A stretch of 64,000 bases of DNA from Sulfuritalea sp. (GTDB lineage: Bacteria; Pseudomonadota; Gammaproteobacteria; Burkholderiales; Rhodocyclaceae): NCBI RefSeq assembly GCF_017302275.1, contig NZ_JAFLDR010000009.1, forward strand, positions 62,001 to 126,000, read 5' to 3'. Below, one piece after another: positions 1-64,000 of the stretch. Numbering within the stretch: position 1 is the first letter of the stretch; every line of letters starts with the position of its first letter. Both the position numbers and the translations under genes were made by a program. Below the pieces are notes generated by a model. The model searched no databases. It had not been told where the DNA came from and saw only the letters and a program-made list of their open reading frames with translations.

Positions 1-279
1 GCCGCGCGCAGGGTAAAGCTTGGCCTGCTTCTTGCTGAATTGGTCAAGGCAAGGGATCTCAACGTCAAGCCGGAACAAGTTCGGAAAATTGTCGACGAAT
101 TTGCGGAGACATTCGAGGACCCGAAGGAAGTGGTGCGCTGGTACTATTCCCAACCACAACGTCTGGCCGAGGCCGAGGCGCTGGCTCTGGAGAACAACGT
201 GGTGGATTGGGTGCTCGCGAACACACGCGTCAGCGAAACCCCGATCGCCTTTGATGCACTGATGGGAAATGCAGCATGA
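1..279 (+). CDS. tig: Trigger factor, C-terminal fragment
   Basis: The reading frame is open from the first base and ends at TGA 277-279, giving the last 92 residues of a protein whose start lies outside the window. It ends in a helical segment ([21 protein letters not shown], then [12 protein letters not shown]) typical of the trigger factor C-terminal chaperone arms. Trigger factor is the ribosome-bound chaperone that receives nascent chains. The tig-clpP-clpX-lon order that follows is the standard proteobacterial arrangement. The stop codon overlaps the clpP ATG (ATGA), so the two are probably translationally coupled. Confidence 0.9.
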
Positions 280-956
280 TCCTGCCGGAGATGTCCATGT
301 ACGGTTCGCGACACCATGGCGGCGTCCACGACGCGCCGACCCACGACACGCAAGCCCTGGGCCTGGTGCCCATGGTGATCGAGACCAGCGGGCGCGGCGA
401 GCGGGCCTACGACATCTATTCGCGCCTGCTGCGCGAGCGCGTCATCTTCCTGGTGGGGCCGGTCAACGATTCGACGGCCAACCTGATCGTGGCCCAGTTG
501 TTGTTCCTGGAGTCGGAAAATCCTGACAAGGACATATTCTTCTACATCAATTCGCCGGGCGGTTCCGTTACGGCGGGCATGGCGATCTATGACACCATGC
601 AATTCATCAAGCCCAGCGTGTCGACGCTGTGCATCGGTCAGGCGGCGAGCATGGGGGCGTTCCTGCTGGCGGCGGGCGAAAAGGGCAAGCGCTTCTGCCT
701 GCCAAATTCGCGCGTTATGATCCACCAGCCGATGGGCGGCTTCCAGGGCCAGGCCTCGGACATCGAGATCCATGCCAAGGAGATATTGTTCCTCAAGCAG
801 AAGCTCAACAACATGCTGGCGCATCACACCGGACAATCGATCGAGCGTATCGAGCGCGATACCGATCGTGACAATTTCCTGTCGGCCGAGGCAGCCGTCG
901 AGTATGGTCTGGTCGACAAGGTCCTGACCAGCCGTACCGAGGTAGCCGCAACCTGA
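276..956 (+). CDS. clpP: ATP-dependent Clp protease proteolytic subunit
   Basis: This 226-residue protein is the serine peptidase of the ClpXP/ClpAP machines, a cytoplasmic tetradecamer. The catalytic triad is visible: Ser125 in GQAASMGAF, His150 in MIHQPMGG and Asp199 in DTDRDNF, with the same spacing as in E. coli ClpP (25 and 74 residues from Ser). The oxyanion-region motif NSPGGSV is at 92-98. The first ~25 residues (rich in His, Gly and Met) are longer than the mature N-terminus and probably form a propeptide. The ATG at 276 overlaps the tig stop; an internal start is possible. clpX follows after 24 bases, so they are likely one operon. Confidence 0.97.
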
Positions 957-980
957 CCGTTCGCGCGGAGAGAAACGAAG

Positions 981-2249
981 ATGGCCGACAAGAAATCGGG
1001 CAGCAGCGAGAAGCTTCTGTATTGTTCCTTTTGCGGCAAAAGCCAGCACGAAGTCAAGAAGCTGATCGCCGGGCCTTCCGTTTTCATCTGCGACGAGTGC
1101 ATCGAGCTGTGCAACGACATCATTCGCGACGAGATCGCGGCCGAACCGGCAGGCGCGGCCAAGCGGGAATTGCCGGCGCCGAAGGAAATCCGCGAGATGC
1201 TCGATCAGTACGTGATCGGCCAGGATTCGGCGAAGAAAATCCTCGCGGTAGCGGTGTATAACCACTACAAGCGCATCCGGCACCAGGAGAAAGGCAGCGA
1301 TGGCGTCGAGCTGGCCAAGAGCAACATCCTGCTGATCGGTCCCACGGGTTCGGGCAAGACCCTGCTGGCGCAGACCCTGGCGCGCATGCTCAACGTGCCC
1401 TTCGTGATGGCCGATGCGACGACGCTGACCGAAGCCGGCTACGTAGGGGAGGACGTCGAGAACATCATCCAGAAGCTGCTGCAGAAGTGCGACCACGAAG
1501 TCGAGAAGGCGCAGCAGGGCATCGTCTATATCGACGAAATCGACAAGATCTCGCGCAAGTCCGACAACCCGTCCATCACTCGCGACGTCTCCGGTGAGGG
1601 CGTGCAGCAGGCGCTTCTGAAGCTGATCGAGGGCACGGTGGCGAGTATTCCGCCGCAGGGTGGGCGCAAACATCCGAATCAGGATTTCATCCAGATCGAC
1701 ACGACCAACATCCTGTTCATCTGTGGCGGTGCCTTCGATGGCCTCGACAAGGTGATCCGCAACCGGTCGGAAAAGGGCGGCATCGGTTTCGGCGCCGAAG
1801 TGAAGAGTCGCGACGCCGGCAACGTCGACGAAATGCTGAAGCAGGTAGAACCCGAGGACCTGATCAAGTTCGGCCTGATTCCCGAGTTGATCGGCCGCCT
1901 GCCGGTAATCGCCACCTTGCAGGAACTTGACGAGGCTGCGTTGATCGAAATATTGATCGAACCGAAGAATGCCCTGATCAAGCAGTATCACAAGCTGTTC
2001 GCCATGGAAGGGGTGGAACTTGAGGTGCGCCCGTCGGCGCTGCAGGCGATTGCCAAGAAGGCGTTGAAGCGCAAGACGGGAGCACGTGGTTTGCGTTCGA
2101 TCCTCGAGAATGTGCTGCTGGACACGATGTACGAGATTCCGACCATGGAAAGCGTAAGCAAGGTTGTCATCGACGAAAGCACGATCGAAAGCGGCGCACA
2201 GCCGCTGATGATCCATGCCGACCAGCCCAGGGTCGCGGGCTCCAACTGA
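981..2249 (+). CDS. clpX: ATP-dependent Clp protease ATP-binding subunit ClpX
   Basis: A 422-residue AAA+ unfoldase that recognises tagged substrates and feeds them to ClpP. The N-terminal zinc-binding domain has four cysteines (C15, C18, C37, C40: CSFC and CDEC). Walker A is GPTGSGKT at 120-127 and Walker B is [10 protein letters not shown] at 181-190. The length is normal for the family. A clear ribosome site (GGAGAG) precedes ATG 981. It sits between clpP and lon on the same strand. Confidence 0.98.
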
Positions 2250-2324
2250 TCCTATCGACCAGGTTGCCTTGAATTCCGGTCCGCCGCCCCAACGTGGAGG
2301 TGTGACCCATAACCGAAGGACACG

Positions 2325-4742
<2,418 letters not shown>

Positions 4743-4800
4743 CCCGCGCCTAACTGATAGAATCGCGGCCGTTGCCTGTTGGGGGCAATGGCTGTTCAGC

Positions 4801-4876
4801 GGGTGCTTAGCTCAGTTGGTAGAGCGTCGCCCTTACAAGGCGAATGTCGGCGGTTCGACCCCGTCAGCACCCACCA
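4801..4876 (+). tRNA. tRNA-Val (anticodon TAC)
   Basis: A 76-base cloverleaf. The acceptor stem is GGGTGCT/AGCACCC, the D arm is GCTC/GAGC, the anticodon stem is TCGCC/GGCGA with loop CTTACAA (anticodon TAC at 4834-4836), the T arm has loop TTCGACC, and CCA is encoded at 4874-4876. Its 3' end is the attachment site of the adjoining island: bases 4852-4871 recur at 23702-23721. The last five bases of this copy (CACCA) therefore lie on the island side of the crossover block, and the island restores a complete tRNA. Confidence 0.96.
4852..4871 (+). repeat. attL core (tRNA-Val 3' end)
   Basis: Twenty bases identical to 23702-23721, covering the T loop, T stem and acceptor strand of tRNA-Val. This is the left crossover block of the island. 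Confidence 0.88.
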
Positions 4877-4907
4877 AATACCTAGCTGTTAGCATCCAAA
4901 GTAGTCC

Positions 4908-4933
4908 AGAAACCCTGCTCCGGCGGGGTTTCT
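4908..4933 (+). terminator. Hairpin after tRNA-Val, inside the island
   Basis: The stem GAAACCC (4909-4915) pairs with GGGTTTC (4926-4932). It lies 33 bases after the tRNA and is supplied by the island, so it probably replaces the displaced chromosomal terminator. It has no long T-run, so confidence is moderate. Confidence 0.5.
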
Positions 4934-4951
4934 CATTTGCACGGTCGTCCG

Positions 4952-5029
4952 ATACCGTCTAAACTGATTCGATGAAATACCGTCATTTTTGACGGTATCG
5001 CTGACGGTATCCGAGGGGCGTGACGGTAT
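4952..5029. repeat. Cluster of TGACGGTAT repeats (candidate integrase arm sites)
   Basis: TGACGGTAT occurs at 4990-4998, 5002-5010 and 5021-5029. Inverted copies are at 4977-4985 (ATACCGTCA) and, with the last base changed, near 4952-4960. The same 9-mer recurs at the other end of the island (23643-23651, and CGACGGTAT at 23631-23639). Short direct repeats of this kind next to the att core are known as arm-type binding sites of P4- and lambda-type integrases; that role here is inferred. Confidence 0.65.
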
Positions 5030-5083
5030 ACGCCCGAAAATCTCCGATGCCGCCAGCCCGACTCAGCAATCGAAGGGGGCACC

Positions 5084-6298
5084 ATGGCACTGACCGATAC
5101 CGGCATCCGCGCCGCCAAGGCGACCGACAAGGCTCGCAAGCTGGCCGACGAAAAAGGGCTGTACCTGTTGATTCAGCCAACCGGCGCGAAACTATGGCGT
5201 TTCGATTACCGGTTCGCCGACAAGCGCAAGACCCTGGCGATCGGCACATTCCCCGACACCAGCCTCCGATTGGCGCGAGACAAGCGCGACGAAGCGCGAA
5301 AGCAAATCGCACAGGGTATTGATCCGTGCGATCAGCGCAAGCAGGCCAAGCAGGAGCGCCGCGGCGCCCAAGCCAACACGTTTGAAGTTGTGGCCCGTGA
5401 CTGGATGCGGAACAAGGGGGCGGAATGGACACCCACTTACGCCGGCAAAACGAAATCCGCCCTGGAGCGGCATGCCTTTCCGGCGATCGGTGGGCGCCCG
5501 ATTGCCGAACTTGCGGCCCCCGAACTCTTGGCGATGCTGCGCGCCATCGAAAAGCGCGGCACCGTCGATATGGCCCACCGGGTGCAGCAGCATTGCGGTG
5601 CAATCTTTCGCTACGCCGTCAGCGATGGCAAAGCGATGTCAGACCCGACGCCAAGCCTGAGGGGCGCGCTATCGACCGTCAAGCAGGAACACTATGCCGC
5701 ACTCACTGATCCCGCTGAGTATGCTCAACTGCTGCGCGATATTGACGACTACCGGGGCGAGGTAACGACGAAAGCGGCAATGCAGTTGTTGGCGCTCACG
5801 TTCCAGCGGACGAAGGAAGTTCGCTTTGCGGAGTGGTCGCAGTTCGATGTTGATGCCGCGCTATGGCGTATCCCTGCCGAGGTGATGAAGATGCGCGAGG
5901 CGCATATCGTGCCGCTGTCAAAGCAAGCGATCGCGGTGCTGGATGGGTTGCGCCCGCTGACGGGCAAGGGCCGCCTTGTGTTTCCATCGACCACAAACCG
6001 CGACAGGTCGATTTCAGAAAATACGGTGACATACGCGTTGGCGCGAATGGGATATAAGGGCCGCATGACCGGGCACGGGTTCCGCAGTGCTGCATCGACA
6101 ATGCTGAACGAGCAGGGGTTTCGGCATGATGTTATTGAACGCCAGTTAGCTCACAACGAGCGCAACGCGGTGCGCGATGCTTACAACCGTGCCCAATATC
6201 TACCTGAGCGGCGGACGATGATGCAGCAATGGGCGGACTATCTTGACAAGGTGAAGGCCGGGGCCGAAGTGATCGCGCTGCGCGGCAATGCGGCATAG
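5084..6298 (+). CDS. P4-type tyrosine site-specific integrase
   Basis: A 404-residue integrase that would catalyse insertion into and excision from tRNA-Val. Residues ~1-90 form the DUF4102 arm-binding domain (LYLLIQPTGAKLWRF, IGTFPDTSL), followed by a SAM-like core-binding domain (~100-190). The catalytic domain has Arg242 (QRTKEVRFAEW), His331/Arg334 (TGHGFRSAAST), His357 (QLAH) and the probable nucleophile Tyr367 (AYNRAQY), all intact. A strong purine-rich ribosome site (CGAAGGGGG) precedes ATG 5084. It reads away from the tRNA. The repeats at 4952-5029 lie directly upstream and could let the integrase regulate itself. Confidence 0.96.
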   Translation: MALTDTGIRAAKATDKARKLADEKGLYLLIQPTGAKLWRFDYRFADKRKTLAIGTFPDTSLRLARDKRDEARKQIAQGIDPCDQRKQAKQERRGAQANTFEVVARDWMRNKGAEWTPTYAGKTKSALERHAFPAIGGRPIAELAAPELLAMLRAIEKRGTVDMAHRVQQHCGAIFRYAVSDGKAMSDPTPSLRGALSTVKQEHYAALTDPAEYAQLLRDIDDYRGEVTTKAAMQLLALTFQRTKEVRFAEWSQFDVDAALWRIPAEVMKMREAHIVPLSKQAIAVLDGLRPLTGKGRLVFPSTTNRDRSISENTVTYALARMGYKGRMTGHGFRSAASTMLNEQGFRHDVIERQLAHNERNAVRDAYNRAQYLPERRTMMQQWADYLDKVKAGAEVIALRGNAA

Positions 6299-6438
6299 GC
6301 CGTTTGGATTCGGAAATGGTGCTAGCAAAAAAACACATTGACCGACGCTATCGGATGCAGTTAAGCTGACGCCACCTTGTTATTTAATGTGCATCGGCAC
6401 TCACCTCGTCCCCGATGTAGAGACATGAGTCTAGAGGT

Positions 6439-6600
6439 ACCGGTGTGACTGAGCAACGCAGTCGCCCGGTCTAAGCGAATACCCCAGAGCCTTGCGCAGG
6501 ACGTTGCGGCAACCTGGGGCCGGCCGTGTGGAGATGCTCGCGCTTCGCTGCGCAGAAGGCCACACGGTGCAGGAGAGCAGATAGCCCGTGCATGGGTTAC
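6439..6600 (+). ncRNA. Candidate int-alpA structured RNA between integrase and alpA
   Basis: The 370-base space between integrase and alpA holds consecutive strong hairpins: ACCGG 6439-6443 with CCGGT 6466-6470 (inner GACT/AGTC); CCCCAG 6482-6487 with CTGGGG 6514-6519; CCGTGTGG 6524-6531 with CCACACGG 6560-6567; and CCCGTGCATGGG near 6584-6595. No open frame explains the region. A structured RNA called the int-alpA motif is known from exactly this position in proteobacterial elements. That identity is inferred from position and structure; I could not test it against the published consensus. Confidence 0.5.
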
Positions 6601-6668
6601 AGCGACCACCGCTGTTTCCGCTCGCCCTCATAATTCGTGGCAGCGGATGTACCCAAAAGGACACCGCT

Positions 6669-6890
6669 ATGACAACTCAACTTCCCTCAACTGGCTTCCT
6701 GCGCTTGCCGCAGATCATTGGCAATCCGAAAGCAAATCCACCCCAGCCACCGATAATCCCTGTGTGCCGCAGCGCCTGGTGGGCCGGCGTCAAGAGTGGG
6801 CGCTATCCCAAGCCGGTGAAACTCTCGCCTCGTGTAACCGCCTGGCGCGCCGAGGATATTGTCGCCCTCATTGCTTCGGCGAAGGGGTGA
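6669..6890 (+). CDS. AlpA-family transcriptional regulator
   Basis: A 73-residue small winged-helix/MerR-like DNA-binding protein. The core LRLPQIIG...PVCRSAWWAGVKSGRYPKPVKLSPRVTAWRAEDI matches the AlpA pattern (recognition helix S-x-WW-x-GV-x-G-x-YPKPVKL, then WR-x-ED). AlpA proteins activate excision or early genes of P4-like elements. ATG 6669 is chosen because AAAAGG lies upstream and the protein begins just before the conserved core; the frame also extends back to 6588. It is followed at once by the gene at 6895. Confidence 0.88.
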   Translation: MTTQLPSTGFLRLPQIIGNPKANPPQPPIIPVCRSAWWAGVKSGRYPKPVKLSPRVTAWRAEDIVALIASAKG

Positions 6891-6894
6891 TGAC

Positions 6895-7380
6895 ATGACC
6901 TCCAAACAACAACGCCAGCCGGGACGGGCTGGCGCTGAAGCTACACTTTTCAAACACATCGCCGCCGATAATACCGGCAACACGACCGCCAATCAACGCA
7001 ATTCGCAGGCGGATCGGGGAGTTGTAGCCGACTCTACGGATACGCTCGGGCTCGTTGCTGATTTGCACGACAAGGAAGGCCTCCGGCTTGTTGAAGAGGC
7101 GGTACGGCTGACAGGTGATCAAGAGCTTCGCGGCGTTCTCGAACTGGCGGTGGGCCTTGGTATGCGGTACCTCGTAGCGGCAGGAAGATTTGACGGAAAG
7201 GGCATTTTCAGCGCCCTGTGTGCCGAAGATTCGGTAGCCATCCTCTCTTGGGGTGCGGCGAATGAGCGCATGAACGAAGGCGGCTCGCGCAAGACAGAAT
7301 GGCTGGTTATGCCGGCCCCCTTGATGGCCTTGCTGAACAAGGCTGCGGCGCAACAGGCCACAAAGGGCGGTGCGCAATGA
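6895..7380 (+). CDS. Unknown protein of the island replication operon
   Basis: A 161-residue soluble protein that I do not recognise. The N-terminal ~50 residues are polar and probably disordered (TSKQQRQPGRAGAEATLF, then NTGNTTANQRNSQ). The rest is compact and helical (LHDKEGLRLVEEAVRLTG, LELAVGLGMRYLVAAGRF). It starts four bases after the alpA stop and overlaps the next gene's ATG (ATGA at 7377), so it belongs to the alpA-primase operon. The position suggests a replication accessory or regulatory role. The frame extends back to 6859, but ATG 6895 fits the operon spacing better. Confidence 0.7.
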   Translation: MTSKQQRQPGRAGAEATLFKHIAADNTGNTTANQRNSQADRGVVADSTDTLGLVADLHDKEGLRLVEEAVRLTGDQELRGVLELAVGLGMRYLVAAGRFDGKGIFSALCAEDSVAILSWGAANERMNEGGSRKTEWLVMPAPLMALLNKAAAQQATKGGAQ

Positions 7381-9821
7381 ATGCCCCCATGACCAAAGCC
7401 GAGGCCATTGCTGCTCGCGACGTTACTGAGCTCACCCGCGCGCTGCGTGCGGACCTTACCAAGGGCAACGACAACATTCCCGGCGACCTGAAAAAGCGCA
7501 AGGGCTGGCTGGTATGGAAGGTGACCGAGATCAACCCCGCCACCGGAAAGTTCAACAAGATTCCAATCTACCCCCGCACGCGGAAGAATCGCCATGGCGA
7601 ACAAGGGACCGAGGCGGACCTAGCGAACCTGGGGACTTGGGACGATGCACATAAGGCGATCACCGAGGACAAGTCCATCTCCGGCGTGGGCCTCGCTCTG
7701 CTCCCGGCTCTTGGCGTTGTCGCTCTCGACGTGGATCACTGTATCGAGAGCGGTGAGTTGCGCGACGATGTTGTTCGGCTTACGAACGACACCTACTGCG
7801 AAATCAGCCCAAGCGGGACAGGCATACGTGCTTTTTGGTGCGGCGTTGCCAGTGACGGCAAGAACCATGACGCCGGGTTTGAACTGTTTCACGCCAAGGG
7901 CTTTGTCACCGTAACGGGTAACCAAGTAGAAAACGACTACTACCTGTTCGCCAGCGATGCCATTCCACTGTTGGATGGAACGGCGCAGGCCGAACTGGAA
8001 CAACTCTCGCGCGCTACTGGAAGAATTTCCAAAGTCAGCACGTTGGGGCGACTGAAAGAGACGGCGGCGAGCGATCCCCGCTTGCAGGCCATCAATGCAG
8101 CAGGCCTGTATGAGCGCGACATGGGCGGTGGCAAGCACTCGATCAAGTGCCCGTTCGAGAGCGCGCACAGTGATTGTGGCAGGCCGGGGGGCGACGGTGA
8201 CACCGTCTATTTCCAGCCGCATACCAACAGCTACGCCGACGGCTACATACACTGCTCGCACACCCACGGCAACGATCAGAGCAAGTACTGGGAAGCCATC
8301 GGCTATGACGTTGAGGTGGAAGCGTTTGGGAATCTTGACGCAGGCGAGTGGCCTATACCGCAGCCCATCCCGGATGATCTCCCTCCGGTCCCGCCGTTCG
8401 ATCTTGCACTACTGCCTGATGCGCTGCGCCCATGGATCGCCGACATAGCGGAGCGCATGCAGATTTGCCCGGATATTCCCGCCATCGGCGCGGTAACGGC
8501 GCTCTCGGCGGCCGTGGGCAGGCGAGTGCAGATCATGCCCAAGGCGCACGACGACTGGACGGTGGTGCCGAATTTGTGGGGGATGGTGGTAGCGCCACCG
8601 GGCTACATGAAGTCACCGGCGCTCTCCGAAGTGATGAAGCCACTTCATTTGCTGGAGAGCGAAGCGCATCGGGAATATGAGATCGCGCGGGCCGCATGGG
8701 AGATCCAGAAGGAGTGCACCGCCATTGCCAATAGCGCGGCGAAGTCGGCAACACTTGCCAAGCTGAAGAGAGACCCGGCCGCGGAGATCGCGGCGGCGCA
8801 GCCGGAACCTGATGAGCCTATTGCGATACGGTATTGCGTCAATAACTTTTCGCTGGAAGCATTGGGTGAAGTACTGATGGGCAATCCCCACGGTGTGCTG
8901 GCTTTCAGCGACGAGATTCATGGTCTGCTGATGATGGCGCAAAAGCCCGGCAATGAAGGCCTGAACGACTTTCTTTTGTCAGCATGGAACGGCGACGGCT
9001 CTTTCACTTTCGACCGTATCGGTCGGGGACTGAACAGACGCATAGATCACGTCTGCGTGGCCGTACTCGGTGGCATCCAGCCGGGGCGCCTGGTTGAACA
9101 TGTCACCGGGGCGACTCACGGCGGTGCTGGCGACTCAGGCCTGGTTCAGAGGTTCCAATTGCTGACCTGGCCGGATCTGCGCGAGGAATGGCAACTGGTG
9201 GATAGAAAGCCTGATCGCGATGCACAGGTGGCTGCGTATAAGGTTTTCGAGCAGGCAGTGGGGCGCGGTGATTCAGCAGGCTTTGACACCGGCGGTGAGG
9301 TCGATAGCGGGGTTGATGTGCGGCGCTTCGACCCCACTGCGCAAGAAGCGTTCTATGTGTGGCTAGAGAGGCTGGAGCAGGAGCTACGTGGTGACAGCCT
9401 CCCTCCGGTAATGGCGTCGCACCTGAGTAAGTACCGCTCGCTTGTACCGTCACTGGCGCTGATCTTCGCCGTGGCCGACGGCGTGCAAGGCGCGATCCCG
9501 CTGCGTTATCTCCAGCAGGCTATCGGATGGGCGGAGTACTTGCGGCCCCATGCCGAACGGGTCTATGCCTGTACCACTCGCCCCGATACCCGGCACGCGC
9601 GCGCCTTGCTCAACAAGATTCGTACGGGTGCTATTGCGGATGATTTCACACCGCGCGATGTGTACTTGAAAGGCTGGAGCCTGCTCGACCGCGATGGAGT
9701 AACGAAGGCGGTCGAATTGCTCAGCGACCTTGGTTACCTGCGTTCGGGCCAGAAGCGGCAACAATCAGGCGGTGGACGCCCGTCAATCTGCTACCGGATC
9801 AACCCCAATGCGAAGGGTTGA
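7377..9821 (+). CDS. PrimPol-like/DUF3987 replication protein
   Basis: An 814-residue multidomain protein, probably the element's primase-helicase. Residues ~25-190 resemble the NrS-1-type primase-polymerase fold: GWLVWK, the metal-binding pair D118/D120 (VALDVDHC), SPSGTGIRAF (~144-153) and GFVTVTG. Residues ~225-320 include a Cys/His-rich stretch (CPFESAHSDC, then HCSHTHG) that may bind zinc. Residues ~340-810 are a DUF3987 (YfjI-like) P-loop domain with a degenerate Walker A (APPGYMKSPAL, Lys412) and Walker B LAFSDEIHG. The ATG overlaps the previous stop. A short inverted repeat array follows the stop (9847-9900). Confidence 0.85.
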   Translation: MNAPMTKAEAIAARDVTELTRALRADLTKGNDNIPGDLKKRKGWLVWKVTEINPATGKFNKIPIYPRTRKNRHGEQGTEADLANLGTWDDAHKAITEDKSISGVGLALLPALGVVALDVDHCIESGELRDDVVRLTNDTYCEISPSGTGIRAFWCGVASDGKNHDAGFELFHAKGFVTVTGNQVENDYYLFASDAIPLLDGTAQAELEQLSRATGRISKVSTLGRLKETAASDPRLQAINAAGLYERDMGGGKHSIKCPFESAHSDCGRPGGDGDTVYFQPHTNSYADGYIHCSHTHGNDQSKYWEAIGYDVEVEAFGNLDAGEWPIPQPIPDDLPPVPPFDLALLPDALRPWIADIAERMQICPDIPAIGAVTALSAAVGRRVQIMPKAHDDWTVVPNLWGMVVAPPGYMKSPALSEVMKPLHLLESEAHREYEIARAAWEIQKECTAIANSAAKSATLAKLKRDPAAEIAAAQPEPDEPIAIRYCVNNFSLEALGEVLMGNPHGVLAFSDEIHGLLMMAQKPGNEGLNDFLLSAWNGDGSFTFDRIGRGLNRRIDHVCVAVLGGIQPGRLVEHVTGATHGGAGDSGLVQRFQLLTWPDLREEWQLVDRKPDRDAQVAAYKVFEQAVGRGDSAGFDTGGEVDSGVDVRRFDPTAQEAFYVWLERLEQELRGDSLPPVMASHLSKYRSLVPSLALIFAVADGVQGAIPLRYLQQAIGWAEYLRPHAERVYACTTRPDTRHARALLNKIRTGAIADDFTPRDVYLKGWSLLDRDGVTKAVELLSDLGYLRSGQKRQQSGGGRPSICYRINPNAKG

Positions 9822-9846
9822 TTTTATGGATGCGCCCCACATCAGC

Positions 9847-9900
9847 GCCTACAAAACCTACAGAACCTCATACATCATGGGTTTTGATGGTTTTGTAGGC
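9847..9900. repeat. Inverted ~10-bp repeat array after the primase gene
   Basis: GCCTACAAAACC at 9847-9858 is a perfect inverted match to GGTTTTGTAGGC at 9889-9900. Each arm is made of near-repeats (CCTACAAAA, CCTACAGAA; inverted GGTTTTGAT, GGTTTTGTA). It begins 26 bases after the primase stop and has no T-run, so it is not an ordinary terminator. It may be a replication origin or operator site. Confidence 0.6.
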
Positions 9901-9941
9901 ACTACCCCCTGTCTCGCTTCCAGAAACTCTGAGGGTGCCCG

Positions 9942-10580
9942 ATGAAGAAAAAGCCAAAACTACCGGCGGTCAGCGCCACCGGCGAAATTGATATTTCCGC
10001 GGTTCCGCTGGACCAACTGCGCAGAGCAATGACCCAAGGGCTTGCGGGACCGCATTTGGCAGTGACAAGAGTAATACGGGCCGCCGAAAAGACGAGCGGC
10101 TTCGGCGGCGATATCGATATTGCCGAACTCGGATCCTGCCTGCAGGATCAGATCCAGGCGGTCAATCGCGGCGACATGAAGCAGGTCGAAGCGATGCTGA
10201 TGAGTCAGGCGATTGGATTGCAAACGTTGTCCGCGCGATTGATCGAGCGGGCAATGGCGCACGACCAGATACCTGGATTCGACGTGAATATGCGAATGGC
10301 GCTCCGTGCGCAGAACCAGTGCCGTACCACGCTCGAAACGCTCGCCGGAATCAAGAACCCGCCTGTGGTCTACGCGAAACAGGCGAACGTCACTACCGGG
10401 CCGCAGCAAGTTAACAATGGTGTGCCTGTGCCCTCGCACGCGCGAGAAATTGAATTCAAGCAAACCCAACTATCAGGGGGTACCTATGAGCTACTACCGA
10501 ACACCGGAGCATCGAAAGCTAAGGGCAGAATTGATCCGGCGGTGGCGCCCCTGGGAAAACTCCACCGGACCAAGAACTGA
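9942..10580 (+). CDS. Unknown island protein
   Basis: A 212-residue soluble protein that I do not recognise. It is mostly helical (LDQLRRAMTQGLAGPHLAVTRVIRAAEK, then QAIGLQTLSARLIERAMAHDQ) with a Lys/Gln-rich tail. The end of the gene overlaps the following small gene in another frame. A GAGGG ribosome site precedes ATG 9942. It lies 120 bases after the primase, across the inverted repeat array, so it could be a separate transcript. The helical repeats could suggest a terminase-small-subunit or packaging-like role, but nothing in the sequence proves it. Confidence 0.65.
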   Translation: MKKKPKLPAVSATGEIDISAVPLDQLRRAMTQGLAGPHLAVTRVIRAAEKTSGFGGDIDIAELGSCLQDQIQAVNRGDMKQVEAMLMSQAIGLQTLSARLIERAMAHDQIPGFDVNMRMALRAQNQCRTTLETLAGIKNPPVVYAKQANVTTGPQQVNNGVPVPSHAREIEFKQTQLSGGTYELLPNTGASKAKGRIDPAVAPLGKLHRTKN

Positions 10581-10692
10581 CGCCGGCAAGGCACGGTCAG
10601 CCAGGCGTGGATTCAAGGGCAACGAGCGTGCACTGCTTCTTGAACTCCGGCACCTACTGCGTGAGCAGGAAAATCTTCTCAAAGCCCTGTAG
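10486..10692 (+). CDS. Small basic protein, TGPRT-x-GKA type
   Basis: A 68-residue basic protein beginning MSYYRTPEHRKLRAELIRRW, with TGPRTDAGKARSARRGFKGNE in the middle. The TGPRT-x(2-3)-GKA-x-SAR motif is common in small uncharacterised proteins of beta- and gammaproteobacterial prophages and islands; no function is known to me. A strong AGGGGG site lies upstream of ATG 10486. It overlaps the last 95 bases of the 9942 gene in a different frame, so the two are probably translationally linked. Confidence 0.7.
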   Translation: MSYYRTPEHRKLRAELIRRWRPWENSTGPRTDAGKARSARRGFKGNERALLLELRHLLREQENLLKAL

Positions 10693-10879
10693 TCAGGAAC
10701 GCCGAGGCGCACAATCGTAGGCGGCAGCCCCATGCAAAATCTAGGCATGGCGAGTAGCATATAGCTGATAGAAAATACGGAGACGAGACTTGTATTTGAC
10801 GCATTGGCCTGGCGCCTTCAGTGGTGACACGGTTGTATCACAGAGCTTATGCTGACCAATTACGGGATGAGATGCGACC

Positions 10880-11245
10880 ATGACAAATACAGACAGTGAT
10901 GCGTCGGCGGGAACGTCGAGTCACCGGCCTGGGTGGGACGATCTTCTGGACTACATGCGGAAGGCTCGACTTCCTCCTACACGTGAGAATTACTTGGCGA
11001 TAGCGTACCCGGACGGGATGCCAGAGGAGTGGACACAGGAACTGGAGAACGAGCTACCACCGGAATTTCGACAGTCTTTAAGCAAGCTTACCAAGCCGGC
11101 CGCATCAGCGCCGAAGTCCGCGCCGCCTTCCGGGGCGGACCTGAAGCAGCTCGCACAGAAGCTGGGACAGGAGACCGTGGACAGTCTCAACCGCGCGGCG
11201 CTGGATGAGAACTCGCCCAACTCACCCGCGCACCGTCGTCTATGA
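10880..11245 (+). CDS. Unknown small protein with Pro/Ala-rich linker
   Basis: A 121-residue soluble protein that I do not recognise. It has a Ser/Thr-rich start, an acidic helical centre (MPEEWTQELENELPPEFRQ), a Lys-Pro-Ala-Ser linker (KPAASAPKSAPPSG) and a C-terminal helix (LKQLAQKLGQETVDSLNRAAL). The Pro/Ala linker between two short helical parts suggests a flexible adaptor. No strong ribosome site is seen, and the 187 bases before it hold no other gene. Coding status rests on the open frame and plausible composition. Confidence 0.5.
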   Translation: MTNTDSDASAGTSSHRPGWDDLLDYMRKARLPPTRENYLAIAYPDGMPEEWTQELENELPPEFRQSLSKLTKPAASAPKSAPPSGADLKQLAQKLGQETVDSLNRAALDENSPNSPAHRRL

Positions 11246-11314
11246 CGACCGGACAGATGGCGTGCTACAAAGCCGGACAACTCATTAACTCCCAACACAT
11301 ACATTCCTCAATCG

Positions 11315-11449
11315 TTGACATCTTTCAGTAGAGGTGTAGCATTCTCTACAGCGCCGATTTAAGTTTCAACTTGCGGGCGCTTTACAAATGCTGCTAAAGC
11401 GGATGCCACCCAACCCGTTCTAGCGCGCAAGCCTGAACGGGTTTTTTGT
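11315..11449 (+). ncRNA. Candidate ~100-nt small RNA with promoter and terminator
   Basis: A perfect -35 box TTGACA (11315-11320), 16-17 bases and a TAGCAT-like -10 (11337-11342) predict a start near 11350. Transcription would end at the hairpin AACCCGTTC/GAACGGGTT followed by T6 (11413-11449). The predicted transcript (11350-11449) has no good open frame. It contains the first copy of a 50-base repeat (11352-11401) whose second copy (11462-11512) lies in the leader of the next gene. Such a unit could be a free-standing regulator or an attenuated leader. Confidence 0.5.
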
Positions 11450-11512
11450 TGCCTGCAGCATCGCCGATTTAACGCACAACTTGCGGGGCGAATCACAAAT
11501 GCCGCTAAAGCG
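11352..11512 (+). repeat. Two 50-base leader repeats (GATTTAA...ACTTGC...GCTAAAGCG)
   Basis: Copy 1 is 11352-11401 and copy 2 is 11462-11512. They share CGCCGATTTAA, then CAACTTGCGGG, then ACAAATGC, then GCTAAAGCG, with variable bases between. Conserved blocks with variable spacers suggest a structured RNA rather than a protein site. Copy 1 is followed by a terminator; copy 2 runs into the leader of the gene at 11575. Confidence 0.7.
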
Positions 11513-11574
11513 TCGCTCGCTTCTCCACCCCTGGAAGCCGGCAACGCCGGACATAAAGGGGAATGGAGTTTCAC

Positions 11575-11907
11575 ATGTCGATGTTTGAAGTCGGTGATCT
11601 CGCGGTCACTCAAAATTCCGTTTGGCTGGCAAATAATGGCTTGGTGGTTCAGGTTGTCGCCGTCAATGCGCGGACTCAGACAGGTCAGACCTCGCCCTAT
11701 GCGATTCGCCGAATCGATGAGCACGCATTCGAGGCGACGTTGCAAGTGACCACAGGGATCCCCCACTTTCTTACCGCAGGTGTCATCGGTTGCGCCGTGC
11801 ATCAGCTTCGGCAGGGAACGCTTGAGGAAGTCAGGGCAGCCTTCACGAAAATCGTGGCGGATAAAGCGGCGGCCGAGAAAGTGGCCGAGCCTGCCTCACA
11901 GTCATAG
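11575..11907 (+). CDS. Unknown small beta-rich protein
   Basis: A 110-residue protein ([14 protein letters not shown], then [15 protein letters not shown]) that I do not recognise. The N-terminal half has the look of a small beta-barrel (KOW/SH3-like), and the C-terminus is helical and charged. The start region is similar in style to the gene at 14347 (GxLxV...NxGLVVxV), and both follow related leader repeats. ATG 11575 is preferred over ATG 11563 because GGAG lies six bases before it. It is followed by the radC leader. Confidence 0.65.
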
Positions 11908-11923
11908 CACTTGCGTCAGCACA

Positions 11924-12007
11924 CGGACTGGCCCACCTCACGGGCTGGGGTCTTTATTCCGACTTGCCGCCCCCGTCATCTCGACACTGCGGCTAAACAG
12001 GAGATTC
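11924..12007 (+). promoter_or_regulatory. Structured leader before radC-like gene (candidate radC RNA motif)
   Basis: The leader carries GCCC-acctcac-GGGC (11931-11945), then GACTTGCC (11961-11968), then GGCTAAACAGGAG ending at the ribosome site. The same arrangement recurs before the gene at 14347. A conserved RNA called the radC motif is known from leaders of radC, anti-restriction and integrase genes in mobile DNA, so this assignment fits by context. It is an inference without a covariance test. Confidence 0.5.
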
Positions 12008-12010
12008 AAA

Positions 12011-12463
12011 ATGAACTTCAACAAGCAAGAACTCGATGTGATCGCACGTGCCATCGCGATCCTCGAAGAGCGCGCCCGCTACAACGCCATTTCCTTTGCG
12101 GCACCGGCGGCCGTCGCCGACTACCTGCGCTTGCGCGTGGGTGGCCTGGAGCATGAGGTGTTCGGTGTTCTCTGGCTTGATGCCCAGAACCGGCTCATCG
12201 AGGCCGAGGAACTGTTCCGCGGCACCTTGACCCAGACCTCGGTCTATCCGCGCGAGGTGGTCAAGGCGGCGCTCGCACGCAATGCCGGCGCGGCGGTCCT
12301 GTATCACAATCACCCGAGTGGCAGCGCTGAACCGTCACGCGCCGACGAACTACTGACCGGCAATCTCAAGACTGCGCTGGCGCTGGTCGATGTGCGCGTG
12401 CTGGATCATTTCGTCGTCACCGCCGGCGAGGCGATGTCCTTTGCCGCGCGCGGCCTGATGTGA
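12011..12463 (+). CDS. RadC-like JAB/MPN-domain protein
   Basis: A 150-residue short RadC-type protein of mobile elements. It has the metalloprotease-like JAMM signature [15 protein letters not shown] near residues 98-112 (HxHPSG-x(5)-S-x(2)-D) and the preceding LYHNHPSG strand, with a catalytic-position Glu in [18 protein letters not shown]. It lacks the N-terminal helix-hairpin-helix of chromosomal RadC. Despite the name, its role in repair is unproven; such genes are typical of islands and integrative elements. ATG 12011 has AGGAG upstream. The stop is 11 bases before the next gene. Confidence 0.92.
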
Positions 12464-12474
12464 GGAGAACCATC

Positions 12475-12747
12475 ATGCTCGCGTTGCCCAAGAACACCCA
12501 ACATAGCCGCCAGGCGTTCATCAACAAGCTGCGCAACAACCCGGACTACCGCCGCACCAACTACCTCAGCAAACCGTGCCAGCGACCGTTCCCCGGCCAC
12601 AACGACATCGGTTACCGCCACGCCATCGAAGCGCAGGGGCCACTGGTCACTGTTAATGACGATGGTTCCTTCAGCGCGCGCGGCCTAACCGACTGGTACA
12701 TCGGTGCGTTCATCGAACTCAACCACCTGACAGGAACCGACTCGTGA
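12475..12747 (+). CDS. Unknown small protein downstream of radC
   Basis: A 90-residue protein (MLALPKNTQHSRQAFINKLR, ending FIELNHLTGTDS) that I do not recognise. It has a basic N-terminal half and an aromatic C-terminal half (GLTDWYIGAFIEL). AGGAG lies just upstream of ATG 12475. It overlaps the next gene's GTG by four bases. Tight packing from radC through 13790 indicates one operon of small unknown proteins. Confidence 0.7.
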   Translation: MLALPKNTQHSRQAFINKLRNNPDYRRTNYLSKPCQRPFPGHNDIGYRHAIEAQGPLVTVNDDGSFSARGLTDWYIGAFIELNHLTGTDS

Positions 12748-12959
12748 AGACCATCCACAGCACCAATGGCTATGTACTTGAGGCCCTGGCTACGCACCAT
12801 CCAATCACAGGCAAGACGGTAGAGCTGTTCCAGACCCTGCCGCAGGCCCAGCACCCCCGGGCGCAGCGAATCGCCTGCCTGACCTTGCCGCAGTCCAGCT
12901 TCTCCCGGCTTGCGGCACTGCTCACTGATGAAGAGGATCCTGATCATGCGCAAACCTAA
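12744..12959 (+). CDS. Unknown small protein
   Basis: A 71-residue protein starting at GTG 12744, overlapping the previous stop (GTGA). Sequence features: TNGYVLEALATHHPITGKTVELFQ and a Leu/Ser-rich second half with an acidic end (LLTDEEDPDHAQT). I do not recognise it. It overlaps the next gene by 14 bases. The continuous overlaps support real translation. Confidence 0.6.
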   Translation: MKTIHSTNGYVLEALATHHPITGKTVELFQTLPQAQHPRAQRIACLTLPQSSFSRLAALLTDEEDPDHAQT

Positions 12960-13245
12960 AACCATCTCCGCGTCCCGCATCGAGGGCGCACTCAAGACCG
13001 GCCTGCCAGGCCTTCTGCGTCGCGCGGAGAACCTCTGCTACCAGTACGAATTGCCGACCAAGCTGGGCACGCTCCTGATCAGCCCTTGCGAGGGCGCCAT
13101 CCGGACGCGCTTCGAGGACGTGCCGCCGGCCGCGCCCTGCGGCGCCAGCCTCAACTCGTACTCGGGCAAGTGGAACTTCGAGGGCCTCGACGACGATGCA
13201 CTGGTCGGTCGGGCCATCTACTGGATTGAAAGGATCGCATCATGA
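12946..13245 (+). CDS. Unknown small protein
   Basis: A 99-residue protein (MRKPKTISASRIEGALKTGL) with an N-terminal basic helical region and a Gly/Pro-rich middle (DVPPAAPCGASLNSYSGKWNFEG). It has two cysteines only. I do not recognise it. ATG 12946 is preferred over the upstream frame start at 12910 because GAGGAT precedes it. It overlaps the next gene's ATG by four bases (ATGA). Confidence 0.62.
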   Translation: MRKPKTISASRIEGALKTGLPGLLRRAENLCYQYELPTKLGTLLISPCEGAIRTRFEDVPPAAPCGASLNSYSGKWNFEGLDDDALVGRAIYWIERIAS

Positions 13246-13790
13246 CTACCGATGAAAACAGTCTGACGTTTGTAGTCGGCGACGGCGGCGCCCTGTCATT
13301 TCAAGATATGGCTGGCCCTGAAACGCGCAGTGATTGTCTCGGACTTGAGATTGGTTCCGATCAATCCGTCCGTGAAGTCATGTACTTCGTCGACGAGGGT
13401 TGGCGCCCGAAAGCGGTTGTCGCACAAGCGTATCTTGACAAGGAGCAGATTGAGGGTGACCCGGAGGACTTCGACGAGGACGACCTGCGCAGCTGGCTGG
13501 AAGCCAACCCGGAGAACATAGCCTTTGCCCATGAGCGTATCCGCGAATGGCTCGCGGATACGCGGCTGGACGATGAGGATTACGACGCTGCTGAGTTGCT
13601 TGGCAACGACCCGCAGAGTGCTGCCATGCGATTCTGGCGGGACGGCGACCTTGATCCAGACGACTTCGGGATTGTCATCGTCGAAGGCGAGCATCCCGGT
13701 AGCAGCTACTACGCCGCCGAACTTCGGGAGTCCATCGAATATGCCAACGAAGCGGCAGCGAGGCTCGGCGCACCTGTGCGTTTCGTCTGA
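13242..13790 (+). CDS. Very acidic unknown protein (possible DNA mimic)
   Basis: A 182-residue protein with 44 Asp/Glu against 14 Lys/Arg, so strongly negative. Acidic stretches such as EGDPEDFDEDD and RLDDEDYDAAE alternate with helices and aromatic positions. I do not recognise a family. Proteins of this charge and size in mobile elements are sometimes DNA mimics that block restriction enzymes or nucleases (ArdA is the known example), but there is no visible ArdA signature. It is the last gene of the radC operon and overlaps the preceding stop. Confidence 0.65.
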   Translation: MTTDENSLTFVVGDGGALSFQDMAGPETRSDCLGLEIGSDQSVREVMYFVDEGWRPKAVVAQAYLDKEQIEGDPEDFDEDDLRSWLEANPENIAFAHERIREWLADTRLDDEDYDAAELLGNDPQSAAMRFWRDGDLDPDDFGIVIVEGEHPGSSYYAAELRESIEYANEAAARLGAPVRFV

Positions 13791-13845
13791 AAGGCCGTGG
13801 TGTATTGACCCGCTTTTCACTACCAGTCCAATTAGGAGCACTGCA

Positions 13846-14190
13846 ATGAATCGACGTAAGTTTGTAGGAACCTCGGCCAGCGCCGGCCTGTTGGCGCTGC
13901 CATCTTGGGTTGTTGCCTCGGTCAATGAGCCGTCCGTGAAGATAACTCGTATTCGGATTGGGCTCGATCGACGCAACCCGCCGCCACCGGATGATGAAAA
14001 TAATTATTGGTCGGAAGCAATCCAGGTTGGCGACCTGTGCTTCTACCGAGCGAAGGGTACAACGGTGGCCGCCTCCAGGCGCGAGATAGCTGCGGTAATA
14101 GGCAACCCATATTTGTACTACTTCACCACTGCCTTGAGACTGCACATGAGAATCAAGTGGGCGAAGTTGGGAATTCCGAGTGATATTTAG
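13846..14190 (+). CDS. Small exported protein with twin-arginine-like signal
   Basis: A 114-residue protein whose start (MNRRKFVGTSASAGLLALPSW) has RRKFVG followed by a hydrophobic stretch and a likely cleavage site after VVAS. That matches a Tat signal peptide. The mature part (~90 residues) is basic, has two short beta-like segments and one Cys, and shows no cofactor motif. ATG 13846 is chosen because it gives the signal; the frame extends back to 13525 inside the previous gene. AT content is higher than in the neighbours. Confidence 0.6.
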   Translation: MNRRKFVGTSASAGLLALPSWVVASVNEPSVKITRIRIGLDRRNPPPPDDENNYWSEAIQVGDLCFYRAKGTTVAASRREIAAVIGNPYLYYFTTALRLHMRIKWAKLGIPSDI

Positions 14191-14262
14191 TCATACAACT
14201 CTCTACCATATGTTGAAGCAATATACCGAGGGCTTGATGGTTCTACTGAACCAATAAATGAA

Positions 14263-14343
14263 GTGGCCCACCTCCCGGGCCGGGGAGATTTGATCCAGAT
14301 TGCCACCCCCGACATCTTGTCAAAGTTGGCTAAACAGGAGAAC
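14263..14343 (+). promoter_or_regulatory. Second radC-type leader
   Basis: GTGGCCCACCTC-CCGGGC-CGGGG, then GATTGCCACCCCCGACATCT, then GGCTAAACAGGAG, matching the leader at 11924-12007 in order and spacing. The repeated leader before an unrelated gene argues for a shared RNA-level control. Confidence 0.5.
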
Positions 14344-14346
14344 GTC

Positions 14347-14712
14347 ATGGAAATACTGAAGCCCGGCACCCTCTGCGTCATAGTCGGGGGTTGTCCCGAA
14401 AATATTGGTCTTGTCGTCGAAGTCATCGAGCACATCGGCGTTGAACCGCCCCGTACCGATGCCTACCTCATCCGCACCACCAGCGGTCGTAATTTCCCTC
14501 AGCTGAAGTTCGGCCGTGGTGAAAAGCGGCTTGCCCCTGGCACTTCCAACGAGGCCATTACCGACCGGCACAAGCTGCGGCCCCTGGTGGATGCCGACGA
14601 CGAGTCGGAGTTGCAAGCTGGCGACCGGAATAAGGTACCCGCACTTCGCAACGAAGATTCGCTGGACCATGAGACCGTGCAACTCGATTCGAGGTGCTGC
14701 TATGTCGAATGA
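14347..14712 (+). CDS. Unknown small protein behind a radC-type leader
   Basis: A 121-residue protein starting MEILKPGTLCVIVGG, with a small beta-rich N-terminal part (GLVVEVIEHIGVEPP) and a polar acidic second half (LVDADDESELQAGDRNK). I do not recognise it. It resembles the 11575 protein in its GLVV core and in having a related leader. GGAG lies ten bases before ATG 14347. Between its end and 14858 I see no convincing gene. Confidence 0.62.
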   Translation: MEILKPGTLCVIVGGCPENIGLVVEVIEHIGVEPPRTDAYLIRTTSGRNFPQLKFGRGEKRLAPGTSNEAITDRHKLRPLVDADDESELQAGDRNKVPALRNEDSLDHETVQLDSRCCYVE

Positions 14713-14858
14713 TACTGTTGCACCGTTGTCAGCAATGCGTTCGACAATCGTGTGTCATTCGATCCGGCACCGTGATCCGGCGTCGTGATCCGATGATTTG
14801 CCTCTCGTCCCGCCTGCGATGCGTTCGGCAGGCGGCCCTTGGGGCGGCCAGCACGGGC

Positions 14859-15101
14859 CTAGCGCTTGCGCTTGGTCGCGGCCAGCTCTGTCTCAATCAT
14901 CCCGACGAGGCCGCTGCCGGTCTGGTTGAGAGCCTTGGCCAACTTGAGGATTGTGGTGAGCGATGGTTGCTGCTGCCCAAGCTCCAGGATACTCACGTAG
15001 GTGCGGCGCAGGTCCGCCTCAAAGCCAAGCTCCTCCTGCGTCAGACCGGCCTCCAGGCGCAATTGACGCAGAACTTTGCCGAAGGCAACTGCTGGCTCCA
15101 A
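14859..15101 (-). CDS. XRE/Cro-type helix-turn-helix regulator
   Basis: An 80-residue repressor-like protein with a single HTH_XRE domain: FGKVLRQLRLEAGLTQEEL, then DLRRTYVSILELGQQQPSLTTILKLAKAL, covering nearly the whole length. It starts at TTG 15101 with GGGAGGG just upstream. Two copies of a 17-base site lie directly before it (15109-15125, 15153-15169), which suggests autoregulation and control of the divergent lipoprotein gene. No toxin-like partner is evident next to it. Confidence 0.88.
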   Translation of the reverse strand: MEPAVAFGKVLRQLRLEAGLTQEELGFEADLRRTYVSILELGQQQPSLTTILKLAKALNQTGSGLVGMIETELAATKRKR

Positions 15102-15108
15102 ATATCCC

Positions 15109-15169
15109 TCCCACTGTTGGAGGAATTAGGCCGGAAGCTTATGATCATGTCGTCCCACAGTTGTAGGAA
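15109..15169. promoter_or_regulatory. Paired operator-like sites between XRE gene and lipoprotein gene
   Basis: TCCCACTGTTGGAGGAA (15109-15125) and TCCCACAGTTGTAGGAA (15153-15169) match at 15 of 17 bases and start 44 bases apart, about four helical turns. The first overlaps the XRE ribosome site. These are likely binding sites of the XRE protein. Confidence 0.6.
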
Positions 15170-15211
15170 CCCTATTTGGGTCGATTCGCCTACTGAACGG
15201 AGTGAATTGCA

Positions 15212-15922
15212 ATGAGTTCTGACCTGTCCCCCATCCTCACCGTAGCAAGAGACATCCTGCGTCATGCGCCAGGTAAAGCCATGCATGCGAACGCCAATTC
15301 ACGAGGTAGCGCCCTTCGTCGCTTCGCACTGGCAATCGCGGTAGCGTCTAGTGTTGGTGGATGCGTGTCCATCGAGCAAGTCAATTCTTCCTTTGCGCGG
15401 GTGGATCAGGTATGGCAGTTGGAGTACCAAAGGACCGAAGATGAATTTCGATATCGTGTTGTCGAAGCTGATTATGAAACGACCCTCCGCGCTGTCCGCC
15501 AGACCTATCTCGACCTCGGCATGCCCATCCAGGTGCAGTCTGGCTCCCGCGGGTTAATAGTCGCCGAAAGCGCCGCACCGACCCCTCTCACGCTCGAAGA
15601 ATGGAAGGAAGTTGTGCGCATCGAAGGCCCACGCGTCAAAGAGATTGGTGGTTGGTACATGGTGATGCGTGATGATCCGAAGGGTTACTTCGTGGCCGTT
15701 AAGGCTACGCTGAGACCAATGCCATCCGGCACATTTGTGCTACTCGACTACGAGCTAGATAACCGAGAAATTCGAGCGATGGGAGTCCGACCTTCGCGCC
15801 ACGCGCCGCCCCACGCCGTGCGGTTGGGCTCGCTAAAGTTTTGGGTGCAATTGGAAAAGCGCCTTTCAGAGGTTCAAGCGCCTGCGCCTCGCCAGCGAAA
15901 GCCGAAGGAAATCGATATCTAA
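15212..15922 (+). CDS. Putative lipoprotein of unknown function
   Basis: A protein of up to 236 residues with a lipoprotein signal: a basic RR, then FALAIAVASSVGG and the lipobox Cys (VGGC, residue 51 from this start, 28 from ATG 15281). ATG 15281 would give a signal of normal length, while ATG 15212 has the better ribosome site (CGGAGTG). The mature part has a small alpha/beta domain (YETTLRAVRQTYLDLGMPIQVQSG, then RGLIVAESAAP) that looks like DUF4810/YbaY-like or BamC-like small folds, without a firm match. It is divergent from the XRE gene and probably controlled by it. Confidence 0.72.
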   Translation: MSSDLSPILTVARDILRHAPGKAMHANANSRGSALRRFALAIAVASSVGGCVSIEQVNSSFARVDQVWQLEYQRTEDEFRYRVVEADYETTLRAVRQTYLDLGMPIQVQSGSRGLIVAESAAPTPLTLEEWKEVVRIEGPRVKEIGGWYMVMRDDPKGYFVAVKATLRPMPSGTFVLLDYELDNREIRAMGVRPSRHAPPHAVRLGSLKFWVQLEKRLSEVQAPAPRQRKPKEIDI

Positions 15923-16052
15923 AAAGCGTTGGCTAAGCAATATCGGCTGTCAAAGCAAATGGAATAATGCCTTCATTCGTCGATATTCCGATTGGCTCAC
16001 GGCAGGATGCGGGCATGAAACGACTTTTCTACAGATTCGCGAGGGCTTTGGC

Positions 16053-16523
16053 ATGACTACTTTTCTGATTGCAGCGGTTGCTACTGTAGCGCTTTGGGTG
16101 CTTGTGCAATTTGTTCGTAACAGCCGCCCTTCGTATTTCTCGGCAAGAGTAAGCGGGGCGCTCTTCGATCTTGGGCTTCAAATCACGAAATTCGAACCTG
16201 TACTAAACAAAATGTATATCGCCGACTGCGTCACTTACTACGAGGCAAATGGCAAGCGTTCGAACCCTTGGGAGATGGCAGCGCGGTTCTTTCTCAAAGC
16301 GGTAATTGAGTACCCGGCATTTGTCGAGCGCGCGGTTATGTTTGATGGCTTTCTTGTTCGCTCCATAAAGGTGGTCAAGTCATGGCGAGGGAAGAAAATC
16401 AACGCCGCTTTCGCAGACGATTTTGTTATTAAGATCAAAACATTTCTCATTGATGGTTTGAAAGATCAGCCAATGCCAGAAGACGAAAAGATCGCTACTG
16501 AAATCATAATTCTGGAGCTATAG
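16053..16523 (+). CDS. Unknown protein with one N-terminal membrane segment
   Basis: A 156-residue protein with a membrane segment at 3-21 (TFLIAAVATVALWVLVQFV) and a cytoplasmic or periplasmic helical domain rich in Phe, Lys and Ile. I do not recognise it. Its codon use and lower GC differ from the core genes, which fits island DNA. It is followed after 27 bases by the gene split by the insertion sequence, so both were probably one membrane-protein operon. Confidence 0.65.
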   Translation: MTTFLIAAVATVALWVLVQFVRNSRPSYFSARVSGALFDLGLQITKFEPVLNKMYIADCVTYYEANGKRSNPWEMAARFFLKAVIEYPAFVERAVMFDGFLVRSIKVVKSWRGKKINAAFADDFVIKIKTFLIDGLKDQPMPEDEKIATEIIILEL

Positions 16524-16550
16524 GGGGGAGCCAACGAATAAAATCAATCA

Positions 16551-16731
16551 ATGGAGGCTTGGGTGAGCGAACTATCTAAATCTAACTATGCGAAGTTCGA
16601 GAGGGAAGACAGTGTCGACTTGAAGATCGAAAAGTGCGTTTCGGTTCTACATACAAAGGGAGTTATAGTCCCGACCCAGATCAAGGACATCCCAGAGTTT
16701 CCGTGCAACGACTTTGATCATCTACAAAAAC
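16551..16731 (+). pseudogene. 5' part of a membrane-protein gene split by an insertion sequence
   Basis: Residues 1-60 of a gene interrupted at 16731/16732. The likely true start is GTG 16563 (GGAGG six bases upstream; MSELSKSNYAKFERED). Removing the insertion sequence and one copy of the 8-base target duplication joins codon 61 (CAA) in frame to the sequence at 18230. The joined protein would be about 182 residues (178 from the GTG). In the present state translation runs into the insertion sequence and stops at 16742. Confidence 0.85.
16724..16731. repeat. Target site duplication, left copy
   Basis: ACAAAAAC, identical to 18220-18227, directly outside the left inverted repeat of the ISL3 element. 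Confidence 0.92.
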
Positions 16732-18219
16732 GGCTCTGTTGAATTTTGAGTGGGTTAAGCGACATGCGGGTTGATCTTCGAGAAGTCGAGCTTGCCGGCG
16801 ATGAGAAATACGACGGCGCGAATGGTCGAGAAGCTGCTGTAGCCGCGCGCCTTGCGCTTGGCGGCCTGGAACAGGCCGTTGATGGCTTCGAGGAAACCGT
16901 TGGTCTGGCGCGTCTGCGTCCAGGCGACGATGCCCTCCAGATGAGAGCGGATCATTTTGGCCACCTCCTTCATTGGCTCGACCTTCGAGCGCATCACGTT
17001 GGTGGCCCATTGCAGCAACATGCCGCGCACGACATTGACCTGCTTACGCTCCAGAATTTCCCGCAACTGCTCTTTGTAGAGCCAGCAGCGTGCCGTTCGC
17101 TTGGTGGTCGCCTGCGCGACCAAGGCGTCCAGATCGTTGCGGGCATCCGCCGCCAGATTCGCCCGATCATGCAACAACTTCCAGCGCAGTCCCTTGAGGC
17201 TCGGATCGGTGCGCTGCTCGATGCGGCGGGTCTTATCGACGGCGGTATTGGCATGAGCGATGACGTGGAACTTGTCGAAGGTGATCTGGGCGTTGGGCAG
17301 GTGCTTGGATACGCCGCTGATAAAGGCCGGCGACATGTCGATGGAGATGGATTCGACCGCCTTGGGATCGCCACCGTGCGCGGTGAAATCGGCGGCAAAG
17401 TTCTTGATGGTTTGGGCATCACGCCCCTCGGTGACGAAGAGCACCCGCCGCTGGTTGGCATCGGCAACCAAGGTGATGTAGTCGTGTCCACGCGCCTTCG
17501 AGGTTTCGTCGGCGGCCAGGCGCTTCACTTCAGAGAAGTCGGCCTGCGCCAGGCTCAGATCGACGTAGCGCTTGCAGATGGCCGTCACCTGGTGCCAAGA
17601 GAGATTCACCAGGCGAGCGACGGCGGTGAAGGTCATCTCGCGGCACAGCGTCAGGATCAGCGCCTCGAACAGCAGCGTGAAGCCGGCAAGTTTCCCCGCC
17701 CAGCCGGGTTCGACCTGGCGAACACCGCCATCAGGCAACTTGACCCGCGGCACGCGCACCTCCAACTGACACTCGTGCTGGAAAAAGTTCAGATGCCGGT
17801 AGCGCTTCGTCACAGTGTCATGCACCGGATGAAGGCCTTCCACACCAGGAACGGCAAAGCGGCTCCCGGCGACAAAGTCCACGGCAATGGTCAGTTCCTT
17901 CTTTCCGGCGTCGAAATCCACGCCGTTGATGAACCATGGATCGGTGATGCCCAGGGCGGCTTCAAACAACTTGGCACTCATGTCTGTCCTGTCACTCTCG
18001 TTTCGGTCGGGCGCGCATCCTACCTGCCTCGCCACTCATCCAAACACCGCTCGGGTCTCTATGGCCGGATGCGTAACAGCGCCGCATCCAGCCATAGACC
18101 AGCGTATCGCCCGATTCCAGGCGTCAAGGGTTCGCTGCGCCGGGCTTCGCCCGCCCTTGACCCCCGGCCTCGGGCTACCGTCCTCATGCACCGTTACCCA
18201 CTCGAAATTCAAGAGAGGC
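16732..18219. mobile_element. ISL3-family insertion sequence, 1488 bp, complete
   Basis: Imperfect terminal inverted repeats of 24 bases lie at 16732-16755 and 18196-18219 (21 of 24 match; GGCTCTGTTGAATTT against GCCTCTCTTGAATTT). An exact 8-base duplication ACAAAAAC flanks it, the size expected for ISL3. One intact transposase gene fills it on the minus strand. Intact ends and identical duplications suggest a fairly recent insertion. Confidence 0.95.
16755..17981 (-). CDS. ISL3-family transposase
   Basis: A 408-residue DDE transposase. Typical ISL3 features: an N-terminal zinc-ribbon-like region, the HTH segment LTLCREMTFTAVARLVNLS, the first acidic catalytic position in RLAADETSKARGHDY, the second in SISIDMSPAFISG, ITFDKFHVIAHAN, and the C-terminal TRQTNGFLEAINGLFQAAKRKARGY with the final Glu. 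No frameshift or stop is seen, so it should be active. ATG 17981 is chosen (AGGAC upstream); the frame continues back to 18035 without a better start. The stop codon overlaps the terminal inverted repeat. Confidence 0.95.
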   Translation of the reverse strand: MSAKLFEAALGITDPWFINGVDFDAGKKELTIAVDFVAGSRFAVPGVEGLHPVHDTVTKRYRHLNFFQHECQLEVRVPRVKLPDGGVRQVEPGWAGKLAGFTLLFEALILTLCREMTFTAVARLVNLSWHQVTAICKRYVDLSLAQADFSEVKRLAADETSKARGHDYITLVADANQRRVLFVTEGRDAQTIKNFAADFTAHGGDPKAVESISIDMSPAFISGVSKHLPNAQITFDKFHVIAHANTAVDKTRRIEQRTDPSLKGLRWKLLHDRANLAADARNDLDALVAQATTKRTARCWLYKEQLREILERKQVNVVRGMLLQWATNVMRSKVEPMKEVAKMIRSHLEGIVAWTQTRQTNGFLEAINGLFQAAKRKARGYSSFSTIRAVVFLIAGKLDFSKINPHVA

Positions 18220-18595
18220 ACAAAAACAATTGCGAGATCGTCACTTGGTACTACAAAGGCTTTCGATTCATCGCGTGTTGTGGATCGAGGAGGCCGTTAC
18301 CGAGCCACATCAAAGTCGTGGTGAATTTCCTATCCTCACAGTCGGGACCACCATTGTCACAGTAGCATTGGCCGCCTTCGTTTCTTGGTGGTTTTTATTT
18401 GCACTTGCTTTGGCTGTATTTCAGTTTTTTCGCTATTCAAGAAAAATTAGCAACAGGTACGATCAGAAAATTATTCACGCCGCCACGTCATCCGAGATGG
18501 CTTTTTGCATGCTTTATAGATTGAAGCAGATCAGCTTAACGACCCCTGACTTTCATAGTGCTTGGTATTGGCAATTCGACTCACAGTCAGAATAA
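18220..18595 (+). pseudogene. 3' part of the split membrane-protein gene
   Basis: After the right copy of the target duplication (18220-18227) the frame interrupted at 16731 resumes: LRDRHLVLQRLSIHRVLW, then two adjacent hydrophobic segments (TTIVTVALAAFVSWWFLFALALAVFQFF) and a short charged tail ending at 18595. The rejoined product is a small inner-membrane protein with a cytoplasmic N-terminus of about 100 residues. No family is recognised. Confidence 0.82.
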
Positions 18596-19214
18596 CGCAT
18601 TGGTTACCCATTTCTATTTCGGCGTTCGGATATTCAGGCGCGTTGGGGAAGGAAGGGGATCTCTTTAGGTGGCGGCCGCAGCTGCCTGGTCCCCTGTCTG
18701 CTCCGTCACGGGCCTTGCAAACAAACCCGCAAGCCCCTCGCCGGCGCTACCGCATCGCGTACTGGACGCCCGCCGTCGCGTTAACAATCGCGCCACGGCT
18801 CTGGGCCTCCGACGACCATCTGAACTCCTGCCCCGCTGCCGCTGCGCCACTGCGCCGACCAGCGGTAGGACTGCTCGCCGGCTTGCGGCTTGCAGGCGGC
18901 TACCTCGTCGTGATCTGAACCACGCCGTCACGCGGTGAAGCTGCGTCACGGCTTTGTCTCTCCTGCTATCGCCGTCCCGCCAGCGCCGACTTTTCCCCTG
19001 GGCTGCCTTGGTCGCGTGCTGCCCGCCGCCTGCGCCGTCGGCGATGAAACAGCGCTTGAGCAGCGTGAAGGCGTAGCGGAATCACGCCCGCGATTCCCGG
19101 CACCCCCTGCTACTCTCGCTACTCTTGCTACCGATCAGCGTTCACGCCAAGCGTCGATAGCAAGAGTAGCAACAGTAGCAACACCCTCTGATGTCGAAAT
19201 CCAATAGTTCACGT
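18596..19214. other. Region without a convincing gene
   Basis: About 620 bases of GC-rich sequence between the split gene and the second primase. The open frames here are short, proline/arginine-rich and lack ribosome sites. The only clear structure is the inverted repeat array at 19109-19182. Confidence 0.6.
19109..19182. repeat. Inverted array of GCTACTCTY repeats at the 3' end of the second primase gene
   Basis: GCTACTCTC, GCTACTCTT and GCTACC run in tandem from 19109 to 19131. After a 25-base spacer the inverse (ATAGCAAGAGTAGC, AACAGTAGCAAC) runs from 19157 to 19182. It starts 33 bases beyond the stop codon of the minus-strand primase (19215), the same relative place as the 9847-9900 array behind the first primase. 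Confidence 0.7.
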
Positions 19215-21716
19215 TCACTCCCGCTCAATCAGCAACGCCGGATTGATCACCACGTTCCGCCGACGGCCGGATTCCTCCAGCCAGGCGCGCCCCCGCTCGG
19301 CCAGGATGACAAGCGCTGCGCGCAGCTCGCGGCTGTCCCGGACGCAATTCGGACCGTATTGGTAGATCCGCTTCGTCGGCACACGATCAGTTCCGTTGGC
19401 CTGCGCTTCGCTACGTAACCAGGAATCGAGCCGGATCGCCGCCGCCAGCGAGGGCGGCGTGTCCAGGTCGGCGAGCAGGCGCCTCGCCTCGTTCAAGTGC
19501 CAGCCCACGATACTGGCCGCGGCGCGGATTTCCTCGGACGTTATCGTTCCGCTCGCGCCATACTCCAGCACATGGAACAAGGCTGCCAGCCGTGCGACGT
19601 TCTCCGCCGCCTTGGCCGCAACATCGCGCACGCCACGGAATGCACCTCGCGCGCCGAGTTCGCGCTCGATCTCGTCGTGAAAGCGTATCCACTCGGCACG
19701 TGCCAGCGGCGACAGATCCAGCACCGCCGGGGTGAGGCAGCCGTGCGCGTCGGTCGCGAGCGGTTGCGCAAGCAGCTCGCGAATGCGCGCCTGGAACAGC
19801 GCCACCTGCGGCATCGCCTCGGGCGCCGGGCGGTAGGCACGCGTGCCTTGCGTGCTCCCGGGCCAGGCGATCAGGAAGCGCGCGATGAATCCGGTGCCGC
19901 GCGGCAGTGTGCCGGCACGCTCCAGGAAGCCGCGCAACGCCTCCGGCTGGACCATCAGCCCAAAGGTCAGCCGCCGGTCGCGCAGCACGAAGGAGGGCTT
20001 GGAGCGCCGGTCGATCGCCATTTCGCCGCCGTCCCACAACACGTTGAGGAGCGCAAGGTTGCGCAGGATCGTGTCCTGGCCCATGCCGTGCGCACCGAAC
20101 ACCGCGCCGGCCTCGGCCGAGAGTACCCCACCGCTCGGCCAACCGGTGGCCAGCGCATGGGCAAGCGCCTCCGGCGTCGCATCGGCATAGAGCAGTCGCG
20201 GGACCAGTGGCGGCTGCGGCGCATCGCCCACCAGTGCCTCAAGTTCGCGTTCCTCGCTCCCCGTGTCCTGCGCCCGGCGCCGCTTGTGCTTGATCGCATC
20301 GAGGATGCCGGCCTTCTTTGCCTCGAATACCGCCGTGGCCGCTTCGAGCTTCGCGATCTCGGGAGACATTTCCTGCCGCGCCCCGGTTTCCCAGTCGCGC
20401 AATGCCGGGCAGAAGATCGCATCGCAGGTGGTCTTGCGTTCCCCGGAGTCGGCCACCGCCAGCAGATACAGGGAAATGGGACCCACGAGCTGATGATCGC
20501 GGCGCACGTTCGCCAGACCCTGCGCCGCGAGCGAAAGGGCTGAAAGGGCCGAGCAGGCCACCAGCGCCATCGGTGCCTGCACGAATCCCTGTGCCTGCCG
20601 TACCGCTTCACGCAGGATGTGCGGCAGCGCTTCGTCGGGATACGGCTGCGCGTCCAGCGGTTCGGTCAGCGGTTCGGGCTCCGGCCATTCCCTGGCTCTC
20701 GCCTTGGCGACGACGCCCATATCGAGAACGTCCTCTGCGGTCGCTTTGGCGGCCGCGATCGAAGCGCGCACGGCCTCAAGGCCCCGGACCCGGTAGAGGT
20801 CATTGAAGTCCGTCGCGCCGGCTGGACGATCCGCGCCAAACACCGGAACGGCGACGCGCGCACCGACCTCGCCGGCGGCAGTGCGCGCATGGGCGAGACC
20901 CGGATTGCCCGGAGTGCCCTCGTCGTCATCGGCGCACACGATGAGCTGCGACTCTGGATAGTTGTCCCTGATCGCTCTGGCGACCGGGGCCAGGTTACCG
21001 GCGTTGAAGGCAACGGCGACGGCGTACCCGGTTGCCGCGTGAATACTGGCGCCCGTGGCGTAGCCCTCGGCGATGCAGATCACTTTGCCGGCGACGCCGA
21101 TCAGGAAATACAGGCCGGCGACCCGCCCGCCCTTCAGGAATCGCTTCGTGCCGCTCGCACCAATAAATTGCAGGCTGTGCAGCTCGCCGGCCGCGTCGCG
21201 GATCGGCACGAGCAACGCCCCCTTGAACACGCGCAGCCCATGCGCAACGACTTCCTTGCGTGCCAGGTACGGATGCGCATCGCCTACCGGCCGCGCGGCG
21301 TGCCAGATCCGTGCGGCGACCTCACGCGCGGCGGCGTGGCGCCTGATCGCTTCGTCCGTCCGTCGGGCGCTGGCTGCCTCCGCGTTCCTGCGCAGCGCAT
21401 CGAGCTCCGCCGGCGTCAGCGCGCGCCCGATGTCGACGCGCCAGGATTCCCAGCCCTTGCCGTCGCGCCAGTTATCCAGTCCGCCGGCGGGAATGCCGTC
21501 CAGGTGGAGCAGGTAAGCCGCATCGCCCTTGCCATTCTTGCCCGCGACATCGCAGCGGTGAATGCTGCCGTCGGCGATGATGTTCGCGGGCGGAACGATG
21601 TCGCGCGCGGCGAGTGCCGCCCGAAACTGGTCAATGACCTCTGCCGTGGTGAGTACCGGCGCCAGGCACGTCCGCCCGGCCGTTGCAGGTGTGGGGCAGC
21701 CATGCATTCGCGGCAT
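19215..21716 (-). CDS. Toprim/DUF3987 primase-helicase
   Basis: An 833-residue replication protein, the second of the island. The N-terminal ~180 residues include DNWRDGKGWESW and the HPYLARKEV motif common in phage/plasmid primases. The Toprim domain has Glu217 (CIAEGYATGASIHAATG) and the acidic triplet 263-265 (VCADDDEG). The C-terminal DUF3987 P-loop domain carries a degenerate Walker A (LLAVADSGERKTTCDA) and AEAGAVFGAHGM. The start ATG 21716 overlaps the alpA stop (TAATG), so translation is coupled. It differs from the first primase in using Toprim rather than a PrimPol-like N-terminus. Confidence 0.88.
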   Translation of the reverse strand: MPRMHGCPTPATAGRTCLAPVLTTAEVIDQFRAALAARDIVPPANIIADGSIHRCDVAGKNGKGDAAYLLHLDGIPAGGLDNWRDGKGWESWRVDIGRALTPAELDALRRNAEAASARRTDEAIRRHAAAREVAARIWHAARPVGDAHPYLARKEVVAHGLRVFKGALLVPIRDAAGELHSLQFIGASGTKRFLKGGRVAGLYFLIGVAGKVICIAEGYATGASIHAATGYAVAVAFNAGNLAPVARAIRDNYPESQLIVCADDDEGTPGNPGLAHARTAAGEVGARVAVPVFGADRPAGATDFNDLYRVRGLEAVRASIAAAKATAEDVLDMGVVAKARAREWPEPEPLTEPLDAQPYPDEALPHILREAVRQAQGFVQAPMALVACSALSALSLAAQGLANVRRDHQLVGPISLYLLAVADSGERKTTCDAIFCPALRDWETGARQEMSPEIAKLEAATAVFEAKKAGILDAIKHKRRRAQDTGSEERELEALVGDAPQPPLVPRLLYADATPEALAHALATGWPSGGVLSAEAGAVFGAHGMGQDTILRNLALLNVLWDGGEMAIDRRSKPSFVLRDRRLTFGLMVQPEALRGFLERAGTLPRGTGFIARFLIAWPGSTQGTRAYRPAPEAMPQVALFQARIRELLAQPLATDAHGCLTPAVLDLSPLARAEWIRFHDEIERELGARGAFRGVRDVAAKAAENVARLAALFHVLEYGASGTITSEEIRAAASIVGWHLNEARRLLADLDTPPSLAAAIRLDSWLRSEAQANGTDRVPTKRIYQYGPNCVRDSRELRAALVILAERGRAWLEESGRRRNVVINPALLIERE

Positions 21717-21940
21717 TAGGTCGACGGCCGGCCGCCGGCTCGGGCGATCTTCACCCGGGCGGCGATCCACTCGCTCACGTCCGACTCCAGCCAGCCCACC
21801 GCGCGTGGCCCGAGCGGCACGGGCTTCGGGAAGACGCCGTCCTTGATGTACTGGTAGATGGTGCTGCGCGAAAGTCCTGTGCGCGTCTGGACCTGCCTGC
21901 GTCGAAGGAAGGCTGGCTCACGCTGGATTGATTGCGTCAT
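21716..21940 (-). CDS. AlpA-family transcriptional regulator, second copy
   Basis: A 74-residue AlpA protein: AFLRRRQVQTRTGLSRSTIYQYIKDGVFPKPVPLGPRAVGWLESDVSEWIAARV, a clear winged helix with the PKPV-x-LGPRAVGW signature. ATG 21940 follows GAGG; the frame extends back to 21979. It is co-translated with the Toprim primase. It is not a close copy of the AlpA at 6669, so this is an independent module, not a duplication. Confidence 0.93.
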   Translation of the reverse strand: MTQSIQREPAFLRRRQVQTRTGLSRSTIYQYIKDGVFPKPVPLGPRAVGWLESDVSEWIAARVKIARAGGRPST

Positions 21941-22043
21941 TTTTGTAACCTCGTGGCTCGTAGTGGAAGACAGCACCATCCTTCCACGTCACGCGGCCCT
22001 TGTGAGCCCGAATCGGAGCCTCGATGAAGCCCCGAAACTCCAT
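21918..22043 (-). CDS. Possible 41-residue protein upstream of alpA
   Basis: An open frame MEFRGFIEAPIRAHKGRVTW that ends 23 bases inside the alpA start region. It has reasonable composition and beta-strand character, and a real small protein translationally linked to alpA is possible. No ribosome site is obvious and no family is known to me. Confidence 0.25.
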   Translation of the reverse strand: MEFRGFIEAPIRAHKGRVTWKDGAVFHYEPRGYKNDAINPA

Positions 22044-22793
22044 TGACACTGGGAAGGACTTGGTTCTCGGCAGTGAAACGCCTGCGGCCATCAGTGCGGC
22101 GAGATTCCCGGTTATCCACGGGCCGATGCGTGCGGCCCCTCTCTGGCACGCGCGGATCGGGCGGTGGGTAACCGGGTTTGCTCGAATGATTCCGCGTCCG
22201 ACCCTTGCGCAGAGAGCAGATCTTGGCGAATGCTGCAAGCCGATTTGAGGCTTTGCTGGAGCACCAATTTGACGTGCTACGCGAAACAAAGGATCCGATT
22301 GGCGCTGCATGCCCGCGGTTCCCAAGCGGGTGATCCCGGGAACTCTCCAGAGGCGACTCGGTCACAACGTTGATTGTAAAGGTGGCTTCTTCAGCCCGCT
22401 TGATGCCCGTAAGCGCATCGCCCTTGCTCGCACCGTCGAGCGCCAAAGCCGGACTCATCTCCTGGAAGCCGGCGGCCGCAAGGCACGGAGATAGACGTAA
22501 GCCCGTAGTCAAAGTCCGCACAGCATCCAGCCAATTTGCAACGGCTGACGTTCTACCGCGACCCCGCTCGACAAGTACGCGGTCGCAATCAAGCTTCACC
22601 CGCATTCGCGCGTGACAGCCCTACTCAACCGCCCCAGCGGCACCCTCTGCTTCAATCAGCACTGTTCTGCGCCAGGCGTGCCGCGTGTGGCATACACGAG
22701 GCAGGATCGCGCCGACCAATCGCATTGGCGCCCGCCAGTGCGATTCCTGCTGCAACGCTGGCCGCGCCAAACAGCAGCAGTTCTGCGCCAATC

Positions 22794-22917
22794 GCGTCGT
22801 CACTACCGCGGCGCGAGCCGGTAGTGACGACGCGCTCAATGCCCCAGCCGACAAGGCTTCCCGGTCGCTGGCGCAAGTGACGACCCCAAGTGACGGGCTC
22901 CCTGACCCGTCGTCATG
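22794..22917. repeat. 15-bp perfect inverted repeat with AGTGACGAC iterons
   Basis: GCGTCGTCACTACCG (22794-22808) and its exact inverse (22819-22833) are separated by ten bases. Further copies of the inner motif follow: AAGTGACGAC 22875-22884, AAGTGACGGG 22888-22897 and an inverted CCCGTCGTCAT 22906-22916. There is no T-run. It could be an origin, resolution or regulatory site. Confidence 0.6.
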
Positions 22918-23515
22918 CTGGACCGCGCAATACGGTCCTTCTACTTGCCCGCTCCCTGCGGGCTCAGTCCGAAGCAGCGCCGTAGGGGCGCACCCCTGAG
23001 TCCTGGGTCAAGGGCTCATCTCGACGAATCGGCTTCCCACAGGAAGCGCCGTCGACGCCAATGCCGCGCGCCGCGGTGGCCAGCAGCAAAGCAAACGGCA
23101 CGAAACGGGAGTGGTGTCCCGGGTCCCTCGTACCTCCCGCCACGCTTAGGCGTTCGGGACGGACAGAAACACTTACCGGACAGGCTTCACACACCAGCAT
23201 CAGAGTAAAGGGCAGCAGCAAAGAGCAGAAGGAAAGGGACGGAAATATTGGGGCAACAAATGGAGGAAAGGAATTGAACCTGGCGAGGACAAGTTGCTGC
23301 GAAGTCAGATCGCTGTTAGCACTGCTGACGCTGCGCAGCGGCGCATCGCTTTCGGGAATCAGAATTTGTACGGCCGCTTTCCGGCAGTGAATTCCGAAAG
23401 GTGACGGTCTCTTCCGTGCCCATAACGGTCGGTGGACGAAATCGGGAGCGGCCATTCGCCAGGAACGGGGAGATCGGGGAAGCGGCCATTCGCTACCGGT
23501 GGTCAGTCAGCGGGA

Positions 23516-23540
23516 AAGTCGGCGCTGGCGGCACGGCGAT
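23516..23540 (+). repeat. Dispersed repeat, copy 1
   Basis: AAGTCGGCGCTGGCGGCACG followed by GCGAT. Related copies lie at 28839-28868 (minus), 33712-33731 and 50627-50651, and a near-identical string is inside the fleR-like gene (60325-60345, minus). Confidence 0.6.
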
Positions 23541-23630
23541 AGATGGAAGCGGAAGAGCAAGCATTCGCGCCAAGATAATAGCCCCCCGCTGCTATAATTC
23601 TCGAATTGACTATAGGTTGCCGGTCTTCGC

Positions 23631-23651
23631 CGACGGTATATTTGACGGTAT
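23631..23651 (+). repeat. Right-end TGACGGTAT repeats
   Basis: CGACGGTAT at 23631-23639 and TGACGGTAT at 23643-23651, 50 bases before attR. They match the left-end cluster at 4952-5029 and are candidate integrase arm sites. Confidence 0.6.
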
Positions 23652-23701
23652 TCTTGGTTGGTGGGTGCGGGTTAGCCTCTGGTAGCAACGGTTTCAGGCT
23701 A

Positions 23702-23721
23702 GGTTCGACCCCGTCAGCACC
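23702..23721 (+). repeat. attR core
   Basis: Exact copy of 4852-4871. It continues as ACCACC where the tRNA has CACCA. Allowing one missing C the match would run five bases further, so this end may carry a single-base deletion in the displaced tRNA 3' end. Confidence 0.85.
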
Positions 23722-23731
23722 ACCACCGAAC

Positions 23732-23757
23732 AAAGGCGAACTCCAGTTCGCCTTTTT
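23732..23757 (+). terminator. Rho-independent terminator, probable original tRNA-Val terminator
   Basis: AAAGGCGAAC (23732-23741), loop TCCA, GTTCGCCTTT (23746-23755), continuing in T. A perfect 10-bp stem lies just outside attR, where the end of the tRNA transcription unit would have been before insertion. Confidence 0.85.
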
Positions 23758-23819
23758 CGCATTTGTATCACCGGCGAATCCGCCGGTGACCGCACTATCA
23801 CGGACAGGGCTTTCGGCGC

Positions 23820-25724
23820 ATGCTTTTCGATATCGTTCGCAACAACAAGCGGGTTACGCAGCTATTTCTTGCACTCATTACCCTGCCGTTCGCGTTTTGG
23901 GGCGTCGAGTCCTATGTGCGTAACACCGATTCCGACATTGCGGTCGCCTCGGTGGGTAGAGGCAAGATCAGCCAACAGGAGTTTCGGGCAGCGATGCGCG
24001 AGCAGCAGGATCGGATGCGTACCCAGCTTGGGGGCAAGGTCGATCCCGCGACCTTCGAAACTCCGCAGATGCGTCGCGCGGTGCTTGATTCCCTGATCAC
24101 TCAACGCCTGCTAGCGGCGCACGTCCGCACGGGCAAAATGGTGGTCGGAGACCAGCAACTGGTCCAGTTCATCGCCAGCGTTCCCTCGTTGCAGGACAAA
24201 GGGAAATTTTCCAAGGAGCGCTATGAAGCGCTGGTGACCTCCCAGGGCATGAGCAAGGAGATGTTCGAAGCTCGCGTTCGCCAGGATATCGCGGTGCAAC
24301 AACTGGTACTGCCGGTGACGGAAGCAGGAATCGTCGGCAGCGTCGCATCCAATCGCTGGATGGCGACCCAATTGGAGCGGCGGGAAATCAGCGAGTTGCA
24401 ACTTGTTCCGGATAACTTCACTGGAAAGGTAAGTCTGGGCAGCGATGCCGTAGAAAAATTCTACGAGGCCAATCGCAAGCTGTTTGAACTGCCGGAGCAG
24501 GTGCGTGCCGAGTACCTGGTGTTGAGTCGCGATGCCATGGCCGCGCAGGCCGCTATCGGCGACGAGGACATCAAGGCGTATTACAAGACGCACGAGGCCC
24601 GCTTCAAGGAGCCGGAATCGAGACGGGCGAGCCATATCCTGATTCGCGCCGACAAGGCGGCGCCCGAGAGCGAAGCGAATGCGGCCAAGGCCAAGGCTGA
24701 AGGTCTGTTGGCCCAAGTGAGGAAGGCTCCAGCCGAATTCGCCAAGTTGGCCAAGCAGCATTCCCAGGATCCCGGGTCTGCAGCAAAGGACGGCGATCTT
24801 GACTGGTTCGGTCGTGGTGCCATGGTGAAGGCTTTCGAGGACGCGGTGTTTTCCCTGAAGGATGGTCAGGTCTCCGACGTAGTTCGATCCGATTTCGGTT
24901 TTCACGTCATTCGTGTCACAGGGATCCGTCCCGAGCGCATCAAGTCGCTTGACGACGTAAAGGCGGAGATCGTCGCCGAACTCAGGCGGGAAATCGGCGC
25001 CAAGAAATACGCAGAGGCGGCCGAGGCCTTCGGCAACACGGTTTATGAGCAGTCCGATAGCCTCAAGCCAGCAGCGGAAAAGTGGAAACTGGAAGTTCGG
25101 CAGACACAGTGGATTGCCAATGGTGGCAAGCTGTCGCCGAATTTCGACAGCCCGAAATTGACAGGCGCCCTGTTCGGCGACGATGCGCTAAAGAACAAGC
25201 GCAATACCGAAGCGGTCGAAGTTGCGCAGGGAATGCTGGTGGCGGCACGTGTGCTGGAGCACAAGCCGGCTGCCCTGCAGCCTATCGAGTCGGTCAGGGC
25301 AGATATCGAAAAGCGGCTCATTCGTGAGGAAGCGGCCGCCCTTGCAATCAAGGACGGTGAAGAAAAGCTGGTGCGTTTGCGCAAGGGCGAGACCGTCGAT
25401 CTGAAGTGGCCTCCGTCCCGCGTCGTGAGCAGGAACCAGGCACCTGGACTGCCGCCGGAGTCGATTCGGGCGATCTTTGCGACCGGTACCGCGACGTTAC
25501 CGGTACATGTCGGAGTTGGCTATTCCGGACGCGGCTATGCGCTGTATCGGATCAGTTCGGTGAAGGCAGGCGAGAGCAGCAAGGATGATCCCGGTTCACG
25601 GGCGCTATCCCAGAAGTATGCCGGCCTGATTGCGGAGGAGGAGTTTGCCGCCTGGATGGCCAGCCTGAAGGCGAGCAACCCGGTAGAAATCAACAAGGCG
25701 GCGCTGGAGACCAAGGAGCGCTAG
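23820..25724 (+). CDS. ppiD: Peptidyl-prolyl cis-trans isomerase D, periplasmic folding chaperone
   Basis: A 634-residue membrane-anchored chaperone at the Sec exit. It has a short cytoplasmic N-terminus, one membrane segment (~14-32, LFLALITLPFAFWGVESYV), a SurA-like N-terminal chaperone domain (~40-230), a parvulin domain (~250-365: SRRASHILIRADKA, then DGDLDWFGRGAMVKAFEDAVF, then FGFHVIRVTGI) and a second, degenerate C-terminal half. It is normally adjacent to lon and tRNA genes and is displaced here by the island. Confidence 0.95.
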   Translation: MLFDIVRNNKRVTQLFLALITLPFAFWGVESYVRNTDSDIAVASVGRGKISQQEFRAAMREQQDRMRTQLGGKVDPATFETPQMRRAVLDSLITQRLLAAHVRTGKMVVGDQQLVQFIASVPSLQDKGKFSKERYEALVTSQGMSKEMFEARVRQDIAVQQLVLPVTEAGIVGSVASNRWMATQLERREISELQLVPDNFTGKVSLGSDAVEKFYEANRKLFELPEQVRAEYLVLSRDAMAAQAAIGDEDIKAYYKTHEARFKEPESRRASHILIRADKAAPESEANAAKAKAEGLLAQVRKAPAEFAKLAKQHSQDPGSAAKDGDLDWFGRGAMVKAFEDAVFSLKDGQVSDVVRSDFGFHVIRVTGIRPERIKSLDDVKAEIVAELRREIGAKKYAEAAEAFGNTVYEQSDSLKPAAEKWKLEVRQTQWIANGGKLSPNFDSPKLTGALFGDDALKNKRNTEAVEVAQGMLVAARVLEHKPAALQPIESVRADIEKRLIREEAAALAIKDGEEKLVRLRKGETVDLKWPPSRVVSRNQAPGLPPESIRAIFATGTATLPVHVGVGYSGRGYALYRISSVKAGESSKDDPGSRALSQKYAGLIAEEEFAAWMASLKASNPVEINKAALETKER

Positions 25725-25740
25725 TCTTCTCCGACGCAAC

Positions 25741-25773
25741 AAAAAAAGGCGCCGGGTTGCGGTGCCTTTTTTC
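25741..25773. terminator. Bidirectional terminator between ppiD and fabI
   Basis: A7-GGCGCC-gggttgc-GGTGCC-T6. The A-run and T-run on opposite sides let it end both converging transcripts. Confidence 0.85.
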
Positions 25774-25831
25774 TTGGGTTGGTCGGCGTAGTCGCCTTGG
25801 CTTTCTCGTTGTCGGAACCCGCGGTGCGGCC

Positions 25832-26632
25832 CTATCCGGGCAGGGGATCCGCGTTGCCCATTGCCGTCGTGTGCGTACCACCGTCGACATACAGTATTTC
25901 GCCAGTGATGCCGCTGGCAAGGTCGGACAGCAGGAACGCGGCCGCGTTGCCGACTTCGTCGATGGTCACGTTGCGACGCAACGGGGCATGGTGGGCATTG
26001 TAGGCCAGCAGCTTGCCGAAGTTGCCGATGCCCGAGGCCGCCAGTGTCTTGATCGGACCGGCAGACAGGGCGTTGGCACGGATGCCCTGGGGGCCCAGGC
26101 AGAATGCCAGGTAGCGGGTTGCCGCTTCGAGGCTCGCCTTGGCCAATCCCATGGTGTTGTAATTGGGCATGGTGCGAACCGCGCCGAGGTAGCTGAGCGC
26201 GAGCAGCGCAGGATTATTGCCCTTCATCAGCAGCGGACGGGCGCCCTTGGCCAGGGCCGGGTAACTGTAGGAAGACACATCGTGCGCGATGCGAAAGGAT
26301 TCGCGCGAGATTCCGTCGAGAAAGTCCCCCTCTATCGCCTCGTTGGGGGCAAAGGCGATCGAATGGACCAGCCCGTCCAGGCCGTCCCAATGCTTGCCGA
26401 GGTCGGCAAAAAGCGAATCGATCTGCGCGTCTTCCGCGACATCGCAGGCGTAGATCGCCTTGGAGCCGAACTCGTCGGCGAATTTTGCGATGCGATCGCG
26501 AACGCGATCGTTCTGGTAGGTGAAGGCGAGATCCGCGCCTTCGCGGTGGCAGGCCTTGGCGATTCCGTAGGCGATCGACCGGTTGGAGATCAGTCCGGTG
26601 ATGAGTATGCGTTTGCCGGCGAGAAATCCCAT
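25832..26632 (-). CDS. fabI: Enoyl-[acyl-carrier-protein] reductase (NADH)
   Basis: A 266-residue short-chain dehydrogenase fold enzyme performing the last step of fatty-acid elongation. It has the modified dinucleotide site [17 protein letters not shown] and the FabI catalytic pair in [23 protein letters not shown] (Tyr-x6-Lys: the Tyr of PNYN and the Lys of LAKA), plus the C-terminal [13 protein letters not shown]. The ATG is at 26632, with a purine-rich stretch upstream. It is monocistronic and convergent with ppiD. Confidence 0.96.
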
Positions 26633-26691
26633 CGCTGTTTCCTTGGTTGAATCCAGCGGCGGATTATAGCGGATCGGCTAAACTCACCGTC

Positions 26692-28833
26692 ATGCGTAGC
26701 GCGATCGCCAGCCTTCTTGTCCTCCTGCTCGTGGGGTGCGGCAGCGCCTGGAACGATCCATATCCAGCGTCGGACCGGGGGCGCAATATCCTCTACAGCG
26801 CATTCACGGACCGCCCCAAGCATCTCGATCCCGTACAGTCCTACAGCGAGGACGAAATAACGTTTACGGCGCAGGTCTACGAGCCGCCGTTGCAGTACCA
26901 CTACCTGAAGCGTCCCTACACCCTGATCGCCGCCACCGCCGAGGCGGTGCCGCAGCCGCGCTATCTGGATGAGCAGGGACGCACGCTGGGAGAAGGTGTC
27001 GACCCGGCACGGATTGCATTTACCGACTACGTGATCGCCATCCGGCCGGGCATTCGCTATCAGCCACATCCGGCCTTTGCGCGCGCCGCATCCGGCGAAC
27101 CGGCCTACCATTCGCTCTCGGCCGGCGACCTGCCCGGCATCGTCACCCTGGGTGACTTCAAGTTGCGTGACACGCGGGAACTGACCGCCGACGACTATGT
27201 GTATGGCTTGAAGCGCCTGGCCCATCCGCGCTTGCACTCTCCCATCTTCGGCCTCATGGATGAATACGTGGTGGGGCTGGGTGACCTTGCAAAGCGCCTG
27301 AAGGCGGAGAAGGACCAGGGCTGGATCGATTTGCGCCAGCATCGCCTGGAGGGGGTCGAGGCCATCGACCGCTATCGTTACCGCATCCGCGTCAAGGGCA
27401 AGTACCCCCAATTCCTGTACTGGCTGGCAATGCCTTTCTTCGCTCCCATGCCCTGGGAAGCCGACAAGTTCCACAGCCAGCCCGGCATGGCGGAGAAGAA
27501 CCTGACACTGGACTGGTACCCGATCGGTACCGGGCCCTACATGCTGACGGAGAACAATCCGAATGCGCGCATGGTGCTGGAGAAGAATCCGAATTTCCGT
27601 CGCGAGGCCTATCCCTGCGAGGGGGAGGCCGACGACAATGAGGCCGGCTTGCTGAAGGATTGCGGGCAGGTGCTGCCCTTCATCGACAAGGTGGTGTTCA
27701 CCCGCGAGAAGGAGCAGATTCCCTACTGGAACAAGTTCCTCCAGGGTTATTACGATGCATCGGGCATTTCGTCCGACTCCTTCGACCAGGCGGTGCAGGT
27801 CAGCGCCGGCGAGATCACGCTGTCCGACTCGATGAAGGCGCAGGGCATCGTGCTCACCACCTCGGTGGCGACTTCCAGCATGTACATGGGCTTCAACTGG
27901 CTCGATCCCGTGGTCGGTGGCGCCGATCCGAAGACCGCCGAGCGCGGACGCAAGCTGCGCCAGGCTGTTTCCATTGCGATCGACCAGGAGGAATTCATCT
28001 CCATCTTCCAGAACGGCCGCGGCATTGCCGCACAGGGCTTGATTCCGCCGGGCATCTTCGGCCATCGCGAGGGTGCGGCCGGCATCAATCGCCACAGCTA
28101 CGACTGGGTGGACGGTCAGGCCCGGCGCAAGCCGGTGGCTGAGGCGAAGCGCTTGTTGGCCGAGGCCGGCTGGCCCAACGGGCGCGATGCCCGGACCGGC
28201 GAGCCGCTGGTGATCAACCTCGATACCACTGCCACGGGTGTCGGTGCCAAGGCGCGCATCGACTGGCTCAACAAGCAGTTCTCCAAGATCGATGTGCAAC
28301 TGGTGGTGCGCAGTACCGACTACAACCGATTCCAGGAAAAGATCCGCAAGGGCGCGGTGCAGCTCTTCTACTGGGGCTGGAATGCGGATTATCCTGACCC
28401 CGAGAACTTCATGTTCCTGCTCCACGGCAAGCAAGGCAAGGTCAAGCAAAGCGGCGAGAACGCGGCGAACTACCAGAACGCGGAGTACGACCGGCTGTTC
28501 GAACTCATGAAGACCATGGAGAACAGCCCGCAACGCCAGGAGATCATCGACCGCATGACCGAGATCCTGCGCCATGATGCGCCATGGGTATTCGGCTTCC
28601 ATCCCAAGGATTACAGCCTACGCCACGCCTGGCTGCTCAATCGCAAGCCGAGCAAGGTCGGTCACAACACGCTCAAGTACCAGCGGGTCGATGCCGCGTT
28701 GCGCGAGCAGCGTCGCAGCGAATGGAATCGGCCTGTATTGTGGCCGCTATTGGTTCTTGCGCTGGCGCTCGCCGCGGCGATCTGGCCGGCCTGGAGTGGC
28801 TACCAGCGACGGGAGACCGCGACCGCGCGCTGA
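26692..28833 (+). CDS. Oligopeptide-type ABC transporter substrate-binding lipoprotein
   Basis: A 713-residue family-5 extracellular solute-binding protein. It has a lipoprotein signal with lipobox (ASLLVLLLVGC, Cys17), SAFTDRPKHLDPVQSYSEDE at the start of the mature part, and SFDQAVQ, GFNWLDP and YWGWNADYPDPENF typical of this family. Unusually it ends with a C-terminal membrane segment (WPLLVLALALAAAIWPAW) and a short basic tail. No permease or ATPase genes follow: the next gene is on the other strand. ATG 26692 is chosen to give the lipobox; the frame runs back to 26647. Confidence 0.85.
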   Translation: MRSAIASLLVLLLVGCGSAWNDPYPASDRGRNILYSAFTDRPKHLDPVQSYSEDEITFTAQVYEPPLQYHYLKRPYTLIAATAEAVPQPRYLDEQGRTLGEGVDPARIAFTDYVIAIRPGIRYQPHPAFARAASGEPAYHSLSAGDLPGIVTLGDFKLRDTRELTADDYVYGLKRLAHPRLHSPIFGLMDEYVVGLGDLAKRLKAEKDQGWIDLRQHRLEGVEAIDRYRYRIRVKGKYPQFLYWLAMPFFAPMPWEADKFHSQPGMAEKNLTLDWYPIGTGPYMLTENNPNARMVLEKNPNFRREAYPCEGEADDNEAGLLKDCGQVLPFIDKVVFTREKEQIPYWNKFLQGYYDASGISSDSFDQAVQVSAGEITLSDSMKAQGIVLTTSVATSSMYMGFNWLDPVVGGADPKTAERGRKLRQAVSIAIDQEEFISIFQNGRGIAAQGLIPPGIFGHREGAAGINRHSYDWVDGQARRKPVAEAKRLLAEAGWPNGRDARTGEPLVINLDTTATGVGAKARIDWLNKQFSKIDVQLVVRSTDYNRFQEKIRKGAVQLFYWGWNADYPDPENFMFLLHGKQGKVKQSGENAANYQNAEYDRLFELMKTMENSPQRQEIIDRMTEILRHDAPWVFGFHPKDYSLRHAWLLNRKPSKVGHNTLKYQRVDAALREQRRSEWNRPVLWPLLVLALALAAAIWPAWSGYQRRETATAR

Positions 28834-28838
28834 CGCGG

Positions 28839-28868
28839 AATCGCCGCCGTGTCGCCGGCACCGACTCT
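28839..28868 (-). repeat. Dispersed repeat, copy 2 (inverted)
   Basis: On the minus strand it reads AGAGTCGGTGCCGGCGACAC then GGCGGCGATT, matching copy 1 with few changes. It lies directly after the binding-protein gene, followed by a separate 8-bp palindrome CCCCTTCT/AGAAGGGG (28939-28959). Confidence 0.5.
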
Positions 28869-28974
28869 TAAAGGTCTGCCGCCGGTCCGCCTCAAGGCAG
28901 ACCCATCAATAACCCGCAAGCATAGCGGGCCATGGTCACCCCTTCTTCTGGAGAAGGGGCCGGGGGGAAGGCGC

Positions 28975-29703
28975 CTATTCCTCGACCGCCTGCCACTCGC
29001 CGTGGCGCAAAGCCTGAAGCGGGCGGAACCTGGCCTTGTAGGCCATCTTGCGGCTGTCGCGGATCCAGTAGCCGAGGTAGAGCCACGGCAGGCGGATATG
29101 CTGGCACTGGGCGATCTGCCAGAGTATGGCGAAGGTGCCATAGCTGGCGTTCGTCGCATCGGGATCGTAAAAGGTGTAGACCGACGAAAGGCCGTCGGCG
29201 AGAACGTCGACGATGCTGACGACGCGCAGCAAGTCGCCTTCGCGGAACTCGATGAGTCGGCTGTCGACATGGGTCTGCAGCAGGAAGTGGGCGTACTGGT
29301 CGCGGCTGTCCTGATCCATGCCGCCGCCCGAATGGCGCGCGGCCTGATAGTGCTGGTAGAGCTGGTAGTGCTCTTCGCGGAAGGTCAGGCTGCATTCGCG
29401 TGCGGTGAGCCCCGCGTGCTGGACCAGCGCGCGGCGCTGGCTGCGGCTGGGTGCGAAGGCATTCACGTCGAGCCGCACCGGCTGGCATTCGCGGCAGGCG
29501 TCGCAGTAAGGGCGGTAGGTGAATACGCCGCTGCGGCGGAAGCCGGCCCGCACCAGCTCGCTGTAGGTGGCGCTGTCGATCAGGTGGGTGGGCGTGGCCA
29601 CCTGCGAGCGCGCGATGCGGCCGGGCAGGTAGGAGCAGCCATAGGGTGCGGTCGCATAGAACTGCAGCAGCGGGAAGGGTGGCAGGTCGCGCAGGTGGGT
29701 CAT
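28975..29703 (-). CDS. bpt: Aspartate/glutamate leucyltransferase (arginyltransferase family)
   Basis: A 242-residue transferase that adds Leu from Leu-tRNA to proteins with N-terminal Asp or Glu, feeding them to ClpS/ClpAP. It has the ATE N-terminal signature [13 protein letters not shown] with Cys and the [15 protein letters not shown] cysteine cluster, then the GCN5-like C-terminal half with [21 protein letters not shown] and [19 protein letters not shown]. It starts seven bases after aat. It forms the second gene of an aat-bpt N-degron pair. ATG 29703 is preferred to the longer frame. Confidence 0.93.
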
Positions 29704-29710
29704 CTGAATG

Positions 29711-30433
29711 TCACTCCGCGCGCCGGAAATGGCCGTCGATAGCCCCCGCCGGCCATCGGCAGGGTCCGTCGCCCGATCCGCACAACTCGTCCAGCCGCGC
29801 GGCGAAATCACGGCGGGCTATCGGTCGGGCCCCCAGCGAGGCAAGGTGTCGGGTTTCCATTTGGCAGTCGATTATGCCGAATCCGCGCTGTTTGAGGTAA
29901 GCGCACAAATGGGCGAGGGCGATCTTCGACGCGTCGCGCCGATCGGCGAACATGGATTCGCCGTAGAAGGCCCGGCCAATGGCGACGCCGTAAAGGCCGC
30001 CGGCCAGCGCACCATCGATCCAGGTTTCGACGCTGTGTGCATGGCCGAGGCGATGCAGTTCGCCGTAGGCCTCCTGCATCTGATCGGTGATCCAGGTACC
30101 GGGCTGTCCCGCGCGCGGTCGGCCGGCACAGGCGCGGATAGCCTCGTCGAACGCCGTATCGAGTCGCACCTGGTAGTTGCCGTTGCGCAGAGTCTTCGCC
30201 AGCGAGCGGGAAACCTTCAGTTCGTCGGGCAGCAACACCATGCGCGGGTCCGGACTCCACCACAGGATCGGATCGCCTGCCGAATACCAAGGGAAGATGC
30301 CGCGCCTGTAGGCGGCGAGCACGCGTTGTGGAGCGAGGTCGCCCCCCGCGGCGAGCAGTCCGTTGGGTTCGGTCAGGGCGCTGGCAAGTGCCGGAAACAC
30401 TGGCTCCGGAGGCAGCCAGGGAATCATCGGCAA
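29711..30433 (-). CDS. aat: Leucyl/phenylalanyl-tRNA-protein transferase
   Basis: A 240-residue enzyme that adds Leu or Phe to N-terminal Arg or Lys residues. Family motifs: [83 protein letters not shown] and [15 protein letters not shown]. Its start is directly against the fbpC stop (30434), so the three genes fbpC-aat-bpt are one transcript. Together with clpP/clpX/lon it belongs to regulated proteolysis. Confidence 0.96.
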
Positions 30434-31498
30434 TCAGACTTGCTTGAAGGTGACCACGTGGTCGACATCGAGCCGGATGCCGATCTTTTCACCGATGGCA
30501 TGATTGTGGTGCGACGGGACCAGTGACAGGACCTGCACGCCCGAGGCAAGGCGCAGGGTGTAAAGGAACTCCGCGCCGCGAAAGGCCTTGGCGACTACTT
30601 CGGCCTTGACCTCGCTGGCATCGTCGTGGATCACATCGTCGGGGCGCAGCAGCACATCGAGCCGGCAGTCGCGCGGGCATTCCGCGCAACTCGAGCCGCA
30701 ATCCATCGGCACTTCGGAATCCAGCCTGCCCAGCTCCACTTCCACGACCTGATTCGACAGGACTTCGCCCGGCAGGAACACGCCCTGGCCGATGAAATCC
30801 GCGACGTGGCGGGTGGCCGGACGGTGATACAGGTTGTAGGGTGTATCCCACTGCTCGATGCGGCCTGCACGCATGATGCCGACGACATCGGCCACGGCGA
30901 ACGCCTCGTTCTGGTCGTGGGTGACCAGGATTGCCGCCATGCCGGCACGCTTGAGGATCTCGCGCACTTCGAGCGAAAGGCGTTCGCGCAACTCGACATC
31001 GAGGTTGGAGAATGGCTCATCGAGCAGCAGCAGGTGGGGCTGCGGCGCCAGCGCACGGGCCAGCGCCACCCGCTGCTGCTGGCCGCCTGAGAGTTCGTGC
31101 GGATAGCGCTCTCCGCGGCCGGCCAGGCCGATCAGTTCCAGCATTTCATCGACGCGCTGCCGTCGTGCCGGCGCCGACTCATCGCGCAGGCCGAAGCCGA
31201 TGTTGTCGGCGATCGACAGGTGGGGAAACAATGCATAGTCTTGGAACACCATGCCGATGCGGCGCGCCTCGGCCGGCATCTGGGCCTTCTCGCTGGCGAT
31301 GGTCACGCCATTGAGACGTATGCTGCCCGCCGACGGAATCTCGAAACCGGCGATCAGGCGCAGCATGGTGGTCTTGCCGCAGCCCGACGATCCGAGCAGG
31401 CAAGCGATCTCGCCGGGCGCCAGGTCGAACGACAGATCGCTGACCACGGCCTGCTTGCCGTAGGCATGACTGACGCGGTCTACTTCGAGCAATGACAT
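30434..31498 (-). CDS. fbpC: Iron(III) ABC transporter ATP-binding protein
   Basis: A 354-residue ATPase of the CysA/FbpC class. It has Walker A GSSGCGKTT, Q-loop FQDYALFPHLS, signature LSGGQQQR, Walker B LLLDEPFSNLD and H-loop VTHDQNE, then a C-terminal TOBE-like domain (~240-354) containing the cysteine cluster CGSSCAECPRDC, which is unusual. ATG 31498 is chosen; the frame extends far upstream without function. It is divergent from the permease gene across a Fur-like box. Confidence 0.9.
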   Translation of the reverse strand: MSLLEVDRVSHAYGKQAVVSDLSFDLAPGEIACLLGSSGCGKTTMLRLIAGFEIPSAGSIRLNGVTIASEKAQMPAEARRIGMVFQDYALFPHLSIADNIGFGLRDESAPARRQRVDEMLELIGLAGRGERYPHELSGGQQQRVALARALAPQPHLLLLDEPFSNLDVELRERLSLEVREILKRAGMAAILVTHDQNEAFAVADVVGIMRAGRIEQWDTPYNLYHRPATRHVADFIGQGVFLPGEVLSNQVVEVELGRLDSEVPMDCGSSCAECPRDCRLDVLLRPDDVIHDDASEVKAEVVAKAFRGAEFLYTLRLASGVQVLSLVPSHHNHAIGEKIGIRLDVDHVVTFKQV

Positions 31499-31522
31499 GG
31501 TCGTTGCGTCACCAGCGGGTGG

Positions 31523-31546
31523 TGGAGAATGAGTCTCAATTATAAT
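31523..31546. promoter_or_regulatory. Fur-like box and -10 element between fbpC and fbpB
   Basis: TGGAGAATGAGTCTCAATTATAAT: on the minus strand TTGAGACTCATTCTC resembles the common Fur site TTGAGAATNATTCTC, and TATAAT (31541-31546) is a consensus -10. It implies iron-repressed divergent transcription and suggests that the permease starts downstream (GTG 31556). Confidence 0.6.
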
Positions 31547-33211
31547 CGGCCGGTCGTGTCCCGCCCATTTCCATTCTCTCCGCTCAAGGTCCTTTCGCTC
31601 GCGCTCGCGGTTCTGGTAGCGCTGCCGGTGCTCGCGGTCGGCATCAACCTGTTCGCCGCAGGGACCGGCGATACCTGGGGCCACCTGATGGCGACGGTAC
31701 TGCCGGAGTATGTCGCGAACTCCGTGTGGCTTTGCCTGGGAGTCGGTATCGGTGTCGCCGCCATGGGGACAGGCGCCGCCTGGCTGGTAGCGCTCAACGA
31801 CTTTCCCGGACGGCGCGTCGCCGAGTGGGCGTTGCTGCTGCCGATGGCCATGCCGGCCTACGTGCTGGCCTATGCTTATACCGATTTCCTGCAGTTCGTC
31901 GGTCCAGTGCAGACGGGTTTGCGTGAGAGCTTCGGCTGGCACAAGGGTGACTACTGGTTCCCCGAAGTGCGTTCGCTGGGCGGCGCCATCGTGCTGTTTT
32001 CCTGCGTGCTCTACCCCTATGTCTACCTGCTGGTGCGCACGGCGTTTCTGGAACGCGCCGGCGGCATGATCGAGGCGGCGCGCGCCCTCGGGCTCAATCC
32101 CTGGCAGGGCTTCTGGCGCGTCTCGATTCCTCTGGCGCGCCCGGCGATCGCTGCCGGCATGGCGCTCGCGCTGATGGAGACGCTCGCCGATTACGGCACG
32201 GTGGCCTATTTCGCGGTGCAGACATTCACCACCGGCATTTACCGCGCGTGGTTTTCGCTGGGGGATCGCGTTGCCGCCGCCCAGCTCGCCGCGGCCCTGC
32301 TCGGCTTCGTTGCGCTGCTGATCCTGCTCGAACGAATCAGCCGCGGTCGTGCGCGTTACCACGACAACACCGGGCGTCGTCGCGCGACTCGGCAGGTCCT
32401 TACGGGAGGAAATGCCCTGCTGGCCCAAATCGGCTGCGCGATCCCGGTGATGATCGGATTCCTGCTTCCGGCGCTGCTGCTGTTGCGCCTCGCTCTGGGT
32501 GAGGCTGGCGAGGAGTCGGTCGGTTTTGCCGAGCGCTTCGTCGTCCTGGCGCGCAACAGCTTTGTGCTGGCGGCCCTGGCGGCGGCACTTGCCGCACTTC
32601 TGGCGCTGCTGCTCGGGTTTGCCGCGCGCGACGGACGCAGGCTGGCGGTGCTGGCGAATAGGGTGGTCGGGCTGGGCTACGCCGTGCCGGGTTCGGTGAT
32701 CGCGGTAGGCGTGCTGATTCCGGTGACTCGGCTTGACCACTGGCTTGCGGCGCTATGGCAGCAATTGACGGGGGCAAATCCAGGCCTCATCCTGACGGGC
32801 GGCATCGCCGCACTGGTGTACGCCTACCTGGCGCGCTTCCTGGCGATTGCCCTGCAAACGGTGGAGGCGGGCCTGGCGCGCATCACGCCGAGCATGGAGG
32901 CGGCGGCGCAGAGCCTCGGCAGCAGTCCAGGCGAGACATTGCGCCGGGTGCACCTGCCTCTGATGCGCGGCAGCCTGCTGACGGCCGCCCTGCTGGTGTT
33001 CGTCGACGTGATGAAGGAACTCCCGGCGACGCTGGTGATGCGGCCCTTCAATTTCGACACGCTGGCGACCCAGACCTTCACATTGGCAGCGGACGAGCGC
33101 CTGGCGGAAGCGTCGACCGCGGCACTGGCGATCGTTGTCGTGGGCCTGCTGCCCATCATCCTGCTGGCCCGGCAGATATCCGCCGGGCGCAGCCAGGTGA
33201 GTTCCTGCTGA
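31529..33211 (+). CDS. fbpB: Iron(III) ABC transporter permease
   Basis: A 560-residue inner-membrane protein with about twelve membrane segments in two similar halves. Each half has the EAA-loop contacting the ATPase: MIEAARALGLNPWQGFWRVSIPLARP and MEAAAQSLGSSPGETLRRVHLPL. This two-in-one arrangement is typical of FbpB/FutB/SfuB. ATG 31529 lies inside the Fur-like box and before the -10, so GTG 31556 (VSRPFPFSPLK) may be the real start; the two are in frame. It works with FbpC (divergent) and FbpA (33761, minus). Confidence 0.92.
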   Translation: MSLNYNRPVVSRPFPFSPLKVLSLALAVLVALPVLAVGINLFAAGTGDTWGHLMATVLPEYVANSVWLCLGVGIGVAAMGTGAAWLVALNDFPGRRVAEWALLLPMAMPAYVLAYAYTDFLQFVGPVQTGLRESFGWHKGDYWFPEVRSLGGAIVLFSCVLYPYVYLLVRTAFLERAGGMIEAARALGLNPWQGFWRVSIPLARPAIAAGMALALMETLADYGTVAYFAVQTFTTGIYRAWFSLGDRVAAAQLAAALLGFVALLILLERISRGRARYHDNTGRRRATRQVLTGGNALLAQIGCAIPVMIGFLLPALLLLRLALGEAGEESVGFAERFVVLARNSFVLAALAAALAALLALLLGFAARDGRRLAVLANRVVGLGYAVPGSVIAVGVLIPVTRLDHWLAALWQQLTGANPGLILTGGIAALVYAYLARFLAIALQTVEAGLARITPSMEAAAQSLGSSPGETLRRVHLPLMRGSLLTAALLVFVDVMKELPATLVMRPFNFDTLATQTFTLAADERLAEASTAALAIVVVGLLPIILLARQISAGRSQVSSC

Positions 33212-33286
33212 CGCTCAAAACCGTAGTAGGTCACCGTCGGCGCCTGAAAGTCGCGTTAGCGGTATTCATGGCCCGCCCCCGCCCAT

Positions 33287-33306
33287 CCTCCCCCTCGCGG
33301 GGGAGG
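33287..33306. repeat. 8-bp GC-rich palindrome after the permease gene
   Basis: CCTCCCCC-tcgc-GGGGGAGG. A perfect stem with no T-run, between converging fbpB and the CDGSH gene. It may be a weak terminator or a dispersed element, like 28939-28959. Confidence 0.5.
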
Positions 33307-33362
33307 CTACTGATTGGCTCGCTACGCTCGATGTCAGCGGCGAACCATCCCGCCGTTTCAGG

Positions 33363-33602
33363 CTAAAGCGACTTGTGGCTGCCGTCGCACAACGCACCGT
33401 TGGCGCTGTGCTTGCAACCGCAGAAGTACACGGCCTTGCTGTCGTCTGCGGTGTACTTGACCGGAGCGAATTCGGAACCCTTGTGGCTGCCGTCGCAGAA
33501 AGGTTGCGACTTGCTCTTGCCGCAGGAACACCAGTAGTAATCCTTGCCCTTTTCGACATTGACGGCGAAGGGTGATTTCGCGGCGATTTCCGGCTTGGTC
33601 AT
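33363..33602 (-). CDS. CDGSH iron-sulfur domain protein, two domains
   Basis: A 79-residue protein with two CDGSH [2Fe-2S] motifs: CSCGKSKSQPFCDGSH and CGCKHSANGALCDGSH, each providing three Cys and one His. Such small proteins bind labile clusters and are tied to iron or redox balance. The start is at ATG 33602. It lies between fbpB and fbpA of the iron transporter, which supports a role in iron handling. The frame extends upstream but without family similarity. Confidence 0.93.
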   Translation of the reverse strand: MTKPEIAAKSPFAVNVEKGKDYYWCSCGKSKSQPFCDGSHKGSEFAPVKYTADDSKAVYFCGCKHSANGALCDGSHKSL

Positions 33603-33711
33603 GCTGTTCTCCGATGCTGTTGAAAGTAGGCGCACTATAGGCAATTCCTTCTGCAAGCGATACCGGCGTGCGGCAACAGGTTGTTTCGTCCGGACGAACA
33701 ATGAAGGGTAG

Positions 33712-33746
33712 AAGTCGGCGCTGGCGACACGGGGTGCCGCCAGCGC
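33712..33746. repeat. Dispersed repeat, copy 3, within a hairpin
   Basis: AAGTCGGCGCTGGCGACACG at 33712-33731. GCGCTGGCG (33718-33726) pairs with CGCCAGCGC (33738-33746), 15 bases beyond the fbpA stop. It could act as a 3' hairpin for fbpA. Confidence 0.6.
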
Positions 33747-33760
33747 GATGCTCGCGAGGC

Positions 33761-34783
33761 TTACTTCCAGCCGGCGCGGTCGTAGGTGCGCTGCGCAGCG
33801 GCCGCATTCTTTGCCAGCGCGGCCACCGGCAGCGGGTCCGCCTTGAACTTGCCCATCGCCTCCAGCGCCGAATTCTTGACCGCCACGGTGGGTACCGACG
33901 GCCATTCGTTGTTGCCGTCGGCGAAGTAGCGTTGCGCATCGTCGCTGGCCAGGTATTCGAGGAACTTGACGGCAGATTCCTTGTTCGGCGCGGTTTTCAG
34001 CATGCCGCCGCCGGAGATGTTGATATGCGCGCCGACACCTTTCTGGTTCGGCCAGATGATCGCGAGGCGTTCCATCATGCGGCGATCCTCGGGCTTTTCC
34101 GAGCGCAGCAGGCGCGCGAGGTAGTAGGTATTGGAGACCGCCACGCCGCATTCCCCGGCGGCCACGGATTTGATCTGGTCGGTGTCGCCGCCCTTGGGCG
34201 CACGGGCGAAGTTGGCCACCACGCCACGCGCCCATTGTTCGGCCTTCTCTTCACCCAGGCGGGCGATCAGCGATGCCATCAGCGAAATGTTGTAGGGATG
34301 GCTGCCGGAACGGGAGCAAACCTTGCCCTTGAGCTTAGGGTTGGCGAGATCCTCGTAGTTCTGCACGTCCTCGGCTTTTACCTGCTCGCGATTGGCGACG
34401 ATGACGCGCGCGCGGGTGGAGAAGGCGAACCAGTCCGGGCTGCGCAGGTTGGCCGGAATCCGGTCCTCGAGCAGCTTCGACCTGACCGGGGCGAACAGGC
34501 CCAGTTCGTCGGCCTTCGCCAGGCGCGCGGCATCGACCGTGAGAAAGATGTCCGCGGGGCTGTTGACGCCTTCATTGCGGATGCGCTCGAGCAGTTCATC
34601 CTCCTTGGCCTCGATGCGATTGATCTTGATGCCGGTCTGCTTGGTGAAATTGGCGTAGAGCGCCTCGTCGGTCTGGTAATGGCGGGCGGAATACAGATTG
34701 AGGACCTTTTCCTGCCCGCTGGCGGTGGCGGTGACAAGTGCCAGAACAACTGGGAAAAGGAAGCGAATGACGGTCGGTTTCAT
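33761..34783 (-). CDS. fbpA: Iron(III) ABC transporter substrate-binding protein
   Basis: A 340-residue periplasmic binding protein with a signal peptide (MKPTVIRFLFPVVLALVTATASG) and a family-1 FbpA/FutA mature domain: EKVLNLYSARHYQTDEALY, SPADIFLTVDAARL, GKVCSRSGSHPYN and the iron-binding tyrosine pair in VSNTYYLARL. It is the donor for FbpB/FbpC. A Fur-like box precedes it (34825-34843). ATG 34783 is preferred to the frame start at 34801. Confidence 0.93.
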   Translation of the reverse strand: MKPTVIRFLFPVVLALVTATASGQEKVLNLYSARHYQTDEALYANFTKQTGIKINRIEAKEDELLERIRNEGVNSPADIFLTVDAARLAKADELGLFAPVRSKLLEDRIPANLRSPDWFAFSTRARVIVANREQVKAEDVQNYEDLANPKLKGKVCSRSGSHPYNISLMASLIARLGEEKAEQWARGVVANFARAPKGGDTDQIKSVAAGECGVAVSNTYYLARLLRSEKPEDRRMMERLAIIWPNQKGVGAHINISGGGMLKTAPNKESAVKFLEYLASDDAQRYFADGNNEWPSVPTVAVKNSALEAMGKFKADPLPVAALAKNAAAAQRTYDRAGWK

Positions 34784-34824
34784 GGTCGGGATTGAGTCCA
34801 AAAAGAGTTTGATCCTGGAATTGT

Positions 34825-34843
34825 ATTAAGAAGCATTCGCAAT
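34825..34843 (-). promoter_or_regulatory. Fur-like box upstream of fbpA
   Basis: On the minus strand ATTGCGAATGCTTCTTAAT, close to the palindromic pattern ATTGAGAATNATTCTCAAT. It lies about 40 bases before the fbpA start, consistent with iron repression. Confidence 0.5.
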
Positions 34844-34857
34844 AGCAAGTAAAAATA

Positions 34858-34879
34858 AAGCCAGCTTGACGCTGGCTCC
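34858..34879 (-). terminator. Terminator of the NlpC/P60 gene
   Basis: AGCCAGC (34859-34865), loop TTGAC, GCTGGCT (34871-34877). On the minus strand it is followed by TTTATTTTT, a rho-independent terminator 22 bases after the stop of the hydrolase. Confidence 0.75.
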
Positions 34880-34900
34880 TGTTTGGCGAGGTGCTACCAG

Positions 34901-35410
34901 TCAGGGATTTACCCGGCGTGCGCCATTGAAGCGCTTCATCCAGTAACCGTCGCGTAAATCCTCGATTCGGACGCGACCTCCGCTGCGCGGCGCATGCACG
35001 AACTGGTTGTCGCCCAAGTAGATGCCGACATGCGAGAAGGCATTGCGCATGGTATTGAAGAAGACCAGATCCCCAGGCTTGAGTTCGTCCCGATGGACAA
35101 CTTCGCCGGTCTTGCTCATCTCGCGCGAACTGCGTGGAAGGACTAGCCCGAGACCCTCGCGGAAGACGTGGCTGACGAAACCCGAGCAGTCGAAGCCGGC
35201 TTCCGGGGAGCTGCCGCCGCGCCGATAGCGGATGCCGAGCAGATCCATGGCCTGATCGATCGCATCCTGCGCCGTGGCTGTGGCGCGATCAACGAAGGAA
35301 ACCGTCAACGGCTGAGGCACCACGATGGCTTCGTCGGAACGGGCAGCGGGGGAAATCAGAAACGTGGCGAGGAGCAATACTCGCAAAACGCGTATGGGTA
35401 TTCCTTGCAT
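34901..35410 (-). CDS. NlpC/P60-family peptidoglycan endopeptidase
   Basis: A 169-residue secreted cysteine peptidase that cleaves peptide stems. It has a signal peptide (IPIRVLRVLLLATFLISPAARS) and an NlpC/P60 domain with the catalytic Cys in GFDCSGFVSHVF, His in AFSHVGIYLGD and a third polar residue in FVHAPRSGGRV. The GxxYRRGGSSPE segment is typical of the Spr/MepS group. ATG 35410 is chosen; the frame extends to 35428. It probably has its own promoter. Confidence 0.92.
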   Translation of the reverse strand: MQGIPIRVLRVLLLATFLISPAARSDEAIVVPQPLTVSFVDRATATAQDAIDQAMDLLGIRYRRGGSSPEAGFDCSGFVSHVFREGLGLVLPRSSREMSKTGEVVHRDELKPGDLVFFNTMRNAFSHVGIYLGDNQFVHAPRSGGRVRIEDLRDGYWMKRFNGARRVNP

Positions 35411-35602
35411 GGGGCGAAACCTTAACACCGACTGGCCGAGCCTGTAAACCCCGCTTTTGGCGATTCAGCGCTCCGTAAGTTAGCTCTGGCTATAATTAAT
35501 CTTTGCAACGTCAATAAAAACAATTATGTCGCGGGCGTCGCCGGGCGGTATCCGAACGATATCGCCCACCTGCGGGTGCGGCATGAATTCGAGGAGGCTA
35601 CT

Positions 35603-36604
35603 GTGGGCTTCAAGGCTTACCTGATCAATCAGGAAGACGGCAAGGTTGCCAGTCGTTTTGTCGAAATGGACGAAGCGCAGCTCGATCCCGGCGAAGTCAC
35701 CGTCGCCGTCACGCACTCGAGCATCAACTACAAGGACGCCCTGGCTGCAACGGGAGCGGGGCGCATCATTCGGCGCTTTCCCTGCATCGGCGGCATCGAC
35801 CTGGCCGGGCGCGTCATGGCCAGTACCGATCCGCGTTTCAAGGCGGGAGACGATGTTCTCGCCACCAGCTACGATATCGGCGTGGCCCATCACGGCGGTT
35901 ATGCTGAAATGGCCCGCCTGCCCGCCGACTGGGTGGTAAAGCTGCCCGCCGGCTTGTCTCGTGCCGACGCGATGGCGCTTGGAACCGCTGGTTTCACCGC
36001 CGGATTGGCCGTGGTGCGCATGGAACACGATGGCCTCGCTCCGGCCAAGGGTCCGGTGGTCGTTTCCGGAGCCACGGGCGGGGTGGGCAGCATCGCCATC
36101 GAAATCCTGGCCAAACGCGGCTATCGCGTCGTCGCATTGACCGGCAAGGAGGCAGAAACCGACTACCTGAAAGGACTCGGCGCCACGGAGGTCATGTTGC
36201 GCCAGTCGCTCGACCTTACCAAGATCAAGCCCCTGGGCAAGGAAACCTGGGCCGGCGCGGTGGATAACCTCGGCGGCGACGTGCTGACATGGATGGCCAG
36301 CACCATGAAAGTCGGTGGGACGCTGGCCTCGATCGGCCTGGCGGCCAGCCATGCCCTCAACACCACCGTCATGCCCTTCATCCTGCGTGGCGTGAGCCTG
36401 CTCGGGATCGATTCGGTGAATTGCCCGATGGCGCAGCGCGCTGCCGTTTGGCAGCATCTGGCGACCGACATGCGGCCGGCGCACCTGGCACCGGGATCAG
36501 GTCAGATGGTGCGTGAAATTGCCTTCGATCATCTGCCCGCCGCGTTCGATGACTATCTGCAGGGACGGGTCAAGGGGCGTGTCGTAGTGAATATCGCCGC
36601 GTGA
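35603..36604 (+). CDS. acuI: Acrylyl-CoA reductase-like medium-chain oxidoreductase (AcuI/YhdH)
   Basis: A 333-residue NADPH-dependent zinc-free MDR enzyme: FKAYLINQEDGKV at the start, SSINYKDALAATG, CIGGIDLAGRV, SYDIGVAHHGGYAE, the Rossmann motif VSGATGGVGSIAIEIL and HALNTTVMPFILRGVSLLGIDSV, all typical of YhdH/AcuI. AcuI reduces acrylyl-CoA to propionyl-CoA. GTG 35603 is chosen because GAGGAGG precedes it at ideal distance; ATG 35576 has none. A TATAAT lies at 35491-35496. Next to prpE, it fits acrylate/propionate metabolism. Confidence 0.9.
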   Translation: MGFKAYLINQEDGKVASRFVEMDEAQLDPGEVTVAVTHSSINYKDALAATGAGRIIRRFPCIGGIDLAGRVMASTDPRFKAGDDVLATSYDIGVAHHGGYAEMARLPADWVVKLPAGLSRADAMALGTAGFTAGLAVVRMEHDGLAPAKGPVVVSGATGGVGSIAIEILAKRGYRVVALTGKEAETDYLKGLGATEVMLRQSLDLTKIKPLGKETWAGAVDNLGGDVLTWMASTMKVGGTLASIGLAASHALNTTVMPFILRGVSLLGIDSVNCPMAQRAAVWQHLATDMRPAHLAPGSGQMVREIAFDHLPAAFDDYLQGRVKGRVVVNIAA

Positions 36605-36664
36605 GCCGGCAAGTCAACAGCCAACACACCAACCAAAGCAAATCACAACCAAGCGAGGATCGTC

Positions 36665-38557
36665 ATGGGAAAGTATGCGGAGTTTCACAAGCGCTCGATC
36701 AACCAACGCGATGAATTCTGGGCCGAGGAGGCCAAATTGATCGACTGGCAGACCCCACCCCAGCAGATCTGCGACTTTTCCCGTCCGCCATTCACCAAGT
36801 GGTTCACCGGTGGCAAGACCAACCTCTGCCACAACGCGGTCGACAGGCATGCGGCCAATCGCCCGAACGACCGGGCCCTGGTCTACATCTCCACGGAGAC
36901 CAACGAGGAAAAGAGCTATACCTTTGCCGAGCTGAAATCGGAGGTCATGCGCACGGCGGCAATCATGAAGTCGCTAGGCGTCGGTCGTGGCGACCGGGTG
37001 CTGATCTACATGCCGATGATTGCCGAAGCGACCTTCGCCATCCTAGCCTGTGCGCGGATCGGCGCCATCCATTCGGTGGTGTTCGGCGGCTTCGCTTCCG
37101 GTTCGCTGGCCACGCGCATCGACGACGCCAAGCCCAAGCTGATCGTCTCCAGCGATGCCGGCATGCGAGGAGGAAAGGCCGTACCCTACAAGCACCTGCT
37201 CGATGAAGCCTGCAAGCTCGCCGAGTTTCCGCCGCAAAAGGTGCTGATGATCGATCGCGGCCTCGACAAGGGCTGGCCGCGCGTCGCCGGCCGCGATGTC
37301 GACTACGCCGAATTGTGCGCCCAGCATTTGAATGCCGAGGTTCCCTGCGAGTGGATGGAGTCCAGCGAGCCGTCCTACATCCTTTACACCTCCGGGACGA
37401 CGGGCAAACCCAAGGGCGTGCAACGCGATACCGGTGGCTATGCAGTGGCGCTGGCGGCGTCGATGAAGCACATCTTCACCGGTGGCGCCGGCGAGACCAT
37501 GTTCTCCACCTCGGACATCGGCTGGGTGGTCGGCCACAGCTATATCATCTATGGTCCGCTGATCGCCGGCATGGCCACCATCATGTACGAAGGCACGCCG
37601 ATCCGTCCCGATCCGGGCATCTGGTGGCAGATCGTCGAAAAGTACAAGGTCACGGTGATGTTCTCGGCGCCGACTGCCGTTCGCGTGCTGAAGAAGAGCG
37701 ACAACAGCTGGCTGCACAAGTACGACTTGTCCACTCTCAAGCACCTGTTCCTCGCCGGCGAGCCCCTAGACCAGCCGACACACGAATGGATCATGGGCGA
37801 ACTCAAGCTGCCGGTGATCGACAACTACTGGCAGACCGAAACCGGTTGGCCGATCCTGTCGACGGTGCGTGGCATCGAGGACACCAAGGTCAAATTCGGC
37901 ACCCCGAGCTTTCCGGTCTATGGCTACGACCTGCGCATCTTTCGCGAGGACGGCACGGAATGCGATGCCAACGAGAAGGGCATCGTCGGCATCGTCCCGC
38001 CCCTGCCACCGGGCTGCCTGTCTACCATCTGGGGTGATGACGAGCGTTTCGTCAGCACCTATTTCAGCCTGTTCAAGGAACCGCAGGTGTATTCCTCGTT
38101 CGACTGGGGCATCAGGGACGAGGAGGGCTACCACTACATCCTCGGCCGCACCGACGATGTGATCAACGTCGCCGGCCATCGCCTGGGCACCCGCGAGATC
38201 GAGGAGGCCGTGCAGGGACACAATGCCGTGGCCGAGGTTGCCGTGGTCGGCGTCAACGACCAGTTGAAAGGACAAGAGCCGGTGGCCTTTGCCGTGGTCA
38301 AGGATCCGGCACGGATCGCCACTCCGGAACTGCGTGCGGCGCTGGAAGCGGAAATTAAGAAGGTAGTCGACGGGAACTTGGGCGCCATTGCCCGACCGAA
38401 GCGGGTGCACTTCGTCACCGGCCTGCCCAAGACGCGCTCCGGCAAGATGTTGCGTCGCTCGATCCAGGCGCTGGCCGAAGGGCGCGATGCCGGCGACCTG
38501 ACTACGATCGACGACCCTTCGACCCTCGAACAGATCAAGGCCGCGCTGGCGGGCTAA
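36665..38557 (+). CDS. prpE: Propionate--CoA ligase
   Basis: A 630-residue adenylate-forming enzyme that makes propionyl-CoA from propionate, ATP and CoA. It has an acetyl-CoA-synthetase N-terminal domain (FHKRSINQRDEFWAEEAKLIDW, which is PrpE-like), the P-loop YTSGTTGKPKGVQRD, DNYWQTETGWPI, the hinge GRTDDVINVAGHRLGTREIEE and the acylation-site lysine in LPKTRSGKMLRR. It follows acuI after 60 bases, so the two are likely an operon ending at the strong terminator 38576-38604. Confidence 0.95.
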   Translation: MGKYAEFHKRSINQRDEFWAEEAKLIDWQTPPQQICDFSRPPFTKWFTGGKTNLCHNAVDRHAANRPNDRALVYISTETNEEKSYTFAELKSEVMRTAAIMKSLGVGRGDRVLIYMPMIAEATFAILACARIGAIHSVVFGGFASGSLATRIDDAKPKLIVSSDAGMRGGKAVPYKHLLDEACKLAEFPPQKVLMIDRGLDKGWPRVAGRDVDYAELCAQHLNAEVPCEWMESSEPSYILYTSGTTGKPKGVQRDTGGYAVALAASMKHIFTGGAGETMFSTSDIGWVVGHSYIIYGPLIAGMATIMYEGTPIRPDPGIWWQIVEKYKVTVMFSAPTAVRVLKKSDNSWLHKYDLSTLKHLFLAGEPLDQPTHEWIMGELKLPVIDNYWQTETGWPILSTVRGIEDTKVKFGTPSFPVYGYDLRIFREDGTECDANEKGIVGIVPPLPPGCLSTIWGDDERFVSTYFSLFKEPQVYSSFDWGIRDEEGYHYILGRTDDVINVAGHRLGTREIEEAVQGHNAVAEVAVVGVNDQLKGQEPVAFAVVKDPARIATPELRAALEAEIKKVVDGNLGAIARPKRVHFVTGLPKTRSGKMLRRSIQALAEGRDAGDLTTIDDPSTLEQIKAALAG

Positions 38558-38575
38558 GAGACTGCTCGGCGTCGC

Positions 38576-38604
38576 GGGCGCCCCCGAGGGGGCGCCCTTT
38601 TTTC
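38576..38604 (+). terminator. Strong terminator after prpE
   Basis: GGGCGCCCCC-ga-GGGGGCGCCC followed by T6. It separates the acuI-prpE unit from the secretion locus. Confidence 0.92.
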
Positions 38605-38754
38605 TCCCAACTGCATCAGGTCGCTGGAAAACGCGTTGTGGAATTCGGGTCGAAGCCTGCCCGGCTTGAGTTTGAAGGCATAATCCATACTCCAGTCCAA
38701 TGTAGTTTTTTCCGACATGAATCGACCTGATCGAGTCCAGGGCATCCAGAAGAC

Positions 38755-41001
38755 ATGCAGGGCATGAACGCCGAGCCGCATTGGGAAGGGACCGAGCGCC
38801 GACAGGCTTGCGACGACGGATTTTCCGGGCCCGAGCGGCGTTTTGGCTTGCACACCCGGGTCGATGGGATACGGGAAGATCTCCTCCACCATGATCCGCT
38901 GCTCGATTGCCTTGTCCAGTTGACGCGCATTCATGGGCGACCGAGCACCCATGCCGCACTTGCCGCCGGATTGCCGCTACCGGCGGAGGGTTTGACCCCT
39001 TCCCTGTTCGTCCGGGCGGCCCAGCGCGCCGGTTTTGCCAGCAAGCTTGTGCGGCGTTCGCTGAACGAGGTCGACACCGCATTGCTGCCGGTCATCCTCT
39101 TGCTCAAGGACAATGAAGCCTGCATCCTGCTGGGATGGGAGGAATCGGGTAGCCATGCCCGCCTGCTCTTCCCCGATACCGGGCAGGGTGCCGTGACAAT
39201 GCCGCGGGAAGAGCTTGCGACACGCTACACCGGCATCGCAATCTTTGCCCGCCCGCATTTCCGTTTCGACCAGCGTTCGCCGGAAGTGGCCGAGGTGCAT
39301 CAACGCCACTGGTTCTGGGGAGCGATACTCGAGCAGTTGCCGGTCTATCGCGACATCATCGGCGCTGCGGCCTTGGTTAATGTCTTTGCGCTGGCGATGC
39401 CGGTATTCACGATGAACATCTATGACCGCGTGGTGCCCAACAACGCGATCGAAACCCTGTGGATGCTCAGTGCCGGTTTGCTCCTGGTTTTCGGCATCGA
39501 TTACGTGGTTCGATTGTTGCGCGGGCACTTCGTCGATCTCGCCAGTTCCCGCATCGACCTGAAACTGTCGTCCCTGATCATGGAGCGCGTGCTGGGCATG
39601 CGGCTGGCGCATCGGCCGGCCTCGGTCGGTTCCTTCGCGGCCAACCTGCGCTCGTTTGAAACCATCAGGGATTTCATCGCCTCGGCCACGGTGACCGCCG
39701 TTATCGACCTGCCCTTCACGCTGATCTTCCTCGCGGTCATGCTCTGGATATCCTGGCCGCTGGTCGTGTTTCCGGTTCTTGGAATCGTCGGCGTCCTGAT
39801 ATACAGCTACGTGATCCAGTACAAGATGCGCGAGCTTTCCGAAACCACCTTCCGCGCCTCCGCCTTGCGCAATGCAACCCTGATTGAAAGCCTCACCGCG
39901 CTGGAAACCATCAAGGCCAACGGGGCCGAAGGCCTGATGCAGGCCAAGTGGGAAAGCACGGCGGCATTTCTGGCCCGAACAAGTGCCCGCCTGCGCCTGC
40001 TATCCGCGTCGGCGATGAACGGCGCCTCGACCATATCGCAGTTGGTCAATCTGTTGATCATCATCGCCGGCGTCTACCTGATCCACGAACGCTGGCTCAC
40101 GATGGGTGGCTTGATCGCCTGCACTATGCTGGCCGGACGGGCCATGGCGCCGCTGGGTCAGGTGGTCGGCTTGCTAATGCAGTTCGAAAATGCCAAGACG
40201 GCACTGGCCGGCCTCGAACGGACGATGACGACGCCCGGGGAGCGTGCGGAGGAATCCTCGTTCATCCATCGACCGGAGATACGTGGCGAGATCGAGTTTC
40301 GCAATGTCAGCTTCTCCTATCCCGGCCACGGCCAGGAAGTCCTGCGCGACGTCTCGTTTCGCATCAAGCCCGGCGAGCGGGTTGTGGTGCTGGGTCGGGT
40401 CGGGTCGGGCAAGACGACCTTGCACAAGCTCATGCTCGGGCTCTACCAGCCGACGGAGGGGGCGGTGTTGCTGGACGGCGTCGACCTGCGGCAACTGGAC
40501 CCGGCCGACCTCAGGCGCAACGTCGGCTATGTCGAGCAGGACACCCTTTTGTTCTACGGCAGCCTGCGCGAAAACATCGCCTTGCGCGCACCCTATGCCG
40601 ACGACCTCGCCGTGGTCACGGCCGCCGAAGCTGGCGGCTTGGCGGGGTTCGTCAATCGCCATCCCGAGGGCTATGACATGGTGATCGGCGAGCGCGGCGC
40701 CTCGCTGTCTGGTGGCCAGCGGCAAGGGGTTGCCATTGCCCGCGCCATGCTGCTCGATCCGCCCGTATTGCTGCTCGACGAACCGACCAGCTCCATGGAT
40801 TTCACCTCGGAAAGCCAGTTCAAGGAGAACCTGAAAAAGTTCATGGAACAGAAGACGATGGTTCTGGTGACCCATCGCGTCAGCCTGATTGACTTGGCGG
40901 ATCGTATGATCGTGATCGATGACGGCAGGGTGGTCAAGGACGGTCCGCGGCAGGAAGTCATCGAATCGCTGCAGGCGGGACGGGTCGGGCGCGCATCATG
41001 A
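38755..41001 (+). CDS. Type I secretion ABC exporter with N-terminal C39-like domain (LapB type)
   Basis: A 748-residue fused membrane/ATPase protein exporting the giant adhesin. Residues ~45-175 are a C39-peptidase-like domain (DPLLDCLVQLTRIHGRPST) of the LapB kind, expected to dock substrate and not to cleave. About six membrane segments cover 200-460. The ATPase has Walker A GRVGSGKTT, signature LSGGQRQG, Walker B LLLDEPTSSMD and H-loop VTHR. It overlaps the adaptor gene's ATG by four bases. The start could also be ATG 38764. Confidence 0.93.
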   Translation: MQGMNAEPHWEGTERRQACDDGFSGPERRFGLHTRVDGIREDLLHHDPLLDCLVQLTRIHGRPSTHAALAAGLPLPAEGLTPSLFVRAAQRAGFASKLVRRSLNEVDTALLPVILLLKDNEACILLGWEESGSHARLLFPDTGQGAVTMPREELATRYTGIAIFARPHFRFDQRSPEVAEVHQRHWFWGAILEQLPVYRDIIGAAALVNVFALAMPVFTMNIYDRVVPNNAIETLWMLSAGLLLVFGIDYVVRLLRGHFVDLASSRIDLKLSSLIMERVLGMRLAHRPASVGSFAANLRSFETIRDFIASATVTAVIDLPFTLIFLAVMLWISWPLVVFPVLGIVGVLIYSYVIQYKMRELSETTFRASALRNATLIESLTALETIKANGAEGLMQAKWESTAAFLARTSARLRLLSASAMNGASTISQLVNLLIIIAGVYLIHERWLTMGGLIACTMLAGRAMAPLGQVVGLLMQFENAKTALAGLERTMTTPGERAEESSFIHRPEIRGEIEFRNVSFSYPGHGQEVLRDVSFRIKPGERVVVLGRVGSGKTTLHKLMLGLYQPTEGAVLLDGVDLRQLDPADLRRNVGYVEQDTLLFYGSLRENIALRAPYADDLAVVTAAEAGGLAGFVNRHPEGYDMVIGERGASLSGGQRQGVAIARAMLLDPPVLLLDEPTSSMDFTSESQFKENLKKFMEQKTMVLVTHRVSLIDLADRMIVIDDGRVVKDGPRQEVIESLQAGRVGRAS

Positions 41002-42428
41002 ACCTGCAAACCGTAGCACAACGATTGGTGGCCGTGCTGACCCGGCTCCAGGGTTGGCTCGAAGCGGTCCGGGTGCGAGTGCAGCCGCATGTCGAACGCT
41101 GGCTTGCCGACTGGAAGGAAAATCCGGACAACCGGGAGGCGGATTTCGTTCAGGACGCCGACCATTTCATGATCCACCAGGAGCCGTTGCGGGCCCGGAT
41201 CCTGATCAAGACGATCTTGATCGCTGGTGCACTCTTCATCATGTGGTCTGCCGTGGCCCTGGTCGACGAGATCACCAAGGGCGAAGGCAAGGTGATTCCA
41301 TCCAGCCAGATCCAGGTTCTGCAAAGCCTCGATGGAGGAATCGTCGCCGAGATCAATGTAAAGGAAGGACAGGTGGTCGACGCCGGACAGATTTTGCTGC
41401 GCGTCGATCCCACCCGCTTCGAGTCGTCCGTACGGGAAAATCGCTCGCAATACCTGGCGCTCAGTGCCAAAGCAGCGCGGCTGCGGGCATTGGCCGACGG
41501 ACTGCCCTTCGTGCCGCCGCCGGAAGTCCTGGTCGAGGATTCGAAAACAGTGCAGGACGAGCAGCGGCTGTACCAGACAGCCCGCTCGAACGTCGAGGCG
41601 CAGATTTCGATCGCCCGGCAACAATTGATCCAGCGCCAGCAGGAACTTTCGGAAATGCGCTTCAAGCGTGAGCAGGCGTCGCAGGCCTACGAACTCACCG
41701 CCAAGGAACTGGCCGTCACCAAGCCCCTGATCGATTCGGGCGCCGTATCCGAAGTCGAGTTGCTGCGCCTGGAGCGGGATACCTCCCGCTTCCGGGGCGA
41801 GCGCGACATGGCGGCGGCACAGATACTGAGGTCCCAGGCCGCCATGTCCGAGGCTTCGCGCAAGATAGAGGAGGTCGAACTGAACGCGCGTAACGAAGTG
41901 CGTAAGGATCTGGCCGAGACCATGGCCAAACTCAATGCCTTCACTGAAGGCGGCGTTGGCCTCGCCGACAAGGTGAAACATGCGTCAGTCCGTTCGCCCG
42001 TCAAGGGCACGGTCAGCCGCCTCCTGGTGAATACGGTGGGCGGCGTGGTCCAGCCGGGGCGTGACCTGGTGGAGGTCGTGCCGCTTGATGACGCGCTGAT
42101 CCTCGAAGCCAAGGTGGCCCCCAAGGACATTGCCTTCCTGCGACCTGGACAACCGGCGATGGTCAAATTCACCGCTTACGACTTTTCGACTTATGGCGGA
42201 CTGGAGGCGAAGCTGGAGCATATCGGCGCCGATTCCATCACCGATGAGAAGGGCAATACCTTTTTCCTGGTCCGGGTGCGCACCAACAAATCCCGACTTG
42301 GCGCGAACCTGCCGATTATTCCGGGAATGGTCGCCGAAGTCGACATCATTACCGGACAGAAAAGCATCCTTGCCTACTTGCTGAAACCGGTGCTTCGGGC
42401 CAAGCAGGGCGCGCTGACCGAGCGCTGA
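40998..42428 (+). CDS. HlyD-family type I secretion adaptor (LapC type)
   Basis: A 476-residue membrane fusion protein linking exporter and TolC across the periplasm. It has a cytoplasmic start, one membrane segment (~71-92, [22 protein letters not shown]), a lipoyl half-motif [37 protein letters not shown], a long coiled-coil hairpin (~130-320, e.g. [20 protein letters not shown]), the second lipoyl half [27 protein letters not shown] and a beta-barrel. Its length is normal. It is coupled to the exporter. Confidence 0.94.
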
Positions 42429-42433
42429 ATCCG

Positions 42434-43102
42434 GTGCCTTCACGTTCGCCGGCTCCTCCCCGCCATCTGTTCGTATCGGCGTCGGGGGCGGCGTTGCCGC
42501 GATGGCTGGAGGCCTTCCCCAAGGCTGCCGTAGTTGCTTTCGGAACCGCTGTAAAGCCTTTGCCTGCAACAACGCTGGTTTGGCTGTATCTGAACGATGG
42601 TGGCCCTTCCCCGGAACAGTTGGCCGCACTGCAACAGGTGGTCGGTAGCGCGCGGATCATCGTTTTGGCCGACCGGCCCGACAGTGAACAGGCACGGACG
42701 CTGATTGCCGTCGGCGGTCGCGGCTACTGCAATGCCCATGCCGCAGCGGCCAATTTACGGCGGGTGGCCGGTGTCGTTCAGGCAGGCGGGCTGTGGATTG
42801 GGGAAGAATTGATGCGGAGGCTGCTCGCTTCCACTCAAGCAGCCATGTCTCGCATGCCTGCCGGCGCCCTGCCGCATGCGGCGACAAACCCGGCCATCGC
42901 TGACCGCCTGGCGACGTTGACCCGGCGCGAACGGGAAGTAGCCGGCGCGGTGGCCGACGGATCCAGCAACAAGGAGATCGCCCGCCAACTGGGGATTACG
43001 GAACGCACCGTGAAAGCCCATACGGGCGCTGTGTTTCATAAACTCAACGCGCGCGACAGGCTCCACCTTGCGCTGATGATCAACAGCCAGCGGCCATCCT
43101 GA
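42434..43102 (+). CDS. LuxR-type response regulator-like transcription factor
   Basis: A 222-residue regulator. The C-terminal ~65 residues are a GerE/Lux[57 protein letters not shown]. The N-terminal ~130 residues look like a degenerate receiver ([30 protein letters not shown]) without a recognisable phospho-Asp pocket. GTG 42434 starts five bases after the adaptor stop. It lies between the secretion genes and the adhesin gene and probably controls the adhesin. Confidence 0.88.
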
Positions 43103-43197
43103 GCCTTATCCCGTTACTGTCCTTTGGTCCAATAGCGGTCTCTTGACCTGGTAGGTAGAGTGGCCAGCATTCCATAGTCGCGTCCGGAGAAATCATT

Positions 43198-46100
43198 ATG
43201 GCTGAATCAGGTATCGTCATCGGCAAAGTCGCATCGGTACTGGGAGAGGCCTTTGCCACGGGAACTGACGGAATCATTCGTCCGATCAACGTGGGCGATC
43301 CGGTATTTGAGGGTGAGGCGATTCAGGCTCCGCCAGGCGGACATGTTGAGCTTGCGTTTGGGGATGGTACAGCCTACTTCGCCCGTGACAATGAAAGCGT
43401 CACCCTCGATGGCAAGGTCTTCGGCGACAGTGTCGGCCAAGCGGGAAATGTTGTCGGCAGAGTTGCTTTGATCGAGGGGCAGGTGTTCGCCATGGGCCCA
43501 GACGGAACCGTACGCCAACTCAAGGCGGGCGACCCGGTGTACGAAGGCGATTTAATACAGACTTCCGCCGGCGGTCGTGTCGAACTTGCCTTCGATAACG
43601 GGAGTGTCTATTTTCTGCGGGACAAGGAATCCGTCACTCTTGATGGCATGGTCCTCGGCGGACTGGTGGCCGATGCCAGGGAAGCCGCCTTGCTGCCGGG
43701 AAGTGATGGTGAGTTGGATAACATCGCCCGTGCGATTGCGCAAGGCAACAACCTCGATCAGCTGCTGGAGGAAACGGCTGCCGGCAGGTCGTCGTTGTTT
43801 GGAAGAACGGGCGACGGTCATTCCTTCGTTCAACTGCTGCGGATTGTAGAGAGTATCGATCCTCTGGGGTATCGATTTGGGGCGCTGGATGGCGGACCGC
43901 AGGATCAAATTATTGAAAGTCGGATGGAAGGCGACGCCGACGGCGACGTCAGCACGGCGACGGTGAGCTTCAACGTCGGCAGCGTCGACGACCTGCCGCT
44001 GGCGGTCAATGACAGCCCGCTGGGCATCACCGAGGACACGCCCTTCAGCGGCACGCTGGCCGGCAACGACACGCCCTCGGGCGACGGCGGCAACCTCTGG
44101 AGCCTGGCCACGGCGGCCACCAACGGCACCGTGGTGGTCAACAACGACGGCACCTTCACCTACACCCCGAACGCCAACTTCAACGGCGCCGACAGCTTCA
44201 GCTACAGCATCACCGACGCCGACGGCGACGTCAGCACGGCGACGGTGAGCTTCAACGTCGGCGCGGTGAACGACGCGCCGACCCTGACTGTGACGGCAGC
44301 CAATCCGAGCTTTACCGAAGCGGTCGGATCGGGCACGCAGGCGGTGCCGGTCGCCGTTTTCAGCGGCGCCGCGGTGGGTAGCTTCGAAAGCGGGCAGGGC
44401 ATCGCGGGGCTCACCTTCACGGTGGGTGGCCTGGTGGATGGCGTCAATGAACGTATCGTGGTCGATGGCACCCTCATCACCTTGGGCGGCGATTCCTCGG
44501 GTACTACTGCGACCAACGGCATGAACTATACGGTCACGATAGTCGGTGGCAGCGCGACGGTAGTGCTGACCAAGGCAGCAGGAGTATCGACAGCGAATTT
44601 CAACACGCTGGTCGATGGCATTACTTACCAGAACACCAATACGGACAACCCGACGGCCGGCAACCGCGTGTTCACGCTGACACAATTGCAGGACAGCGGC
44701 GGAACGGCGGGTGGTGGCGTGGACACCATTGCGCTCAATGTCGCAAGCACCGTGACCGTCGCGGGAGTCAATGACGCGCCGGCACTTGATCTCGACGCCA
44801 GTGGCGCCGGCACGGGATTCGGCACGGTCTTCAATATCGACAATGGCAATCCGGTGGCGATCGCGGATATCGATATCCGAGTTACGGATCCGGACAGCAC
44901 AATCACGAGCGCGACGATCACCCTGACCAACCTGCAGGCTGGCGACTTTTTCGTCGCGGGTACCATGCCGGTCGGCATTACCGCGACCATCGCCGGTAAC
45001 GTGGTGACCTTGAGTGGATTGGCCAGTCAGGCAAGTTATCAGGCTGCCATCCGGGCGATCAATTTCGACACGACAAACACAGCAAGCACGACGACCCGAA
45101 ATATCACCGTTGTAGTGAACGACGGTACGGCCGCCAGCAACACGGCTACTGCCGCAATTAGCATTCTTGGCGCCGGCAATGCGCCGGTTCTCGATCTTGA
45201 CGGCAACGACAGCAGCGGCGCAACGGGGACGGCGTATCGTGGAACCTACACCCTGGGTCGTCCCGCGATCGCGATCGGCGACACCGATGTCCGCATCACC
45301 GACAGCGACAGTGCCAACCTGACCGGCGCCACCATCACCATCGCCACCAACAAGGACGGGATCAATGACCTGCTGACTGCCGGAACCCTGCCCGGAGGCA
45401 TAACGGCCAGCGCTTACAACAGCACAACTGGCGTGATGACGCTTAGCGGCACCACCACTCTGGCAAACTACCAGGCGGCGATCCGCGCCATCGCCTTCTC
45501 CACCTCCGGTTCATCCCTGGTCGACCGTGGCATCACCGTGACCGTCACCGACGGCACCAACACCAGCAATGTCGCGACCGGCACGATCGGCATCAATCGC
45601 GCGCCGACCCTCGATCTGGACGGAACTGTGGGCGGCAACAACTATGCCGTTGCCTATACCGACGGTGGCGGTGGGGTGCCTGTGACCAACCCGGGCTTGA
45701 ACTCGACGGTCATCACCGATGCCGACGGCACGGTCGCCGGCGCTACTGTCACCCTGACCAATCCCAAGGCCGGGGACGTGTTCACCATTGCTGGCAGCCT
45801 GCCCGCCGGCATCACGGCGGTCATCACCGGCAACACGGTGGCGCTGTCCGGAACCGCCACCCCGGACCAATACGAGCTCGCCATCCAGGCCATCCGCTTT
45901 TCCAACAGCACGGGCACGCCCGACACAACGCCGCGAACCATCGATATCTCTGTCAGCGATGGCGCGGTACTGTCCAACGTCGCCACCACCACGGTGACGG
46001 TTATCGACGTCGCCAGCCCGCCGGCCATCGATCTTGATGCCAACGACAGCAGCGGCGCTCCGGGAACCGGCTACGCAACAAACTTCAGCGTGACCACGCT

Positions 46101-49100
46101 GGCCGCCGTATCGATCGGCGACGTGGATACCAGCGTGACCGATCCCGATAGCGTGAACATCGCCAGCGCCACCATCACCCTGACAAATCCGCAAGCCGGA
46201 GACTTCCTTTCCGTCACCGGCTTTCTGCCGTCCGGCATCACCGCCAGCGGCTATGACTCGATGACCGGTGTCCTGACACTCAGCGGCAGCGCCTTCCTCA
46301 CGGACTACCAGACGGCGATCCGCGCCATCAGCTTCGACAGCACGTCTGGCAGCCTGGCGGCGCGGACCGTCACAGTCACCGTCAATGACGGCACCAGCAA
46401 CAGCAATACGGCCGTCACCACCGTAACGCCGGTGGTGAACAACGCCCCGATGGCGAATACGGTAACGATAAACGGCGACGAGGACACGTTGATTCCGGTC
46501 ATGCTGCTGGGCAGCGACCCCGATGCAGGTGGCTCGGTGACTCATTTCGTCCTGTCGACGCTCCCCGCCAATGGCCTGCTGTATCTCGATGCCGGGATGA
46601 CGCAACTGGCGCCGACCGGCACCTTGCTGGCGGCATCGGGCAATTCCCTGACGCTCTACTTCAAGCCGCTGCCCGACTGGAACAGCGGCCCGATCGGGGC
46701 CAATCCGGTCAGCTTCGACTATCAGGCATCGGACAACCTCGGCGCGCTTTCCGCCGCGGCAACGGCGACGATCACCGTCGATCACATCAGCGATGGTGTT
46801 CCTGTCACGGCCGCCGATTCCTACAGCACGAACCAGGGTATTCCGATCAAGATCTACGTGGCCGACATACTGGCAAACGACACGCTGACCGACCACGCGG
46901 TCCTTAGTGCCATCGGCGGCGCGCTCACCGGCGGTACGCTGGGCGCGCTGCAGACCGATGCCAACGGCGACTACTACCTGTATACACCGCCGGCAGGTCC
47001 CGGCCCGCAAAGCTTTACCTATACCGTCACCGACGACGAAGGCACGGCTGTGTCCGGCACCGTCAACATCGGCGTCTTCGGGACCAGCGATGACCTTGGC
47101 ACGGTGCAGGAATCCGCCTTGGTCGGCGGCCAAGGTACGGCAACCATTTCCGGAAACCTGTTCACCAACGACACCGGCAACACCAGTGTCACCAGTGTGA
47201 CGCTGAGCAGCGCCAACACCGGCTTCACCGGCGACATCAATACGGTCAGCAATACGACCGCAGGCAACATCATCACGGTGAAGAGCCAGATCGGCACCCT
47301 GGTGGTGGACAAGACGACCGGCAACTACACCTACACACTCGACCATCCCGCCGATAACGGCCCCGGCGGCACGGCCGTCACGGAAACCTTCAACTACGTC
47401 GGCAATGCCGCCAACGCGACGATCCGGGTCACAGTGCAGGACGACTACCCGATTGCCACCGCGCAGGTCGTCGAAGTTCCCGAGCAGGTGTTGCCTTCCT
47501 TCAGCCTGGTCTTCGTGCTCGACGTGTCGGGCAGCATGAACGATGACGTGCAGCAGGCCGCGGCCGACGGCACGGTAACGCTGTCGACGCGACTTGCCGT
47601 GATGAAGGCGGCGGTAGTCTCCGTAATCGAGGAGTACTACAGCCAGGCGGCAAGTGTCTCCGTAAAGCTGGTCAGTTTCAACGCCGCCGCGACGCTGATG
47701 AACGGGGGTGCGGCCTATGCCAGCAAGGAAGCGGCGATTGCGGCAGTCAATGGCTTGACGGCCAGTGGCGCCACCGACTATGAGGACGCCCTGATCAAGG
47801 CTCAGACCGCCATGGGTGCCTCGCCCAGCGCTGCGGTTTCCAACAGCATCTATTTCCTTTCCGACGGAGATCCCACTGACGGCAACACGACGGCCCCGGT
47901 GACCTCGTCGGGTTATGCCACCTATCTGACCCTGCATCCGGAAATCAAATCCTTCGGCATCGGCGTCGGTTCCGGCATCACCAACGTGACGCACCTCAAC
48001 CAGATCCACAATGTCGATGCCCTGGGCGACGGCGTCAAGGATTCGGCGGTGATCGTGGCCGATGTCTCGAAGCTGGAAGACACCCTGCTGGCGACCGTGC
48101 CCGCAGCTTATGGCGGCAATGTGGTCGGCGCCAGCGGCGCACAGCGCGTGAGCTTTGGTGGCGACCTTGGCCATATCCAGCAGATGGCGATGTTGCTGGA
48201 TACAGACGGCAACCCCAGCAATGCCGATGTGGCCGTCAGCTTCAATTACAACGACACAAGCAACCAGATCAGTTGGACCGGAACTGTTCCCGGGCTGACT
48301 TCGCCGATTACCGGCAACCTGCTGACGCTCAATAGTGGCAATGGCTTCCGCTACGGCACACTGGTCATCGATTTCGACACCGGCGACTACACCTATTTCA
48401 CGGCCGGGGTGGCTAACGATGGCGACAGTTTCACCATGAATTTCACGGCAGTGGACCGCGATGGCGATTCGGTCTCTGCCTCGCAGACCGTCAACATCGT
48501 CGATGGCAAGCCGGTGGCCAACGACGACTCGGACACTCTGTCCGCGCTGCAGCAATTCCTCGAAGGCAATGTCATCACAGGCGTCGGCACCGACGGTGGC
48601 GTTGCTTTGGGCGCCCAGCTTACGGCCTTCACGCCGCAGGCTTCCGGGGTCGACAATCCGATGGACAATGCCCAGATCACATCCATTGTTTTCAAGGGCA
48701 ACACCTACAGCCTGGCCGCGGACAGCGCAGGCACCAGTTCGGGCGGCAGCTACGCCGTCAGCGGTGGCACCTTGACCTGGACTCATGCCAGCAACGGCAG
48801 CAGCCTGGTCTTCAGCGAGAATGGCTACTACAAGTACACGCCACCGACCGCGGACCTGCCGGTTGAAAACCCCGCTGGGTTCTCGACCATCAGTCTGACC
48901 AGCGCGCCCGCAGCGGCCGACATGACGCTCGAAGGCCGGACCAGTACCAACGCGATTGCGTACGTTCCGATTACCACCAGTTTCACTGGCGCGCCGTCCA
49001 ACATCACCCTGACGGGCATCGGCACCGAGGGCGGCAGCTACGCCGAAGCAGTGCTGGCCTACCAGGCTACTGGCGTCGGGCTTGATTCCGCCGGCGATGC

Positions 49101-50574
49101 CAGTAACACTCGCCTCGACACGAACGAGATTCTCCGAGTCAGCTTCGATGTCGCCAACTATCCGCTTGGGGTTAGTGACCCCTCGTTCGCTATCGACGTC
49201 GGCACCGCGGGTAACCTTGTCTATACGGTGCGTAATACCAGCGGGGCGATCATCGGCGGACCAACTGCGGTTGCAGCTTCCGCGACCTTGTCGCTCACAG
49301 GGTACAGCAATGTCGGCCGTGTCGACATCCAGGCGACGACCTCGCGCATTCGGGTCACCAGCGCTACCTACACTGACCCGGCAGACAATGGCGTCCGCTA
49401 CAACGCCAGCGGCACATCGGTAGGCACCGCGGTCAGCGGCGGCATTTCCAACCTTGAAACCCTGGTGATGAGTTTCAGCGCTGCAAATCATCCCAATGGC
49501 GTGCAGAAGCTCCAGTTCGAAATCGTCAATGGCGGCGCCAATGACGCGGTCACTTATACCTTCTACCATATCGACGGGCACGAACTGGGCCAGTACACCG
49601 TGGCCGGCAACGGCTGGATCGTAATGCCGACCCAGTTCAGCAGCGTTGGCAGGGTGACCGCGCTGGCAGATGACGGAACGACGGTAAATATTCGCAACGT
49701 CAGATACGAGAATGTCCTGATCGACAGCGCCAAGGCGCCGATCGCCCCGGAAATCATCCAATACACGCTGACCGATACCGATGGCGATTCTTCGCAGGCA
49801 ACGCTTACGCTGAACGTGACCACTAACGCCTATGCCGGTGGCAGCGGCGACGATACGATCACTGGTTCCGGCGCCAACGATGCCATCAGCGGCCTCGACG
49901 GCAACGACAGCCTGAGTGGCCTGGCCGGCCACGACATCATCCAGGGCGGTCTCGGCGCCGACACGATCGACGGCGGGGCGGACAACGACGTCCTTTCCGG
50001 CGGTGACGGCAACGACAGCCTGCTGGGCGGAACCGGCGACGATATTTTGCGCGGCGATGCCGGCGCCGATACGCTGGACGGCGGCAGTGGCGCCGACCGG
50101 CTGGAAGGAGGCGACGGCAATGACAGCCTGGTCGGCGGCGACGGCAGGGATACCCTGGGCGGCGGCGCGGGCAACGATACGCTGACGGGCGGCTTGTTGT
50201 CGGACACCTTCGAATGGTCGCTTGCGGACAGGGGTAGTCCGGGGGCACCCTCTGTGGACCACGTTACCGACTTCAGTACCGTCGCCGCCGCTTCCGGCGG
50301 CGACGTACTCGACCTGCGCGATCTACTTTCGGCCGAGAACCATGATGTGGGAACCGGCAACCTCACGAATTTCCTGCATTTCGAGAAGAGCGGTGCGGAT
50401 ACCAAGGTCCATATCAGTTCAACCGGAGGGTTCGTCAACGGCTACGTCACCGGTGCCGAGGATCAGACCGTGGTCCTGGCGAACTCGGATCTCTACGCGG
50501 CGGTCGGCGCCAATGCCACCGATCAACAGATCATCCAGGACCTGCTGAACAAGGGCAAACTGACCACCGACTGA
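43198..50574 (+). CDS. Giant RTX adhesin with duplicated retention module (LapA-like)
   Basis: A 2458-residue secreted surface adhesin. Residues 5-76 and 83-154 are two similar copies of a LapA-type retention module (about 41 of 72 positions identical by eye; GDPVFEG/GDPVYEG, VELAF, ESVTLDG). The LapG-type cleavage motif TAAG is at 193-196. Next come cadherin/VCBS-like repeats ([17 protein letters not shown], then several ~120-residue LDLD...TATI repeats) to ~1420, and a vWA domain with MIDAS D1442-x-S-x-S. RTX nonapeptides (GGDGNDSL types) fill ~2213-2330, and the last ~120 residues are a type I secretion signal. No lapD or lapG is in the window. Confidence 0.94.
43933..44262 (+). repeat. 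Two identical 48-base blocks in the adhesin gene
   Basis: Bases 43933-43980 and 44215-44262 are identical (encoding [16 protein letters not shown]). They mark the ends of one VCBS-like unit, with a truncated unit before it. The array may have contracted by recombination or been collapsed in assembly. Confidence 0.8.
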
Positions 50575-50626
50575 GTGCAGGCCATGTTCCTGGAATATCG
50601 CGCGCCGGCAATTGCGCGGGGTCTGA

Positions 50627-50651
50627 AATGTCGGCGCTGGCGATACGGCGA
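50627..50651 (+). repeat. Dispersed repeat, copy 4
   Basis: AATGTCGGCGCTGGCGATAC followed by GGCGA, 50 bases after the adhesin stop. Confidence 0.6.
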
Positions 50652-50682
50652 TTGCGGGGCTTTTGCCGCGCCGGCCGACGCG

Positions 50683-51222
50683 TCAGTGCAGCAGGCGCGG
50701 CCCGCCGGCGTGGAGCGGTACGGGGGCGGCGCCGGCGCCGGGGCTGATGTCCAGGCTGAGCGCCCATTCGGCCGCGACGGCGGCCTGTTGCAGCAGGCGG
50801 GCCAACACATGTACCAGCCTTTCGTCCAGGTCGAGATTGATGCCCTGGCCTTCCTGCGGCAGCAGGGTCAGGGTCTGCGTATTGCCTCGCAGCGGCTTGA
50901 TGGTGACGCGCCCGAGCAGGACCGGATCTTCACCGAGCGGATACAGTGATCCGTCGCGGTAGGCGCTGCCAAAATCGGCCTTCTTCACCGCTTCGCCGTG
51001 GGCCAACTCGGCCAGCGTGCTGCGCGTTGCCGGATCGGTAGCCTTGCATGCGCTGAACTCGTCGGCCATTTTCATCAGCAGCGGCCATAGCAGCGCGAGA
51101 TAGCGGCGGGTGACCCAGAAGCGGAATTCGGCGTCGTCGCTGCTGCGGATGCGGAGCAGCAGGCGGTCTTGCGCGGCATCGTAGCTGGCGCTGAACTGCT
51201 CCAGTTGCGGGGGGGGGCTCAT
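50683..51222 (-). CDS. Conserved protein of unknown function
   Basis: A 179-residue soluble protein (MSPPPQLEQFSASYDAAQDR, then RSSDDAEFRFWVTRRYLALLWPLLM). The RDR-LLLRI-x-SDDAEFRFW-x-TRR-x(4)-LWP pattern is recurrent in proteobacteria, often near flagellar or secretion genes, but I know no function. No signal peptide. ATG 51222 starts the conserved part and AGGAT lies upstream. It sits alone on the minus strand between adhesin and TolC genes. Confidence 0.75.
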   Translation of the reverse strand: MSPPPQLEQFSASYDAAQDRLLLRIRSSDDAEFRFWVTRRYLALLWPLLMKMADEFSACKATDPATRSTLAELAHGEAVKKADFGSAYRDGSLYPLGEDPVLLGRVTIKPLRGNTQTLTLLPQEGQGINLDLDERLVHVLARLLQQAAVAAEWALSLDISPGAGAAPVPLHAGGPRLLH

Positions 51223-51500
51223 CACGGGGATCCTCAGGAGGGGGGCTCGGCTGCGGTCACGCGAGCAAATGCTACCGCATCCGGCCCCCTGAATCCGGCT
51301 TTGGGCCGGTTTCCCCCCGTGACACGGCGCGGGGTCGGCTGTTGGCAACGAGCAGCGATCCGGCGCCTGTGCAATCATCTGCGGGACGGCTGCAGGGGGT
51401 AATCGACGCGATTTGCATTTATAATTCGCCGATTCGAGGCGGCATTCAAAAAGCTACAATATTCAAACAGTTACGATCTCAACGGAAAACGAATAGCGGG

Positions 51501-53372
51501 ATGAAAATATCGCGCCTGATCTTGTCGGGAACCATGGTGTTGTGCCTGCGAGGTGGCATGGCACTCGCAAACCCGCATCTGACGCTGAAGGACGTGGCGC
51601 AGAAGGTGGTGCTGACCAACCCCGAAGTGCTGGCGAAATGGCATGCCTTCAAGGCGGCGGGCGGTGACGTCGATGTGGCGCGAGCGGCCTTCTTCCCGCG
51701 CATCGATTACACCTACGGTACCAGCAAGGAAGAACTGAAACAGCCCGGGGCCGCCGACCGCGACTACAACCGCAACGGCCACACGCTGACGCTCAACCAG
51801 ATGCTGTACGACGGGTTTGCCACGGTGATTGACGTCAAGCGCCAGGGCAAGGCGCGCCTGACGCGCTATTTCGAACTGCTCGATGCCGCCGAGGTTGCCG
51901 CGCTGGAGGCGGGGCGAGCTTATTACGACGTCATTCGCTATCGGCAGCTGATGTTGCTGGCCGAAGGCAATTACGTCGAGCACCGTTCCAGCTACGAGTT
52001 GTTGCTGCGCCGGGCCCAATCCGGGGCGGGGCGGCGGGTCGACGTGGAGCATGCCGCCGGCCGCCTGGCACTGGCCGAACTGAACCTGAACACCGAGGCG
52101 GCCAACCTGCACGATGTCACGGCGCGCTACTTGCGCCTGGTCGGCGAGCGGCCACCGCCCGTAATGTTCGGCCTGGCGCGCCTGGAAAAGGACTATCCCG
52201 CCAGCGAAGAGGAGGCCCTGCGGCAGGCATTCAAGCGGAATCCGACGCTGCGCGCTGCGGTGGAAAACGTCGAGGCGACGCAGCACGAACTCGAACTGCA
52301 ACGCAGTGCCTTTCACCCCCGGCTCGACCTGCGGCTGCGCAGTGATCGAGCCGACAATGTTGACGGCGTGATGGGCCTGCGCCAGCAGAAAGTCGCGGAG
52401 CTGGTTTTCAGCTACAACTTGTTCAAGGGAGGCGCGGACACTGCGCGGCTGACGACCTATGCCGAACGCAAGAACCAGGCCCTGGACCTGCGCGACAAGG
52501 CCTGCCGCGACATCCGCCAGACCTTGTCAATCGCCTACAACGAAGTGCATCGACTACAGGCCCAGCGCTCTAGCATTGATCATCAGGTTACCGCGATCGA
52601 AAAGACCCGGGACGCCTACAAGGCCCAGTTCAACATCGGCCAGCGCTCGCTGCTCGACTTGCTGGATACCGAAAACGAACTGCTCACTGCGCGCCGCACC
52701 GCCGTCAATGCCGATGTCGACATCGATCTGGCCTACTTGCGCACCCAGGCCGGCATCGGTCGTTTGCTGGAGTTTCTCGGCTTGAAGCGGATCGATGAGC
52801 AGGAGGCGCCGGACTCTGGCGAACTGGCGCCGATTGTCGAATCGGATATCTGTCCGCCCGCCGCCCCCAAGGGCTATCTGGTCGATATCGAAGCCCTGAC
52901 GGCGCGCGCACTGGCACAGCTCGACGCGGTCAAGCCCGTGCCCGACCAGACACCGCCGCCCTTGCCGACGCCGCCGGCCGCGCGGCCGGCAAGTCCGCAA
53001 ACGCCGGGCAACGTGCAGGAGCGCGTCGTGGCCTGGGCGGCCGCCTGGTCTTCCAAGTCCTTCGCCCTCTATGCGGGCTTCTACGCGCTGTCCTTCGAGC
53101 CCGCCGACGGTTCAAGCCGCGCAAGCTGGGCGCAGCAGCGCGAGCAGCGGCTGGCGGCGGCGAAACGGATCCAGGTTGAAGTCAGGAACCTGAAACTGAA
53201 AGAGGTCGGCAACGACATGCTGCTAGCGGAATTCGAACAGCATTACAGTTCCGACAATTACAGCGATGTCACGCTCAAGGAACTCAAGTGGGTCAAGGTC
53301 GGCGGCCAGTGGCTGATCGCGCGGGAGACGACGCGACCCGCCGCCACGGCCCGGAAGAAGGGCGACACATGA
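51501..53372 (+). CDS. TolC-family outer-membrane protein fused to an NTF2-like (Cds6-type) domain
   Basis: A 623-residue secreted protein. It has a signal peptide (MKISRLILSGTMVLCLRGGMALA), a TolC/AggA-like domain (~30-450: two helical-hairpin halves, with TLNQMLYDGFATVIDVKRQG and SYNLFKGGADTARLTTYAERKNQA) and, after a Pro-rich linker, a C-terminal ~105-residue NTF2-like domain (VVAWAAAWSSKSFALYAGFYALSF, then ML-x-AEFEQHYSSDNYSDVTLKEL). The extra domain is not part of ordinary TolC. It should form the outer-membrane channel for the adhesin. It overlaps the next ATG (ATGA). Confidence 0.88.
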   Translation: MKISRLILSGTMVLCLRGGMALANPHLTLKDVAQKVVLTNPEVLAKWHAFKAAGGDVDVARAAFFPRIDYTYGTSKEELKQPGAADRDYNRNGHTLTLNQMLYDGFATVIDVKRQGKARLTRYFELLDAAEVAALEAGRAYYDVIRYRQLMLLAEGNYVEHRSSYELLLRRAQSGAGRRVDVEHAAGRLALAELNLNTEAANLHDVTARYLRLVGERPPPVMFGLARLEKDYPASEEEALRQAFKRNPTLRAAVENVEATQHELELQRSAFHPRLDLRLRSDRADNVDGVMGLRQQKVAELVFSYNLFKGGADTARLTTYAERKNQALDLRDKACRDIRQTLSIAYNEVHRLQAQRSSIDHQVTAIEKTRDAYKAQFNIGQRSLLDLLDTENELLTARRTAVNADVDIDLAYLRTQAGIGRLLEFLGLKRIDEQEAPDSGELAPIVESDICPPAAPKGYLVDIEALTARALAQLDAVKPVPDQTPPPLPTPPAARPASPQTPGNVQERVVAWAAAWSSKSFALYAGFYALSFEPADGSSRASWAQQREQRLAAAKRIQVEVRNLKLKEVGNDMLLAEFEQHYSSDNYSDVTLKELKWVKVGGQWLIARETTRPAATARKKGDT

Positions 53373-54277
53373 AACCCTTTGCCTGCTGGCGGCTGTTCCC
53401 TGTCCTGCTCGCACTTGCTGCCGCGTTGCCGGTCGTGCAGGCGCAGGGTGTCACCACGCCCACGCTCGACCGGATCCGGGAAAACGGCACGATCTACGTC
53501 GGCCATCGCGAAGCGTCGATCCCCTTTTCCTACATGGTTGGGGACGAGGTGGTGGGCTATTCGACGGAGCTGTGCGATCGCGTCGTCGATGCCGTCCGCG
53601 CCAAGCTCGGAATGCCTGACCTGAAGGTGGTGCGGGTGCCGGTGACCGGTTTCTCCCGCGTCCTGATGTTGATGACGGGCAGCGTCGATCTCGAGTGCGG
53701 TTCCACCACCAATACGAAGATTCGCCAGCAGCGGATGGCGTTCAGCGTCACGACCTTCGTCTCCGGGGTCAAGGTGATGGTGCGCCGGGATTCCGGAATT
53801 GGGGGTATCGTTGATCTTGGCGGCAAAGTGGTGGTGACCAGTTCGGGCATCGCGACCGAGCGTGCGGTCAGATCGGCGCTGGCAGTCCGCAAACTGCCGA
53901 CGGCGCGCATCAGGACCACGTCGAAGCATGCGGACGCCTTTACCATGGTGGTGTCGAGGCAGGTGGATGCCTTTGCGCTGGATGAGTCGATCCTCCTTTG
54001 GCTGATGGCGACATCTCCCGACGGCGACGGGCTTAAGCTGCTTGAAGGCAACGTCGGCCTCGAGCCGTATGCAATCGGATTGCGGATGGGCGATCCGGAT
54101 TTCAAGAAGCTGGTCGACGACGCGTTGATCGCGATGATGGGCAGCGGCGAACTGGGACGGCTTTACGAGAAATGGTTCATGTCGCCGATTCCGCCGAACA
54201 AGGTCAATCTGCGGATTCCAATGAGTGACATGCTCAAGGAAATGTTGCGCAATCCCAGCGATGCCGGAATCCAGTGA
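53369..54277 (+). CDS. Periplasmic amino-acid-type solute-binding protein without transporter
   Basis: A 302-residue family-3 binding protein (GltI-like). It has a signal peptide (MKPFACWRLFPVLLALAAALPVVQA), LDRIRENGTIYVGHREASIPFSY at the start of the mature domain, MTGSVDLECGSTTNTKIRQQRMAFS with the ligand-binding Arg region, and GELGRLYEKWFMSPIPP near the end. It overlaps the TolC gene by four bases, and no permease or ATPase is nearby. It probably serves as a periplasmic sensor or partner of the secretion system rather than in uptake. Confidence 0.82.
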   Translation: MKPFACWRLFPVLLALAAALPVVQAQGVTTPTLDRIRENGTIYVGHREASIPFSYMVGDEVVGYSTELCDRVVDAVRAKLGMPDLKVVRVPVTGFSRVLMLMTGSVDLECGSTTNTKIRQQRMAFSVTTFVSGVKVMVRRDSGIGGIVDLGGKVVVTSSGIATERAVRSALAVRKLPTARIRTTSKHADAFTMVVSRQVDAFALDESILLWLMATSPDGDGLKLLEGNVGLEPYAIGLRMGDPDFKKLVDDALIAMMGSGELGRLYEKWFMSPIPPNKVNLRIPMSDMLKEMLRNPSDAGIQ

Positions 54278-54299
54278 TCAGGAACGTGGCGATGCCGGG

Positions 54300-55130
54300 A
54301 TGATTCCCCGGGTTTTGGGTCGCGCTGGTGCGGATCGCCGGTCAAGTTCCACCAGGTTTCCCCAATCGATCGGCTGGCTTTGCCGGTGTGCATTGGCCAT
54401 CGGCATCTTTCTTTTGGGCCAGCAGGTGCGGGCCGAAGCTTCGCCGGAAATGGTCGCCCCGTCGGCAGCCTCGACGGGCGGCGGCGTGCCGCCGCCGGCT
54501 GGCAGTGAAAAGGGTGCTGAACTGGAACGCGAGATCGGGCAACTGGAGGATCGGTTCCTGCAACTCGAGAAATCCAATCGGGAGTTGAGGGCAAGCAACG
54601 ATCAACTGCGCCAGAAATTGCGTCTCGTGGCGGTCGCCGGCAAGGGATTTTCAAGGAACCTGGCGCGGCGGACGTTCAGCCGCGTGTCGCGCCACATCGC
54701 CGCAGCGGGTGGCGCCGCCGTGCCCTATGTGGGCGCGGGGGTGCTATCTGGCATGGCCAGGATGGATGTCAGGGATGGCTGCGAGATCCTCGAGGAACTC
54801 AACGACCTGAATCGCGCGCTGGATCTCGATGCCGTCGAAACGTCCAAGGTATGCGGCTTGCAGGTTCCGACCAGCGAGCAAATCCTCGCCCAGGTCCTTG
54901 CCAACTGGCGCACGGCCTATGCGATTTCGGCGGCATGGGCCAACCAGTATCAGGTCGTGCTGCCGCCGGAGCCGCCCGTGGTTCCCTATGCGGGGGCAAA
55001 CGAGTTGTGGATGGCGGTGTTCGGCGTCACCCCATCCCTTGCTGCGCCGGGTTCGCCACGATCCACGGTTTCGCCCAGCCCCCCCGTTCCTCCTGCGCCG
55101 CCGCTGTCGCCGTCCATCCGGCTGCCCTGA
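54300..55130 (+). CDS. Unknown secreted coiled-coil protein
   Basis: A 276-residue protein. An N-terminal hydrophobic segment ends GIFLLGQQVRAEA (likely signal peptide after a long basic start). A coiled coil follows (GAELEREIGQLEDRFLQLEK, then SNRELRASNDQLRQK), then a Gly/Ala-rich hydrophobic stretch (HIAAAGGAAVPYVGAGVLSG), an acidic helical part with two Cys, and a Pro/Ser-rich tail. No family recognised. It starts 22 bases after the binding protein, so it belongs to the TolC operon; start sites 54261 and 54225 are also possible. Confidence 0.68.
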   Translation: MIPRVLGRAGADRRSSSTRFPQSIGWLCRCALAIGIFLLGQQVRAEASPEMVAPSAASTGGGVPPPAGSEKGAELEREIGQLEDRFLQLEKSNRELRASNDQLRQKLRLVAVAGKGFSRNLARRTFSRVSRHIAAAGGAAVPYVGAGVLSGMARMDVRDGCEILEELNDLNRALDLDAVETSKVCGLQVPTSEQILAQVLANWRTAYAISAAWANQYQVVLPPEPPVVPYAGANELWMAVFGVTPSLAAPGSPRSTVSPSPPVPPAPPLSPSIRLP

Positions 55131-55152
55131 ATAGTCCCGGCGGCGGGGGGCG

Positions 55153-56157
55153 TCAAACGAAGGCGTCGCCCTCGCCGGCGCCGCCGAGTTGGAGCTGCCC
55201 TTCCTCCGCGAGACGGCGGGCGACCTTGAGGATTTCCTTTTGCTCGTTTTCCACTTCCGAAAGGCGCACAGGGCCTTTCGATTCGAGGTCCTCGCGCAGC
55301 ATTTCCGCGGCGCGCTGCGACATGTTCTTGAATACTTTTTCGCGCAGTTCCGGCGAGGCGCCCTTCAGCGCGATGATCAGGGCATCGGATTGCACTTCGC
55401 GCAGCAGCAACTGGATGCCCCGATCGTCGATATCGAGCAGGTTTTCGAAGATGAACATTTCGTCGAGGATCTTCTGTGCCAGGTCGGGATCGTATTCCCT
55501 GACATTGTCGATGATCGCCGTTTCGTTGGTCTGGCCAACGAAGTTGAGGATTTCGGCCGCGTGCCTGATGCCGCCCATGGCGGTCTTTTTTATATTCCCC
55601 GACGCGTTGGAGAGGATTCGCGTCAGCGCTCCGTTCAGTTCGCGCAGAGCGGTCGGCTGCACGCCGTCCAGCGTCGCGATGCGCAGCAAAACGTCGTTGC
55701 GCAGGCGATCGGTGAATTGCTTGAGGATGTCGCCTGCATGGTCGAATTCGAGGTGGACCAGAATGGTGGCTATGATCTGCGGATGCTCGTTGCGGATCAG
55801 GTCGGCCACGCTGGCGGCATCCATCCATTTCAGGCCCTCGATGCCAGCAGTGTCGTTGCCGGACATAATGCGACTGATGAGCGAGGCGGCGCGGTCATCG
55901 CCGAGCGCCTTGGTCAGCATGGCCTTGATGGTTTCGCTGTCGACCGATACCGGGCTGCCCTTGGAGGTCTGCTCGGTGAATTCGTCGATCACGGATTCGA
56001 CGCGTTCGCGGGCCACCTGCTTCAGGCCCGCCATCGCATGACCGAGTTTCTGCACTTCCTTGGGCCCCAGGTTTTTCAGGACCTCGGCCGCTTCGTCCTT
56101 GCCGAGCGACAGCAGCAGGATGGCGCCCTTCTCGATGCCTTCGCTTTCAGTTGCCAC
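55153..56157 (-). CDS. fliG: Flagellar motor switch protein FliG
   Basis: A 334-residue rotor protein on the cytoplasmic face of the MS ring. It has the N-terminal FliF-binding domain (GAILLLSLGKDEAAEVLKNL), the middle domain with EHPQ (NEHPQIIATILVHLEFDHAGDIL) and the C-terminal torque domain with FENLLDIDDRGIQLLLREV. All three domains and normal length are present. Its start overlaps fliF by 11 bases, so the two are coupled. Converges with the TolC operon. Confidence 0.97.
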   Translation of the reverse strand: MATESEGIEKGAILLLSLGKDEAAEVLKNLGPKEVQKLGHAMAGLKQVARERVESVIDEFTEQTSKGSPVSVDSETIKAMLTKALGDDRAASLISRIMSGNDTAGIEGLKWMDAASVADLIRNEHPQIIATILVHLEFDHAGDILKQFTDRLRNDVLLRIATLDGVQPTALRELNGALTRILSNASGNIKKTAMGGIRHAAEILNFVGQTNETAIIDNVREYDPDLAQKILDEMFIFENLLDIDDRGIQLLLREVQSDALIIALKGASPELREKVFKNMSQRAAEMLREDLESKGPVRLSEVENEQKEILKVARRLAEEGQLQLGGAGEGDAFV

Positions 56158-57793
56158 CGTGGCCTACCCAGTCCTTGATCATGGCGGCGACGGCCTTGGG
56201 ATCCTGTTTGGCCAATTCGCGCGCCGCGGCGAGCTTGGTTTCATAGGTCTGCTGCGTGACGCCCGCCGCGTCATGGGCATGGATCGCGGCCTGTTGGGCG
56301 GACGCGCGTTCCGCCGCTTCGGCGAACTGCTGCAGCAGCGGCTTGATCGCGCGCGTCCAGAGCCAGAAGACGAGGCCGAAGACCAGGAGGTAGCGCGCGC
56401 CGTCAAGCACCATCGAGATCAGTTTCGCGTTCTCCCAGATCGGCGGTTCCGGGACGATCTCCTTTTCGATGACGGTGAATGGCGCGTTGGCGACGTTGAG
56501 GGTGTCGCCGCGTTCCTTGTTGAACCCCATCGCTTCCCGAGCCAGGTCGTTGATCAGCTTCAGGTCAGCTTCGCCGAGCGGCTGCGGTTGCGGCTTGGTG
56601 GCCGCCGCAGCGCCGGTCTTGGGCGCTTCCGCGCGGAAGTTGACGACCACCGCCACCGATAGCCGCCGGATGCTGCCGGGAACGCCCTTGGTGTGGCGGA
56701 CCGTCTTGTCGACCTCGTAGTTGATCGTGGAATTCTTGCTGAAGTTCTGCGCTGCCTGAGCCGCCGTGCCCAGCGCGCTGGCCGGAGGCGAACCGGCGGC
56801 GGCAATCGGGGCCGTGGCCGGTGCCGGCGGCTGGTTGCTCAGCGCGCCCGGTATTCCCGCTGCGGCGGCGGGCGAGCCGCTTCCCGTTTCCTGGGTTAGC
56901 TGGCTGCGAATGGCAGTGCCCGGCGGAGGGTTGGGGCGATAGGTCTCCGCGACTTGGTCGGTTTGCGAAAAGTCGACATCGGCCGCCACCTGGGCGCGAA
57001 CATTGGTCGCGCCGTATATCGGTGCCAGGATGGCTTCGATGCGTTTGACATAGCTTGATTCGATGTCGCGCACGAAGCGTATCTGCGACGCATCCAGACC
57101 GGCATCGCGCAACGGATCCCGCTGCTGGGAAACGAGGTTGCCATCCTGGTCGACCACGCTGACGCTGGCGGGGCTCAACTGCGGCACGCTCGAAGCGACC
57201 AGATTGACGATGCCGGCGACCTGTGCCGACTCGAGCCGGCGTCCGGGCGCGAGGCTGACCAGCACCGAAGCCGACACCTTCTGGTCGTCGCGCAGGAAAG
57301 CGGTCTGCTTGGGGATGGCCAGATGCACCCGGGCACCCTTGACGACCGCCAGCGACTGGATCGAACGGGCCAGTTCGCCCTCCAGCCCGCGCTGGAAATT
57401 CACCTGCTCGGCGAACTGGCTGATGCCCATCTTCTGGTTCTCCAGCAGCTCGAAGCCGACCAGGCCGCCCTTGGGCAAACCCTGCGCGGCGAGCTTGAGG
57501 CGCGTGTCGTGCACCACGCCCTGCGGTACCAGGATGGTATGGCCACCATCGCTGAAGCGATATGGGATGTTCTGCTGTTGCAGGGCGGCAATAACCTGGC
57601 CGCCGTCCTTCTCGTCGGGAATGGTGAACAGCACCGCGTAGGACGGCTCCTTGGCCCAAAGGATTCCGCCGACCAGCACCGCGACTATCAGCGCGATGCT
57701 GGCCATGGTCAGCATCTTCTGGCCGACGCCGAGGCGACCGAATGCCTCCAGCGAGATCGGAAACGATGTCCCAGCCATTGCGGTGTCTGCCAT
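56147..57793 (-). CDS. fliF: Flagellar MS-ring protein FliF
   Basis: A 548-residue inner-membrane ring protein. It has an N-terminal membrane segment (LTMASIALIVAVLVGGILWA), two periplasmic ring-building domains (YAVLFTIPDEKDGGQVIAALQQQNIPY, ASVLVSLAPGRRLESAQVAGIVNLVASSV), a Pro/Ala-rich variable loop (~320-360), a second membrane segment (YLLVFGLVFWLWTRAI) and the FliG-binding C-terminus. Its start could be ATG 57793 or the internal ATG six codons later. It is divergent from fleS. Confidence 0.97.
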   Translation of the reverse strand: MADTAMAGTSFPISLEAFGRLGVGQKMLTMASIALIVAVLVGGILWAKEPSYAVLFTIPDEKDGGQVIAALQQQNIPYRFSDGGHTILVPQGVVHDTRLKLAAQGLPKGGLVGFELLENQKMGISQFAEQVNFQRGLEGELARSIQSLAVVKGARVHLAIPKQTAFLRDDQKVSASVLVSLAPGRRLESAQVAGIVNLVASSVPQLSPASVSVVDQDGNLVSQQRDPLRDAGLDASQIRFVRDIESSYVKRIEAILAPIYGATNVRAQVAADVDFSQTDQVAETYRPNPPPGTAIRSQLTQETGSGSPAAAAGIPGALSNQPPAPATAPIAAAGSPPASALGTAAQAAQNFSKNSTINYEVDKTVRHTKGVPGSIRRLSVAVVVNFRAEAPKTGAAAATKPQPQPLGEADLKLINDLAREAMGFNKERGDTLNVANAPFTVIEKEIVPEPPIWENAKLISMVLDGARYLLVFGLVFWLWTRAIKPLLQQFAEAAERASAQQAAIHAHDAAGVTQQTYETKLAAARELAKQDPKAVAAMIKDWVGHGGN

Positions 57794-57936
57794 TTTTTCC
57801 CGGTGGAGTCCTGTTTACAGTGTTGATTTCGGGGAAATTCCGCCCGCGTGCAGAGTATGGAGCGCCCCGGCAAGCCTGATTCCGGAAAGAAGCAGCGATT
57901 TTTGCCGGTATATCGGCTACCCGTTTCCTTGTTTGC

Positions 57937-57954
57937 GGGCACCGATTCTGCCAT
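57937..57954 (-). promoter_or_regulatory. Weak sigma-54-like site upstream of fliF
   Basis: On the minus strand TGGCAGAATCGGTGCC has GG and GC with the required ten-base spacing and TGGCA/TGC intact, but departs from consensus in between. It lies about 145 bases before fliF, suggesting FleR-controlled fliFG expression. Tentative. Confidence 0.35.
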
Positions 57955-57965
57955 TATCGGAACAC

Positions 57966-59168
57966 ATGTCCCACCCTCCCGTTCCTGCCCAGTCTTCCGC
58001 AGCTCCGGCATCGTCCGCGCAGGTTGCGCCGGGCGAAGCCTTGCGCCTGACCGAGGCGTTCCGCATTTTCAGCCGAGCTTCCGAGGAGCTTAGCGGCGCC
58101 TATAGCGAACTGCAGGGGCAAATGGTCAGGCTTACGGAGGAACTGGCGGCGGCCAACGGCGCCTTGCGCCAGCAGTACCAGGAAAAGGCGGCCCTGACCG
58201 AAAGATTGAGCCTGCTGCTCGATGCGCTGCCGGCTGGGGTAGTGGTACTCGATGACGCGGGCAGCGTGGTCCAGCTCAATTCCGCAGCCAGCGATTTCCT
58301 CGATGAGGCTAAAGTCGGCGCGAATTGGGCGGCAATTTACGGCAAGTCGCTGATGCCGGGCGATACGCCGGGGGAATTCCTCTGCGCTACCCGTCACCTG
58401 GCGGTCGATGTGACCCCGCTGGCTTCGTCCGGGGGGCGCATCGTGCTGCTGCACGACATCACCGAAGCGCATCAGTTGAAAATCCAGGCCGAGCGCAACC
58501 AGCGGCTCGCCGCGATGGGTGAAATGGCCGCGCAACTGGCCCATCAGTTGCGCACGCCGCTAGCTGCGGCGCTGCTCTACGCGGGAAACCTGGAGAACAC
58601 CGACCTGCCGGCGGCCACCAGCGCCGCCATCGCGCAGAAGACCGTTGGCCGGCTGAAACACATCGAGCGCCTGATCCAGGACATGCTGCTGTTTGCGCGG
58701 GGCGAAGCGCTCGGTCGCGAACGCATTCCCGTGGCCGAGTTGCTGGCGGAGTTGACGCAGAACGTCGAGCCGCTGGTGCAGCGCAGTGGCGCTCGGTTCG
58801 TGGTCGCCGACCGCAGCGGCGGTGGCCAGCTCACCGGCACCCGCAAGTCCCTGGTCAGTGCCCTGACCAGCCTCTTGGAGAATGCCCTGCAGGCCGTAGA
58901 AGGGATCGATGCCGCACGCATCGATCTTTCCGCGACATGCGCCGAGGGAGCCCTGCTATTCGTCGTGCAGGACAATGGTCGCGGCATGGACAGCGCGACC
59001 GTCAGTCGCCTGTTCGAGCCTTTCTTCACCACGCGCGGCGAGGGCACCGGCCTTGGCCTCGCCATTGCCCGCGGCGTGGTCCGCGCCCACGGCGGCAGTA
59101 TCGATGTCCGCTCCAGCCCCGGTTCCGGGGCCGAATTCATTGTCAGCCTGCCATGTCCGAGAAATTGA
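57966..59168 (+). CDS. fleS: Flagellar two-component sensor kinase
   Basis: A 400-residue soluble histidine kinase. An N-terminal coiled helix (~15-75), a PAS-like domain (~80-175, LSLLLDALPAGVVVLDDAGSVVQLN), the H-box MAAQLAHQLRTPLAAALLYAGNL and ATP-binding N, G1 and G2 boxes (LENALQAVEGI, DNGRGMD, GTGLGLAIARGVV). There are no membrane segments. ATG 57966 is chosen. It overlaps the response-regulator gene by 16 bases. Together they form the FleS/FleR (FlrB/FlrC) pair, which drives mid-class flagellar genes. Confidence 0.9.
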   Translation: MSHPPVPAQSSAAPASSAQVAPGEALRLTEAFRIFSRASEELSGAYSELQGQMVRLTEELAAANGALRQQYQEKAALTERLSLLLDALPAGVVVLDDAGSVVQLNSAASDFLDEAKVGANWAAIYGKSLMPGDTPGEFLCATRHLAVDVTPLASSGGRIVLLHDITEAHQLKIQAERNQRLAAMGEMAAQLAHQLRTPLAAALLYAGNLENTDLPAATSAAIAQKTVGRLKHIERLIQDMLLFARGEALGRERIPVAELLAELTQNVEPLVQRSGARFVVADRSGGGQLTGTRKSLVSALTSLLENALQAVEGIDAARIDLSATCAEGALLFVVQDNGRGMDSATVSRLFEPFFTTRGEGTGLGLAIARGVVRAHGGSIDVRSSPGSGAEFIVSLPCPRN

Positions 59169-60547
59169 GCATCCTCGTCGTCGAAGACGACGACGCGCTG
59201 CGTGACGCGTTGCAACTCACGCTCGAATCCGCCGGCCACGAGGTCACCGGCGTCGACGGGGGACCGGCGGCACTCGAGGCCTTGCGGCAACAGACCTTCA
59301 ACATGGTCGTCTCCGACCTGCGCATGAGTCCGATGGACGGCCTGGTCCTGCTCGGCGAGATTCGCAGCCGCCATCCCGGCCTGCCGGTGCTGCTGATGAC
59401 CGCCTTCGGCGATGTCGACAAGGCGGTCGCCGCGATGCGCGGTGGCGCTTGCGACTTCATGCTCAAGCCGTTCGAGCCGAAAGCCCTGATCGAGCAGATC
59501 GCCCGCTATGCGACGCCCCCGGCACCGGCGGCGGGGGTGGTCGCCGTCGACGCCAGGACGCGAGCGACGCTGCTGCTCGCCGCGCGCGTGGCGCGGACCG
59601 ATGCCACGGTACTGCTGACCGGCGAATCCGGGGTCGGCAAGGAAGTCTTTGCGCGCTACATCCATGAGCAGTCGGTGCGGGCGAAAGGCCCCTTCGTCGC
59701 GATCAATTGCGCGGCGATTCCGGACAACCTGCTGGAAGCCACGCTGTTCGGCTATGAAAAAGGCGCATTTACCGGCGCCCAGTCGGCGCAGGCGGGGAAA
59801 TTCGAGCAGGCCAACGGCGGCACGTTGCTGCTCGACGAAATATCCGAAATGCCGCTGGGCCTGCAGGCCAAGCTGCTGCGCGTGTTGCAGGAACGCGAAG
59901 TCGAGCGGGTGGGGGGCAAGAAGCCGGTGCCGCTCGACATCCGGATTCTCGCGACTTCCAACCGGGACATGGCGGCCGAAGTCCGCGCCGGACGGTTTCG
60001 GGAAGACCTGTTCTACCGCCTCAACGTCTTTCCGCTGGAGATACCTGCGTTGCGGGAGCGTCCCGGCGACATCGTGCCGCTGGCACGCCTGACCCTGGCA
60101 AAAATGGCCGCTGCTGCCGGTCGGGCGGCAGTTTTTGCCGCTTCCGCGGAGGTGCGGCTAGGCGCCCATACCTGGCCGGGCAATGTGCGCGAGCTGGAAA
60201 ACGTCGTGCAACGCGCCCTGATCATGGAATCGGGCAAGGTGATCGAGGCGGCGGCGCTGCCCTTGGGCGAGACTCCGCCGCTGCATCCGGCATCCGCGCC
60301 GGTTGCCGCGGAAACTGCCGTGGCTGCCGTACCGCCAGCGCCGACTCCTGCTGACGGCATTGCTGGCGTGGCCGCTCCCACCAACATGAAAGACCTCGAA
60401 CGGCAGCATATCCTCGAGGTGCTGGCCAGCGTCGGCGGTTCGCGGCGCAAGGCCGTGGCCATCCTCGGCATCTCCGAACGTACCCTGCGTTACAAGCTCA
60501 CCCAGTACCGCAGCGAGGGATTTTTCAGCGGCAGCGAGGACGAGTGA
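59153..60547 (+). CDS. fleR: Flagellar sigma-54-dependent response regulator
   Basis: A 464-residue NtrC-type regulator. The receiver domain has phospho-acceptor Asp55 (VVSDLRMSPMDG) and the acidic pocket EDDD. The AAA+ domain has Walker A GESGVGKE, GYEKGAFTGA (the loop contacting sigma-54), and Walker B GGTLLLDEISEM. A Fis-type HTH closes it (LERQHILEVLASVGGSRRKAVAILGISERTLRYKL). A Pro/Ala-rich linker (~380-420) contains a string matching the dispersed repeat. The next promoter (60562-60577) is a likely target. Confidence 0.95.
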   Translation: MSEKLSILVVEDDDALRDALQLTLESAGHEVTGVDGGPAALEALRQQTFNMVVSDLRMSPMDGLVLLGEIRSRHPGLPVLLMTAFGDVDKAVAAMRGGACDFMLKPFEPKALIEQIARYATPPAPAAGVVAVDARTRATLLLAARVARTDATVLLTGESGVGKEVFARYIHEQSVRAKGPFVAINCAAIPDNLLEATLFGYEKGAFTGAQSAQAGKFEQANGGTLLLDEISEMPLGLQAKLLRVLQEREVERVGGKKPVPLDIRILATSNRDMAAEVRAGRFREDLFYRLNVFPLEIPALRERPGDIVPLARLTLAKMAAAAGRAAVFAASAEVRLGAHTWPGNVRELENVVQRALIMESGKVIEAAALPLGETPPLHPASAPVAAETAVAAVPPAPTPADGIAGVAAPTNMKDLERQHILEVLASVGGSRRKAVAILGISERTLRYKLTQYRSEGFFSGSEDE

Positions 60548-60561
60548 GCTATGTCCGGATT

Positions 60562-60577
60562 TGGCACGAAGATTGCT
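60562..60577 (+). promoter_or_regulatory. Sigma-54 promoter of fliE
   Basis: TGGCACGAAGATTGCT matches the sigma-54 consensus TGGCACG-N4-TTGCW at every defined base, with GG and GC ten bases apart. It lies 37 bases before fliE, directly after the sigma-54 activator gene. Confidence 0.9.
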
Positions 60578-60614
60578 GATCGCCTGCTGAAGAATACCCT
60601 GCGGATCAAAGACC

Positions 60615-60941
60615 ATGACGATCGATACACGACAACTGGACCAGATGCTTTCCGAGCTGCGAGCCGCGTCGGCGCTGACCGGCGGCAAGAGTTCGGGCAC
60701 GTCGGTGCCGACGGGCGGTCCGGATTTCGCGCAGGTGCTGAAAAGCACGATCGACGATGTCAGCGCCGCCCAGGCCGACGCGCGCAAGATGGCCGAGGAT
60801 TTTTCCAGCGGCCAGAGCGACGTCAATCTGCAGGACGTGATGATCAACCTGCAAAAGGCCAGCCTTTCGTTCCAGCAGATGGTCCAGGTGCGCAACCGGC
60901 TGGTGACGGCCTATCACGACATCATGAACATCCAGGTCTGA
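60615..60941 (+). CDS. fliE: Flagellar hook-basal body complex protein FliE
   Basis: A 108-residue rod/MS-ring junction protein: PDFAQVLKSTIDDVSAAQADARKMAEDF, then SSGQSDVNLQDVMINLQKASLSFQQMVQVRNRLVTAYHDIMNIQV. The C-terminal pattern VNLQDVM-x(2)-QKA-x(3)-FQ-x(3)-QVRN-x-L-x-AY-x-DIM is the family signature. Its length is normal. It is transcribed from the sigma-54 site at 60562. Confidence 0.97.
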   Translation: MTIDTRQLDQMLSELRAASALTGGKSSGTSVPTGGPDFAQVLKSTIDDVSAAQADARKMAEDFSSGQSDVNLQDVMINLQKASLSFQQMVQVRNRLVTAYHDIMNIQV

Positions 60942-61174
60942 TTTTCCGCGCTCGTCGATTTTGGCTGACAGTTCGGCATGGCACCGACGAACGGACCGTT
61001 AAAGCTTGACCGCGTGGTGCCGTTACCCAGTTCAGAAAGGCCGCGAGCACGTCGGCGCCGGATGAGTCGTTTCCGTTCGGGGTTGCCGGGGTGCGTTTGC
61101 CAGGCCACGCGCCGGTAGCCGCCGATAGAATCCTGCCGGCGCGGCCCGGACTGTCGATGACATTGAGGGAAATC

Positions 61175-62704
61175 ATGTCTGCACCGTGCATGCGGTCGTT
61201 CTTGGGTCTGCTGGCGCTTGCCGGCGCCTGCCAGGGGTCTGCTCTCGCTGGTCAATGGCAGGGCGTCGTTTCCGGCCGCAGCGAGACCATCGAAATCGAC
61301 CGGGCGAGCATCGTGCCTGCGGTCGGTGGCGCAACGGCGTGGAGCCGCATCGTGCTCGACCGCGCGGTAAAGGATCCGGGCGGAAGCTATGACGCCATCC
61401 ACGCGCTCAATCTTTACGACTGCAAGTCGCGACGGTTCACAACCCAGCGCCGCGCTTATTTCAATGGCGATACCCCCGTTCGCGAGGAAGAGGTGGCACG
61501 GCAGCGCGCCAATACGGTGGCCGTCGGCAGCATCGATGAAACCTTGTTCAACGTTGCCTGTCGTGCCGTTGCGACGGGCAAACTCGCCCTTCCATCCGTG
61601 GCGGACAAGGCGGCAGCGGAGTCGACGGCAGGTGTGCGTCCGGCGGCGATACACGCGGACATGCGAACCCTTGCGTCGGATACTTCAGAGCGGAAGTTGA
61701 CGCCGGTGGCAGATACCTCTCCGGTGGTTCCGGCCGAAAAGCCCAAACTGATCGTCCTGCCGCCGATCGACAAGGCGGCGGCGGCCCAGGCGGCGGCGGC
61801 CGCCGGACAACGGTCCGCGTCGCCGCCCGCGGCAACGGGCGTCACGCCGGTACCGGCGGGCAAGATGGCCACTCCAACCGCGCAGACAACCGTTGCGACC
61901 GAGAGTCCCGCCGACAAGCGCAGGCGCGAACTGCACTACGCCAATTCCGGGCCGCCGCGGGACACGCGCAAGAAGGCAGCCGCCGGGCCGTCCGCTTCGG
62001 TCGAATCGCAAAAACCCGTGATGCTGCGCGACATCCCGTGGTCATACGAGGGCGACGGCGGCCCGGCGAACTGGGGCAGGCTTCGCGCCGACTACGCCGC
62101 CTGCGCTACCGGCAAGCGCCAGTCACCGATCGACATCCGCGACGGAATCCGGGTCAATCTGGAGCCAATCAAGTTCGAATACGCGCGCACGCAGTTTCGC
62201 ATCGTGGATACCGGCCATGCGGTCCGGGTTGGAGTCGGGGCTGGCCTTGGCCTGCGGGTGATGGGCAAGCGTTTCGAATTGTCGCACCTGGAGTTCCGCC
62301 GCCCCGCGGAAGAGCGCGTCAACGGTCGCACCTATGACATGTCCGTGCATCTGGTGCATCGGAGTGACGACGGACAGATCGCGGTGGTCGCGGTGCTTCT
62401 GGAAAAAGGCGCGGAGCACCCGCTGATCCAGACCCTCTGGGACAACCTGCCGCTGGAGCCTGACCTCGAGGTCGCGCCCGAAGCGGCCATCGACCTCAAC
62501 GTGTTGCTCCCGGAAAACCGAGCCTACTGGACCTACATGGGATCATTGACGACGCCGCCGTGCACCGAAGGCGTGCTCTGGATGGTGCTGAAGCAGCCGG
62601 TTCAGGTCGCGGCGGAGCAGGTCGCGATATTCGCCCGCGTCTTCCGCAGCAACGCGCGCCCGGTTCAGCCGGGCAACGGGCGCCTGGTCAAGGAGTCCCG
62701 CTAG
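61175..62704 (+). CDS. Alpha-carbonic-anhydrase-like secreted protein lacking two zinc ligands
   Basis: A 509-residue exported protein. It has a signal-like start ([21 protein letters not shown]), an N-terminal ~115-residue domain with conserved Cys ([20 protein letters not shown]), a long Ala/Pro-rich linker (~130-310) and an alpha-CA fold (~315-500: [22 protein letters not shown], then [21 protein letters not shown]). In active enzymes two His of the H-x-H motif bind zinc; here the aligned residues are Glu373 and Arg375 ([12 protein letters not shown]). Only the third ligand His392 (MSVHLVH) remains. ATG 61175 follows GAGGG. Its stop overlaps the next gene's stop. Confidence 0.85.
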
Positions 62705-64000
62705 CCCGTATCGCGCAGCGCGTGGCGCAGGTCATCGACCAGGGTAGCCATCGCGTCGATCAGCGTGTTGCAACAGGATTCGATCGTAGCCCCGTCAGCC
62801 TGTTCGCGCAGCGCCTGGTGCAGTGCCGCGGCCGCCGTGGCCACCGGGCGGGCACCGATGGTGCCGGCCGCTCCCTTCAGCGTATGAGCAAGCCGCTGCA
62901 TCACTGGCAGGTCGCCGCCGGCCAGCGCAGCGCGCAGTTGCGGAATATCGTCGGCATGGGTTTCCGCAAACAGCCGCAGCATCTTCGCGTGCTTGGCGGC
63001 GTTGCCGCGAACCAGGGCCAGGCCGTGTGCGACATCCAGTCCGCCAACTTGCGCGAGCTGTTGACGCCATGCCGGATCATCGGCCGCAACTGTCGCCCCG
63101 GTCTGTGTGTTGGATGATGGCGGGTTCGACGGCGCGCCCGTCGCCTGCACTGCATTCGTGGTCTTGGGCAGCCATTTAAGCAGGGCAGCATAGAGGTCGT
63201 CGGGATTCACCGGTTTCGGCACGAAGTCGTCCATGCCGGCTTCCGCGCAGGCGCGGCGATCTTCCTCGAAGGCGTTGGCGGTCATCGCCAGGATGGGCGT
63301 CGCGGTTCGATCGGGCAGGGAGCGGATCAGTCGTGTGGCCTCGAGGCCATCCATGCGCGGCATCTGCATGTCCATCAGTACCAGTGCATAGGGGGCGCTG
63401 CGGAATTTTTCCACGGCCTCCAGGCCATCGACGGCGACATCGACCGCGAGGCCGGCGCCGTGCAGCAGTTCCATCGCCACTTCGCGATTGATCGCATTGT
63501 CCTCGGCCAGCAGCAGGCGCGCGCCGCCATGCCGCTGGCGGAGCTCCGCCTCGATGTTCTCGACCGGGGGGATGCTGGTTGCCGGCATGATGCCGCGTCC
63601 GCGCTGCAGGCGCGCGGTGAACCAGAAGGTGCTGCCCACTCCCGCCGTGCTGTCAGCGCCGACTTCTCCTCCCATCAAATCGGTCAGCCTTCGGGTGATG
63701 ACCAGGCCGAGCCCCGTGCCGCCGTGCTTGCGGGTTGTCGAGGCATCGCCTTGTTCGAACGCGTGGAACAGGTTCGCCATTTTCTCCGGAGCGATTCCAA
63801 TCCCCGTGTCCTCGACTTCGAAGCGCAGCAGCAGTTCGTCGCCGGCATCCTCGAGCAGGCGGGCGCGCAGCGTGACGCTGCCACGCTCGGTGAACTTGAT
63901 GGCATTGCCGGCGTAGTTGAGCAGCGCCTGGCGCAGCCGCGTCGGATCGCCACGCAGCCAGACCGGAACCCCTTCGGCGTCGATCCTGATCTCCAGGCCC
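62701..64000 (-). CDS. Hybrid sensor histidine kinase with receiver and Hpt domains, 3' part
   Basis: The frame runs off the right edge, so its start is missing; the last 432 residues are present. They comprise the end of a HATPase domain ([34 protein letters not shown]), a full receiver ([13 protein letters not shown], phospho-Asp in [21 protein letters not shown]) and a C-terminal Hpt domain with phospho-His in [14 protein letters not shown]. This is the BarA/ArcB-type phosphorelay order. Converges with the carbonic-anhydrase-like gene by a four-base overlap of stops. Confidence 0.93.

What the first reader, a model, noticed from the sequence alone, without database searches (positions are those of the whole stretch)
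19109..19182. Second, unrelated primase has the same kind of array at its 3' end
GCTACTCTY units in tandem, then the inverse after a 25-base spacer, 33 bases past the stop of the Toprim/DUF3987 gene. The repeat sequence differs from 9847-9900, but unit size, inverted layout and position relative to the primase are alike. Two independent cases in one island suggest that DUF3987 primases carry their origin directly downstream, each with its own iteron.
Basis: partly seen in the sequence, partly recalled or inferred. Interest (0 to 1): 0.72.

Follow-up and report, generated by a model that had tools for sequence, protein, structure and literature searches.

The report
Primase reads its own downstream repeats
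Right behind the gene for an island's DNA-copying enzyme lies a mirrored set of short repeats, and comparison of many relatives shows that two amino acids near the end of the enzyme change in step with two letters of the repeat, so the repeats are very probably where the enzyme docks to start copying the island.

Summary
The array is real: inverted 27-nt arms at 19108-19134 and 19154-19180, 89% complementary, just past the stop of a Toprim+DUF3987 primase-helicase. It belongs to a recurrent element. In 96 related loci, an inverted tandem array with mostly 9-bp (often 6-9-9/9-9-6) spacing lies within 200 bp after the stop in 75, against 17 of 3187 other windows. The core differs between loci (GCTAC, GCTAA, GCTAT, GCGAC) and tracks a short helix in the C-terminal winged helix of the preceding protein: residue 429 (P0001 Q804) is Gln in 45 of 45 GCTA loci and Arg in 21 of 22 GCGAC loci. 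All independent supported switches agree (12 of 12), as do 44 of 49 held-out loci. In two pairs of relatives, domain and array are replaced together as one 300-500-bp block. So the array is very probably the binding site of the primase, and most likely its replication origin; origin function is inferred, not shown. Plasmid pSR11 has, read by eye, the same arrangement and no other replication protein recognised among nine ORFs scanned. The rule is not universal: E. coli YfjI lacks it. New variant of a known kind (SaPI/P4-like initiator with downstream iterons).

The parts
19108..19180 (.). inverted iteron array: cores GCTAC x3 (19109, 19118, 19127) and ATAGC/GTAGC/GTAGC (19157, 19166, 19175), period 9, layout 9-9 ... 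9-9
   Evidence: conserved with its near flanks in 5 close relatives while the sequence farther downstream diverges
19215..21770 (-). P0001, Toprim + DUF3987 primase-helicase, 851 aa from GTG; the true start may be M19 or M22 (about 21707-21716), since the listed start overlaps alpA
   Evidence: Pfam; AF2 model of residues 376-851, pLDDT 93
19356..19376 (-). codons of P0001 residues 799-805 (TKRIYQY), the short helix whose residues 800 (K) and 804 (Q) track iteron positions 5 and 3
21716..21979 (-). AlpA-type regulator directly upstream of P0001
   Evidence: PF05930, E 7.9e-23
7299..9821 (+). P0002, second DUF3987 protein (no Toprim match), 840 aa
9844..9903 (.). inverted array of P0002, core CCTAC(AAAA), period 9
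5084..6298 (+). tyrosine integrase of the island
4852..4871 (+). attL: 20-bp direct repeat GGTTCGACCCCGTCAGCACC in the 3' part of tRNA-Val (4801-4876)
23702..23721 (+). attR: the second copy of the 20-bp repeat, so the island spans about 4852-23721, between lon and a gene with SurA_N/rotamase domains

Best explanation
The array is a set of iterons: double-stranded binding sites for the C-terminal winged-helix domain of the primase-helicase encoded just before it. It most likely serves as that protein's replication origin when the island is excised. Proposed steps: (1) the C-terminal domain reads the core TGC-N3-A-N5 of each 9-bp unit, residue 429 of alignment A2 (P0001 Q804) setting N3 and residue 425 (P0001 K800) helping to set N5 (supported by covariation, strongly for 429, more weakly for 425); (2) the two inverted half-arrays hold two sets of subunits facing each other (anatomy shown, binding inferred); (3) the AAA+ part, perhaps MCM-like, opens and unwinds the DNA there and the Toprim part primes it (inferred from the domains). 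Because the DNA-binding domain lies at the 3' end of the gene and its target directly behind it, the two can be exchanged as one specificity cassette (block exchange seen in two pairs; a drop at the same place without clear recovery in three more).
For: Position: 75 of 96 loci have an array 0-200 bp after the stop, against 17 of 3187 other windows of the same loci; 62 of 96 against 4 of 3187 with at least 6 copies (the control sums are mine, from its table). Covariation: of 395 alignment columns the seven most associated with core type lie at residues 424-430 and 454, and 9 of the top 10 lie in the C-terminal domain, which has 74 of the 395. Residue 429 is Q in 45/45 GCTA loci and R in 21/22 GCGAC loci. 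Independent supported pairs: 13 of 13 agree (p = 0.00024); without L043, whose core call is weak, 12 of 12 (p = 0.0005), and without the long-branch rows too, 11 of 11 (p = 0.001). Held-out: T with Q 28 of 31, G with R 16 of 18. The two positions vary separately: GCGAA goes with A425+R429 (L030; L025 by eye), GCGAT with N425+R429 (L121). Arg with G and Gln with an A:T pair are usual contacts (recalled). Between the arms the cores are complementary (0.91-1.0, in part by selection), the bases between them less so (0.16-0.66), which argues against a paired RNA stem. Block-wise drop in identity over the 3' end of the gene and the array with recovery on both sides: L097/L103 and L100/L107. Plasmid pSR11: Toprim+DUF3987 and, by eye, an inverted array. 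Precedents: SaPI Rep binds iterons directly downstream of its own gene through the C-terminal domain, and SCCmec Cch2 binds a putative origin in that place the same way (PMC7581432, passages); a primase (DUF3987/DUF5906 in the search model) is needed for full copy number of the satellite PICMI (PMC10803314, passages).
Against: No replication, binding or copy-number data. 19 of the 96 were not called (several of these have degenerate arrays by eye). E. coli K-12 yfjI has none. Exceptions to the residue-429 rule: L138 (GCTAT with R), L007 (GCTAC with T), L287 (GCTAT/C with K), L120 and L135 (G with K and E), all, and L079 (GCGAC with N; not usable in the Q/R pair tests). The link of residue 425 to position 5 is weaker (5.9 of 8 pairs agree on average, none oppose, median p 0.03). 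No clear AT-rich opening element: 47-49% AT at the array against 37-43% upstream and 42-46% downstream. The covarying residues sit on the helix before the one that usually reads DNA in a winged-helix fold. In most loci the array also lies inside a reading frame (68 of 77). The strict detector does not call the pSR11 array.
Confidence: 0.81

Rival explanations
1. The array is bound by the primase, but as an operator (autoregulation, or control of the downstream gene), not as an origin.
For: The array lies at the start of a downstream ORF in most loci (68 of 77 inside an ORF of 60 aa or more); covariation shows recognition, not its purpose.
Against: It lies behind, not before, the primase gene; the protein carries a Toprim primase domain and a domain predicted to be a helicase (PMC5862659, passages); pSR11 has no other replication protein recognised among nine ORFs scanned; in SaPI, SCCmec and pRN1 the same place holds the origin or putative origin (PMC7581432, PMC4234260, passages).
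Confidence: 0.1
2. It acts as a hairpin: a terminator, or a single-strand priming site like the pRN1 stem-loop origin.
For: Single-strand folding is far below shuffles (mean z -7 over 30 of 62 arrays), as expected of inverted repeats; pRN1 uses a stem-loop downstream of its primase gene (PMC4234260, passages).
Against: Bases between the cores are poorly complementary (0.16-0.66) in the 32 arrays with 6-9-9/9-9-6 layout; some arrays are direct rather than inverted (by eye in L128; more stretches have direct than inverted repeats); cores track residues of the winged helix; no Rfam match.
Confidence: 0.05
3. The repeat is a protein feature of the downstream ORF (Ala-Thr / Val-Ala repeats); 9 bp is simply 3 codons.
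For: 68 of 77 arrays lie in an ORF of at least 60 aa, many with an ATGA start at the primase stop.
Against: The window and 9 relatives (L032, L033, L035, L036, L039, L043, L048, L086, L093) keep the array without such an ORF; when the core changes, both arms change together although the encoded residues differ (for example Ala-Thr and Val-Ala in L097, Ala-Asn and Leu-Ala in L064); the core tracks the primase.
Confidence: 0.02
4. The association of core and residue is only hitchhiking: the 3' end of the gene and the array are exchanged together without contact between them.
For: Block exchange is seen.
Against: The same residue goes with the same base in diverged, independently switched lineages; residue 429 stands far above its neighbours (z 31.8; next 15.2 at residue 425); L062/L073 show no block, yet differ by Q/R and, in every recognisable core, by T/G.
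Confidence: 0.03

Closest known systems
SaPI Rep and its ori (and SCCmec Cch2 with its putative ori)
   Same: initiator helicase binds short repeats directly downstream of its own gene through its C-terminal domain (PMC7581432, passages)
   Different: different protein family (P0001 matches only DUF3987 and Toprim in Pfam); here inverted arms, 6-9-9/9-9-6 spacing, primase fused to the presumed helicase, array usually inside an ORF
Satellite phage P4 alpha protein
   Same: Toprim primase + DNA-binding domain that binds repeats at the origin, then unwinding and priming (one passage of PMC4234260; the crr location is recalled)
   Different: not the same family by Pfam; P4 origin layout and repeat unit differ (recalled)
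PICMI satellites of Vibrionaceae
   Same: integrase + AlpA + primase (DUF3987 and DUF5906 in the search model); deletion of prim lowers the number of circular or concatemeric copies (PMC10803314, passages)
   Different: no downstream origin appeared in the passages seen; its sequence was not examined here
Crenarchaeal plasmid pRN1 (ORF904)
   Same: required region within 166 bp downstream of a primase with C-terminal winged helix (PMC4234260, passages)
   Different: stem-loop, explicitly without iterons

Membership tests
DUF3987 / YfjI family (PF13148) | match above the curated cut-off | tested here: met
   P0001 318.9 bits, P0002 264.2 bits, cut-off 27
Iteron-type replication origin | several short repeats at fixed spacing beside the initiator gene | tested here: met
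Iteron-type replication origin | repeats recognised by the cognate initiator | tested here: met
   by covariation only; no direct binding data
Iteron-type replication origin | AT-rich opening element beside the repeats | tested here: inconclusive
   small AT rise, 47-49% at the array, 62 arrays
Iteron-type replication origin | DnaA boxes near the repeats (usual in many, recalled) | not tested
   no call
Iteron-type replication origin | supports autonomous replication | not testable with these tools
   only indirect: pSR11 has no other replication protein recognised among nine ORFs scanned
SaPI Rep / P4 alpha type initiator | ATPase/helicase part with C-terminal winged-helix DNA-binding domain | tested here: met
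   AF2 model pLDDT 93, pTM 0.87, helices and wing at 398-467; most of the best PDB fold matches are MCM complexes, with low TM 0.2-0.4 and one E under 0.001
SaPI Rep / P4 alpha type initiator | sequence membership in those protein families | tested here: not met
   only DUF3987 and Toprim in Pfam; the A2 profile finds no credible relative among PDB sequences

The most novel reading that the evidence does not exclude
The 3' end of DUF3987 primase genes plus the array behind it forms an exchangeable specificity cassette with a readable code (residue 425 sets core position 5, residue 429 sets core position 3). From sequence alone one could predict the origin and the compatibility group of many uncharacterised integrative islands and plasmids, and closely related replicons switch group by swapping the cassette or by concerted point changes across the array.
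Probability: 0.6. Interest if true: 0.82.

Novelty: new variant of a known kind. Interest (0 to 1): 0.72.

Why it matters
DUF3987 proteins are common on islands and plasmids but have no assigned origin in the papers seen. A fixed position, a mostly fixed 9-bp geometry and a recognition code would make origins of many uncharacterised mobile elements predictable. They also give a natural example of an initiator and its origin changing specificity together, which can be tested with existing natural variants.

Tried and rejected
Single-protein scan of viral contigs with P0001 found nothing. VIA-align was not available. Rfam: no match in 18900-19300. Chance, a coding repeat and a plain hairpin were considered and set aside (see rivals). 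The P. putida 19-kb plasmid (L128) has repeats (TGTCGCC) that by eye run in one orientation, so it does not show the inverted layout; the detector calls none. The detector also does not call pSR11 (L133), RHOAph (L132) or pBT01 (L131) behind the primase: their repeats were read by eye. Psychrobacter pA37P2/pA52P5 (called, 8 copies of CTTAA) and Bartonella pBT01 carry RepM or RepC as well, so they say nothing about sole use. Array-first scan of viral contigs: 10 stretches; 6 lie behind DUF3987 genes, all with the residue expected (three of these six are contigs already in A2); L228 lies behind a VapE-type gene; L224, L226 and L230 show no such gene. VapE-like genes (17 matches, I examined the 10 best, one without downstream sequence and one with 76 bases only): the strict detector of 9, others look repeated by eye; no claim is made. 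P0002 relatives: of the top four other than itself (L165-L168) the detector, the other three have inverted repeats by eye.

L127 of the 97 loci was left out (match cut by the contig end). A2 holds the window plus 76 loci; the script offered 86, and I left out near-identical ones and some with unusual C-terminal tails. Of the 77 rows of A2, 67 have one of the four cores, 3 other labels (L043, L091, L121), 7 none. L043's label rests on one word and its array is of another kind; the tree test was repeated without it. Some of the loci omitted from A2 came back in the held-out set, so that set is not from wholly separate sources. In one search, 117 non-redundant rows were kept, 61 gave a core call, 49 of these T or G at position 3; the 12 others (6 C, 6 A) are not counted and include evident mis-calls such as L280; 56 gave no call. 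Of the 80 rows, 2 are the window's own genome, 68 were examined (one, L201, too short) and 10 were not, among them G159:C20 and G218:C79 (contig end). pSR11: 9 ORFs were scanned, five of them without any Pfam match; eight small annotated genes were not scanned.

Full report
1. What is there. The array is at 19108-19180: three GCTAC units 9 bp apart on the + strand, then three inverted units. It lies about 33 bases past the stop of P0001 (19215-21770, minus strand), which has Toprim_3 (E 7.8e-11) and DUF3987 (E 6.2e-95). An AlpA-type regulator gene lies just upstream of P0001. The island is bounded by a 20-bp direct repeat, 4852-4871 in tRNA-Val and 23702-23721, and holds an integrase, P0002 with its own array at 9844-9903, and an ISL3-type transposase at 16755-18035. 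P0001 stands in DNA of 67-69% G+C against 50-63% in the other 1-kb windows of the island, so the P0001 module probably came separately (inference).

2. Is it general? A search of 150 genomes of the family (57 with a match) gave 30 loci. The seven best, including the window's own copy, all have inverted arrays about 35-60 bases after the stop, with cores GCTAC, GCTAA or GCGAC. Of 3187 other 200-bp windows of the same loci, 17 have one (my sum of the table); with at least 6 copies the figures are 62 of 96 against 4 of 3187. Dinucleotide shuffles: 4 of 1920 and 0 of 1920. The commonest layout is 6-9-9 on one arm and 9-9-6 on the other, 32 cases.

3. Wider family. In 397 genomes of the phylum (60 with a match, 80 rows) DUF3987 genes were sampled: of 67 usable downstream stretches 21 have an inverted array and 40 an inverted or direct one, against 5 and 27 of 664 control windows. 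Cores there include CTGAC, CCGAC, GGGAC, GTGCC and TCGCA, again mostly at 9-bp spacing. 27 of 67 show neither. E. coli K-12 yfjI has no array in the 200 bases after its stop, by eye and by the detector (L263).

4. DNA or protein or RNA? 68 of 77 arrays lie in a reading frame of at least 60 aa, often starting at ATGA over the primase stop. The window and nine relatives keep the array without such a frame. Among six close relatives (window included) the array and its near flanks are conserved while the DNA farther downstream diverges. In the 32 arrays of 6-9-9/9-9-6 layout the cores are complementary between the arms (0.91-1.0, in part because cores were selected that way), the bases between them less so (0.16-0.66). 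A strand folds well on its own (mean z -7 over 30 of 62 arrays), as any inverted repeat would, so a hairpin role is not excluded by folding alone.

5. Who reads it? For 67 loci with core TAC, GAC, TAT or TAA I asked which alignment columns go with the core. The top seven of 395 columns lie at residues 424-430 and 454 of the A2 reference (add 375 for P0001); 9 of the top 10 are in the C-terminal domain (74 columns). Residue 429 is Q in 29/29 TAC, 8/8 TAT and 8/8 TAA loci, and R in 21 of 22 GAC loci, N in the other. Residue 425 is mostly R or K with C at position 5 (21 of 29 TAC, 21 of 22 GAC), N in seven TAC loci whose arrays mix C and T, T, P or N with T, and A or S in seven of eight TAA loci. 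On a tree of the helicase part only (394 columns), core and residue 429 each change 19 times; on supported branches there are 13 independent pairs, 13 agreeing (p = 0.00024). One of the 68 rows, L043, had a weak core call; without it 12 of 12 agree (p = 0.0005), and with the eight long-branch rows also left out of the tree 11 of 11 (p = 0.001). L079 (N at 429) cannot enter this test. For residue 425 against position 5 the tree gives 8 pairs, on average 5.9 agreeing, none opposed (median p 0.03).

6. Held-out loci: 117 non-redundant proteins outside A2; 61 gave a core call, 49 with T or G at position 3. T: 28 Q of 31 (others K, R, T). G: 16 R of 18 (others K, E). At residue 425 (all 61 calls): C with R 25, N 5, K 3, S 2, Q 1, T 1; A with S 5, A 1, R 1, Q 1; T with T 4, N 3, S 3, R 1; G with R 5. 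GCGAA with A425/R429 (L030, and L025 by eye) and GCGAT with N425/R429 (L121, in A2) are what two separate contacts would give.

7. Cassettes. 13 pairs, chosen by eye from the tree, were aligned. Nine differ in core. In L097/L103 DNA identity is 0.85-0.96 up to 200 bp before the stop, 0.45-0.68 from there to +300, then 0.79-0.92 to +700; L100/L107 is alike (0.80-0.95, then 0.46-0.61 to +100, then 0.79-0.88 to +500). L088/L064, L052/L079 and L112/L114 drop at the same place without clear recovery. L052/L081, L051/L077, L111/L077 and L062/L073 show no sharp drop; in L062/L073 identity stays 0.72-0.79 through the last 200 bp of the gene and the array, yet every recognisable core has G in one and T in the other, with R and Q at 429. 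Of the four same-core pairs (L055/L106, L053/L070, L080/L098, L100/L116) none drops sharply in the last 200 bp of the gene; L055/L106 does drop to 0.46 in the first 100 bp after the stop.

8. Structure. The AF2 model of residues 376-851 (77-row alignment) has pLDDT 93 and pTM 0.87; residues 398-467 have the helix-strand-helix-helix-wing order of a winged helix, and 425 and 429 sit one turn apart on helix 424-430, before the helix 438-450 that usually reads DNA in this fold (the fold reading and the usual role are from general knowledge). Foldseek's best PDB matches are mostly chains of MCM complexes (best E 3e-4, the only one under 0.001; TM 0.2-0.4), so MCM-like AAA+ is a lead, not proof.

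9. Mechanism. Most likely the protein binds its iterons, assembles on the two inverted arms, opens the DNA and primes it, much as for SaPI Rep and, putatively, SCCmec Cch2, where the C-terminal domain binds repeats directly downstream of the gene (PMC7581432, passages). DUF3987 had been predicted to be a helicase of mobile elements, in proteins with a C-terminal winged helix that might recognise origins (PMC5862659, passages), and a satellite found with a DUF3987/DUF5906 primase model has fewer copies without its primase (PMC10803314, passages). The circular 11.5-kb plasmid pSR11 of Salinibacter ruber has one Toprim+DUF3987 gene, no other replication protein recognised by Pfam among nine ORFs scanned (five of which match nothing; eight small genes not scanned), and right after its stop an inverted array of TTGCA-type units with an AT-rich centre, read by eye. 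Nine-bp steps turn about 51 degrees short of a full turn per unit on B-DNA, near the 60 degrees of a hexamer; this is a suggestion only.

10. Known or new. Ten paper searches listed nothing that by title, abstract or the passages seen describes these arrays or the residue code; the library lacks most subscription journals and preprints. The kind of system, an initiator with iterons behind its gene, is known; the DUF3987 version, its geometry, the code and the cassette are, as far as these searches show, not described.

Noticed in passing
window 18980-18993 (-) and 23515-23528 (+); also L004, L005 (twice), L007, L097, L103, L266: The word AAAGTCGGCGCTG(G) recurs in and around these elements (in L004 and L097 it encodes Lys-Val-Gly-Ala in the downstream ORF, in L005 one copy lies inside the primase gene). 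In the window one copy stands about 115 bases beyond the array, perhaps a relic of a downstream ORF that relatives keep.
   Followed up: partly
L228 1-364: The same kind of array (TGCTAC units) lies 43 bp after a VapE-type gene (PF05272); L293, L295, L297 and L299 also look repeated there. Downstream iterons may extend to that family.
   Followed up: partly
window 19000-22000: The P0001 module has 67-69% G+C, above the rest of the island, and faces P0002 from the other end: one island with two replication modules, probably of different origin.
   Followed up: partly
L232: One viral contig carries two DUF3987 genes with different cores (GCGAC with R429, GCTAC with Q429), each followed by its matching array, like the two modules of the window.
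   Followed up: no
L199, 3' end of the DUF3987 gene: The C-terminus reads CANCANCANCA, so repeat units appear to lie inside the primase gene itself as well as behind its stop.
   Followed up: no
L132 (Rhodovastum plasmid RHOAph): A linear 10.7-kb phage-like plasmid with a DUF3987 gene has a long, nearly perfect inverted repeat directly after its stop (by eye).
   Followed up: no
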